A DNA stretch of 64,000 bases from Branchiostoma floridae. Lineage: Eukaryota > Chordata > Leptocardii > Amphioxiformes > Branchiostomatidae. Position 1 is the first letter of the stretch, and each line of letters begins with the position of its first letter. Location: contig NC_049982.1 in assembly GCF_000003815.2 (NCBI RefSeq), forward strand, positions 18,192,246 through 18,256,245. The letters run 5' to 3'. Under the pieces are notes generated by a model, which had not been told where the DNA came from, did not search any database, and saw nothing but the letters and a program-made list of their open reading frames with translations. Positions 1-64,000 of the stretch are shown one piece after another. The translations under genes and the position numbers were made by a program.

Positions 1-1077
1 CTACAGGATACCTGTAGTATTTCAGCAGGACTGCCAAACCTTGTTCTAGCTGGACATGCCTTACCGACATAATCCAGAAACCTAATCTGAGTCAACTGTA
101 ACACATCTGAGTCGCTCCTGTTTCTCTGTTTACAGAGAACTGCGAAGGCTCAACCCTGTGGTGGCATTATCTCTCCAAAGGGCACACCGTTTCACCAATA
201 TCTAGCACACCCTGCATTTTTTGTTGACAGGCACATTTTTTCTGGAGCTCTTACAAAGTGAAATGTTTATCTTTATTCTTGGCCGAGGTTTTTGTAAAGA
301 ATGATGGTATGAGGATTGTATTGGTTTAAGGAGTCGGTCTTGGCCAGGTCGAGGAAACTTTGAAGGACTTTCCACATCAGGTGCCTGACTTGTAGATGCG
401 TTCTGAGACACCTGATAGGTCTAATAAGATTTTAACTGGACGTAATAACAGAGCAGCACTTCTTCTGATCTATCCTGCAGGCTCTGCTGGCATGCAGGGT
501 TGTATATTTTATGAAATACCAGGAGCTCCACTGAGGATGACCCAGACAGGACCTTGAAGGCTTGATGTGTTGTCCCTAACAATGCTATGGAGCCATTGAA
601 GGGAACAGTTGTTGCTATTATCATTCTTTACTCTGTCACCAAAACAAGTTTGTTGCCATACAATTTCACAGATGTTTTCTCAGTTTCAACTTTGTTGATG
701 TTTTTCAGGATTTTTGCTCTTCAGGAAGACTCCCATGTTCTGATCAGGGATATAACATTACATTCACAATATGTTGTCACATCTTAAGGTTGTTAGTTTA
801 GAACTACAGTAGTTTTGGTCATATACATAATTATATACAAAATGTACATCTGTTCTGTCATATATGTACCTATCGTTGATCATTTAAGAAAAGGTGCTGA
901 ATAGATTTTAGTCATTGATGTATAATCTTTCTCACCTACATATCCCAAGCATTTTCATGTTGTGTTTTTTATAATTAGCAATCTTATTGATTTTTTTGAG
1001 TGAGGTTGTACTTAAATCAAGTTTCAGAAGAACTGGAGATAAAGATGGATTTTATGAATGACCTGCATGTTTTGCAG
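1..1077. other. SCUBE intron / upstream sequence, no exon recognised
   Basis: Sequence upstream of the first recognisable EGF exon. The first exon in view begins in phase 1, so the gene must start further left, outside the window. An AG acceptor-like site near 133 is followed by an open stretch, but its translation lacks EGF spacing and soon reaches a stop, so I do not call an exon. Nothing else is supportable. Confidence 0.6.
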
Positions 1078-4000
1078 AGACGTGTGCAGTGAATAATGGG
1101 GGCTGTGACCGGCAGTGTAAAGATACGCAGAGCGGCGTACGCTGTAGCTGTCCTGACGGATTCACCTTGCAGCCAGATGGGAAGAAGTGTCTGGGTAAAT
1201 ATCACTACTTTGTCATCCATGGATAAAACTAGTCCACAGTCTCTGCTGCATTTGTGATCATCATACATCTGATTGAAGTATCCATATACTAAGACTGCTT
1301 TGTTAACCTCTGAACCTAAGACCAATGTCTTGTGGTGTGAAGTTCAATTCCCCATTGAGTGTTGGCACAGGGCTGGTCGGGACGGCCCTCTTGTGCGTCA
1401 GCCGGAATTAGGAAACTTTTGATGTTGTGTGTTTTGGTTGGGCAGAGACATTCCTCAGGAACTGTTTTACATGTACTTATTAGTTGGTTTGACGAATAAC
1501 ATTTTATACCGCAGCTTTGAACATTGTGCTTTGAACACCAAGCAGTGGAGTGGACTTCCTGTGGAAGAAACTTCGATCTGTTGACCAAGTCCCTTTAGTT
1601 CCCATGTATTTCTACATCTCGATGTTGATACACTAGGGCTTTGATGACCACAATTTCGAAGTTGGAACCATGGTGTTAAGTTAGCTCGTAAACACATGCA
1701 CACACACAATACATGTACATGGGCACACACATACATGTGCATGTAAATCCTATTTGATAGGCCTTCGTACTAGGAAAAAGAGTTAAATCAGGCATAATCA
1801 TGTTTTGCAATGTATCACTAGTTTCTTTGGAGGGCGGTCAGCCTATAAGACCCATGGAACATTAAAGACAGGAAAGGAATAAGTTCTAGAAGACTTTACA
1901 ATGGTCTATGCACTGCTGCTTGCAATCAAAGATCAACTACACTTTCCTGTTTATGACCAATGCTGATCCTTTTAACCCCAGTTTCCAGGTGATCACTTCT
2001 GGTAGCCAAAGTTTACCAGTAATTCGAACACTTTGTTTCGGGAATCACTCTGTGCACAATGCCTTACTTTACTTGCTGTGTAATTATTTTGTGCTAAGGG
2101 AAACATTATACCAATATAAGCATGCTCTCAACAAATGATTCAATTCATAAAATGCGAGTGGCGTCAACAGTCTTAGATAATGTTACTGTTGTCAGAAAAG
2201 TCTGGCCAAAACATGTGCATGATCACTTTGCTTATGTCCAGAAACCACAAACATGGCTCTCCAGTTCCAAGTGCTTCCTAAACAGTCACTTTCTTCAGAG
2301 TGTAAGATATATGGCTTTACCTTGCAGCCCATGTGTTTGTGTTGGACATGGTTTCTTCATTTAAAGCCAGAAGGCGACACCCTTCCCCATACAAAATGTG
2401 CCATGTATGGCAACCTCTTGTACAGATGTTGTGAAAGGGTCCCAGTGTTTGCTGAGCACACCATTTTTGCCCTTGTTTATTTGATGTCACTTGGTATTTT
2501 CCACTGCTGACATCCGGTGGCTGCCACACTTTGCAGCCACATCAAACCCAACTGTACGATCCGCCTGTCTTGTTTGAAGTACTGCACTGCAGCATGGACA
2601 GGGTTCAGATCTCATGGCAAATCTTAAACACATTCTTTGAAGACTCCAGACACTGCCCCAAAGTAACTTACAACTTTGCACATGGGCAGAAATCTATTAA
2701 TAAATTTCTTGGGTGAAAACATAATAGTTTAAATTGCATAACTTTCATGATATACAGAGAAAAATAAGAAATTTCTTGAGCAGTCAAGTAAATTTTCCTC
2801 AAATTATTCAAAGCAAATTTTCCTCAAATTATACATCACATCATTCAGAAAAATTCCTCTTTGCAGGATTTCTGGTTGTGTCCAATCAGCTGTATTTCAA
2901 ACAATGCCACCATGCAGGCCTGATTAGCACTGCAGGCTGAGAGGGATACAGGGCTGTAGAATTTCATTAAATTTTGCACCTAATCTAGTTTTCTCACCAG
3001 GTCTGGCTCCTTATTTACATTTTTGCATTAGTTTTTTTTATATTCTGTATTGTATTATTCATGCATATTTCTGCTTTTAGTTTTCTACTGTGACAATCAT
3101 TGCCAAGACCTGGATGAACTCATCTTGATCATTTCACCTAATGAATATATTGTGGTAACTTACATGATTATTCAAATATCAGTTTGCATGTATTTGCATG
3201 AAAATTAAGTTTTACTGATTTCTCCATTCTGTCAATATAACATCTTCACTTATGTCTTAATTACCTCAGATGTTGATGAGTGTCGTATCGGCAATGGTGG
3301 CTGTGATCATGACTGTAGAAACACAGTTGGCAGCTTCACCTGCTCCTGCCACAAGGGGTACAAGCTGCTCACCAATGAGAGAACCTGCATAGGTATGTGT
3401 CAGCTAAAAGGTGTGAGAATTGTAATGAGTTTACATTACGTGTAATTTTAAACCAGTAACGTTACATGTAATACCTTTTAGAAGAAGAAAGAGTAACCTG
3501 CATGTATCACGTAAAGTACCTTTTGTTAAAACTTTCACCCTCTTCTTCTTGTAGAATCTTAGAATCCTAAGAAGTATACTTAAGTTGTATGTAGTGAAAG
3601 TGATGTTTCCTTCCCAACAGATATAGACGAGTGTTCCATCAACGGCACGTGTGACCACACCTGTGAGAATACACCTGGTAGTTTCTGGTGCTACTGTAAC
3701 CAAGGTTACCAGGCCTACGGCATCACACACTGTGGAGGTCAGTAGGTGCATTACATGTAGTTGTAACAGTGTAGCAGTTACCCTAAATCTTCATTTTAGA
3801 AAATTGAGTAGTCCAACAGGACTGATGTGTTGTACCTGCATGTTGCCTGGTACATGTCAGTATGGCAGGATCATGACAATTCTTCCATTATTTGCAGATA
3901 TTGATGAATGTTCGATAAACAATGGTGGCTGTCACCATACCTGTAAGAACTACCTGGGGCATTACGAGTGTTCCTGTCGAGCTGGGTACAAGCTTCACCC

Positions 4001-7000
4001 CAACAAAAAAGACTGCATAGGTAAGTTGATATCCTCAATATACCCACGTTGTGATTCCTCATCCTGTTGGCATTTTGTTCTTAAAGTAATTGCTTTTGGG
4101 TAACTGTTGTAAGTCATCATACTATTTTGATTTGGATGAATTTTCAGTGTTTTGCAGTGACAGAACCAGCCTTTTTGGTAACAAGATAGCTGAATATTAT
4201 GTCGGAAGAATGCCTTCAATTTGTCATTGTACGATTATGCCTTAGTTTATAGACCATTGGCAAACACTAATCTGATTGTCCTCTGTGCTACCTGTATGTT
4301 GACATTGGATTTCGTAGTTGACATCTTAAGTCTCCATTTTTCCAGAAGCAGAGATGTGTATACCCCTGAAGGCACCAGCCAAGGCAGTGCTCACCTGTAA
4401 CAAGGTGGGTGACAAGGAGACGTGTGGCCTGACCTGTAAGACCAGCGCCCACTTCTCCTCAGAGTCGGAAGACACGTACACTTACAGCTGTGGCAGCGAC
4501 ACTGAGTTCGAGTGGACACACGAGAAAGTCAACGCTACCATGCCCAGCTGTTCAGGTGGGAACAAAGGACCTGAGCTTGTCTGAACGTTTGATATAATAT
4601 GCAGTGCTTGTACAGGATGTATCAGTCTTTCTCTTACCGATTATTTGTGTCATGGGATGCTTCTGTGGGGAAATTTTCCAATTGCAATTCCAATTGCTAG
4701 AGGTATCCATGATCATATTTGAAGTTTGTGTACTATCAAAGACAACCATTGTTTGACGTGACCTTTTTATGTGAAATGAGACAAGTGAGATAAATTGGTA
4801 TGTAATTGTCTGGTTGATGACATGTTAAAGATTTCTGAACATCCTTTGCATTATTATTTTTTTTATCTTTTAATGTCTGGTTCTAGAGCATGTCAATGCA
4901 CCCAGCCTGAAGAGAAAAGCACAGTTTAAGTTCTCGGCAGACAAATGCCGACTGAGAAGAAGACACCGAGAACGATTTCAGGACAACTTCAGCAGGGCAT
5001 TATCAAGTAGGTCTCCCCATCACTCCTTCTAAGGCATTTTCAGCACTAAAAATGTAGTACACTGATCTGATCTGTTCATTTTGAAGCCCACAATAGGTAT
5101 TCAATCAGAATAGGACATCTCATTTCCTAGGGTAGAATCGGATAACTATGATTGCCTCTGCATTACTCATGATTCTGTTTGCCATGTTAGAGCTGTCACA
5201 ATGATGACTCTGTTGTGAAAATAAGGAATACATTCAAGCCCTGGAGCCTTGGTGTCACCTCCAAATGAGTCATGTTTTCAGTATACTTTACCACAATATC
5301 TGAAGCATGTCACAAAGAATGCGCTATTTGTACCAGGCAGGCTCTTGAACTTTTCCCATGTTTATGCAGCAATGACTCTTGTTTGAGGATTCTTTAAAAC
5401 CTCTGCTTCTAGGAGTTAAATCACTGTCACCAGCACCATTGTAAGGGCTGCTGGAGTTACAGGCCATTTGTGTAGAATACAAGAAGAAAATGTGCAATAT
5501 ACTGTTACATGTATCTTGAACAGGAAGTGCAGGAAAAGACATTTGAGTACAAATTTAAATTTGGCAGGGTTGGAGCAGAAAAGCTGATCAACAGTGGATA
5601 TCAAGCTACATTATATAAAGTATGGCACCTTTCCACATGGAGATTATGTATTGAGAAACTCTTGCCCCTCAGAATGGTTAATTTCATGTGACAGGTCTTC
5701 CACTGAGTGTTAAACATCATTTCACAAGTAACAAATTTTCTATTTTGAGTAAACCAGATCACAAATCGAACATACATGACATTTGTAGAAGGTTGAAATA
5801 ACAATACTGACACATTATTATGAACACAAGAAGGGCAATTGTGAAGATAACATGCCACAATATGGACAGAGACTGTCACTGTTGTGCCCAATTGGGCCAC
5901 CGTGTTTGTGATATCTAGAAGATTTTAAATTGACCATCCGATAATTGAGTGAATACAGAGCATTTCTTGCACTTAATAGGATAAAACTTTTTTTCTGAAT
6001 TTACTTACTCATAATATTGATATGAAATTCAAGTTTGCCTAAATTCAAATGACACTAAGACTGTATATGCACTGTACAAGTACATTGTAAGTGAGGATAG
6101 TTTTTTGGGAGAAGGTGGCATGCCTATATCATTTTGGGATACTCTGTGCCACACATACCTGTATCTAAATTTCAGAAGTTTAAAGCTATTTTACACTTTG
6201 AATTGAAAGTTGGTATAGGCAACTGTGCAGTTGGTGGAATCTTTACCTATTTTAAATTTATATTTTTCTTGAATAACAAGACCATCCCCTCTAGCTCTTG
6301 GCTTGAACATAAAATAAATTATATTCAAATTTATACCAGTATTCCTATTCACTTTTAGGTCTATAACATTCTTTCCCTGAATATTTATCATGCTAGGTGG
6401 CTTTTATAAGGTCAACATGATGTAGATTGCCTGTAATGTTAGATTGACAGCACAATGTTAGCTGAAGTGTCCTGACCCCTCTGAGAACCATTCTGACGTG
6501 ACCAGGACTCCTACTGTGGGTGGAAGGCATGTTGTACAGTAGCTTGGCCTCTGTGTCTGTAATATTCTCGGGTGATACTTGTACCTCCAGTGTTTCCTCT
6601 CATGATGCCAGCTTACTTCAGACACAAATGTGCTTTAAATGGATTAAATTTGAACTTGATTTACTTCTATTTGAGTATCAGTTATGATATATTTGACGGA
6701 TGAGTATGAAAGATGATCTGTATATTTCTTTTCTGCTCACTGGTCAGTGTTGCTGCCCAAACCTAATATTCTGCAGCATCCTGGAGTTATGGTCTCTTTT
6801 GTCTTTTTAGTCAGTCCTACAGACTTACTTTCAGGTCAGATGGCAAGAAAAAAATGCACAATGTATAATATACAAACATCTTTGATAAAATCTTTGCTAT
6901 GAAATATCTTAGGTAATAATCAATAGCTGAACAGGACTCTTGGAACATCAGAGGAAACACTGGAAAGACTGCCTTAACTTAATGATCTCTGATAATCTCG

Positions 7001-10000
7001 TTTCCTTTCTCTCCTCTTTTCCTCTGCAGCTCATGAGTTGTCCTCTCTAACTGGTTTGTCCTACTCAGAGATAGGTACCAACTTTTCCCATTTATTTCTC
7101 TTGACTACGGCTCAACATACCAATAGTGCTGATGATTTCATTCTTGTTGCATCTGAAGAAATACACATTCTCATCATCAGGGGATCCCCTTGTTGCATTT
7201 TTACTTTCAAATTAAATCTTTGGTGAGTTTTGTCAGAGCTTCATGTAACATGTCTACCACTACATCATGCTCCATCTTCCTATAACCTGTTATTTCTCTT
7301 GGGGATGATATGAATAGAAAAATTTTAAAAGTAAAAAGAATTCCTCATGCTTACAGACATGTTGGTATGTTGAGCCTCATACTGTACAAAGTTGTTGTTT
7401 ATGCAGAATTTGTGTCAGTCAACATGACATTTGTGTTGCAGTTTCCGTGTTAAGGAAGTCCACATGTTTTGTGTTTCACATCTTATCACATGAGTTAAAA
7501 GTTCTAAATCTAAACCATAAAAATCTAATATGACTAATGATAAAAAATAAGTTATGTGGCTGCCCAGACAAGATGTGGCCTTTCAACCTGTCCATATTTG
7601 TAATGGCTGTTTTAATGCTGACAAACTTAATTGTTATGCTATCAATTTAATTTTCACATCTCTAAAATAATAAACCAAACAATAGACTTGATATAATAGC
7701 TGTACAAAGTATGTACATTGTAGACTAGGTGCCTGTGTGTAGCTAACTGCATGTCTTCCAGCACAGATCCCCACAACTGCACTGTCTTTTGCCCACCATG
7801 CACTGTGCTTTTAAGCCAGGGTAGATGATGGGACGGGGGGTGGGTGGATAAGTACATATATTCATGTTGTCGCTATTGGCATCTTGTATTTCATGTATGA
7901 CATATGAGCTATGCTGTAGTTCTGTTGTTGAGAAACAGGGAAACAGACTAAGGTAATCAGTCAAACAACCTAGAATTCAGCACCATTGACATGTCCTTTC
8001 TTCTTATCAAAGGCTTATTTATCTATTACTTCCTCAAAGATCTCAAATGAAATAAAAAGATATTTCTAGGTTTAAGCAAGTATGGAATTAGTACCAACTG
8101 ATATGTAGCTTGTTGTTTAGTTTCAATATCATAGTCTTACCCTAGAACCTCAAGTCTTGTTTCGCTTTCGCTTAAAAATTACAGCCAGTTATACAATTAC
8201 AATGTACTTGGATGACTAGCACCAGAAATAGGATTGGTACAGATATTGTAGATAAATGCAGTACATAGAGATGCACATGATATCTATGATTGTGATAGGA
8301 TTGTTTGCTGATAGTGTTTTGCTGCTTTGTTGATATGGCAGGGTTAAAAAGCACAGTGCTAGTGTGCCATTGCTTCCAGATCACTTTTCGTATGCACGAA
8401 ATGCTCTGTAAACTACACTCTTTTGCCTTTTCACTTTTTGCACATGCTTCATGCTCAATGTTGCCCTAGAGCTGCCTACATACCACAAGCTTTGCACCCA
8501 CATGATTGCATGTAGAATAGTTTCTGAGGCCATGCAAGTTTCCTTGCTTTGTTCTGCATGCAACAATTGCACTTGCTCAGCTCTAGCATTTCTTGCAATG
8601 TCAAGTTCCTCTTTTCCTCTGCAGCTCATGAGTTGTCCTCTCTAACTGGTTTGTCCTACTCAGAGATAGGTACCAACTTTTCCCATTTATTCTCTTCGCC
8701 AATGGCGATAGAGTATGTTTTTGTCGACTTGGGTCTGTATGTAGGTCAACAGCATATAACTCGAGAAATTGTGGATGGAACTTTGTGATTTTTGGTAGGT
8801 GTGTAGCGGTTGTCGAAAGGAATGCCAAGTTCGAAAACGGTTTACCTGGCGTTTTCCTACGGTACTGCAGCGAGCTTGGTATGTTTTTTGCAGTTTGTTT
8901 TGGGCAGCATAAGTCAAAATCTAGCTGGGCGATTTTCAAGAAACTTGGTAGGTGTGTAGCGGTTTTGGAGAGGAAGGTCAAGTGCGAAAATGGTTTACCT
9001 GGCTCTTACCTACGGCGCTGTAGCGGGATTTGTATGTAAGTGCGTTTGTCTGTAAGCAAGATAACTCAAGAACCCTTGAATGGATCCTGATGATATTTGG
9101 TAGGTGGGTGGGGGTCAAGAAAACGAAGGTCAAGTTCTATAATGGGCCCCCTAGTGACTGCCTAAGGTACTGCAGCAAAACTTTTATTTTTGACACTTCG
9201 TGTTTTGGATATGCTGTGGTCATGATTTTTGAGTGGTAGATAGCCCTTGGGGCAGAGAGTAAGTGCCGTGAGTTTGGACCCCCTAGCGGCTTTTTGGGAA
9301 CTGCAGGCACCGATTTCCTTTCAAACTTTGAACGAGAATAACTCGAGAACGTGTTGACGGATCATCAGGATTTTTTGGTATGTAGATAGAATGAGTACTT
9401 AAAATAATAATCTACATGGAAAGATGCATTTAATTGTAATCAGTGGCCAATTAACAGAAATAAACTGTTTTGTATATACATGTATCTCACTTGACCTATA
9501 TCTATGGACACATCTGTTTGACAGATGTTTTTGCTGGAGGAAACACTGACAAGCCGTGAGCTGGACACTGAAAAGCTTGAAATTCTGATTGACCAGGGGT
9601 GCTATCAGGTCATCTTGTACAATCAGGTCTTGTTTTGGTAGCATTTGTGGGGTTTGGGGGTAGGTACTATTTAGTAATAGATGAATAAGACCTTAAAGTC
9701 TTAAATAAAGGCATGATTTAGTAATACATGAATAAGACCTTAAAGTCTTGAATAAAGGCATGATTATTTGGCGAAGAGATGGGTTCGTTGAACTCTAGTT
9801 TCTCTTGACTACGGCTCAACATACCAATAGTGCTGATGATTTCATTCTTGTTGCATCTGAAGAAATACACATTCTCATCATCAGGGGATCCCCTTGTTGC
9901 ATTTTTACTTTCAAATTAAATCTTTGGTGAGTTTTGTCAGAGCTTCATGTAACATGTCTACCACTACATCATGCTCCATCTTCCTATAACCTGTTATTTC

Positions 10001-13000
10001 TCTTGGGGATGATATGAATAGAAAAATTTTAAAAGTAAAAAGAATTCCTCATGCTTACAGACATGTTGGTATGTTGAGCCTCATACTGTACAAAGTTGTT
10101 GTTTATGCAGAATTTGTGTCAGTCAACATGACATTTGTGTTGCAGTTTCCGTGTTAAGGAAGTCCACATGTTTTGTGTTTCACATCTTATCACATGAGTT
10201 AAAAGTTCTAAATCTAAACCATAAAAATCTAATATGACTAATGATAAAAAATAAGTTATGTGGCTGCCCAGACAAGATGTGGCCTTTCAACCTGTCCATA
10301 TTTGTAATGGCTGTTTTAATGCTGACAAACTTAATTGTTATGCTATCAATTTAATTTTCACATCTCTAAAATAATAAACCAAACAATAGACTTGATATAA
10401 TAGCTGTACAAAGTATGTACATTGTAGACTAGGTGCCTGTGTGTAGCTAACTGCATGTCTTCCAGCACAGATCCCCACAACTGCACTGTCTTTTGCCCAC
10501 CATGCACTGTGCTTTTAAGCCAGGGTAGATGATGGGACGGGGGGTGGGTGGATAAGTACATATATTCATGTTGTCGCTATTGGCATCTTGTATTTCATGT
10601 ATGACATATGAGCTATGCTGTAGTTCTGTTGTTGAGAAACAGGGAAACAGACTAAGGTAATCAGTCAAACAACCTAGAATTCAGCACCATTGACATGTCC
10701 TTTCTTCTTATCAAAGGCTTATTTATCTATTACTTCCTCAAAGATCTCAAATGAAATAAAAAGATATTTCTAGGTTTAAGCAAGTATGGAATTAGTACCA
10801 ACTGATATGTAGCTTGTTGTTTAGTTTCAATATTATAGTCTTACCCTAGAACCCCAAGTCTTGCTTTCCTTTCACTTAAAAATTGCAGCCAGTTATATGA
10901 TTACTTGGATGATTAGCACCAGAAATAAGAGTGGTACAGATATTGTAGATAAATGCAGTACATAGAGATGCACATGATATCTATAGACAAAGTGTGATTG
11001 TGATAGGATTGTTTGCTGATAGTGTTTTGCTGCTTTGTTGATATGGCAGGGTTAAAAAGCACAGTGCTAGTGTGCCATTGCTTCCAGATCACTTTTCGTA
11101 TGCACGAAATGCTCTGTAAACTCTTTTGCCTTTTCACTTTTTGCACATGCTTCATGCTCAATGTTGCCCTAGAGCTGCCTACATACCACAAGCTTTGCAC
11201 CCACATGATTGCATGTAGAATAGTTTCTGAGGCCATGCAAGTTTCCTTGCTTTGTTCTGCATGCAACAATTGCACTTGCTTAGCTCTAGAATTTTTTGCA
11301 ATGTCAAGTTCCTGCACAATAGTTTCAATATGCTATAACGGGTTTTTGAATAGAATACCATCTGATAAATGTAGATGTTGCCAGGACATTTTGGATGTCT
11401 TAAACCACCTAGAAAAATATAGGTGACAACTATCTACTGTAATGTTTCTACAAGACTGGTGAAAATGCTAGCTAGTAATAATAGTATACTGTTTTGCCCT
11501 GGTTTCTACATAACTTTGAAGCTAGGATAACTGGTTAATCAAAACACTTTTGACCATAGTCTACTCATTTGGGCTGCCCTTTGACTAGTGTGTGTATTCA
11601 GGAGTAACAATATATGTGATCATTTCATGCAAGTGTCCTACATCCACCAGGAAAACCCCACTGTTGCATGTAACACCATATTGATTGTTCATCATTCCCC
11701 ATCACTTGTGACTTCACTGTTTTTGTGTCATGTCAGCATTTATCTTTTGGAGCTTTAGGTGCATTATTGTTATTGTATTGTGACTTGGCTGGGATTGGAG
11801 CTGATTTCCTTTTAAAACTACACTAAACTATATGCTACTCAACAGTTATGTTTGCAAATGAAGCTTTGATTCCCTCTACTTCAAACTGGTGTCTGTGGAT
11901 ATTTCTGAATAAGAACCTCTGCCATGATTTGAATTCTTAAAAAGTAATCGTTGTATTTGTCTGAGGGATTTCAAAAACTAAAAATGTCTCCCAATAAAAG
12001 ATTTTTCTGGTTGCTTTTCTATTGCACATTTATGTCAATCACGTGCGAATGGTGCTCAGCTTCAAGCTCATCCTATTGAATTATATTAATGTTAATAATT
12101 ATATTTTACATACTGATAGTTTACAGTAGAATTATATGTGAAAGTTGATATTACATGTGTCTTGGCTTTCTTGTCCATGTTTCTTTACTTTGTCTTTCCA
12201 ACTGATGCAACCTGATGCAACATTTGATGAGAATTAGGACCAAAAAGAATGACAACATATATTATAATTGACATGTTGGCCTTATAATATACTTTAGCTC
12301 TACATAACATTTATAAGTAATAACTTCATAACACATAATGTATTACCTGTAATGCCGTACGTCACAAAATAATTATTAGTTGTTCATTTACATGTCACTG
12401 GTTAAAAGAAAGTTCCAAATCTGTATGGTACAATTTATCATCTTAAACATGAAGCACATATCTCTTATTTACGAAAAAAAGAATACGAAAAGTTGAATTC
12501 ATCAATAGTGTCCTTTGGTCCTTTTTCCCATGAAATGTGTCTCAGGTACAGATGTACCTCTGATTTCAGTCCTTCTCTCTAACAGTGTCCCTCTCTCACA
12601 TGGCAGAGCAAAGAAGGTACCCTTGTACAGAGCTATGTCAGGTAAACTATGTCAACCTTCGTTGTGGCAACCGCCCCACACGCACCCGCCGTGCTAAAAA
12701 ACGCCGCGGCAGGCGACGGAAAGGCCGGCGACGTGAGGTGGAGGGTCAGTCTGGGTCGGTCATTGTGGCCGAGTTTGAACTGCAGATGAACCCAGAGGAA
12801 CCTACGGGTAACAGACTCTCTTTGGTTGTGCTTTATCATGAAGTAAAAACTTAGGAAGGTCCTCCAACTATTCCATTAGGCATATGTAGTGGGACAACAT
12901 TTGTTGCCCATGAGCTGTCTGTGTCTGTCTGCCTCCTTGGTGTAGGTCGCAGAGACTTTATGTGTCTACCAGCTTTAGAAGTGAAAACACAAATTGCAAT

Positions 13001-16000
13001 ATACTTTGAAACTTGAAACTTGAAACTTTATTACAATCAACTTTTTGATCTACAGTACATGTATCTTAAAAGTTTGATTCTGAAATTACCAGGCAAGGCA
13101 AAAACACTGTACTTTTTACAAATGATGGAGAAAATTATAAAAATTTGCATTATTACAGCCAAAGATAATGAATCAGATGTAATTATAATCCTTGTAGTAA
13201 ACTGTCTACATTATTCTAAATTCATATAATACATTGTATGATATATATTAACTTTCTTTGGAGCTTATAATTAGCTGGTTGAACACTTCCACCTCATGTC
13301 TCCGCAGATAAATGTGATGTGAACTGTGTCCGTAGAAGAACAGAAAAGAAGCTTAGAAGAACAGTCAACACCCTGAGGAAATCCATCAACAGGGAACAGT
13401 TCTTTGTCAGGTAAGGCAATCTGTCACAGAAATCAGTTGTTTAGATAGAAGAAATGTTTTTTCTAAAACGTATACACTAAATTGCTTTTAACTCCAGTCT
13501 TAACCCCAGGCACACATTCAGGACCTTGAAACCACTTCTCAACCAAGATTGTCAATGGGTCATGTGTAGCCTGGAATCTGCCTATTATAGCTCCAAATCT
13601 GATCACATCCAAGAAAAACACGACTTTCCCAACTTTTTCAAAATTTGCTGGCACAGCTTATGAAGAGCTGAGATGAAGGCAGCCTCGCTAATCAACTCCC
13701 ACCTTAAGATGACTTTGTTCATGACCAAGTAACTCTTATCCATGGTCTGAACACACCGTGGTTGGCTATGTGTGACAGGCTTCACTGATCCTTCCTTCCT
13801 CATGTCTCCAGGTTTGCGGGGACGGACTATGAGGTGATGAGGAGGTCGTTGAAGGCTGACAGGGGAGTGGAGTCTATCTGCACACTGGGACAGATCATGG
13901 TGGGAGACAAGTGCAGTAAGTAGAATGACAGAGGGTGGTCTTCAATGTCGATCTTACAAGTTACTTAAGTCAAAGATACAAGTAGCAAAACTTACCTATC
14001 TTGCACGTACACATGTCCATTATTGTAAGATTGTTTAAATAAATGTGTGATCAGTGTTAAATGTGTATGAAAGTTTTTAACAAAATTAACATAAATTGTA
14101 TCACAGTTCATTTTCTAAATGGGAACTTACTGCCTTGTATTAGTCAGCTGCAGTGTTGGCTCATACTTTAAAATGGAGAGTGGCCGCTGTGAAAAGTGCC
14201 CGTCTGGCACCTACCAGGATGAAGAGGGGCAACTAACATGCCAGCCCTGCCCCAGCGAAGGAAGCCGCTCTGCAACTGGCATTGTTGGAGCAAGGAATAT
14301 CACGGAATGTGGAGGTATTACAGCTCCTTTTACTACATGCAGCTATTAGTGTCATCTTCTTGTGGTCAAAACTAGACAAGAATCTGTCAAGTGTGTTCTG
14401 ATGTAGTGTTTTTCTTCAAATCTGATGTATAATGTACACTTTACATGTTTTGACTCAGGTGATTATGGAAGACAATGATTTCCTTACCTTTGTTTTGTTT
14501 TAAAAAGATTTGTAGGCTTCAGGAACTATATCTATATGTGAGGAAAATCAGGTGCTTTTTGCCTGTTTTAGAACAATTCATTAATCCTGTCAATATCATG
14601 TGTGTGATTTCTTCATCTCTTGTGGACCATGTGATTTTGACTGAAACAGTTCTATATCACACCATCCTAGGCCAGTGTTCCCCGGGCCACTTCAGCTGGG
14701 ATGGTTTTGTGCCGTGTATCCCGTGTGAGCTTGGCACCTTCCAACCAGACCCCGGCAGGACCTCCTGCTTCTCCTGTGGGGGAGGGGTCGGCACCATCAG
14801 CGATGGGGCTACCAGTTTTGAACACTGCATTGTTCGGGGTGAGTGCATCTACAACTTTCTGGAGTATTTTCAGTTCCCCTGGCTATGTTGATTTTTCAAT
14901 GTTTTTGTGACTTAAGCTAACGTCACATTTTCAAACTGGGGCCCTGGCCAGGCTGTTTGTGGTAACGAAAAATAGAAATGTATAGTAATTACATGTAGTA
15001 TAGTATATATAGTAATTACGTGAAAATATACTCAAGTAATGCCCACAACTATCCTCTTGACGTCTTGTGTAGTTTGGTATCTTTTATATCATACTTTTTG
15101 TTCCCAAAAGCTGGTTTAGAAATTTGCTCCTGGTGTAATGTATCCTGCAGTTTTATTGTATAAGTATTTTCCTCTGCCACAGATGTCTGATATAGACACA
15201 AAAGCTTTTGTCACTTCTGATATCAATTGAAACATACAGCCCAATCAGCAAATTTGTAAAGCTTTTTCTCTGACTTTGCAAGAAGTATAAGCTTGTGAAA
15301 CACACTGTCACAACATGAAATCTGTCTTATTTGTGCAACCTTTTTTTCAAGCAGATGATGACAGTAATATTTTGAGTGAAACACATTTACCTTACATGTA
15401 TTCAATAAACAGCAATTATACATGTAATAAATCATGGTCTTTTTCTCCCAGAATCCTGTTCAGCAGGCCAGTACTACAATGTCCAGGCTGGGCAGTGTCA
15501 TCGCTGTCCTCACGGCTTCTACCAGCCCAGGGCTGGACAGAACTTCTGTGTGCGCTGTCCAGGCAACACCACCACTGACTTTGATGGTTCCACCAATGAA
15601 AATGAGTGCAAAGGTCTGCAGCTACGCATTCAAGTCACTTTGAAATATAATGTTTTGAACTTGCCTTCTGGATGGTGAGCTCTGCACTAAGACACCTGAA
15701 AGATGGAAAAAAATTTGTTTGCATATAACTTTGCTATACAGAAAGTACTGATAAAGATAGCATATGAGGTATTCTAGAGAACTCAACATGAGTACAATGT
15801 CATGAACATACACTTGTGTCTACATGTATATGTGCAAACTATTGTAATATTCTACCAGTGACCATTTACATGAAGCACAATTTCCGTTCCCAGACAGAAC
15901 CTGTGGAGGTGAGATAGGAGACTTCATGGGGTACATCCAGTCCCCTAACTACCCCGGGAACTACCCGTCCAACGTGGAGTGTACCTGGCACATCGTCCCG

Positions 16001-19000
16001 CCCAAGGGCAGGCGCATCCTGGTGGTGGTGCCGGAGATCTACCTGCCTGCTAAGGATGACTGCGGGGACGTGCTGGTCATGAGGAAAGGAGGTGAGGGAT
16101 GGGAGGGGAGCATTTGGGGCTGTACATTAGACTGAAATCCATTTGATTACTGCACTGAAGGGTACATCAACAGCTGGATTTCAGGCTAATGCTAGTTCTT
16201 ATGATATCTACATGGGAACATGTTGGTTACAATATGTTGGTTACATCATAGAAGGAGTTTAAGATGAATGCTGCACTACTTTGACATGTCTCTTGTGCCA
16301 TAATGTCCCCATCTTCCAACACTACTGACATAGCGCAATATGCTACACAGTCAGTATGCACTTTGCCTAGACATAATGTTTGATATAAGTTGTGAATGGC
16401 GAGACATTGTTAACATGATTATTATTTCGTTACCTCTTGGCCATAACTGAGCCTTTCCTCCTCTTCCAGCATCACCATATTCTGTGACAACCTATGAGAC
16501 CTGTCAGACATACGACAGGCCGATTGCCTTCACTTCTCGGTCACGAAAGCTGTGGATTCAGTTCAAGTCCAACGGGGCCAACAGCCAGAAAGGCTTTCAA
16601 GTGCCATACGTTACCTATGACGGTAAGCTAGTTAGTCAGAACAGTATCTAGCTGTAACTGGAATTGTAGAAAGTTAAGCACAAGATACAATAGAAGCTGC
16701 TTAATTGCATGGCCTATTTGCCAGTGAATTTTGTGCAATTATCCGGCTGGTGCAGGGATGCGAAGTTATCTAGCTGGACCACACCGGTTTGGGATTCCGT
16801 GCAGTTAACAGAAGTGTGCGTTAAACCGTTGTGCAATTAAGTGGCTTCTACAACTGTACTGTGTTAAAATGGATGATTATATAATGTAAGAAGTACATGA
16901 CTTTTTGTGTTGTTGCATGTATAGTATTACATTTCAATACTTTTCTACACTTTCATCAGAAAATTATCAAGACCTCATTGAGGACATTGTGCGAGATGGT
17001 AGGCTGTATGCATCGGACCATCACCAGGAGATACTCAAAGTGGGTACTTTTACTTATTAGATATTTCATGATATTTTGTTGTCCTCTGGTCTTCCACTCC
17101 TATCCTTTTTTCATTGTAAGTTCATAAATTCTGAAAAGATATTGGTCATCACTGAATATTAAACACCAATGGGTTACCAGAAGTGAAGAAAAGAATGAGA
17201 AGTAATGGAACATCACATGGAGTATCTGTTTTCTAACAGTTTGGTGTCAACTATTCTTGTCAAATTCTTTGACTTCTTGCAGAGTTTTAGATTCGACACT
17301 TAGATATTGAAATAATGCAAAAGGAAAAAAAATTACTATACCTACAATGTAGTACATTTGGATGAAGGGATGCTTTATTTTTATATATCATAGCCTATCA
17401 TGGCTAAATCTTTCTACAGTATAGAGTGACTTGATTTAAGACATAGGCTTCTTCGTGTACATGTAGTTTTGTTAACAGTAACACTGTCTTTGCAATGGCA
17501 ATGTTAGAGGTATACAACATAACATCTGACCCAACTTGTGAATAGTTAAGTAATACAGCATTCTCTATAGCACTTGTTTTGTTTCAAAGTTAAGCTCCTT
17601 CTTTACAGCAGAAAGTATCGAACTTCATACTATGCTTGATATTTCAGGTGTATTGTCTAATGTCACTGGTAGAACTCTTATAAAGTTATGAATGAATAGG
17701 AGCATTTGGTACTTTTAGTACTCAGAAAGATCCCCACTGCCCTTTATTAAGCCCATGTTATGTAGTATACCTCTAACAGACGTTTGCTGTGGACTAACTG
17801 TAGTGTGTCTGCCGATGCAGGATAAGAAACTGGTGCAGGCCTTGTTTGAAGTGATAGCGCAGCCCCGGAATTACTTCAAGTACAGCTCAGCAGAGTCTAC
17901 GGCCATGTTCCCACGCTCTTTTATAAAGTTGCTGCGATCTAAAGTCACCAGATTCTTCAGACCATTTTAAAACGTGGGTTATACAGTTAGTCTTCCTTTT
18001 GTTTTTTGCAGTCTCATTTCATTACCTTCCATTTCATAGCGCTGTCACTTAAACTAAATTGTAATGCCATTGTTTGCTTTAAACAGCTGTCTTGCCAAAA
18101 GTAGCATCCCCTTATTTTATACATGCACCCTGTAAGTCACCCATTTCATTAAAAGTATATTGTCCATTTCATAATAATTCCATCATGTCCTTTAAAGGAA
18201 CCAGCCGTGAGTCATCATTGTGAACCATATCTTTTATACCCAGTTTTTAAAGTTTCAGAATTTCATTAGAAAAAAAAAGAAAGTCAAACAAGACTGATAT
18301 CAGCTACTTTCAGGTAGAAAAGTGACTATTTTTGGTTTGACACTTTGGCTGGTCCCTCCGTTTGTCCTCACAACCATCCACCAAGTTCTCACCAGTTTCC
18401 TGATCATGCATGTGTAATGTATTGTATTGTATCTTATGCAATGTATTGTATTGTATCTCTAGGAGTTTGTTATCCTAACACATGCAGCACATTGTCTCTA
18501 TGTTTAACTCAGTCTTCTTTTATTTGGTAAAGTTCACTTGACAAGGTCAAAGCTGATATTGAGATCTGTATAGGGCTGTAGTGCAATCCAACATCACACC
18601 AACCTCTCCTACAAGCTATCCATAACATTAATGATAATCCCAGTCAAATGTCAGGGATTTGCTAACTATATATTTCTTGTTCTGATATGGTTTTGTAGAG
18701 GTTTTGTAGTGTTGACAAAGTTATACATGACTGAGACCTTGAAACGATTCTGCTTTCAGCACCAAGGACAGACTTCAGTGCAAAAAAGACACATCTTTTA
18801 AGATGTTAAAAGCTTCTGTTTCTTTCCAAAGTATCTTTCGAAAATGGAGAAAAATTATTGTCATTCTAAAATAAGTCATTCTTAAAGCAACAAGCTTTCC
18901 TAAAACCATAGTTGCTTTTTTTTTCGATTGAACGAATGTGTATACAGTGTATTATGATTGACCATGTGGATAGAACATGGCTATGATGTCTATTTGCACA

Positions 19001-19363
19001 AACATTACATATTTTTGTCAGTATTTATTTCTGTTATACTGCATGATGTTATTCAAATTGTTCATGTACATGTGAAGTGTTTTCCTCTATGCATTTTTTG
19101 TTGTTGGTTGGGTGGTTGGTTGGTTGGTTGGTTGGTTGCTACATTTGTAAGAAAAGTGAAACCTATATTTGTCTCCCCAAAGTTTGAATGTTTGTCTTCT
19201 TCTTTTATCACAGGACAAAAAGCTGGTGAAGGCACTGTTAGATGTGATTGCAGAACCTGTGAATTATTTCAAATATACAGCTTCCCAAGCGAGGGCCATG
19301 TTCCCACAATCCCTTATCAACTTCCTGAGGTCAAAGGTTGCCAGATTCTTCAGAACATTCTGA
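1078..19363 (+). CDS. SCUBE: SCUBE protein (signal peptide-CUB-EGF-like), 3' part
   Basis: Secreted or cell-surface glycoprotein; family members act as co-receptors or carriers for Hedgehog, BMP and growth factors. Exons (all GT..AG): 1078-1194, 3270-3392, 3621-3737, 3898-4020 (four EGF repeats, three with calcium-binding D-[IV]-D-E-C starts); 4346-4555, 4887-5006, 7030-7074, 12607-12807, 13308-13410, 13812-13915 (spacer with a very basic run [17 protein letters not shown]); 14144-14314, 14671-14838, 15452-15613 (three Cys-rich GCC2/GCC3 ephrin-receptor-like repeats); 15894-16091 and 16470-16622 (CUB); 16960-17039 ([20 protein letters not shown]); last exon 17821-17970 or 19214-19363. Phases agree throughout; about 780 residues are in view. 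The tail DGRLYAS...NYFKY...MFP.S....LRSKV.RF is diagnostic of SCUBE1-3. The signal peptide and N-terminal EGFs lie left of the window. Which of SCUBE1/2/3 is closest cannot be said; a pre-duplication single orthologue is expected in a lancelet. Confidence 0.95.
7012..8606 (+). repeat. Tandem duplication inside SCUBE, copy 1 (contains micro-exon)
   Basis: A unit of about 1595 bp begins at the pyrimidine tract before the 45-bp exon 7030-7074 and is repeated from 8607. The part 7095-8610 matches 9799-11313. From 7095 to about 8120 the two copies look identical base for base; the last 450 bp differ by substitutions and small indels. The unit carries an exon of the spacer region with its acceptor and donor. 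Confidence 0.92.
8625..8669 (+). other. SCUBE: Second, identical copy of the 45-bp SCUBE micro-exon
   Basis: Same 45 bases as 7030-7074, with the same CTGCAG acceptor and GTACCA donor. Both exons are phase 1 to phase 1, encoding [16 protein letters not shown] across the junctions, so either can be skipped or both included without breaking the frame; inclusion of both adds 15 residues to the spacer. Whether it is used cannot be told from sequence. Confidence 0.75.
8690..9798. mobile_element. Inserted non-autonomous element with internal repeats
   Basis: The insert starts with TTCTCTTCGCCAA and near its right end has TTGGCGAAGAGA (9769-9780), an inverted pair of about 12 bp. Inside, a module of roughly 150 bp recurs about three times (8786-8880, 8930-9020, 9085-9180), each with a GGTAGGTG core, a GTCAAG/GCCAAG stretch and a CTACGG or TAAGGT end. 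Two 48-bp copies with a GACCTTAAAGTC palindrome follow at 9671-9767. Related sequence occurs at 37835-38130 and 53290-53640. No transposase is visible. Confidence 0.65.
14918..15090 (+). repeat. Dispersed repeat, copy 1 (TAACGTCACATTT type)
   Basis: Lies in the SCUBE intron between the second and third Cys-rich exons. It shares an extended, diverged match with 63743-63890: TAACGTCACATTT start, a GGCTGTTTGTGG block, an A/T-rich middle, then CCACRACTAT and a TCTT..GACGT/TACGT..TTG end. It is non-coding in both places. Confidence 0.7.
16691..16850. mobile_element. MITE-like element in a SCUBE intron
   Basis: A 160-bp stretch is bounded by an imperfect terminal inverted repeat of 19 bp, TAGAAGCYRCTTAATTGCA, flanked on both sides by CAA, which may be a 3-bp target duplication. 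There is no coding capacity. It sits between the CUB exon 16470-16622 and exon 16960-17039 and does not touch a splice site. Confidence 0.7.
19107..19140. repeat. GGTT simple repeat
   Basis: A run of GGTT units lies upstream of the second SCUBE last exon, about 75 bp before its acceptor. Confidence 0.85.
19214..19363 (+). other. SCUBE: Second SCUBE last exon (alternative C-terminus)
   Basis: A 150-bp exon with a CAG acceptor and its own stop, exactly the length of the last exon at 17821-17970 and in the same phase 0. The two encode 49-residue tails that agree at 32 of 49 positions by my count, both keeping the conserved NYFKY, MFP.S and LRSKV.RF blocks. Exon 16960-17039 can splice to either. 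An AATAAA at 19533 follows this one. The divergence with preserved frame argues that both are functional. Confidence 0.85.
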
Positions 19364-19532
19364 GAAGATTGTTGCAGTTCCTGTTGAAAGAAAACATCAT
19401 AAGATGTTGTTGCTACATTTTTGATAAAGAATGTTACGAGATTTATGTCAGTTAGGGGGTAAATGATAAAAGGTTATTAAGTCCAACAATTTGGAACCAA
19501 GCTTGAATTATGACTTAACTCTTAACAATAAG

Positions 19533-19538
19533 AATAAA
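19533..19538 (+). promoter_or_regulatory. Likely SCUBE polyadenylation signal
   Basis: The hexamer AATAAA lies 170 bp after the stop of the distal last exon. A second AATAAA near 21732 is inside the flanking repeat. Confidence 0.5.
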
Positions 19539-21499
19539 CTTTACTGTATCAACCATTGACTCTGAGAAAGATGCATTTTTCTACAGTGATTATCAATCTT
19601 ATCACTTAGAACAAGTTAGTACATGTACACTTTTGAAGTTTACAGTGAAACATTAATACTGAGTCTACTGATAGATGGTTTGTTGTGATTGATGCAGTAC
19701 ATGAATGTTGAGAGATTATGGTTAAGAGGCAACTACCTGTGTTTTTGGTGAGCTTGTGCAGTGATATTGGAGAGTGGAAACCATGGCCAACTTGCATTGG
19801 TACACATGTGAATATGCAGATCCTTTATTTAGAGCCTTCTTCTAATTAACCAAAATTTACAGGAAAATGCGTAGACTTTGCTGACTTATATCAGATATTA
19901 GATTTGAAGCTTCTAGTAAAATAAGCGGTCAGATGTGACCATATACCAGTGTTGCAAATGGTGCAGTATGTGTATTATTTTTGTAGAAATGAGGAATTGG
20001 TAGGTTTGTTTCAATTTCAAATATTTAGGCTTGGTGTTGGGAAGAGGATAACTGTTGGGTATTAGGCTCTTCATGTGGAACAATTCTAACATCAACTGTC
20101 TCACTAACATTATTTTGTATGATACAAAAAGTTATTTTTATCGTGATTTTATATCAATGCAAGGGAAGACTGTGTAAAAGTGTACAGAAGTGAATTTAAC
20201 CTATTGTAGTATTTTCAAGCTGTCTTGTGTGAATAGAAAGGGGACAACTATTAGAGATGATTAATAGCTGTGCATGGCTTCGGTTGAAGTAGAAAATAAG
20301 TAGGAAAGGAAATTGAAAATAGAAAAAAAACATATCTAATGTTTACTTGAGATGAGGCTCTTACTAGAGTCATTAAGAAATTTGAATAAATGAATAGAGC
20401 TTTTCTAACATCTGAATAGTCTCTCCCTTAAATGTAGCAAATTTATGAACATCCTGTACAGTAGTGATTCTACAACACTGTAGGCACCCATGCCAAATGT
20501 TTCACCAGAAGGGCATACATGGATAACAATAAAGGATGGCCTTTCGGAAAAGAAAGAAGACTAATTTGGTGCAGCAAGCATTGCTACTCATATTGATTAA
20601 AGTTGCAGTCTTTATGAAGAAACTGTACCTTTGTACCCATTAGACATGTTCAGGTGTGGGAATGTACACAGTGGAGGAAACAAAATTGGAATGTCCCTAC
20701 AAGCTTGTTATGTTAATGTTTGCATAGATTTGCACTTGATGTAGAAATCTTTTATGTGGGAAAGTGCTTGGATTGAGGTATTTTGAGAGTGTATTGTAGT
20801 TAGTCTTTTATATTTCTTCCCTATGCTTGAGAGTTTATTGTCTTTTTTGTAATGCACTCAAAAGTGCAACTCTGAGATGTACTGATGTATTATACATGAT
20901 AGTTATTGCACGTACGCATGTAAGGGGCAGCAATGGAACATGCTTTGGGGTGATACTTGTGACAGCAACATTTATTGTCTAAAATGATTTTTACACAATA
21001 TTCTTTCATTACATGCCCATATGTAGCCATTAAAGATACTTTACTAGGTTTCTTCCTCTAGAATGTGGCAACAGCTTGCAATGGTTAGTTTATGCCATTT
21101 TATACTGTTAATTGCAGTTTACACCAACAGTCTCCCAATATTAAAGTCTGTATGTCATTTCACTGGAATAATTAAAAGCCAGTATTGGCACCTGCAGCTT
21201 TTTCTATGGTACACTGATTTTATTTCTGAATAGTATTGCACATGTCTGTGCACTGCATACATGTGTATGTTGCTAAAGTTTTGAATTCAGCAACCAGAAG
21301 GATGGTAAAACACTATTTAGGCACCCAGTCATTTAACATGTCGTTGTGTTTAAAATATTTCACTGAGCTTTCATTAAATTTTATTGAGCAGGACAACAGC
21401 CAGGAACAAGTTATGCCAACTTAGTTTAGCAACAATTAGACAAACCTAGGAAAGATTGAAGCTTTGATGAAAGAAGCGGTAGGTTCTACAATGTATGAT

Positions 21500-21860
21500 G
21501 AGCCTCTGACTGATAACCACTTGTTGACTGCAGTGATCCCTACTAAATGACAGTATGTCCATTTTGAAACTTAGATTTTTCGACTTTCAAGGGAAGAAGT
21601 AAGACGTTGTTGGCTGTGATGTTGGATTCGTGTAAGATGAAATACTGTAAGCTTACACTGCCTACGAGCATAATACTATGCCTAACGCTAGCAAGGGCAC
21701 CTTGCAATGTCAGATTTCTGATGAAAACTCAATAAACCATGGGACTAAACTGTTACACATGTAGCTCATTTCCTCCAGTGTTTCAATTGTTCCTCATACT
21801 TTCCCCGTAAATTTGGCTGACCTAAAATACATCCCTGGGTAGTTTCTACTATGCAATAAC
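21500..21860 (+). repeat. Direct repeat left of APIP copy 1
   Basis: Shares a long, diverged match with 27655-27990: a CTGACTG..CACTT.TTGACTG start, GTTGGMTGTGATGTTGGA, CAAGGGCACCTTGCAATGTCAG, a TCAATAAA block and CCAGTGTTTCAATTGTTCC. The copies lie in the same orientation and bracket APIP copy 1. Confidence 0.8.
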
Positions 21861-23583
21861 ACATTAGATATGAAAGCAAATAAAATAGGTTATTACCCTT
21901 ACCAAGAAGGTCATATTTCAGGCAGCGCTAACTTGTCTTTAACGGAGTTTATAACAGTTTTACGGAATACATATGAATTTTACGGAATCCATACGATCGA
22001 CGTGCACTGCTAAGAAACATGCTAATTTTGTGGAATACGTAACTGTTACAAGTTTTACGGAATACACACAATAGTAAGGATGATATGTATGCCCTAAAAT
22101 TCGCATGTTTCCTAGCGAAGGATCGTATGATTACCGTTCAGACAGATAATGTGTATATGTAGCCAAGAATAATGGAAATAGTGCAATGGAGGACATTTCG
22201 GACTGGGTCCGGGTGTTCTGCCAAATCCGAAAAAAGACGCGATCTGCTGACTACTTCAGGGCATGTGTTTGGTGACAGCCACCCCGAAGGACGACCTTGT
22301 CCCCACCACCAAAGACTAAAGCCAGAACTTGTGACCTTCTCCTACCAAGGACTAGGGTCAAAGGGCTGGTCTTTAAGGCCGCGGGGCTAATCATGATAAT
22401 ACAAAATACGGTACCACAGCAATCAGAGCAAACACGATCCCGACAACCCGCACGAAAAGAGCTCAGTAACACATGTACACTCCTACACCAGGCTGTTCGC
22501 CTTTGCAATAAGTTAACCTCATTTTTGAATACTAGAACAAGATATGCTTGTAACTAAATGTTTCATGTCATATTGTACGCATATCACATACATTATGTAT
22601 ACGTATGGTTTTGGACTATGGATTATGAAGTCGTGTGCTGGTGTTTGTCAAAGAAAATCAACGTAATCCACTTGTAGAGATCTAGATTTTCATCAATCTC
22701 CCAAATGTTCAACTTGATGAACATTGAATTCGTAATGCCCCATCCAAAAGTCTTACTTCGTGTGATTACGTTATGATACCGTATGGCCTGTAACTGAATA
22801 GACCCGTGCACGAATTACAATGCATACGTAGTTGTCATAGGTTGGTAGTAGCGTTGGTAGCAGCACAACATGCGAGAAGAGAGAAAGCGCATGCCATCAA
22901 AAAGACATGCCGCTAAATCCCATGTCAATGCGCTACATCTGCTTGGAGATGCCGAACCGGTTAATCAAGGACTGTCAAGGCTTTGTGATCCTTGTCACTT
23001 TGCCAACAAAAGTTGCGTAGGGGAAGGCCGTCAACGTTTCCGAACTTCGTAACAGGTATGTGATCTGGTTGTCACAGCATTTTCTGACTTCAGTCTGTTT
23101 TAGTTTCGTAATGAAACTACCAGCTGCAGCACCACTGTACGAAAGACTGAAACTGTACATTTGACCTGAGTAAGCCGTGTGTCGGAGTGAGGTTAATGCA
23201 AGGTCAAAGGTGGGTCCAGTAGAGCCATATTGGCTATTGCACTTTGGGATTTTTCTCTGATAATCTTTTTTGTAGGATATTTTCGTCCCATTAATCTCGA
23301 GCCGGCATGCAATGGGGACATGGGAATTCATACTTTGCATATCTGGTCGAAAATTGTGATTTGTGCAACATAGGGATATGGGTGGTCTTGTATTCGCTAG
23401 CTGGAATGACCCAATGGGCTGGTCATACCAGTCGGCAATGACGTTTCCGTCTTTCCTGACTGCCTTTATAGTAACATAATGGTCCGAGAGTCTACGAAAA
23501 ATGCTCGCGTGTGTTACTGCGGAATGAAACCCAGGTTTTTATAGCATAATTGAACTAGCCTTCAACACATACACATGTGCGCG

Positions 23584-23735
23584 CTTCCTCACTTCACCCA
23601 GGTGTAAAAATGGGTACCTGACTTCGGTCGGGGAGGTAAAAGACTACATTTACCTTCTGTCTGTAGAAGTTTCAAACTTGAGTGCAGTGCCACATTGTCC
23701 TCGTTTGTCCAAAAAGCAAAATAGAAAAACAAACG
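23584..23735 (+). repeat. SINE tail fragment
   Basis: Matches the 3' half of the element at 55757-56030: CTTCCTCACTTCACCCAGGT, then ATGGGTACCTGA, GGTCGG.GAGGTAAAAGA and ACATTGTCCT. The tRNA-like head is missing, so this is 5' truncated, as is common for reverse-transcribed elements. It ends 145 bp before the APIP copy 1 start codon, so it may contribute to that promoter. Confidence 0.75.
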
Positions 23736-23879
23736 CACGCACGCACGCACATTGACAGGTTTCAGTTGTCTTATGTTCTTTTCAGAAACCATCGTCGCCA
23801 TGACAATGACGTTTTTATTGCCAGTCTTGTTGTTCTTAGATCCAGACTTTACACCTCCACGAATCTTCAAGCTGAAGCC

Positions 23880-26146
23880 ATGAATGCTGCAACATCCCAG
23901 CAACAAGGACCCATCTCAAGCCAAAAGGTACCATAAGGGGAGTGTCCCACTGCCAAAGGAGTCGGAGAGAAGCATGAAAACTTTTTTGAATGCCGAACAT
24001 GAATGAGGTTATCTGTATAAGTGAGTTTGTATCTGTGTTTGTAGGTCCATTTGTTGAAAATGATCTTTTAGATGAAGTAGAATCTTGATCCCAGCAGGAT
24101 GCAAAATGTGATGACCACCCCCAAGACTGGAGTGAGAATGGCCCAGAGCACCCCAGGCACCTGATTCCTGCACTCCTCCGACAGTTTTATCACCTGGGAT
24201 GGGTCGCTGGCACTGGAGGGGCATTCAGCATTAGGCTTGGGTGAGTTATGTATTTTTTGTCATAACGTTGCACATGACATTAACGTTAATATCTTCAGCA
24301 CAAAATTTCAAATCCGTTACACCCTACAGCATAACAGATGATATACTAGACTAGAGGAATTTCTGATTGGTAGAAGTAATGAAACAACTTTTTCTGTTCA
24401 GTTTTGTAACCGCTATCTCACATTGATACAGAGATGAAATCTACATTGCACCATCAGGGGTCCAGAAGGAACGCATACAGGTTACTTCCTTCTACTGTTT
24501 TGTAAAGTCGTTTTTGTGGGGACCTTTGTATGCTGTTTGTTCACCGATTCTTAAAAAGATATTAGTACACGTATTTCCTTTGCACCATAACACCAAGGTG
24601 ATAAAACCTCCTTGATGAAATATTTCACTTTTGAATCTATTTTTCATATTCCTGTGAATTCGGTAGAAATGTCATGCAGTAACAAATTTGTTTCCTTCTC
24701 TTAAGCCTGATGACATGTTTGTGTGTAATATGGATGGAGAGGACATCTCCTGCCCTCCCCCTAGCAAGAACCTGAAGAAGAGCCAGTGTACCCCGCTGTT
24801 TATGAATGTCTACACAATGAGAGGTACTCTGATGTTCCTGTTCCACTATCCATATCAAACCTCTAGAATGATTATACTGCTGCTGCTGCAGCGTCAAGTC
24901 TAATTGGTATCAACCGTCCTTTGGCGTAACACACCAGCTTTGCAGGCACCCGCAGTAGTAGCAGTTGGTTATATTACACTGAAAGACCTGTCACACCCAT
25001 TTTTGCACATCTAGCTGTATAAGCATTATCTAAGGTATGACGTATATACATCGTATTGCCGATGCCATATTTTTCACCTTCACGGCTTCACCCCATTATC
25101 ATTACTGCAGGTGCAGGAGCAGTGATCCACACCCACTCCAAGGCTGCTGTCATGGTAACACTGTTGAACCCTGGGAAGGAGTTCCGAATCACCCATCAGC
25201 AGATGATCAAGGGCATTAGAAGGGGAAAGTCAGGAGGGAACTACAGGTGAGTCTGGAGGTACATGTTACGGTATCCTGAAGGTGTACTGTTAGGAGTTGG
25301 TAGCAGACAGTGGCTATTGGAAAGTACTTTCCACAGGGATTTGATACTGATGCTGTTTACCCTTTTAGCGGTTATGTCTTATACTCAGTCTTGTTTCCCC
25401 ATCCTCAGGTACTTTGATGAGCTGGTTGTACCTATTATGGAGAACGCACCTGAAGAAAATGATCTTAAGGTGAGTGAACAGATGGACTGTTGTGACATTT
25501 ACACTTCACTTTAACCACTGACTGTTGGTTCAACAGAACTCTGAATACAGTCAATCAGAACAAGTATATCAATAGCTGCCAATCCAGTACCAATAATCAT
25601 TACCTGCCATGTTTCATGTGTCGCCATGATAGGACCGTATGGTACGTGCCATGGAGGAGTACCCAGAATCCTGTGCGGTGTTGGTGCGGAGACACGGGGT
25701 GTACGTGTGGGGAGACACGTGGGAGAAGGCAAAGAGCATGTCAGTACAGAGATATCCTGTGTCTTTGCTACCTAGCCATTATAGATACTGTTCACAAACC
25801 ACAACATGGATCTGCAGCCATGTGTAATTAATTCTGATTTGCAGTTTTGCATGAATAAAAGTACAACTGATCACTGTCATCACTGGTATCAACTTTGTGC
25901 TGCTTACAAAGGAGTTTGCAATTCTTTTAACCATAAGCATAAAAACATGGAATTCAAAGCATTTGTAACACATGTCAGTGATGATAATATTATTCAAATA
26001 TGTAGACTGAGAATTGGCTTTTGTTTTATGACTTCCCCAGGTGTGAATGTTATGACTACCTGTTTGACGTTGCTGTACAGATGAAACAGTTTGGCCTGGA
26101 CCCTGCCCAAAAGCCTGACCCTGCTGTGGAGAAAGGCATTGTTTGA
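23880..26146 (+). CDS. APIP: APIP copy 1: methylthioribulose-1-phosphate dehydratase paralogue, likely inactive
   Basis: APIP/MtnB enzymes dehydrate methylthioribulose-1-phosphate in the cytosolic methionine salvage pathway (class II aldolase fold, zinc-dependent tetramer); vertebrate APIP also binds APAF1. Exons: 23880-23927, 24098-24240, 24432-24480, 24706-24823, 25111-25246, 25409-25469, 25633-25739, 26041-26146; phases close to 255 residues. Seen: Cys108 (KSQC), zinc ligands His126 and His128 (VIHTHSKAA) and His206 (RRHGVYVWG) are kept. But residue 150 is Gln (codon CAG 25200-25202, THQQMIKG), where copy 2 and the family have Glu; this aligns with human Glu139, the proposed acid/base. The glycine loop reads GTGGAFS (54-60) instead of GTGGGIS. 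The frame is open and splice sites intact, so it is not a decayed pseudogene. Inferred: an expressed pseudoenzyme or a variant with a non-enzymatic role. Confidence 0.93.
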
Positions 26147-26445
26147 ACCACAGGATACATACATGGACTTCCACTCTATCATATTGGCAAGATTGATGTG
26201 CAAGATAACTGTTTAATGTGGAAATTTTCACAGAGGTTTGAATGTTACATCTGTAGTGCTTAATCTTTGATAAAAACATTCCCTCGAAAACATATTATGT
26301 CTTTCAGAACACATGCATCCATAATCACCCAGGGGTATTCAAGTGTCTTTAAATTCAACCTCATTGTAGATGATATCACAGTGAGTTAGTTGGTATGACA
26401 AAAATGACATTGATAACACTGTCTTCTACATTACCATAATGAGGC

Positions 26446-26451
26446 AATAAA
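26446..26451 (+). promoter_or_regulatory. Candidate APIP copy 1 polyadenylation signal
   Basis: AATAAA about 300 bp after the stop codon, shortly before the minisatellite. Confidence 0.4.
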
Positions 26452-26533
26452 TTACATGTGTATACAAACTGCAGTTCACTGCGATTGGCCCATTCACAAG
26501 CAAGAGTTATTTCTATGCCTAAAACAAAACTTA

Positions 26534-27150
26534 TCCCAGGAACAGAACACAATACACCCATAACCAAGCATACCTGTCCTTGGTGCTGAACACCATACAC
26601 CCATAACTGAGCATACCTGTCATTGGTGCTGAACACCATGCACCCATAACCAAGCACACTTGTCCTTGGTGCTGAACACCATACACCCATAACTGAGCAT
26701 ACCTGTCCTTGGTGCTGAACACCATCCACCCATAACTGAGCATACCTGTCCTTGGTGCTGAACACCATACACCCATAACTGAGCATACCTGTCCTTGGTG
26801 CTGAACACCATGCACCCATAACCAAGCACACTTGTCCTTGGTGCTGAACACCATACACCCATAACTGAGCATACCTGTCCTTGGTGCTGAACACCATCCA
26901 CCCATAACTGAGCATACCTGTCCTTGGTGCTGAACACCATACACCCATAACTGAGCATACCTGTCCTTGGTGCTGAACACCATGCACCCATAACCAAGCA
27001 CACTTGTCCTTGGTGCTGAACACCATACACCCATAACTGAGCATACCTGTCCTTGGTGCTGAACACCATGCACCCATAACCAAGCACACTTGTCCTTGGT
27101 GCTGAACACCATACATCCATAACTGAGCATACCTGTCCTTGGTGCTAAAT
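26534..27150. repeat. 43-bp minisatellite with higher-order pattern
   Basis: About 14 tandem copies of a 43-bp unit (core GTCCTTGGTGCTGAACACCA followed by a variable base, then CACCCATAAC). Two kinds of unit end are seen, CTGAGCATAC and CCAAGCACACT. The variable base after ACCAT runs a,g,a,c,a,g,a,c,a,g,a,g,a, giving an 86-bp dimer and a 172-bp four-unit higher-order repeat. It lies between the convergent 3' ends of APIP copy 1 and PDHX. Confidence 0.95.
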
Positions 27151-27654
27151 ACTCACAAATAAACATGTCTGTTCCTGCACAGTCCATATTCTTTCCCACT
27201 ATGCAATGCATCCAATATTTGTAACATGGTTCAAGGTCTCTACATTTGAAAATGTAAATCAGACGCCTTGTGTTTTATTTGCCAATCTTTTTTTATGTCC
27301 TCACTTTAAATTTGTATCAATAAGATTTACTTTCAGTGCTGTGTGAAACATAAGGACAGATTCATTTAACAAATCTATTGCTTATGAGATGTTACAGCAT
27401 ATCTTTACTACCTTCATCCTAAAATTGTTGATCGGTGCACAATGTCCGTAGACTCTTGCTGTCAGGAAACAAAACAACACTATTAATGTACGTTTGCGAA
27501 TGCCAATATTTGATATTTGAAAGGTAAAAATCAATGTCTGCACAGACTGCACTCAAATCCATCAATCTACTAGTTGTAGCCTAATAAGATTATTGTAGTT
27601 TTATGTTTGAGGGAAAAAGTCATGTACATGTATGTGTGGGTTACCCAATGTAGG

Positions 27655-27990
27655 ATGAGCTGACTGAAAACAATCACTTATTGACTGTTAAACACAAGAT
27701 CAACAGTAACTTAGAAACTATCTGCTTTTAAGTGTACAGTTTAGAATTGGGGAATAGTTGGATGTGATGTTGGACTCATGTGAGATATATTTTAAGCTTG
27801 CACTGCTTATGGGCATAGTGCTAACACTTCACAAGGGCACCTTGCAATGTCAGTTTTCAAATCAATATTCAATAAAACCACAGGATTATGAATAAATATT
27901 CCAGTGTTTCAATTGTTCCCCATAGTTTTCCTAAACATTTGGCAGACCCACAACACCTTCCTGGTTAATTTTCCTGTGTAATGCCACTTG
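27655..27990 (+). repeat. Direct repeat right of APIP copy 1
   Basis: Partner of 21500-21860 in the same orientation. Shared blocks include GATGTTGGA, CAAGGGCACCTTGCAATGTC, an AATAAA-containing stretch and CAGTGTTTCAATTGTTCC. Together they bracket APIP copy 1. The rest of 26147-28373 has no gene I can support. Confidence 0.8.
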
Positions 27991-28373
27991 AACTACGGAA
28001 GAAAACACAACATAGATCTTCTTCATAAATAAAGCACAACTTTCCTGCTAGTGGTTTAATTCCAACAATCTGAAGCTCATTTGTGACAACAGTGTAGAAC
28101 TAACAAATTCAATATTCATGGTCAATACATTTTCAATCTATAAAATAATACATTTAAGAACAATTTGTTTTTTTTTACAACAAGCTTTCAATTAAATAGG
28201 ACTGAAACTGAAAGATTCTCTAAACATGCCAACATGTTCTTTTTGAAAGACTTTTTCACAAACTGAAGAGGAGGTTTCTACAAGACTTGCTGTAATTACC
28301 TTGATTGCACAGGAAAACAAGTCTAAGTATCACAAGAATTTGATCCTAACACTAGTATCATAGGTATATATGA

Positions 28374-31300
28374 TCATAACAATGCTGCTTTGAAAGGATT
28401 CTCCAAGTTTTCTTTAAAGTTCTCCAGAAAGGTGGAGGCCAGGGCATCATCCACTACTCTGGAGTCAGAACAGAGTGTCACAGTCATGACAGTTTTTGTT
28501 GTGTGTCCATCCTCCGTGGGCTCCACCAGGACACGTGAGCCGCCGATCGCCATGATACAGGACTGTGGGGGGTTGATGATGGCACTGAACTGGCTGATGC
28601 CAAACATCCCCAGGTTGGAAACACTGCAGAGACAAGGGAACACAGTGAGCCATGTTCTGATGCATTACATGTATTGGCAAAAGAATGCAATGTGTGAACA
28701 GCAATGTGTGAAGTGCCAGAAAGAGCTACATGTAAGTTGCTAAGCTATCTTTTCAAACCAATAAAACTACAAACACAATTATGTCTGCAAAATTGAATGA
28801 AGCCACAGCGATTATCTGGATTTAACAGTGTACCAGTTCTTCCCATCAACTTTAAAGATAACTCCTAAAGACAGTCAGTAGATCAGACCTGAATGTGCCT
28901 CCTTGGTACTCCTGAGGCAGGAGTTTACCTATCCGTGCTCTCCCTGCCAGCTCCTGAAAAATAGGACACTCTTTCAGCTGATACTTCAGAACACCCACAT
29001 CACTCTTCTACTTCTATCTCAACATCTGTTCCTCAAAACAAAATTCTGCACAAACATATGGAAAGCTCTTAACCTTACTGAGGCTTCATGAGTTAAGAGT
29101 ATTGAGTACAGAAGAAGAACTTTATTGCGTGACATTTGTAACAGGTACAATGTATGGCAATCTATGTATACATGGAAGTTGAACTATACAAGAGCAGTAT
29201 TCATTACAAGCCTGTATTGCACCATGCTTGTTTATTACCTTGACAGTTTCTGAGATGTTCTGTAGTCCCCTGGATGGTACATCTGTTACTATGGGAGTAA
29301 TCAAGCCTTTGTCTGTTGCCACGGCAACTGATATGTCCACATTGGAGAGCAGCTGCACCGCCTCCCCCATCCACTGAGCGTTCACCTCAGGTACCGTCTG
29401 TGTAGGCAGAAATCAGGGAAGATTTTAAGCTATGTTTTACATGTATGTCTGTCTCTCTGGCTTGTAAAACTGGTGAAATCATAATACCAAGACAGGGAAA
29501 ATATATCCCTGTAACAAAGTTGTGTAAGAGAGGCATAAGACTGCAACCAATATAACTTACCTTGAGTGCCTGCCCAACGGCCTTGATGATAAAATCATTC
29601 ACAGAAACCTTTACACCAGAACCTTGGAACAGGAGGGGAAGTTGGGGTTGAACAACACTTGTATTAATGTACATGCAAAAAGGAGCATACATGTGATACG
29701 CTTTGATGCAAATCTATATCAAGTTAGAGGAACCCAAAAGCTTGGTCAAATCAATGCCCAAGACTGTCATACTAGCTTAAGCCATGTTAAGTCTATTGGA
29801 TTACTTTGTTTTACCTTAACTCTCTAAAGCACAGGACCAAGTCTATAATGGCTTTCTTTCTCAACCATAAACTGCATAGCAATAGTGTTGTAATGTTGTG
29901 CAATTTTATCTCATGCAAAAGATCTGACATCTGTTGTAAAAGGTCTGTCCTTTCATACTACTGCCAAGGAGTGAACAGAATGATTTACATGTCAGCTGAA
30001 TCAACTCATCACATCCACCACTTCCAAAATTACCTTGTAGCTGTTTTCTGAGTCTCAGGACTGAGCCCATCTCACAGTCTATACTGCTGTAGGCATGTGG
30101 CACTGTAGTCTGGAATGTACAGGAGAACAGATAAGATACAGAAGAACAACCTACAAATGTCAAACTATTGTCTGATTAAGTTTTCAATGTTAACTTGTTT
30201 AATAGGTGGGCATACAGCTGATCAGAGTTATTAAGAGCAACTTTGCACAATTATTACATTTGAATACAGCCGGCAGATACATTGAAACAAGTGAACATGA
30301 CACATATTGTGGTTTAAGAGAAAAGGAATACAAGTCCTACCTTTGATTGTGTGAGTCTTTTTGCTATTACCCTCCTCATGCTTGTGTGTGGGATGTCAAC
30401 AAACTCATCCTGAAAGACATATTTTTGACAATCATGTCTGAAACTGTCTGAAAACCTATGGAAGAGCTACATATGCTTTGAGTTTTTCTGGTATGCATTA
30501 TGCATTTTGCTGTTAACTTTTTTTTACCGGTATATCTAGTTTTTCTTCATCACACAACTTGCCCATTTTCACTTGACACCCCCCTCTAGTCCACCCCATG
30601 TATCAGTTTGTGCTTACCTCCTCTGCTGCAGCAGGGGGTACTGCAGGGTGTGTAACTGGGGGAGGGGGTGGGGGAGGAGCAGCCAAAGGGGTGGGGGCAG
30701 AGGGCATGGTAGGAGCCACCACCTCTTGTCTCCTAGAACTGGGGTCACCAGCAAGGAACTTCAACACATCCCTGGAGAACAGTATGTTAAGTCATAAATT
30801 CTCTTCACTTATAAATAACTTTTAAAGATGACAACATGACTTACTAGTACTACTTTTTAAAATAGTTAGATTACAAGTAATAACCCAGGACCATTGATAT
30901 ATTATTAGGCTTAATTAATGCTGCGAGTCAAGGTTGTCAGATTCCCTGTTCATGCCTTCAATTATTTTCATAGATAGTAGATCTATCAACATGTTACACA
31001 CCTTTTCTTCGTTTCATTAATCTATATATTTCTATCAGATAGAACACAGAGAAGTAGACTCAGCCTTGACTTGTTATTCAAAAGAATCGTTCACCCACCC
31101 TTTGAGTAGTCTTCCATGTGGACCAGTGGGTACAATAGCTGCAGCATCCAGACCGTTGGAATCTACCAAGTACCTTACTGCAGGGGACAGGTCAACATGT
31201 CTGGAAAAACAAACAAACATGTGCATGTCAGTGCACTGTTGTACTGGAGACGGAAACAACTGACTCATGAATGAGTCTGAAGTTGCAAAGACAACACACC

Positions 31301-33100
31301 ATGGCTGTAAAAAATTCCTACCACAGACAGTCCTACTTGTCATATGAAGATACAAATGTCTAGATATGTACCATATCACACCAATTATAAAAGTTCTTGG
31401 CCCTTAGGCCTTACCCTTTTCCCCCTGCCACATGTCTCATGGATGAAAACTCTGATGAGGAGGTGTCCTCTGTGGCTGTAGGTACAGGGGCATCAGCAGG
31501 GGTGTCCACTGCAGCAGACGGAGTGCCTGTCTCTGTTGGGATATCGACCTGAGTGTGGTCTTCTCCTTCAGCCACCATCAGGGCTATCAATTCATTGATA
31601 CGAACATTCTTTGTGTTCCCTGGGACCTGTAAGGGGCATCAGAATGTTAACATAACATAAATGACAAACTGTCTGTGCCTATACTACTAGTATATTTGTA
31701 CCTCATGGTATAAAGTACATTTGGAAAAAAGACAAGTTTTTCTCTGTAATACAGAGACATTGCTCCAATTCCTAGAACTAGTCATCCAAGATCCCTGCTC
31801 TTGAAATAAATTCCTTCATCAAAAGTTGTTGAGATATGAGTATTTAGCGCAGAATTTACAGCATAATATATAAAAAATATTACACTTTTCAACACTCTTA
31901 ATAATGACTTCATTCACTTTGTTTGGCCAAATTTAAACTTACCAAAATTTTGGCCATGACTCCATCATCATCAGCATCCATTGTAAGTGTTGCTTTGTCT
32001 GTCTCAATCTCACACAGTGGGTCACCAGCTGCAATTGGGTCTCCTGTAAAGAATAAACATCAAGAACCCAAAACAAGGTCGATAAGTATGTACAGCATTA
32101 GACTCTTGTCAGATTTCAGAGTGAAGCAATTTCCATTTAACACCTAAAACAAGATCATATCAGGATTTTACAACAGATAACTGTGTCTGAAAATGAAACA
32201 AACTTAAGAGATGGTAAATTTTAGACTTCCCTCAGCCAATAAATGGGTACAAGCTGTGTGCTTCATTTCATGAATTAGTGATATTATTTCTGAGCCGCAG
32301 AAATGTGCAAAAGTACAACTACATTATGATGTGATAAATGATGACAAACCTTCCTTTTTCAGCCATGAGATGATGGTACCTTCCTCCATAGTGGGGGACA
32401 GGGCTGGCATGTGCAGCTTTATTGGAGCTACACCTGATCAGAGATGTGCAGAGATTAGCTGACATGTTGGTTACAAGTCATACTTGTGTACATTACTCCT
32501 AAACTGAAGAGAGTAGACATCTAATGCACCGCATTACTGCTCACGCACCACACACCAATCAGTAGTACCGTTGCCTTTTCTTTAATCAAAGTCGTAGCAT
32601 ACTGTAATGTCACACATTCAAAATGATTCTACTGAACACAAAAAGTTTTTTTTTTTTTCATAGAAATAATTTAATCAGGTTCGTAGAATATATCATATGA
32701 CTGATGAGAATTCTTGCACACAACCAGGATGTACTTTATTCGATGAAAATCATTCCTTTATTTGGAACATATGATCATTAGAATCAAAGGTCTGAATCCT
32801 TGACAACAAAGGAATCAGGGTTAATGTTTTTTTTATATATATATTGATGGTTAACTTCTCGGATGATGCAAGAAATTGATCATGGTGGGACAGATGTGAA
32901 AACTTGCCCCTCCCCCTCCATCGAAAAATAACCTTTTTACGTGCATCAACTGACTCTAAATATTGAAACTACCCACCGAATACTTCTGGTGTCCTGTAAA
33001 AGTTCCTGTACCATTCTGTGCAGCCTGCCGGGCGCCCTAAGGTGTGAGAAGGTAGAAGTTTGGTCCGACCTAACGTCCTCCACAGGACAGAGGACGCCAT
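28374..33100 (-). CDS. PDHX: Pyruvate dehydrogenase complex component X (E3-binding protein)
   Basis: Structural subunit of the mitochondrial pyruvate dehydrogenase complex that anchors E3 (dihydrolipoamide dehydrogenase) to the E2 core. Twelve coding exons, read right to left: 32977-33100, 32350-32433, 31943-32043, 31415-31626, 31099-31200, 30618-30771, 30341-30409, 30034-30109, 29561-29622, 29239-29397, 28889-28953, 28374-28623; 1458 bases in frame, 485 residues (human is about 501). Order: basic Ser/Arg-rich mitochondrial targeting start; one lipoyl domain (about 45-110) with lipoyl-Lys86 in EIETDKA; a linker; E3-binding domain (about 174-215, ending [16 protein letters not shown]); a proline-rich linker; inner-core domain from about 260. 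The C-terminus has SDSRVVDD where true E2 has the His-containing DHR..DG acyltransferase motif, which separates PDHX from DLAT. Start is the first ATG, 450 bp from the APIP copy 2 start. Confidence 0.96.
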
Positions 33101-33550
33101 GATGGCCTTCTCTCCAACTCAAGTCTCGCGGAATCTCGCGCAGGTTCGACAAAACTTCCCAAGGATAAAACTAAAAATTCTCACAAATTATCCATCAATA
33201 GAATACTTAAAACAACAGGATATATATTCTATAAACTTCATCCGCCACAAGGGGTACCTGCGAGCGCAGTAAAGGCTGTTCTGTGGCATGAAAAGTTTGA
33301 GCCACGTGACTTCTCCGAACCTGATTTAGTACTGTGTCAAAGGTCACAGCCTGTTGGGATACGTGTGGGAAACATTGGTGGGAACGTTGGCTTCTTTCAG
33401 TGAAGTTGGCATACATCTTTTGTAAATGATTTAATGCTTATTGTTCTGTTCTGCACGAATAGGAGCAGTAGGCATAAGTTTTTCTCTTCTAGATCAACTT
33501 TTCAGACCCGCCCCCATCCATCAGGAGTCTTCAAAAACGCTGACTGAGTC
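33101..33550. promoter_or_regulatory. Bidirectional PDHX/APIP promoter region
   Basis: Only 450 bp separate the divergent start codons of PDHX (minus) and APIP copy 2 (plus), so both 5' untranslated regions and both promoters must lie here. No TATA box at a convincing position was seen. The same head-to-head pair exists in human (11p13), so this is a long-conserved shared promoter. Transcription start sites cannot be placed from sequence. Confidence 0.75.
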
Positions 33551-36082
33551 ATGAATGGTGCAACATCCCAACAACAACAAGGAGGAACCATCTCAAGGGA
33601 CAAGGTACATATTTTAGGATCTAAAGAGGCACTTATAAGTTTAGTGGGTGGGCCGAATATGGGAGGGGCGTGCCTTAGTCTTAGATATTCTTCTCATCGT
33701 GACAGAATGTTGTCATCTGTAACGTTATAACTCTCTGTGTGTTGACTATTTAAATTTTTTGAAATAAAAAAAATCTTAAACCTGAGGCTTTTGAAAAAGA
33801 TACTCTTTCAGACATTGTCATTTCTATCTTTCATAGCCAGTATGTTCAATTTGATTGGTGGCAGCTGTAAGTATTAAACCTTTATGTTTTGTGGTTCTTA
33901 AAGAGCTTGAACCTATGTCATTATTTTATATAAAGCTTATAATACATGTTTGCAAAATCAGGTTTTAAAACGTGGTCTCCACCCCCAAGACTGGAGTGAG
34001 TATGGCCCGGAACACCCCAGGCACCTGATTCCTGCACTCCTCCGACAGTTTTATCACCTGGGATGGGTCACTGGCACTGGAGGGGGGATCAGCATCAAGC
34101 TTGGGTAATTTTTAAAAAAGTAAAATCATGTGTTTTCCCACAGGTATTGTATCATAAATGTACTGTGAAAAAATCCTGGTGAGAACCTTGTAACGTTAAC
34201 CAATTGAAAGACAAATAATATAAACACTGTCTGACTGATGTATATGGTGGCAAAATCTCATGAAGCAACATTTCTTGCTTACTCAGGCCATACAGGTTTA
34301 GTGTGTAATGGTATTCATCTTACCGTTGCTTTTGTTACAGAGATGAAATCTACATTGCACCTTCAGGGGTCCAGAAGGAACGCATACAGGTTGCTTCCTT
34401 TATCCTTCCTTCATGTGTTGTGTTTACTCTTTTAACTAAGCTGCTTACGAACTACTAGTATATGCTACATGTTCTGATTCCTGTAAAAAATGTTAATATA
34501 CACAAATGTATGTATTACATATGTTCTATGCTACAATTACATGTAGTAAATGTTTTGGAATGAATTGACCTGAGTTACAAATTTGTTTCCTTCTCTTAAG
34601 CCTGATGACATGTTTGTATGTAATATGGAGGAAGAGGACATCTCCTGCCCTCTCCCTAGCAAGAACCTGAAGAAGAGCCAGTGTACCCCGCTGTTTATGA
34701 ATGCCTACACAATGAGAGGTACTCACGAGTTCCTCAATCTATAGTAAACCTACAGAATAGTTGGTACTGGAACTATAAGTCTACTTGTTTCTGAGTCTTA
34801 AGTCGAGATTTCGTGTATTGAGCATAATTATTACTTTTGGCATTTTCGTTCACTTTCATCCCATTACCATTATTGTAGGTGCAGGAGCAGTGATCCATAC
34901 CCACTCCAAGGCTGCTGTCATGGTAACACTACTGAACCCTGGGAAGGAGTTCCGGATCACCCATCAAGAGATGATCAAGGGCATTAGAAGGGGAAAGTCA
35001 GGAGGGAACTACAGGTCAGTGTGACATCAGGTTAGGGGCAGAGATAGTTTAGGGTAGGTGGTAGGTGATGGTAGTTGTAGTTGCATAGCATTAGTTGTTA
35101 GAAACAATTTTTAACAGGGACTGAACATCACTGCTGTTTCTCCTTGTATATCTTATACATGTACTTGTATCCCCATCCTCAGGTACTTTGATGAGCTGGT
35201 TGTACCCATAGTGGAGAACACACCTGAAGAGAAAGATCTCAAGGTGAGGCACGCATTGCTGTAACCACTGACTGTTGGTTCAACAGAACTCTGAATACAG
35301 TCCATACAGATTCCATGTAGTAGATCATTTGTTGCTAACCAAGTACAAAACATACCTGCCATCTTATGACATTTCCTTAAGACAATGTCGTACATTGTAT
35401 GGTAGTCATCTTCTACTGCTGGATTGAGTTTTTTAATGAAAAATACTAAATACACTGACTGCACTGGTTTGGTGACCATATGATTTCTGAACAATAGTCA
35501 GATGAAATTTCTCAGACTTCCCATTGTTCTTCATGACAGGAGCGTATGGCTCGTGCCATGGAGGAGTACCCAGAATCCTGTGCGGTATTGGTGCGGAGAC
35601 ATGGGGTGTACGTGTGGGGAGACACGTGGGAGAAGGCAAAGAGCATGTCAGTACTGAGATATCCTGTGTCTTTGCTACCTAGCCATTATAGACTGCAGAT
35701 ACTTTTCACAAACCATGTTATGGGTCTGCAGTCATTTGTGATTGATTCTACTGTCTGCAGTATTGCATAATGGATGCCAAATAACGCTCGGTATTAGCTG
35801 TATGTAATCTCAGATAAACCAAGTCATATGTTTGTTTTTCTAGCAAAACAGTGCGCATATTTTTTAATACAAGCAACAAACAAATTACACAGCACATATG
35901 TAAAACACATGTACATTTGTATATAATGATGATCTTACATGAGCACGAAATGACTTTTGTTTCATGACTTCCCCAGGTGTGAATGTTATGACTACCTGTT
36001 TGACGTTGCTGTACAGATGAGACAGTTTGGCCTGGACCCCGCCCAGAAGCCTGACCCTGCTGTGGAGAAAGGCATTGTTTGA
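33551..36082 (+). CDS. APIP: APIP copy 2: methylthioribulose-1-phosphate dehydratase, intact
   Basis: Dehydrates methylthioribulose-1-phosphate to the diketo intermediate of methionine salvage. Exons: 33551-33604, 33962-34104, 34341-34389, 34601-34718, 34879-35014, 35183-35243, 35540-35646, 35977-36082; 257 residues. Exons 2-8 have the same lengths as in copy 1. All family residues are present: GTGGGIS loop (56-62), Cys110 in KSQC, zinc ligands His128/His130 (IHTHS) and His208 (RRHGVYVWG), and Glu152 (codon GAG 34968-34970, THQEMIKG). It sits head to head with PDHX as in human, so it is the positional orthologue and copy 1 the derived duplicate. Introns after exons 6 and 7 still align with copy 1 (for example CTGACTGTTGGTTCAACAGA), so the duplication is not ancient. 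Confidence 0.96.
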
Positions 36083-36868
36083 ACCACAGGATACATACAT
36101 GGACTTGGTTCTCGCTTCTGCAAATTCTATAAAGTGGAAAGATAGTTTTACTTTTATGATGCTTATATTTGATGTAATTTTTCAAATTCAAAGCTTTAAG
36201 AATGTTAAAATGTGACTTATTTCACCAATGTGCCAGACGTTGTACCTAGTGTTGCCAGGTATTATTTCTACATATATGTCACAAATATTGAGTGAACACA
36301 ACCTACCTGCAGAGGTTGTTGTGCCTCATACAGATCCATTTGTTGTACAGTTTGTTAATATCATCTTGACTTCAATGTGATCAAAGTTAAATAGGGATAG
36401 AGCAATTTTTGATAGCACAATCAAACTTATAGCTCCAATGAGAAATGACATTGTCCTTGTCTTAGATTTCCCTACATTAAGAATAGCTATTCTAAGCAGA
36501 TAAGGCTATATGTGAACTATTTGTTAGTTCATACGTTAGACTTGAGTGATTCAACTGCAGATAAATTGAATGATAAATCTTTGTTACAAGTTGCGGAATT
36601 GTAGATATTGGAAATATTGCAGCACGTTTGTCCTTTGGATGGAATTCCTTTGCATGTGTCAGTGATGAATATGTTGTATCAAAGTTTGGAGATTTTCATC
36701 CAATGTTGATTAAATTAACTGGTCATTTGATCACCCCCTACTAAACAACATGTAACTACTTACTACTTACAGCACCCCACACCATGCCTCTTGATAACAT
36801 CATCATAAAGCTGCAGTTATTTGTAATTATTTCAATGTGCCATAGTTAAGCAGTCATTGCTGGTTAGA

Positions 36869-36874
36869 AATAAA
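36869..36874 (+). promoter_or_regulatory. Candidate APIP copy 2 polyadenylation signal
   Basis: AATAAA about 790 bp after the stop codon and 240 bp before the IPK start. It is the best hexamer seen in the 36083-37116 gap, which otherwise holds nothing recognisable. Confidence 0.35.
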
Positions 36875-37116
36875 CATCTAAAATTTCTCAGAGGTCTTTA
36901 TTTGCCTTTATTGATATCAGTATTGTGATTACTACACCATGAAGTTATGAATATGCACCCTCGTCACTTCCAGACCTCACAGCAGAAAGATTTCCACTCA
37001 CAGTCGTACAAACTTTAAACTCCTTGATAACATGTCGACATACTGGCTTCATATCATGTCATCCGGGTAGCATCTTTACCTGTTTCGGAATGGTATCTTC
37101 CTCCAGGTCAAAGGTG

Positions 37117-40100
37117 ATGGCGGAGGCAGATGCTAGTAAGTTGCCTGCTAGTTGGTTACAACCTTGCAATAGCCAGAGGACATTGCATAGGGATATACAT
37201 CATAACTTAAACACTTCAAGTGGTAGGGATTATGTTTATGTTGCTCGTAGGCCAGACCGACACGTCTGTTGACTGATTGTCTGACCTTTAACATAGGAAT
37301 TGTCACGTCGGATCACGTTGTCAGAAGACATGTCATTTCAGGGCTGGAGGTCCCGAGGATTTTTCACTGTTTGGTGTGTCGATGGTCCACAAATGTTGTC
37401 TGTGTCAATGTACTGATGTTTTGTCAGGTCTGGAGTGTATTGTGAAGTTGGGAGGGAGTGCCGTCACTGACAAGAGCACACTTGAAACACCTCGGCTGGA
37501 CGCCATCAGGGCTGCTGCAGATATCATCTCACAAGTTAGGGGGCGCTGCATTGTCGTCCATGGAGCTGGGTAAGATTCATTCTGGAAATTTAGTTACGTC
37601 TTCCACCGTAACCGATTTTTTTTATTAGATAACTCATGAATTTTATCCTTTTCTTCTTGAGTTATCTAGGCCACTATCGAATTGACAATCCTTCCAAGAC
37701 TATGCCATGGGTTGTTTGTAGTACTTTTAAATTTTACTATATATTAAACCTGCTACCCTAACTGAAGTAACGTTACAAAAGTGTCGCATCATTAGCTTCA
37801 CAACACATATTGTGGCCATGGAATATGATTGCCTTCGCCAAGAAGGTTAACGCTATACGTCATGTATGTTGCCGTTTGTGTGTATGTCTCTTGGTCATCA
37901 AAATAACTCAAGAATGGCTGGATGGATAGGGTGTGACAAAAACTGAAATTAATTAGATGTTGGGTCCCCGAAGGCTTTCAAGGGTAATACAGCAGAATTT
38001 TCTGTTTTGATATCTACGCGTGTTCTATACGTGCTATGGTTATGAATTTTAGGCGGTAGATAGTTCTTGTGCTCGGAAAGAAGTGGACCCTCTAGCAGCT
38101 GATTCGGAACTGCAGGTACGTTTCAAGTGCAAGCTTGAAGCCATGTGAATCATGACGGAATTAATGAATTTTCACGATTTTTGAACTGTACATTAAAAAA
38201 ACTTGCTAAATGACAGGACCTTCATTCTCATTACGCACGTAACTTGGTTCTAGAGGGGTGTAGTGCATTAGTGGTAAATGACGTCATACATATTCAGCTT
38301 GTTCGCATTCACCATGATCCCAGCTCTGCTCATACCTTTGCTAATTGTTTCCGTCTAGTAAACTGTCGTCGCCAATGAAACGGCCATCGCCTTCCTACGA
38401 GTATCAGCATACTCCGTACAAACCGTGGCTTACCAATGTTACCGTGGCGTTTCCTGGCGTTTAGGGCTTGACTTGGCTTTTTGACTATGGACCGAACCGG
38501 AGGTTGTGCGTGTTCGCATTTTTCGATAGAATATTCACCATTTATTAATTGCGATCTTGTCGTGCTTTTGTGATTGAAATATTGCTTTGTATACGTTTTT
38601 GATTTGTTATGAAATGCTCGGATGTGGTATCAGGGAAATTGGGACGATAGTTTACGTGTCGGACACGCGCCACGCTTACTCAGTGACAGATCGTACTCTT
38701 GCGATCACGTGAACACTTGCGTTGGCGGGAGCAACTACCGTGGAATGACTTTTCCAGCGCCCCCATTTCCTGCAAAGGACATCAAAGGAAATATCTAATA
38801 GCTTTTTTGTCCCACTTAGGAACTGTACAATAAATGACACGCCATTTGTGCTTGGCCATTTCCGCTGTTTTATTAGTATGTGTATTCCTATATTGCAGTC
38901 TGTCACATAACTACGATATACACCGCACAGTTGAACAATGTCAATGGCGCAACCCATCAAAAAGCGATACAGGGCGTGCGGCTCTCAATTGCCACACAAA
39001 TAGTCCGGATATATTGTTTACACGTTAATGGAACAACTACGACATCTAGTCCGCAACAAAGGTCATGACTATTGTCTCCTTCAAAAAGAGAGGAAGCAGT
39101 TTTCTTCAACATAATTATCAATTCTGATTCTAACATGCCTTTTCTCTTCTTCTTCGCATGCACAAGATACTCTTTATTTCCCTGTACTAGCGGTTAGATT
39201 AAATGTTGGCGTATCGTTGATTTGCACCTTTTGCCCATGACCATGTGTAAGGTAATCACTTGCGGGATATAACATACACTCAGTCGTGAAACAGCCGGTA
39301 CAGATGAGTGACCAGGTCAAGCGGACTATCCGACCCCCTTTTTACCCACGCCATCAGTTCAACGATCCCCCATCTTGGCATGGAGATGTCAGTGAACCCG
39401 CTGTAAATGTTGTATCTTATTAGCTTTGGAAGCGGTCACACATGTCGCACGATCGTCGTACGATCACAAACTGATGAGGGGATTCTTTAATAGGATAATC
39501 ATGCATGTGTCGCACAAAATTCAGCAGTCATGTTTCGAGCAAAGCTGTCCGATACGGTTGGTTCTGTCACCGTCTGCTTGAAAGCTTCTACGACACCAAA
39601 ATCGCACGACGACCTATGACGATGTGACCGTGCCGTTAGTTGTTACAGCAGGATGTTAGATTTGCCACAACAACTCATGGTATACCCACGATGAATGGGA
39701 AATTTCGTAGCTTGTTAAGGTATCCTTAACTTCGGAATGCGCAAACCCGATGATAGGTAGCTTAGTCCAGGCTTGGTGACTCATGGCACAGTACTAAAGA
39801 TAAGCCGATTCTTTTGCTTTCTGGCCAAAAATGGAATAATGATGTTCAATCCATCCTTTTTGTTGTGTGGCACCCCGGTACTTACCGAGCAACATGATTA
39901 TGACGAAGTAGCTATTTTTGCAGTATCCATTTACTTTTGTAGGTCCAGATCGTTTCCCTAGCGCTTTTTTCTTGAAAGCCAATGGTCGGTCTTTTCAGAG
40001 TTTACTAGCTAGCCTGGTAACATTGTAGTTACAGATGTACTTTGCCGGACTTTACCGGATGTACTTTACCGGACCACCACAGGATCGATGTTCTAGGATG

Positions 40101-43100
40101 GTACCAGGCTATGAGATAGATACAGTACATCTGTAAGTGTACTGTTTTGGAAACATGGCCTGCAATAACCTCTGTCTAGAAACTGAGCCCCCTTGAGGTC
40201 ATTCAAGGCATGTGCCCCCGGCTACGCAGAAATATCTTCATTAAATTGGAATTTTTCGTTCTAAATCGGGTTGTCCTCCCTTTAAATATGGTCCATCGGT
40301 GGACTATTCCATAACATACCAGACGAATTCCTCTCGAGGACTATTTTCAGGCTTCGACCACGTCTCTTCGATCCTGTATCCTACGTTTGAAACAGTCCTG
40401 ATGTTATCTGTACTTTCGTCTGTATCTCTTGGCACGCGGTGCTGAACATCACAATGTTCCTCCACTGTGTGATGTTCGAGTATGTCCCTGCTTTCCGTTC
40501 CTATTGGCCCTACACATTATGGTACCTCCAGTTATACATGAAGGCATGCTTCAACATAAAGCGGTCATTCTTGCTTCAAGGCATCACCTCGATACATAAA
40601 GAAACGTGATGAAGAGTTTTAAAACATGTAGAAATGCCTGGTAGTGTAAAAGCTTTTCTGATGGTAATGATCTAAGTTCGGTGTTATGCACCAAACCCTA
40701 AGCGTACCAAAGCATGTCTTTGCTGAGCTAAATTGTCTAAATTGATGAGACCTTTGGCTGCTTTTCAATATTTGCTGCGATTTGGCAGAGCAGGTTACGT
40801 TTCAGCGCTTAACTTTATTGTTCTCTGTATTCTTTTTTTTTTTATCTTCGTTTTTCTATGTTCTCAATCTTTTAGAGAAACTCGCGATCGGTACCATGAC
40901 GACGTACGGTCGGTACCATGACAACGGCAGTAATCAAGTCGATGACGTCGGATTTTCGACGTGATTTCTGTGCCGGTTTTGGACTTCTGACTTTTGTTAT
41001 TCTTACAAAAATGACAGGACGTTCCATAAACCGTAAATGAGGACTTACTGCCTGCTCAAACCAAAAATGTCAGCGTATGAAGTTTTTACGGACACTTTGT
41101 TGCATTAGCAGGCGCCAAAGATCCTCAAAATGGCACAGGAACTGGCAATGTTGTATCAACTTAAAACATCGCGTAAAAATTTGTCCCAATAAATGTTACA
41201 TCGGGACAAAAACAGTGGTTTAGTTTGTAAGCCAGTGTTCTAGTCATGAATACTTGATTCTTTTGATGTTCAGGACGTAAGGCCACATCTTAGCGCGGCA
41301 TTGACAGCACGACTTCACTCTGATTGGCCGGATGAAAAACCGTCTACCATTGGTCAGCACCGCGTCCTTGACAACCGACAGCTGTGCGCACGTGCTGAGG
41401 TCACCAGAACCGCTGGATTGATGTGGATTCCATCTGAAAATGATCAAAACGAAAGTTGTAAGTTTCATGCACAATTCACAATGCCTTCCCTCTGAACTGA
41501 CTGAAGAGTTGAAAAAATATATGTAGCTCGGATCGCTTTTCATTTCACCATCAAAGATCATTCTATGGATGGCCATGGGTCTCAAGACTCAAGACAAGTC
41601 CTGGCTCAAGTCAAGACGCGGCGACGCATGTTCGCGAAAATGAATAAATGAACTTAATTGCTCGACACTAGTTGTACTATGTATGATAACAATTACAAAG
41701 AAATCAAAACAACAATACGCCTTTAAGTAAAGATAGAGTAATATTAACAGAATGACACGGTGTACATTCTTTCTGTTATAGAACCGTGTCTCTTTTATGA
41801 AGCGCTACAATGAAGCCCTATGTAGTCGGAGAATGACATATGTGAAATGTTTATTAGGACATGCATTTAATCATGTCATTATGGTTAAATGCTACAGCTA
41901 GCTGGCAGTTAAGTCAGTAAGTTTCTCTGATCATCCGCTCACCTGCACGGCAGCCCCTCGCTGAGACACGTGACCTCGTGGATCTTCTGCTCGTAGATCT
42001 TGCCCATGAACACCACACACCTGACGATCTCCAGCGGCTGGCCCGTGTGCGGGTCCCGCTCCTCCACAAACCGCGAGGCCGGCCGCTGGACGGACGGGCA
42101 CCCAGACGAGCCCTCCCCGAACCCCAGCCCGAAGGAGCTGCGCCGCGTCTTGAAGGGCTTCAGGGACCGTTTCGGTTTGAAGTACGGCCGGAAGCGACGC
42201 AGCAGTCTCCCCTTAAAATCCACGGCGCAGTCTTCCACGTCGTCAGTGGTGAACTGCTTGAATCCGGTAGAGGTGGAGGCGAGGGCTAATGTCAGTAGGG
42301 CAGACATCACCACCTGGGAGAGAAACGGAGGCATCGTCAGTTCACGTGACGCAATGAAGGAGCGGTTGTTCTTGTGCATAGAAAAAAATCTCTACACGAG
42401 AAACTTCTCTACAGCTGATCTTAAAGGGGTGAACTTTTCTCACAACGTGGGCGGTTGAATCACAGACGGTGGCTACATAGTATAAGTCAAGGTCGATTTA
42501 TTGTTTTCCTCTTCCCTCACAAGGGACACTTTAATCTAGAAGACCTAAACATGAGTTATATGACAAGGGCGTATTGTGGTCCCCCGGGAAGAAATATGCT
42601 CCTTTCAAGGCTTGAGAGTTTCCAGTTAACGAGAGGGCACAGATATGGTAGCATAAGTCAAATTACCGGAGCAGCCCGCAATATTGTCAAAGGCTCCAGT
42701 CAAATGGACAAAATTGGTGTTTTACCCCCTGGGAAGACTGCTGCGTAGCTAGTGGTTCTCTTAGCTGAGAAGAACATGTTTTGGTTGGGATGGATTAGCT
42801 CTATAATATATTGATTTTTAAAAGTCTTTGTCGTGAAGAGAAAGGAGAGATTAGGCATTATTCCACAACTTCTCGGACCGCCCACGTGGAAATATTCTGT
42901 TTTATTTGCTGCGTATTTCTATACAGGTCGAGCGTTCATTGAAACACGTCGGAGATTATGATGGAAAAGGCATCGCCGAACCTATGCAATAACGCCCCCA
43001 CATATCATAACTCCTTCTGCTGGACTTCAACGCCTACCCAAAACTGGTTAGGGGATGTTGCAAATACAAGGATTAAATGAAGGCGATTACGTTACCCATT

Positions 43101-46100
43101 GTAAAACATGGCTTCCTGATGTTCTGAAGAGACAAGTGTGTATCATTGGTCAAGGATTAAGTGCACCGATATTGTAAACGCCCAGAGGCACTTTCAGCGT
43201 TTGACAAATCGCCCACACTGCCCGGGAGGTATAATTTGACAAGTGTCGCTATGAACGCTGATTTCTTTTTACCACGTAGGCCCATCATACAAACGCCAAA
43301 CAGATATGTCTTTACAAGCTTGTAAGGAACATGACTTGATGATAACTTCATGAACAACTGAGCCTGGAGTTTAGTGTGGAGGAGATATTTATGACTCCTG
43401 CTAATACTTGTTCGTGCTCTTCGGTTGTCCATCAGGAGCATAGTTGGAATGGAATGTACTTTAATGCATAATGCAACTTGCACAGTTGTTACATGTTACA
43501 ACTGAAGTAATTTGATTCTTGTCACCAAGCGACTTCATACATCTGCAATGAAAGTTTTTATCAACATGTTTGCAGGACTGGAAAAAAGAACTTATATGTG
43601 CAGGGACACTGATGTATGTTAGCCTGCTTGTATTCCAATACAGCGCCGGGTACACCCTGTAAACCACTGGGATACAAAACATGTTTTGAGTCGCACACTG
43701 TGTCCTTTATGTTTCAACTTCACTAAAATGTGCCCCATCATTCCCGGGTCGGTGCCTCGTCCAGGGCGTCCATTGGCGCATGGACCCCACAAGGGGAGGG
43801 GACCGCTTTCATCTTAGCGATCAGTAATAAGTTTGTCCTGATGAGGTGAAAGCGCGTATAATGAATGCAGGAACGTGGCTTTCACCAAGTAAAAGAAAAT
43901 CTGTGAAGGGTAGACTTTGTAAAAATTTCATGGGAAGTCCCAAAGTGTCACGTATCCGAAGAAATTACAGTGCCGTTTAAGATAAATCATCCGAGTCGTC
44001 GCTGTGGACCTTTCTGATGTAGATCGTCCTTGAAACAAAACTAGGAAACACCTTGTAGTGAATGACTTGTCACCAAAGACTCTACAACAACCCAACATTC
44101 CCCTCAAAGCGGATGTCTCTAGGAATTTGCGCCAACTTTGTGAATTTGTGCCAATATCCCCTTGCGGTCACACTGCGGCGCGTTTGCGAATTATTCTCCA
44201 AGCAGAGGTTACGATCTACGAGATAGAAGTGGCCAAGATAATGTTACGACTGCCTCGGTATCCTCTCTGTGAAGGAGGGCAGCCATAAGAAATGCGACAT
44301 TTTGCGAATTTTTGATTAAAGAAAAGGATTGCACTTTCGAGAAATTGGGTCACGTTGCGAGTGTCTGTCACAATTTGCGCAGTCCAGTGAAATACTTTAT
44401 TTTCAACACGTGCGATGACTCCTTCTCAATGAATGATAGAGACGAGGCATCTCTACAATGTGATCACTCTTATCAGCTACTACATCATCCCCACCGGCGC
44501 CCTGGCCTTGTTTGGTTTCTAGCTTCGTGTATTTTTCCATTGACAAAACGTGCGTGGTCTATAGGGACCGTTCCATACCAGGGGCATTAACCACCGTGCT
44601 CCAGCCTAATATAGATATCATGTACCACCTCTCCTTAGTTAAGACTGTTAAATGTGGGAGGGAGTGCCACAATATCTCACAATACCGGTACCAGAGACGC
44701 AAGTCTTAGATATTGTGATAGTAGTTAATAGTGATATAAATTTCTTATTTATTTATTTTAACAGACCCACAATTAATAAGTTTACCATTAATTGCTGTTG
44801 ACTGGTTCGTCCACTAACGTAAAAACAGTATTTGCTATTGTTTAAGCATACACATTTAATGAATTTGGTATTTTCTTATGTATATGAGGCGCGTAATATG
44901 AACTCATTAAAACAGCTGGAAGGCATTGTGGGGTTTTGAATGTTGCGTATACATGCCGCTTTGATTATAGCTTGAATCGTCTTTTGCAAAGGCGATTTTC
45001 CATTTGTTCCAACGGCTTTTGTACTGGATAGGTATAAACTATTTCTATTACGTATGTGGCGAAGTGATCTTGTTGCGTAATAATAATCCGTTGTTTATGA
45101 ACAGCATGTTTTCGTAGTTGGGTTACCAATACCATTTGGACCATGTTTCCAATGTTTACCATCATTACCAATGATTCAAGCCTCTGTTTTCAATTGATTC
45201 CCCTCACTCTTCATAGACGAGTTTTGCTTCCCTACTCCACCAATCCACTTGTTTCTTATGTGTAGGAAGGTCTACAGTTGAGTAGCATGTGGAGATGTAG
45301 TATATAGTTCAAGGTAACGCTTTGTCCGCACCATCTTGTGTGCTGCACCCACAAATACTTTATGGCCAAAGAAAATAAAGTATCGGGTGATGCATGCACA
45401 TGTACACATATTATTTTTAGAAATGGCTTACTTTAGATTATAACATCATTGGTTTGCGATTTTGAAACTGCCATTGCCCATATCGTGTGCAGCAAGCAAT
45501 AACATGTTAGGCAACAGGAGCACTTGGGAACCAATTTTACACCTTGAGTATTGGATGACGACTTACAGCTAAATTAGGAGCTAGAACTAGGGGCTGGCAA
45601 AACAACGGGCTAGTTAGATACTATAAAATTGACATATGGTCAAAGTTGTTCACTTACCGTTTTCAGTCCGTAGATTTCCATTTTTCTCGTTCTCAGATAC
45701 TACGGTGAGCACTGAAATTCGTCTTACTATTCCAAAACGTCCAACACACGGCACGAGGCGCTGTTTCAGTCTGTGGACTTCTGCCTCAATCTAAAGCACG
45801 AGTTGGAGCGGCAGGGCAGGGCAAGTGCCGTCTGCAGCTTCCCTAGCAACGCTGTTCAGTGGACTGGCAACTGAGGACCCTCGCTGCCAGGTTATCCGCT
45901 ATAACTAGCTTCCGCAACAGGAAGTGACGTTGCCTGGGGATGTTCCCTCCTTTTCAAACAACCAATCAGGCGCGCCTATTCTGATTCAACCTTCATGTTC
46001 ATGACTTCAGGGGTACTGAGGGGTACTGTCAGTCACCACCTGTCACGTGATCAGCAGACGGCTGCACCTGTTGTGTTGACTCACTTGTAACGTAAAAAGG

Positions 46101-49100
46101 TACTATTTCCAGTCCGAAGATTTGTCTGACGTTTATCAAAATTATACGACTATTTAGTCATCAATGAGTGATAGAATGAAGGAATGTCCTCTGCGTAATT
46201 AAGCGCATGTCATCAGATGATTTCGATTCCTTGTGGAAAACAGGGCTTGTCTCCAGGCAGATGTTGAGCATGAAGGTCGTAACGTTTATTTCGGCTGTTT
46301 TTTTTTCTTCTTTCAAACACGAGCGGGACTGTTCTAAATTGTTAACTCTACCCTCCCCACATCTGCTTGGAGATTAGGAGGGCGCCATGGTCCCATAGTT
46401 GGGATTCTGGCGGCGTGCTGCCCCGCGGAGGTACACAGCTGACATGACCTGAGACGTGTCAACACTCATGTACCAGGCATCTCTGTCTACACGCACGTAC
46501 ACAGTCCAACATCTTACAGTGTAGTCATCAACCCGGGGAATAGAGAGATGAGTCTTGGATAGGGGTGGGTACCGGTACAACGTACCGGTACAAACCCGTT
46601 TTTTCTTGTTAGACCGGTCTAGAAAAAACGGACCTAAAAATCAGTAGACTGGATGTTGGACCTATTAGAAAATGAACAGATTATACCGGCAGACGTTCTC
46701 GTGTTTTGGGGCTTTACATGTCTTACATGTCCAAGAAAATAACAGGAGTGAAGTAGAGGAGAGTTTGTAGTCATTTTGACCGAGCTTCTGCGCTACAGTC
46801 AAACTTGGTGTAGAACATCAGAAGTAGTAATAAGTGTTGTTTACATGAAGGTAGGGTTTTAAATACCAGTGGGAGTCGGATACTCCACCAAACAGAATCC
46901 TTTGTAACGAAATTGACTATTATTGTTTTGAGTATTGCCCATTCAGGAGTTTTCACAGATAATTAGGTCCAGGTTCAGATCCGTACTTTTAGGCATGGGT
47001 CATTATCTTAGAAGCCATTAACGTTACGCTTTAAAAGAACGATGACAAGATTAAGAGATTTATCAGAAAAAGGTTCCATCAAACTTTCCAAACTTTTTGT
47101 ATTTTGGTCAGCCTTTTTCTTTCGTGGACTTGTTATTTCAGAGTGACTTGTAGGATAGCCTTAAGAGATTCGTGTTTTACGTTTACAAAAGTTAGTCTTA
47201 TATACATTATGTACCCTCCCCTCTTGTTACCTGGGTTCTGTAATACTGGCTCCCGTTAAAAGGCGAAAGTCAATGTCTGAGTGCCTTCCCAACAGCTGCC
47301 AATTCCTGCAGGACTTCTGACAGGGAAGATCGTCTGACCTTTAGCAGCTTTCATGCTTCATGTCTGTGTAAACAGACTTCCGTCCGACTCACGTCCTGGC
47401 GCATGAGGCAACTGTTTGGCATTCCTCTATGTTTTTTTCTTGTCGTATGACCTTTTATCATGTCCCGAGAGTTTTTCTTCTTCCGGAGAAAGTGGCAACA
47501 CATCTAGGGCAGTGTGAATGAATAATCTCTCGCTCACCTTGTCGTTACAACTATTTGTAGTCACAGCCAAATTGCACAAGGACGACGTTCGCCAACAAGC
47601 GCAAGTTTCCCACCTTCGAATTCACTTTACAACCAGCCTATAAGGTTGTATCCGTGACTCAAGTGCGAAGTCTTTGATTTCGGTGTGTCATGTTGAAGTG
47701 TGTCCGTAGATGCGTATACACTGTCAGAGGAATGGTAGAATGAGTGGGAAGATACTGTAACCGGCAGGGTCAGACCACCAGGAGTGCAGGACCTGTAGAC
47801 GTCAGAGGTGGTAGAACGTGTCGTTAAAAGACAACCCCGGTCACTGGGGCAATAAAAGAGGCTACTGATTGACGTGGATTTATTGGTTTTGTCCGTATCT
47901 GTATTTTCACAGTTATGTATTTTCATATGCAAGTTATGTTGAACGGTTAAGTGACATGAAGAGATTAACGGATACATGTAATGTTAATCAAAACCAACCT
48001 ACATAATCAATGAAGTACGATTGATCAAGACATACGAAAAACGCTTCAAACTCTTGTCATGATGACCTCTTGCTCCTGTGGTACTAGTGCGTCATCAAAT
48101 GCCTTTTGTATGCATATCGGAAAGGGGGAAGCAACCTGGTGAATTTGAAGCTAGTGAAGTGGCTATATATGTACTCTCCAAACAGAAGTCGGTGGGGAAA
48201 ATAGTGTCAGTTTTCATGCGTTTTTTCTTACCGGTCCCACCTTTGGTGAAAGACAATGGGGCATATGAAAAGGTCACAATCCTAGCCAGCAACCTTTGCT
48301 TGTAGAATGTGTGTCAGGTATAACACCAGTTATAAAGTTATAAAGGCTCAGCTTAGAATGCCATCTGACTCTACATTTCTACATCTCTACTTTTGGCAGG
48401 TCTTTCGGACATTTCCAGGCAAGGGAACACGGCGTGGTGTGGGGGTACCGTGACAAGGAGACGGACACAGAGGTTCAGACTGTGAAACTAGGCTTCTGCA
48501 GAACACGACAGTCTGTTACTAAGGTACGGTTTAGATTGACACTTTCAGCCGTTATGGTACTGACTGCCTCCCGGCACGTCCACCTGTTTCTCTGTTGTGC
48601 TGTCTCCTATTGTACTGTGCCTCGTTATTTCCTCAAGTTTGTCATTCTTTCTTTCATTGTAAATAACGATTGTAACAAAGAATTGCATTTTTTAAACATT
48701 TTTTACTGTTACAATGTGTGTGCACTAGGCTATCAAACGTCTTACCATGCATAATGTGGGACTTATAATTCCAGCTTTTACACATCATAACAGAAGAGTT
48801 TGTCCGACTTGGCATCCCCGCAGTTGGCGTGTCAGTGAGTATTTTTCGCCGCCGCATTTTTTAGAGTTCCCTAATATTCAAATTGTAAAAAAGTATTGGC
48901 CACGGATTTATCAAACATGCAGCTTTAACGTTCGGAATATCGTCTCCCCCTTTTCTGACCTTTATCAAAATTTTCTGTTATTTTTCCGACCAGCCCTTGT
49001 CATCATGGGTTACGGATGACGCGTCTGTAGTGAAGGCAGACACTGACAACATCCGGGATATGCTCCTGGAGGGGTTCCTTCCCGTCATGCACGGCGATGC

Positions 49101-50261
49101 TGTCCTAGATCGGAAACGAGGCTGCACCATCCTAAGTGGTGACACCATCATCAAGGTGGGAAGAAACTTCAACATTGAATTTCATCGGTGTCTTACAGGC
49201 GGGATAGGCAATGCTACAGTGCCGAATGCCAAAGAAAAAAAGAGATACTAGCCATCCTGGGGAACTTTATCGTACTCTCCAAGCAGAGGTTTGGCTCCGG
49301 CTGTTTTTGACGTTTTGTTAGACGTTTTTATCGGGCATTAACGTTATGTCTGCTGATGTCTACGGGCCGCGAACAAAACGGTACAAAATAGAAAGCCCGA
49401 TAAAAATGACTTTAAAACTTTTAAAAATAGCCAGAGCCTAACCTCTGCTTGGAGAGAAACTTTATCGCTATCAGGGCTTACCATTCGGCAGACTTCACTA
49501 CTATTCTTCACAAAGTCATCACCGCATGGACCGAGACTCCGCAGATGTCGGGAAAAACTGTACATGTGTCTAGATTGGGCCTAAGTCCAGTTAATTCTTG
49601 AAAGTGTCCTTTGATTATGCATTTTACGACCCATAACTTATCGGTCCGTTACAGCACCTGTGTAGTGTGTTCCGCCCCCCGCGGGTCGTGTTTCTAACCG
49701 ATGTGCCCGGGATCTATGACAGACCTCCCGAACAACCAGGTAACGTCACGTCTAATCTATAGTGATAGTATTCAGTTACCTACCTGTTGCAAATTCAGAT
49801 TTTATCTGTGCAATTTTTACCCCCTGCTGACAAATTCGTTAACGTTAATTGTCTTATTAAGTATTTGAAGGTTTATATTTCTTAGTAGAAAACAAAAAGG
49901 AAGCATACAAACTCATATTGAAAGGATTGCAGATTCTATTTTATTTTTATTCACTTGCTCAAACTCATTTCTCCGATTTGCAGGTGCTCAACTTATACCT
50001 GAAATTCAAGTTGATCGAGATAGAAAACTACATGTCTCCATAGCAACGTCTTCACAAGCACATGACGTCACTGGGGGAATAGCTTTAAAACTCAAGTCTG
50101 CCATTGACATTGTGACGGAGAGCAACGGCCACACATGCGTCATGGTCTGTGGTATCCAATCACAGGCTGCGGTACGAGCATGCGTGGAAGGACAACTCCC
50201 ACAAGGCACTGGGACAATTGTTCAGCTGAACATAAGCAAACATCCGGATGAAGTTACGTAG
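37117..50261 (+). CDS. IPK: Isopentenyl phosphate kinase
   Basis: Amino-acid-kinase-fold enzyme that phosphorylates isopentenyl phosphate to isopentenyl diphosphate with ATP, the last step of the alternative mevalonate route first found in archaea and later reported in plants and some animals. Exons: 37117-37135, 37428-37569, 48400-48523, 48775-48834, 48994-49155, 49655-49739, 49984-50261; 870 bases, 289 residues, all phases fit. Motifs: KLGGSAVTDK (13-22, nucleotide-binding start), HGAGSFGH (51-58) with the IPK-diagnostic catalytic His58, PVMHGDAVLD, TILSGD, and VVFLTDVPGIYD. The presence of His after GSFG separates IPK from fosfomycin, glutamate and aspartate kinases. The start is a short exon, MAEADA, with a good context (AAGGTGATGG) whose phase joins LECIVKL exactly. 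No targeting signal is seen. Intron 2 is 10.8 kb and holds an antisense gene. Confidence 0.93.
37835..38130 (+). repeat. Dispersed repeat in IPK intron 2 (family of 8690-9798)
   Basis: Begins with CCTTCGCCAAGAAGGTTA, then AATAACTCAAGAATGG.TGGATGG, a GGGTCCCC block, a TGCTATGGTTATGAATTTTA block, a GGTAGATAG block and GGAACTGCAGGTACG. The same order of blocks occurs at about 8760-9320 and 53340-53640. Non-coding. Confidence 0.75.
40010..40136. mobile_element. MITE-like inverted-repeat element
   Basis: TAGCCTGGTAACAT at the left faces GATGGTACCAGGCTA (40097-40111), and TTACAGATGTAC (40029-40040) faces GTACATCTGTAA (40125-40136). The middle has tandem TACTTTRCCGGA units. Located in IPK intron 2; no coding potential. 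Confidence 0.6.
41244..45681 (-). CDS. Secreted prepro cystine-knot ligand, Spaetzle/neurotrophin-like
   Basis: Exons, right to left: 45658-45681, 41943-42313, 41244-41433; 585 bases, 194 residues, every junction in phase. Residues 1-25 form a signal peptide (hydrophobic VVMSALLTLALAS). A basic pro-region ends in KTRR (63-66), a furin-type site, giving a mature part of about 128 residues. Its cysteines are 80, 107, 124, 131, 147, 174, 175 and 177. The order C-P-S ... E-V-T-C ... L-P-C ... T-C-A-Q ... S-C-C-Q-C matches the Spaetzle-type cystine knot, whose neurotrophin fold also ends in a paired cysteine strand after an F-I-R-like strand. Cys107 is extra. Such ligands act as disulfide-linked dimers on Toll or Trk-type receptors. 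Exact subfamily (Spaetzle, Trunk/PTTH or neurotrophin) is inference. It is nested antisense in IPK intron 2. Confidence 0.75.
45682..46090 (-). promoter_or_regulatory. Probable promoter and 5' region of the cystine-knot ligand gene
   Basis: Upstream (on the minus strand) of the first coding exon lies relatively GC-rich sequence with a GGCAGGGCAGGGCAAG run (45811-45826) and a duplicated GGGGTACTGA. No TATA box was identified; the role is inferred from position only. Confidence 0.35.
46560..46680. repeat. GGTACCGGTAC palindrome-bearing repeat
   Basis: Contains GGTACCGGTAC, CGTACCGGTAC and AGACCGGTCTAG in about 60 bp, followed by AAAAAACGG. Such clustered ACCGGT palindromes look like the end of a transposon-derived repeat, but no second end was found. 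Confidence 0.4.
49274..49458. mobile_element. MITE in IPK intron 5
   Basis: Terminal inverted repeats CTCTCCAAGCAGAGGTT.GGCTC bound about 180 bp; the pairing continues inwards through ATCGGGC / GCCCGAT. The outer flanks carry AACTTTATCG on both sides (49263-49272 and 49459-49468), which looks like a target-site duplication of about 10 bp. No coding capacity. Single-ended matches to the inverted repeat also occur near 44194 and 46365. Confidence 0.8.
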
Positions 50262-50840
50262 CACTTTCCATCTACTTTGATAAATTCTGTTGGTTCCATA
50301 GAATATACCTGGACTTCCATCTCCTTTACTTGGCGAGGCTCATTTATTGATGTGTTACATACAAGAAAGCAGACCGTACGTTGTGCCATGTTATCTCATC
50401 CGGTTGTTCAAGATCTATAATCAAACGGCACTTGTTTCATCGTGACCTACATTGTCCGTGAAACACACTTTTGTATAGTTCTTGTACGTTTTCTGCATTT
50501 TCCTAAGCCCACCATTCCTTGTCCCCTGGAGACCTTTTTGCGCCTTTTTTCTTGCTGGCTGCCTTGGAACCCAGATGTCCCCATCCGCGCATGCGCACAG
50601 GTTGTTATTATCTTGGTGTACTGTGCCGTCTGGCGTCACTTCCGATGCGCTGGTCTCAGTAAGCAGCAAAACGTATTCTGGAATGTATGAGAATAATTGA
50701 AATTATTGATTAAGGTAAGTGGAGTGAATGGCTCATATGTCCAGTCTCAATATATCGATAAATTCTCAGACTGGCGTTTTCATGTGAAACGTGTCTCACC
50801 CTCTTCCCCCGGTCGGTCCTCTTCATGTGTTGGTTGTAAG
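50262..50840. other. Gap between convergent IPK and membrane-protein genes
   Basis: 3' untranslated sequence of two convergent genes is expected here. I see no further exon or clear structure. Confidence 0.5.
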
Positions 50841-52459
50841 TCAGGATCTCTTTTCGTCCTGTTGACGTCTGGAGCAGCATATCTGTGGAATCTCTCCAGC
50901 TCGTCCCAGCCTATCCTGGGGGATGAGATAGACCTTTTCTGAAACGACAAGACTTCATGGTAAAATTTGCCTTTCGAAGGAATTGTATTTGGTATTGCAA
51001 TGTTTATTTGCTGTAAATTTTAAGTAATGGATACATAACTAAGTTTGCGATAGGCACACTTTACATCTATATGATAGCTATAGCTACCATGCAGTGCAAT
51101 ACATACTGCTGGACTTCAAATAGTATACGACGGATGGCACTTTCAGACCATACATACATACATGAACAAATAATGTGATTTATATTCTACATCAGTATAC
51201 CACTAATATAGTATAGTATAAATTAACACAGTCTTCTCTGGTTTAACATACCATCTGAGGTTGGCGGCTTATTCTGATGCTGAAAAACAAGATGGCGGCC
51301 TTGGTGATGAACTCCACAGCAATGAAAACAAGAGTATCTCTGGGGAAAGACGTCAGAAGACTCTTCTTCTCTTCCTACGATATACATACAAGGAGAATAC
51401 AAGTCAACAAAAACGAAGAAGTACATCTTACTAATAAAGGATAGATGTTTATTATTGATGTTTACGAAGCGCTGAGTGACACATAGATAACTAGAGTTGA
51501 AAATACTAGTACGTATGTCAGTACGCAATTACTGGTTGGGTCCTGGTTGTACTTTCCTTTTGTACAGTCGTATCTCAGTCGTGTAGCTGCAAACGTATCC
51601 TATACTCTCATGATATCTTTTCTGGTGCTACTAGTAACTGATGAAATGGCCCACAGTACCCAGTAACGTTACATAAGTTCTTACGGATAGGACGAAGATG
51701 AGAACTCCAAACACTACATCCAGTAATAGAGACGCGATGCACAGCAGCTGGAACATCGTGGCCTGCTCGAGAAAAGAAAAATGTCCGTAGATATTGGTCA
51801 CCGCAGAACGTATATCAATATCAAACATGAGGACCGTTTAGATACTTATAGACAGGAAAAGTGTATACAGGTCGTAACTTTCAAGACAATGTACTCTGAA
51901 TATTGATAAGAAGCAATTACTTACCCATGTGAGTCTGCGTGCACCAGATATCACCATTGAAAAGACAGCATTGGTCATACTCTGTCAAGGGAAGAAATGT
52001 AAATTTAAAAGATACACACAATGTAGTTGCTAATATCGGTTATGATATGACACCATTCCTGAAATCATGAGTTGCTCCTTCACCATGACAGATCTTCACA
52101 GACGGATCTCTACAAAATAAACTTCCAAACTGACCATGAAGGCTGTGATGTTTTCCATCAGCCCTCCCCGCACCCCGAGTTGTCCAAACTCCACCAGCCC
52201 CATCAGCAGTAGCAGCGCTCCCAACACACTGGGACAACAGAAAGTTGTAAGTTCGACTTCCATTTGTGGTGTCATCTCTCTGTCCAGCTTTCTTCAAATA
52301 ATATTATCTTCAGTTCCCAATCACATGTGAAACGACATCGAGTATCCCTCATAACGTGATGCTATGTTAATTAACTTACCTGTATGGATTTCCCATTCCC
52401 CACGCTGTGCTGTGCGACCTCCATCCGCCAGGGGACGTTGCTTGCACACGACTGTCCAT
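50841..52459 (-). CDS. Small multi-pass membrane protein, unknown
   Basis: Exons, right to left: 52380-52459, 52135-52228, 51925-51981, 51685-51762, 51252-51374, 50841-50915; 507 bases, 168 residues, all phases fitting. I do not recognise the family. Visible: hydrophobic segments at about 27-42 (SVLGALLLLMGLVEF), 79-103 (MFQLLCIASLLLDVVFGVLIFVL) and 115-137, plus a weaker one at 58-72, so three or four membrane spans; an N-glycosylation sequon NITA at 53-56; a hydrophilic, Arg/Gln/Lys-rich tail containing CC. The start ATG has A at -3; an in-frame ATG further upstream (52567) would add 36 residues. The last exon is the weakest call: another frame of the same exon stays open longer (ending GEETRFT-like) but does not fit the phase. 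Confidence 0.55.
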
Positions 52460-55400
52460 TCTTTCCCGTCCGTCGAATGTCAGTTCTTCGTTCTTTTCTC
52501 TTCGTTTGGACTGGTTAGTTTCAGTTGTACACTTTACTACTGTAGCTGGTTGATTTACAATTAACACTGGTTATTTGGGGTGCCGTCATTTCACAATGGC
52601 AAATGAGATCATTTGTGAAATAAAGTTATTATTACCAATTGAATGATGCAACAAGTATGCAAATCTTGCAATCGTTGAACTATTACGTGGCTAAGCTATG
52701 GGTGCACGCACCTAACTTTCCATTGATATGATCTCAGTCCTGCCATCGTAGATCGTTAAATCAAAGTACACCAGTATACAGCATACAGCATTGCTCAGTT
52801 TCAACTTTGAAGATGTAGGCTTCTTATGCAAACTACTTAGTATGTGCTTAGTAACTCCCGAGAAGTGACGACAGTTAACCTATGATATGACGCCCTTGTA
52901 TACGACCTTACGTTTAATCCACCACATTTCAATGCAGTAAATGTAACGTTGCATGTAGACACGTTTTATACATGCTTTGATTTAACATGATTTATTTTAA
53001 ATATGATGTGGTCGGCCTTCGAATGCGCAGAGGATTTGCAGTAAGTAGGAAGTCCTTGGCAAACATGCCTGATTCAATTCACAAGCTATTCCACAACCCT
53101 AACTTCTAGAACACGTAAAGGGAATGATTTGTACCATACCTTGTTACCGACAGGAAGGAAAATGACCTGTGTTCCCACCTGTTTACCCGCAGACGCCATG
53201 TTTACTCACCTACTGATGGAATAAAGTCCATGTCTCTGAGGTCCACAGGGTAAACTATGTTACTGCAGTATTTGATAAAGCTGATAGGTATTGTTACCTC
53301 CATGAAAAATGGAGGTATAGTTTTTGGTGCGTCTGTCTATCTGTCTGTGGGTGTGGGTGTCTGTGTTTCCGGATATTCGTGATCAGCATAAGTCTAGAAC
53401 CTCTGGTGGATTGTAATGATATTTCCTATGTGGGTAGACGTTTGGAAGACAAAGGTCAGGTCGATTTTCGGCCCCCCGGTATGTGACCTTGGTACTGCAG
53501 CCCCATTTTTTGTATATTTTGACCTGGACATGCTATGGTCTTGTTGTTGTTTTTTGGTGACAGATAGTGTGGTGTAAGGAAGAAGTGGTGTATGTTTGGG
53601 CCGCCTAGCAGCTTGCTGGAACTGCATGAGCATATTTTGCAGAGTTGTTCCACTGCAATGTTGTGTAGGGATTATTGTGAGTCGATGTCATTTGAATGTC
53701 GAAGTCTGCCAACCAGGCATAGTAATTTTTTCTACCCATTAAAACCACATTAAGACTGAGTCTTGTGGTGGAAGCTACAACTGTAGTTATCATATTGTTT
53801 ATGGAGAGTCCCTGGGCAGGTTTTATGTTTGTCTTGACGTCCCCACAACAGTCACACTGCAGACAGAAATAGATAAGGAGGCGACAAGGTAATTTCCAGC
53901 CTTACCGCGATGTTAGGATCCAAAGTGCCACCGCGTCAACTCCTATTCTATGTCTTTTTTTTCTGTCAGTGAAATAATGAACATATGCTACATCATGACA
54001 TGCCACTGGTCGGCACAATGGTGAGGCTGCTTCCGTCGCCTCATGTCCCACTGTTTTAATACATGGACACAGATAGCATTTGTCTCATGGCAGGCGCCGA
54101 AGTATAATAGAATCATCACTTTCTGTCATCTAGTCTGATTAACTGATTCTAACACGAGGCAAAGGTGACGTTCGTGTCACAGGTGCTGTCTAGGCCGGAC
54201 TAATTAACGAAGATAAATCACACGCCATTAAAAGTGAGCCGGACATTTTCGTCTGCTTTGGGGACGCAGGGGTCAGACTCAACACCATAGCAAACAACGG
54301 ACGGATTCCAGAGCACAAAGGACAAGGAACTGTTTTTCAGTTGCACCGACTGCCGCATAAATGCGATATATGCACCAGCAGCTAATTTTTTTGCGTTCAC
54401 GTGATATTGTGACGCAATAAGGCCCCACCATGTTGGTGGTACCAAAGAACCTGCTATCTGAACATTGTTTTAGTCTAAAACGAAGGTTCATCTGAGACGG
54501 CAATTAACATTGCAGAGATTTTTCAAGCTTATTTCCGTACATTAAGTTAAGCGCTCAGTAAGAAGCTTTCGATCAGTCCTCTGAATCTGATCCTGGTTGA
54601 AATGACTGGTGAGCTGAACAGGTCCCGCAGTTGGTACCGGGTATCGGCTCCCGTCTCGATTGATGAAGGTTGGTTGATGTGCTATAATTTACATAACCTC
54701 TTCTACATATATGTAAATGAGTGTCCTGATGACTCAGCATGAATGTGCTGGGAAACTCACTGGCCTGTAGGCCGATTTGAAGAACAAACAAAGCTAAAGG
54801 TTCAAACAAACTGAAACGTTGCCACACTTTCGTACATAGTACATCGTCTATGGTTGCTGTCGGTCGCACTAACCGTTATATCAGCCGTATGAAGCTTGTG
54901 ACTCCATATCGTAGTAAAATGAATATGTAACCTTTGAAGGTTTAGGTAACGCCTCATACGTTTTATTTCTCTGGTTGTATATGCATGTACAATGTCCATG
55001 GCTACAGATGCTACCACACATTGGGTGATGATATCTGGGTACGAGAGGAAAGTGAAGTTCCGGTAAGTCTATAGAAGCTGGAGACGAGATGGCTATACAT
55101 AAATCACGTGATGGATAGTATTAATGTAATTAGTCGTTTCCATGGGCTTCCTTCTGCATAGAGTTATGTTCTGGAGCAACAGGCAAAAACTTCAAAAGTA
55201 AACGTTATTTCAAGTAACAAGAAACAGCATGTAAATAGACGCTTTGCACATACTTTCTAGCTTATATACAAATATAGTAAGTACGATTGTAACAACTTAT
55301 TTCACTATGTTTAGTGACGTTTCCTACATGGGATTGTAGCATCAAGGAAACATAGCACCACGGAACGTGTAATTATACAACGGTTTCCAATCAAACCCTC

Positions 55401-55612
55401 TCGGGTGTGTTGGCAACAATTTTAACCTTTAAATCTACTTAAAAATAACCTTTCTATTCCCAAGCTTGACATCTTTCTGCTCATTCTAGTTCCGCATGAG
55501 TTATTTTCTCCGTCATATTTTCTCTGTCAATTTCCAATTGCAACCATACAGTGCTAGCTGGCTTGCCGACATCTCCGCATAACAGACACCTCCGGGACTT
55601 GACGTGAATGTC
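52460..55612. other. Intergenic region, one dispersed repeat
   Basis: Apart from the repeat at 53290-53640 no supportable gene is seen; the ORFs present have no splice logic, composition bias or motif. Confidence 0.6.
53290..53640 (+). repeat. Dispersed repeat (family of 8690-9798 and 37835-38130)
   Basis: Starts at the perfect hairpin ACCTCCATGAAAAATGGAGGT (53296-53316), then the block order common to the family: a TCTGT-rich stretch, CATAAGTCTAGAACC, a GATATTTCCTATGTGGGTAGACG block, GGTCAGGTCGATTTTCGGCC, a GTACTGCAGC block, a CATGCTATGGTC block, GACAGATAGTG, and a closing GGAACTGCATGAG. Confidence 0.75.
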
Positions 55613-57177
55613 TCATGGTATGGGCATGCCGCACTCGTACCACCTCCCGAAGAACTTGCCGGTTCCGTCGTACCCGATCGGCCCGTACTTCGGGTCCTCC
55701 CCTCGATACCGTCGCCAGAACCCTGGGGAGTAGATGGCAAAGGTACGATAGAATATCGTTACGCGATGTGCGACAGCGATGTAGAGCGGTGGGCTCGGAA
55801 CCTAGAGGTCTCGAGTTCGATACCCGCCGTGCCCCATTGGGAAAGGCACTTCATACGACCTTCCTCACTTCACCCAGGTGTAATAATGGGTACCTGATTT
55901 TGGTCGGTGAGGTAAAAGAATACCTTCACCTTCTGTACTTTGTATGTGGCACTGTTAAAATCAGTTACTAAAGCATGAATGCAGTGACACATTGTCCTTG
56001 TCTGTCCGAAAGCAATTATAGAAAAAAAATATCATTAAGTCAAAACTTTGTTAATGATGTTCTGCTCAGTTTGACAGTTGCGTGAGATGGGCATAACTAA
56101 CATTTTTCCTGCCATAAAATCATTAAAATTGCTTGACATGATGTAGAAACCTGCAAGTCCTGTATTGACGTTGAGACATATCACATGAGAAAACTGCTGA
56201 AATCTGTCCGTTAGATATCTAACTAGTATTATTGTACTGCTGCTCACCTGTGGCCTGCTTACAGTAGGAGTAATACGGGTCTATGGCTGAAGCATCCCGG
56301 GTAGAGCCCAGGAACTCGCAGTGGTCCTGCCCCTGTCCTACCCGGTCTGCCACGTTACGGAATAGGCCTGTCAGAGAGTCACTCAGGAAGATCTGGGGGG
56401 AAAAGATGGTGTTGGACAATCTTGATTTGTTCGTACTTGTTTGTGTGGACTTGTTAGCACCTGATATACTCATTCTGTACAAATGAAACCTAAAGAATCT
56501 TTTTAGGTACAGTCTTAGCAAAAAGAAAACTTCACCACATGCATTATCCTGTCATCACATTGATATAATATATGAAAGATACTACAAATGTTTTAAATAA
56601 CCGATCATGATTACAATTTAGAAGGAACTGCTAATAAGATGAATTGCAATCAATTGAATTCTACGTGTAAGTAATTACGTTAGGTAGATTAACGTTAAAA
56701 ACCTGGTCCAAATACTTAAAGGAAGGGAATAGTTTTGTTAATCCAAACCAGGTATAACCGCACTTGGAGGGCTGGTACAGGTTTCACCAACAGTTGAAAC
56801 GCTCGTTAATCATAGGTGATTTAAAACCACAGGAGGTGCTTTTATGGAACAGTTGAAAACAGTAATATAACGGGGCACTGTTATACATTTGATGAAATAT
56901 TGAATACCTTGTAGCGTGTAGGCGTACACAGGACGACACCGACATATTTGCCGACGTCATACTTTGTACGTTTGACGTACTGGTCGCCATGGCAACTATT
57001 ACAGGTGTCGTCATACTGGAATTTGTAGGCTGTCCAATAGCTTTCGTCCACCGGCGGCGGATCTGCAGATAAAACAAATTAGACAAATACGTTCATTTTC
57101 CACGAGACAAGCGCCCGAGGAAGACTCAAGTTCAAGTACATAAAACCGTTAAGGGGCTCACCGATGGAAACTCCCAT
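55613..57177 (-). CDS. 141-residue six-cysteine protein, unknown family
   Basis: Exons, right to left: 57162-57177, 56908-57062, 56248-56392, 55613-55722; 426 bases, 141 residues, phases 1, 0 and 1 all fit. An in-frame TGA lies 27 bases before the ATG, so the start is firm. I do not recognise the family. The sequence is rich in Tyr, Gly and Asp, with six cysteines (26, 29, 51, 82, 101, 136), CNSCHG near the start, LSDSLTGLFRNVAD in the middle, HCEFLG, and a closing GKFFGRWYECGMPIP. The even number of cysteines suggests a disulfide-bonded extracellular domain, yet no signal peptide is encoded. Either an upstream start exon is missing, secretion is unconventional, or the cysteines bind metal. 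Confidence 0.65.
55757..56030 (+). repeat. tRNA-derived SINE
   Basis: The head carries RNA polymerase III box A-like TAGAGCGGTGGG and box B-like GAGTTCGATACC about 35 bp apart, as in a tRNA. The body is shared with 23584-23735 (CTTCCTCACTTCACCCAGGT, ATGGGTACCTGA, GGTCGGTGAGGTAAAAGA) and ends in an A-rich tail (AGAAAAAAAAT). It lies in an intron of the six-cysteine protein gene, antisense to it. Confidence 0.8.
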
Positions 57178-60100
57178 GGTTCCAATAAACCACGTATGTA
57201 AAAGTCAGCATTCATTGAGGGAACTCTCGTTTATTTTGCACGGCGTTTACGAGTCCAAGGAAAACGCCATGTGCAAAAAACGAAGGTCATGGTCAGTCAT
57301 CGACCGCTAAAACTGTATAAAAGCTCATCAAAGTCTAACCTTTGCCCTAGTATTCAAAATATAGGCATATGATCTTACACTTTGCAAACTGTAGGGTTAA
57401 TAGGGGAGATTCCGCAGTAAAGAATCACACGCACACGAACCACGTACAGTTGCCATTTACGTCAGGAGTTCGGACAGCACTAGACATTTGGCCGTGACTC
57501 TCAGTGGTTTTCGATGTAAGTTTGGCGCGAGAAAATCTTGTATTTACTCCACATGCGATGATCTACAGCCAGACAAACTCGTTAAACACACAACTGGCTT
57601 AGAATGACGAACACTCTGACTAGCCTCCTGAGCTGAGGAGACATTCTGTGACGGTTTCGTGTGGCAGATAAGATACCGGTTCTCCGTAACACACTGGCTG
57701 TAGCGTAAACCTTTCCGTCTGTATTGATCACAAACGAACTGTATGTGTTCTACTTTATGGGATTAGTGCTGCCGGTTGACTGTGTAATCACTTGCCTGAC
57801 GGGGCGCTAAGACTACACTGACTGACAATTGTGAGAGGACGAGAGGACAAAATGGTAAAAAAAAAACAAGCTATAAAAATCATGATAATTGACGCCCTCT
57901 TGAGTAGTCGATGATAAAAAAAGTTATTGTTTTAAGAACCATTGTTGTGGGCAAGCTAGTTACTCTAAAGGCTACACCAGGAAGATGTTCTTCTCTATTT
58001 CATCAACATCATGTGAGTGAAGGGATGATGAGTGATGTGAACTTAGACTAAAACTGATACCACAACGGGGACTTGGTGCCAGCTTAGTTTAAGTGCAAAG
58101 GTCCTGGGTTCTTGGATGTGGTAATCCCGAGGTGGAGATAGTGACTTTATGGTTATTCCAGACCTGGCTACTGTTAGACTCCAGGAGATGGTGGTCTCGG
58201 ACGTTGGATACGTCAGATTCTGGGTACCCACGTTTAGTACACTTCTAGTACCTCTTCCCATATCAGAGTCTGGTAGACACCATATCTTTCCTTGGTGTTG
58301 AAGTCAGATTGTCTTACTTCCAATTTCCACGTCCATTTGTTGGACTTCACATATGGCAGATTACGTTCCTCTCACAACAAGAGACTGCAACCGCGCTGCG
58401 ATAGCTGAGCGACCATTGATTTGACAGACAGGTTGCTCAATGGATATTTCATAGATCAAGGACAAGTTTGTTACATTCTGCATCATATAGTTATGGAATC
58501 CAGGGTCACTCAAAGAAATACAGTTTCGATCGTTGTACGGTCGCTCCTTACAAAGATGCGTGTTTCATCGGAACTGAGGCCATAAAATCTTCCATATACA
58601 CAAAGACCCACAGATTGTCCGTGCATGATGACCGAGTTAGGACCTGGAGCCAGCCAGCCGGGAAACCGTGCGAGAAAAGGTCGTGCGCGAAGTCTGATGC
58701 TCGCGAGGAATGTCGAACTGTGGTGCACTCCGCAAATACGTCTGACCGACTGAACCACAAACCAACGGATCACAGCCTGACATCCGTCTGCTAGGCCGAA
58801 ACAGTCGGGATTCGTCTCTGCACTCTCAGACGGATCCAGTCTCTTCTCGAGAAGCGGTTGGGAGACTTGAACTCCTCCAAAGCGTCTGGCAACAGTCGTC
58901 ATGCACGGACAGAGATTGTGGGCCATTGTGCAGAGGCATCGATGGGGAAAAATTGAACGTTGAGAGAAAAGTGGAGGACCATTAATTGTATAAAGCATTG
59001 CAATAACCAGTATACACACGGGAACATTTCGAAAGTTACAACGTTTTCAGCCCTAAAAGCAGGTCCTCCTGATCTGGTCCAAAAGTCATAACGCAATACT
59101 GTTAACAATCTGGTACATGGTCACACAACTGCCCAAACTAATCTCCTCAGCAAGAATGTGGTACTTCCAGATCGAGCCCTTCCCCTCCGAGTGATGCCAG
59201 TAAGCTGCTCATGTAATAAGGAAACTGAAACCATTTTGAGATTACCTGCTATTTAATCCATTCTTAAGCTTTTCTGTCCTTGACCTTGTACCGGGATTTA
59301 ATGATGAGTAAAATAGGGCAAACGGGAAAAAAAGATAGTTTAGACTTGGTGAAGGTCCGTGACCTGTCTCTACACGGGTGGCAGGAACGCACGATGTTAA
59401 GCCGGTTTGAGCTCTAACAGCCTTGCACATGATTTATCCTAAGAATTCTGGTGTTTATTTGTTAAACATGGCTACACACTTGCCCCACATCTGTCGCCGA
59501 CCCAACATACTGTGTTTTGACAGATGTCATGCAAACGTATGCTTAAAAAGTGGCGTTTCGGGGATTTGTTTGTAAAGTGATCACAAGAAGGTCGGCTCCC
59601 CCTCAGGCCCGGTGAAATAACCGGCATAGGTAGAAGATGGCAGACATGTAATCTGTACTGACAGTTGGAATGCAAAAATACAAAGCCGCGAGTCTGATAA
59701 ATGGACCGAGGGAAATCCTGGGGAGCGTAAAGGCAAAGTGAGACTCCGCTTTGATTTACAAAAATTCCTCTAAGTACAGGATGTGTGCCAAACGCAAAGC
59801 CGCAACATTCAACCCTAGACTTGAAAGATAGCTGTGGGGACTACGGTTCATGCCCACACCTTCTTGATTTACATGTACAAAGACATATGCACCCCTTTTC
59901 ACAACGTATAGTTATCGGGGGCAAAGGGCAGAGCTGTTTTAGGGGCGAGCGAAGAGGTTACGATAATATAATCAGGTACTCCTTGTCAATTACATTTCAA
60001 TTTTACTCATTTGATTTGAGTAAAAAAATATCAATATGAGGTTTGCCGCGCGTCTAACCCCTGACATTACATCCGTGATTGTAGACAAAGCCAGATATCA

Positions 60101-62783
60101 GAACTATACCTCTTCTAATTCATCTCCATTATCACGTAATCACGAAAAACTACTTAAGACACCGCACCTGTTTCTTTAAGGAGCAACAATCATTCTTACT
60201 TATAAGTCTTGGGGATATCATGTCCGCTACCGTAAACAGGAAATCGACGTTGTAATAAGGTCTGGTTGGTAACCGCGTTGGCGACGGTCGAGCTCCCCTT
60301 GACTAACGTAAATTGTATGATGGTGTCACGTGTTCTGCATCGTCGGATAGCCATAACTACTGTTCTGTTCACCCAATGGTTTTGTTTCTAGAGTCTCCAG
60401 TATAACGTTATAGTCCATGGAAGAAATAGGCACACGCCAAGTTTTTGTCATATAACAATATACCCCAGATATACGCCAGACAAGGGCTGATTCTCACAGC
60501 ATGCCTTCTTCACGTCTGTTTAGTCAGGTAAATTTCAAAACTGTAGCTGTCGCAACGTTATCAGATAAACATGGTTGCTATCATAATGTGTGGCTGGCAA
60601 ACATTGTAACTTGGTGGCTGTTAAAAAGCGGGAAACAGTCAAAATGGAGGCTGGCAGCATAGTGCTTCGCTATAATGTTAGATTCAAGCAGTGCTGTGTT
60701 TTGCAGCATCCCGAACTCTTCAAGAAGCTGTTTGCGTATCCACATTGACCTTCGACTTTTTTTGACACGGCTCCTATGAAATACAGCCTTGGGCACCAAC
60801 TCAGACAAATATCGTTGTTGTTGTTGTAACTCTACCCTCAACAAATGAACGGCTTTGGAGAGTATACCAAGTGGATGAGATGAATGTTTTGAAAATAATC
60901 TAGCATGTTTGATTCACTTCCAAGTTCACGTTGATGGTGAAGTGTGACATTTGACATCAGTTGTCGCTGATGTGTAATGAAGCGACTCTTGTTTGAACAG
61001 GAAGGTCGTGACCTGTCTACTAGAGCTGTCCGCCATCTTGGAATCTATTGGTCATGAGTGACGAAGGTCACCGACCGAGGTAGAGGTCAGTTCATTGTGT
61101 AATCCATCATGAAAGTGATTCACGCTGTAAGGGACTTGGTCTTGGAAAATGGAAGAGAAAAAGTGGATTGTCAATAGGTTTGTAATGTTTCAGGACTATT
61201 CTTCGGACTAGACAATGATTGTCATCAGATCAACCTCGGCAGTTGACTACGATTTTCTCAAACAGTAACGTTAACTTAGTAAATTTAAAGTAGACGGCTA
61301 TTAAAAAAAATGAACAAGGGTATGGAGTGAATTGACTACTACAGTTGTTTCTGCTGATTAATCTTAATGAATGTCTGTCCACGGCGTTCGGCGATCACCC
61401 TTTGCGTGCAACCTGGTATCTGGAACTGCTATGGTTGAGTGACACTCCGGCAAGCGATCTGTCCACACGTCTACACCCTGACATTTTCCACCAGGAAAAG
61501 AAATCATTTAAGATGAAGTGACAGGTGGAAGCACCAATAGTATTCCGTATGTGGCTGCATGAATCCCTAGACTTGTCACAGAAATGTTGGTTTCATTATA
61601 TGGTTGACATCCTCTGTGAACCCCAAAACTGATGCGAACGTGCAAAAGTTAAACCAAAAAAAGTTCTTCATTATGAAATCTAAGTGGCCAAGAGGTTCTT
61701 CATTTTTGTTCCTTCATGTCTTCTTTGACCCTGGAATATTCTATGACATTAGTATAAGTTTTCCGATATTTGTTTTTTGCAATCCACGGCATATATTTGC
61801 TTATTTTGAAGCTCTTTTGTACGATTTAGATTATGGTTGAAAACTTTTATTTTATTTTGGAAACGGCCGAAAAATTGATGCGCGCTCGGATGTCATCCAT
61901 ATAATGAAATCATCATGGCCTAAGTAGATAGTGGAGCTCTAGAACCTGTCTAGAACCCACTATGTACCAGTTTCCTGTACAGTCCCCACATATGCTTGTA
62001 GCTGTAACGTCTCAGAATCCTACTCCGCTGAGAAACGTGCCTGTCGCATGTGTCCTTACTCGCCCTTTTGTGAAGAATTCGTCTGTTTTGTCCAAGGGTC
62101 ACGTTTTTATGCAGTTCAATACCTACAATGTTAACTTCAGCTTTCTTCGTCATCGTCAACATTCTTAACCTTTGAGTTTAGGAGAAAGAATGTCTATCTT
62201 CGTTTTAATGTCCACTTCAATTTTCTTAACTTCAGTCAATATCAATGGAGTTAACGGAGTAGTAGTTATGAAACGCCAAAGCAAAATTTACAGTCAATGA
62301 TAAACGGATTTCTAGTCCATCCTTAACTCTAAGCCAGTGATGAAGTCAGCATGGTAAAGGTCTTTAAAATTCTGTACCTTCGTTAGTACCTTAAAGGCCC
62401 CCTCTCACTTGACGTGCGGCACGCTTGCGGCATTGCTGCGTTCGTTCACTGCGTCACTGTTTTGTTATTTTCTTCGATTTTTTATGATTCAGATATTGCG
62501 CAATACGTAAAAGTATAACAGAGATTCTATGTTAAATATTTCCAGTTTTACCACAATGTGCCTTTCAAGCAATAAAACTGTTGTAAGACTAGACTGAATT
62601 AGTTCTGGAAGGCGAGGAGTTTAATACCAAGAGAGGAGGTTGACGCCACATGCGGGGTGCCTGATTCACCGAAGCATCACCCAGAAATCCTCAAGAAAGT
62701 AGACCCCACACGGGCAAGCTAACGGGTAGTGCATGAGCGTAATTCAAATGTACTGTATGTAACCCAGATACGTGTACCTTACA
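57178..62783. other. Long region without a supportable gene
   Basis: ORFs up to 169 codons occur (58510-59019, minus), but none shows a family motif, exon structure or signal peptide I can defend. No tRNA or tandem array was found. It may hold introns, promoter sequence or unrecognised degenerate repeats. Confidence 0.5.
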
Positions 62784-62883
62784 NNNNNNNNNNNNNNNNN
62801 NNNNNNNNNNNNNNNNNNNNNNNNNNNNNNNNNNNNNNNNNNNNNNNNNNNNNNNNNNNNNNNNNNNNNNNNNNNNNNNNNNN
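62784..62883. other. Assembly gap (100 N)
   Basis: Exactly 100 N, the usual placeholder for a gap of unknown size. Order and distance across it should not be trusted. Confidence 0.98.
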
Positions 62884-64000
62884 GGGCCTTTACATATGCA
62901 TTATACAGGACTGAAGTATGGGCGACTACAGGTTACAAAATAATTTACACCAGACGTTTGTTCTCCCCAAGGCCCAGTGCAATAATGGATACCTACATCT
63001 AACGTCGGAGGCGGCATGTTCCACGTGCCTTGTCCTTTCTAGCCTACAGGTATAGCAGTCAAGAGACCACCAATTATGCCTTATTTGTTCAAACGTCTCG
63101 GGTAGGTTCACAGAAGACTGCAAGTCCAGATGACCTAGTATCTTCCCCGTATGTTGTTGGGACACCGGACTGTCACCTGTGCTGAAGTCCCTATCCGAAG
63201 CCATGGGTTGGGTAAATTGTCCTTGCTGGGTGTTAGCACAAACTGTCATCACCTTCTGTCGTGCATTAAAAGGCTCATGATGAAAATACACAGGAGAAAC
63301 GTTCGGGTGTGGGGGTGGTGTTGGCTTCTGTGTCGTCCGACCCATGAGGCAGTCAGGTGGGCCCAGAAAGCTCTGTCGGCAGCCATCCTCCTTTTTTCAC
63401 GGTAGGGAGAAAATGAGTGTTTACGGTGTTTTACGCTCGGGGCTGAAACTGCCATGTACTGATATAGATTTATATTCATAGTAAAGAGGTCACCGCCAGA
63501 ACGCGAACATTCAGTACTAGTACTTCACAGGATTACTGGTACGCATCCCCCATTCCCACTCCGGATGTCTCAAATCTGTCATCTCCTCGTAACTTTCAAT
63601 TAACAATAGCGGCGGCATTTCAGACATTTGTCATCAAGATTGAGAAGATCTGAGAACGCTGGCTACAATGTAGGTCAAGGACGAACTGAAACTTGGGCAT
63701 TAGGGATTACCGCCTCTCCTATTGGACGACGCTTCCTCAGTCTAACGTCACATTTACAAGCCGGAGCCCGGTCGGGCTGTTTGTGGAAAAATATACATTT
63801 ATACGTAAAAAAAATATACACAAATAATGTCCACGACTATTGTCTTTACGTATTGTGAACTTTGTGTCTCTTATGCCCGGTTTGGAATTGGAAATGTGAT
63901 GAAGGCCTTACAGGGGACAAATGCCTTGTCCCAACGCGTGGAATGTAAGCAGATGAGTAAAAGAGGACTTCATAAATTTTATTGCAGGCTTTTCCATGGA
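62884..64000. other. Right end, no gene seen
   Basis: Contains a dispersed repeat at 63743-63890 and otherwise only unsupported ORFs. Confidence 0.5.
63743..63890 (+). repeat. Dispersed repeat, copy 2 (TAACGTCACATTT type)
   Basis: Diverged partner of 14918-15090 with the same block order: TAACGTCACATTT, GGCTGTTTGTGG, an A/T-rich centre with ATACRC, then CACGACTATTGTCTT and GTATTGTGAACTTTG. Confidence 0.7.

What the first reader, a model, noticed from the sequence alone, without database searches (positions are those of the whole stretch)
41244..45681. Spaetzle/neurotrophin-type ligand gene nested antisense in an IPK intron
A three-exon gene encodes signal peptide, basic pro-region, furin-type KTRR and an eight-cysteine mature domain ending in SCCQC. 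The cysteine order fits the Spaetzle-type knot better than classical neurotrophins, with one additional cysteine (107). Spaetzle-like Toll ligands are best known from protostomes, so a deuterostome member bears on how lancelet Toll receptors are activated and on the common origin of Spaetzle and neurotrophins.
Basis: partly seen in the sequence, partly recalled or inferred. Interest (0 to 1): 0.8.

Follow-up and report, generated by a model that had tools for sequence, protein, structure and literature searches.

The report
Lancelet neurotrophin/Spaetzle-type ligand gene
A lancelet gene sitting inside another gene's intron appears to encode a small secreted signalling protein whose cysteine-knot core mixes features of insect Toll ligands (Spaetzle) and of the neurotrophins known from vertebrates.

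Summary
A three-exon, GT-AG minus-strand gene model (exons 45681-45658, 42313-41943, 41433-41244) encodes 194 aa: signal-like start, short basic pro-region, KTRR, eight-cysteine mature domain. It lies antisense in a 10.8 kb intron of an isopentenyl phosphate kinase gene. The genome looks like lancelet: 513 Mb, mir-2060 matches, and an NT gene with the Tyr reported for amphioxus NT. Pfam gives one family, Spaetzle (E 3e-5 to 8e-5, just under cut-off); 0 of 10 cysteine-fixed shuffles match anything. So it is very likely a neurotrophin/Spaetzle superfamily member. 'Spaetzle-type' is only partly right: it has CCxC, a short C2-C3 loop and no Trp130, but lacks Pro13, aromatic 133 and Pro136, and its strongest pairwise match is a lancelet neurotrophin-like gene on C13. 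The tree puts it between the two families without firm support. [quoted passage not shown] Likely function: secreted disulfide-linked dimeric ligand; receptor (Toll-type or Trk/p75) open. No transcript or structure was available.

The parts
45658..45681 (-). exon 1 (coding part): MEIYGLKT, start of the signal peptide
   Evidence: ATG with A at -3 and G at +4, donor GTAAGT, in-frame stop 21 bases upstream; not supported by any transcript
42314..45657 (-). intron 1, 3344 bp, phase 0
   Evidence: GT-AG, 42% G+C
41943..42313 (-). exon 2: rest of signal peptide, basic pro-region, KTRR (residues 63-66), mature domain to just after Cys III
   Evidence: open frame, acceptor TCTCTCCCAG, donor GTGAGC, 63% G+C
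41434..41942 (-). intron 2, 509 bp, phase 2, splits the knot domain just after Cys III
   Evidence: GT-AG, 38% G+C
41244..41433 (-). exon 3: rest of the cystine-knot domain with SCCQC, basic tail, stop
   Evidence: open frame to TGA; AATAAA at 40819
37430..50261 (+). host gene, isopentenyl phosphate kinase: exons about 37430-37569, 48400-48523, 48775-48834, 48994-49155, 49655-49739, 49984-50261; 5' end of the gene not fixed
37570..48399 (+). host intron, 10,830 bp, that holds the ligand gene on the opposite strand
   Evidence: measured it one base shifted

Best explanation
It is a protein-coding lancelet gene for a secreted ligand of the neurotrophin/Spaetzle cystine-knot superfamily. Shown from sequence: signal-like N-terminus, short basic pro-region (about 40 aa) ending in KTRR, then a domain with the six knot cysteines (80, 124, 131, 147, 175, 177), the superfamily's conserved Gln seven residues before the second knot cysteine (Gln117), and an extra cysteine (174) next to the fifth knot cysteine. 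Inferred: furin-type cleavage after KTRR frees the knot domain; two knots dimerise and Cys174 locks them by an inter-chain disulfide as in Spaetzle (PMC2772990 section 16 ascribes covalent dimers to this extra cysteine); Cys107 gives a second inter-chain bond or pairs with Cys37 of the pro-region. The dimer then bridges two receptor ectodomains. In type it is neither a clean Spaetzle nor a canonical neurotrophin but an intermediate. Of published forms it recalls the non-canonical deuterostome ones described for sea urchin (Sp-NT2) and acorn worm (NTb), which have the extra cysteine and, in Sp-NT2, split exons, though it lacks the Pro136 of Sp-NT2 and the Asn18 described for both. Estimates: secreted superfamily ligand 0.85; covalent dimer 0.7; signals through a Toll-type LRR receptor 0.4, through Trk/p75 0.35, other 0.25.
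For: Only Pfam match is PF16077 (E 7.8e-5 whole protein, 3.2e-5 residues 66-194); 0 of 10 cysteine-fixed shuffles match Pfam. An unanchored alignment of 7 superfamily members has six invariant columns: five knot cysteines and the Gln. Smith-Waterman against 1000 cysteine-fixed shuffles: C13 lancelet NT-like z 7.2 (0 of 1000 as high), NGF 3.5, Aedes Spaetzle 3.1, C2 NT-like 2.3, Drosophila Spaetzle 1.5, canonical lancelet NT 1.3, PTTH -0.3. Extra Cys in Sp-NT2 and NTb, split exons in Sp-NT2: PMC2772990 section 16.
Against: Pfam score (23.7-24.9 bits) is below the curated cut-off of 27. No transcript, no orthologue in a second lancelet species and no structure model could be had. Drosophila Spaetzle and the canonical lancelet NT are not significant once cysteines are held (86 and 105 of 1000 shuffles reach them). 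The whole protein finds no knot protein in the PDB by sequence at E up to 10; its best hit is a LIM domain at E 0.096.
Confidence: 0.75

Rival explanations
1. (A narrower reading inside the best explanation.) True Spaetzle orthologue: retained from a Spaetzle gene present before the protostome-deuterostome split, and ligand of the protostome-type (mcc) TLRs of lancelets.
For: Only Spaetzle is found by Pfam; CCxC, no Trp130, and a C2-C3 loop of 6 as in Drosophila Spaetzle (8 in Aedes), against 9 in 6 of 6 neurotrophins used; best tree joins it to the two Spaetzles at 77/92; 3 mccTLRs reported in B. floridae (PMC6224433, passages).
Against: 0 of 3 Spaetzle residues tested (Pro13, aromatic 133, Pro136) are present; Ile169 is the neurotrophin state at site 133; C1-C2 length 43 fits the neurotrophins used (40-46) and not Spaetzle (36 in both); support is below the tool's mark for a shown branch, with a long-branch warning; only two Spaetzle sequences were available.
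Confidence: 0.3
2. (A narrower reading inside the best explanation.) Lancelet-specific neurotrophin paralogue, derived from the C13/C2 type, that gained the cysteine next to knot Cys V and an intron, and acts on Trk or p75.
For: C13 is by far the strongest pairwise relative (z 7.2; 24 of 84 aligned residues identical), sharing QK.HEVTC and VKSxCxC; Ile at site 133; a clade with C13 and C2, or with C13 alone, is not rejected (AU p 0.224 and 0.215).
Against: PF00243 (NGF) does not list it at E up to 10, although it lists C19, C13 and, below the cut-off, C2; no Trp130; C2-C3 loop 6 instead of 9; C13 and C2 have their knots in one exon; the best tree does not join it to them.
Confidence: 0.35
3. 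Member of the Trunk/PTTH/noggin branch; B. floridae is reported to have a trunk gene (PMC6660194, passages).
For: Short secreted knot protein; a short RFVEER/RFIETR likeness to PTTH.
Against: PTTH z -0.3 (613 of 1000 cysteine-fixed shuffles at least as high); noggin fragment (recalled letters) z 1.6, not significant and aligned out of register; no Pfam noggin match. No trunk sequence was available.
Confidence: 0.04
4. Not a working gene: open frames joined by chance splice sites, or a pseudogene.
For: No transcript evidence; exon 1 codes for only 8 residues; exon 2 also has open frames on the other strand.
Against: Knot pattern continues exactly across the exon 2/3 joint; consensus-like splice sites (by eye); G+C step at the borders of exons 2 and 3; no internal stop.
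Confidence: 0.08

Closest known systems
Non-canonical deuterostome neurotrophins: Sp-NT2 (sea urchin) and acorn worm NTb (PMC2772990)
   Same: Extra cysteine adjacent to the fifth knot cysteine; for Sp-NT2 a precursor split over several exons (as described in section 16).
   Different: Pro136 (Sp-NT2) is Lys172 here; Asn18 (both) is Asp in the alignment and Pro in that; sequences not available for a direct comparison. Those authors supposed that this ancestral type could have been lost before cephalochordates.
Spaetzle (Drosophila C-106, PDB 3e07; Aedes protein of PDB 7b1c)
   Same: Cysteine order with CCxC end, conserved Gln, C2-C3 loop of 6 (Drosophila), no Trp130, Pfam PF16077.
   Different: No Pro13, no aromatic 133, no Pro136, longer C1-C2 segment, additional cysteine 107, much shorter pro-region (Spaetzle's long pro-domain is recalled).
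Lancelet neurotrophin-like genes on C13 (L005) and C2 (L006)
   Same: Gln plus HEVTC/REVKC, VKSxCxC (C13) or VKAxCxC (C2); C13 is the best pairwise match.
   Different: Match NGF somewhat better than Spaetzle, have Trp130, loop of 9, no extra Cys at 138, knot in one exon.
Canonical neurotrophins: lancelet NT on C19 (L004), NGF, BDNF, NT3
   Same: Six knot cysteines, Gln, Ile133.
   Different: This protein has no Pfam NGF match, no Trp130 (Tyr in C19), a loop of 6, CCxC and a split knot.

Membership tests
neurotrophin/Spaetzle superfamily | six knot cysteines in order | tested here: met
   all six aligned with anchors that I set; five of six found invariant without anchoring, the third misaligned
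neurotrophin/Spaetzle superfamily | conserved Gln (Gln44 of PMC2772990) seven residues before knot Cys II | tested here: met
   Gln117; present in 9 of 9 sequences; its role from PMC2772990 section 15
neurotrophin/Spaetzle superfamily | knot fold with dimer interface | not testable with these tools
Spaetzle | Pfam PF16077 at its curated cut-off | tested here: inconclusive
   23.7 and 24.9 bits against 27; E 7.8e-5 and 3.2e-5
Spaetzle | Pro13 (nine residues after knot Cys I in both Spaetzles used) | tested here: not met
   Arg at that distance; alignment there is loose
Spaetzle | aromatic residue at 133 | tested here: not met
   Ile169. Aedes Spaetzle shows Val there in the same ungapped register, so the rule is not absolute
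Spaetzle | Pro136 before the CC motif | tested here: not met
   Lys172
Spaetzle | no Trp130 | tested here: met
   Ile166
Spaetzle | extra cysteine before knot Cys V (CCxC) | tested here: met
   Cys174; also described for Sp-NT2 and NTb
Spaetzle | binds and activates a Toll receptor after proteolysis | not testable with these tools
   needs binding or reporter assays
neurotrophin | Pfam PF00243 match | tested here: not met
   not listed at E up to 10 (HMMER's filters drop most matches above about 0.1), while C19 and C13 pass its cut-off and C2 falls below it
neurotrophin | Trp130 (Tyr in amphioxus NT) | tested here: not met
   Ile166
neurotrophin | Ile or Val at 133 | tested here: met
   Ile169
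neurotrophin | Asp at site 18 | tested here: inconclusive
   aligned as Asp, one column off
neurotrophin | C2-C3 spacing of 9 (my own observation on six sequences, not a published rule) | tested here: not met
   6 here; 9 in 6 of 6 neurotrophins used
Sp-NT2/NTb type | extra cysteine next to knot Cys V and, in Sp-NT2, split exons | tested here: met
   Cys174; intron 2; definition from PMC2772990 section 16
Sp-NT2/NTb type | Pro136 (Sp-NT2) | tested here: not met
   Lys172
Sp-NT2/NTb type | Asn at site 18 | tested here: not met
   Asp or Pro in that column
Trunk/PTTH | sequence likeness to PTTH above shuffles | tested here: not met
   z -0.3

The most novel reading that the evidence does not exclude
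The gene is a surviving chordate descendant of the common ancestor of Spaetzle and neurotrophins, still making a Spaetzle-like covalent dimer, and is the endogenous protein ligand of the lancelet's few protostome-type (mcc) Toll receptors, so that a Spaetzle-Toll style axis persisted into chordates beside NT-Trk.
Probability: 0.2. Interest if true: 0.85.

Novelty: new variant of a known kind. Interest (0 to 1): 0.55.

Why it matters
PMC2772990, a 2009 paper, states that Spaetzle genes had not been found in deuterostomes (section 15) and suggests that ancestral-type, extra-cysteine neurotrophin genes could have been lost before cephalochordates diverged (section 16). A lancelet gene with mixed Spaetzle and neurotrophin marks speaks against that loss and may help to root both families: it has a short end branch on the join between them, with weak support. 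It also names a concrete candidate protein ligand for lancelet mccTLRs or AmphiTrk that can be expressed and tested.

Tried and rejected
Trunk/PTTH and noggin: no significant signal. PDB search with the whole protein: no knot protein at E up to 10; two hits, a LIM domain (E 0.096) and a histocompatibility chain (E 1.6), both taken as chance. Genome-wide PF16077 search at the default threshold found nothing, not even this gene, probably because the knot is split over exons; at E up to 10 it gave the C13 gene (E 0.074) and an exon on C11 (E 6.0) that looks unrelated. Other split family members may therefore be missed, and the genome tool scores only its best candidates. A weak protein match on C16 (L003, E 0.72, query residues 110-146, no intron, one stop) was not seen by the DNA search and is treated as chance or a relic. 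Automatic alignments misplaced cysteines (Cys III, more), so the tree used cysteine and Gln anchors set by me; PTTH and noggin were left out of it (9 of the 11 reference and query sequences handled). The tree carries the tool's warning of long branches meeting. A Pfam scan of other stretches around the host intron failed, so further genes there were not looked for by profile. Literature: in ten searches no listed title or abstract start reports this gene, and I opened nine papers, by passages or sections only; two searches listed 20 of 27 and 25 of 42 papers. Words printed with an accent (as Spaetzle often is) may escape that search, and subscription papers and sequence databases were not searched, so the gene may well be annotated.
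Full report
What was checked. I rebuilt the proposed gene from the window. On the minus strand, exons 45681-45658, 42313-41943 and 41433-41244 join through GT-AG introns into one frame of 194 codons plus stop; of the exon 2/3 joints listed, this is the only one with both GT and AG (whole frame confirmed). Introns are phase 0 and phase 2. Exons 2 and 3 stand out in base composition (63% and 51% G+C against 42% and 38% in introns 1 and 2). A stop lies in frame 21 bases before the exon-1 ATG. No transcript data were available, so exon 1, which carries only eight codons, remains a prediction; the exon-2 frame also offers an ATG before its splice site.

Setting. The window is G000:C4:18192246-18256245 of a 513.4 Mb, 431-contig genome. 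The host gene on the plus strand is isopentenyl phosphate kinase: six exons that I read give a protein matching NF040647 at E 8.2e-54, 182.6 bits against a cut-off of 120. The ligand gene lies within its intron 37570-48399.

What the protein is. Pfam gives one family, Spaetzle PF16077, E 7.8e-5 for the whole protein and 3.2e-5 for residues 66-194, in both cases somewhat below the curated cut-off. Ten shuffles of the mature domain that kept every cysteine in place matched no Pfam family (0 of 10), so the match is not only a cysteine pattern. NCBIfam has no match at E up to 1, and no PDB knot protein is found by sequence at E up to 10, the best hit being a LIM domain at E 0.096. In an unanchored alignment with two Spaetzles, three lancelet neurotrophin-like proteins and NGF the six invariant columns are five knot cysteines and the Gln seven places before Cys II, the residue that PMC2772990 names as shared by both families.

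Spaetzle or neurotrophin. The evidence is mixed. For Spaetzle: profile match only to Spaetzle; Cys174 beside knot Cys V giving SCCQC; no Trp130; C2-C3 loop of 6 (Drosophila 6, Aedes 8, against 9 in 6 of 6 neurotrophins used); best tree with the two Spaetzles at 77/92, which is weak. For neurotrophin: the strongest pairwise relative by far is the lancelet C13 gene (score 62, 0 of 1000 cysteine-fixed shuffles as high), which itself matches NGF better (29 bits) than Spaetzle (20.4 bits); Ile at site 133; C1-C2 length 43 (neurotrophins used 40-46, Spaetzles 36). Missing: Pro13, aromatic 133 and Pro136 of Spaetzle; Trp130 and the NGF profile match of neurotrophins. Aedes Spaetzle itself shows Val at the aligned place of site 133, so that criterion is not absolute. 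A clade with C13 and C2 is not rejected (AU p 0.224). On the unrooted tree the protein sits, with an end branch of 0.17, on the long join between the two families, where an intermediate would sit; with nine sequences, long branches and the tool's warning about them this is a hint only.

Relatives in the genome. The NGF family search lists C19 (E 2.4e-20), C13 (5.6e-5) and, below the cut-off, C2 (0.03), each with the knot in one open frame. By Pfam C19 matches NGF and not Spaetzle; C13 and C2 match both; the window gene matches Spaetzle only. Protein and DNA searches with the window gene list no second copy apart from a doubtful 37-residue stretch on C16; these searches score only their best candidates and read exon by exon.

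Closest published kind. PMC2772990 (sections 15 and 16 read; [quoted passage not shown] The window gene has both traits, in a lancelet; it does not have the Pro136 of Sp-NT2, nor the Asn18 described for Sp-NT2, NTa and NTb. The same paper says Spaetzle had not been found in deuterostomes. PMC7535936 (passages) reports that no additional neurotrophins were detected in bilaterians; PMC2586362, PMC4812194, PMC6660194, PMC9071555 and PMC6591376 were seen as passages only. B. floridae has 3 mccTLRs by PMC6224433 (passages) and the amphioxus genome 12 P-type TLRs by the older count quoted in PMC6043800 (passages), so Toll-type receptors are at hand. A Trk receptor of amphioxus is known (reference, passages), though PMC4812194 speaks of a secondary loss affecting it.

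How it probably works. Secretion, cleavage after KTRR, dimerisation with a Cys174-Cys174 bond, and receptor bridging are inferred from the anatomy and from the family. The pro-region is short and very basic, which may suit storage or binding to acidic matrix; that is speculation. Cys107 is unpaired in the family pattern and could make a second inter-chain bond or pair with Cys37 in the precursor. Which receptor it uses cannot be told from sequence; I put Toll-type slightly ahead of Trk/p75.

Verdict. A real, well-read observation; superfamily very likely correct; 'Spaetzle-type' half right; Toll ligand untested. Interest is moderate: it bears on where Spaetzle and neurotrophins parted and offers a testable ligand, but forms of a similar kind are described in other deuterostomes and the gene may already be annotated.

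Noticed in passing
26545-27146 -: Three Rfam mir-2060 matches fall inside a 43-bp/172-bp tandem array of 14 copies of 43 bp; the annotated microRNA family may be a minisatellite hairpin, or a microRNA born from one.
   Followed up: partly
L004, L005, L006 (G000 C19, C13, C2): The genome has three neurotrophin-like knots, each in one open frame; C13 and C2 share a pro-region motif (NSLSCxLERDYPD) and match both NGF and Spaetzle profiles. A paper passage seen derives vertebrate neurotrophins from a single ancestral chordate gene.
   Followed up: partly
L003:1486-1608: A stretch on C16 resembles the exon 2/3 joint of the window gene without its intron and ends in a stop (E 0.72; not found by DNA search): chance or a retrocopy relic.
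   Followed up: partly
3627-16132 +: Open frames with EGF, ephrin-receptor-like and CUB domains, as in a SCUBE-type secreted protein (the SCUBE name is recalled).
   Followed up: no
29125-31403 -: Open frames of a 2-oxoacid dehydrogenase acyltransferase (catalytic and E3-binding domains).
   Followed up: no
37430-50261 +: An animal isopentenyl phosphate kinase, matching the equivalog model NF040647 (IPPK_Arch) well above its cut-off (182.6 against 120 bits).
   Followed up: partly
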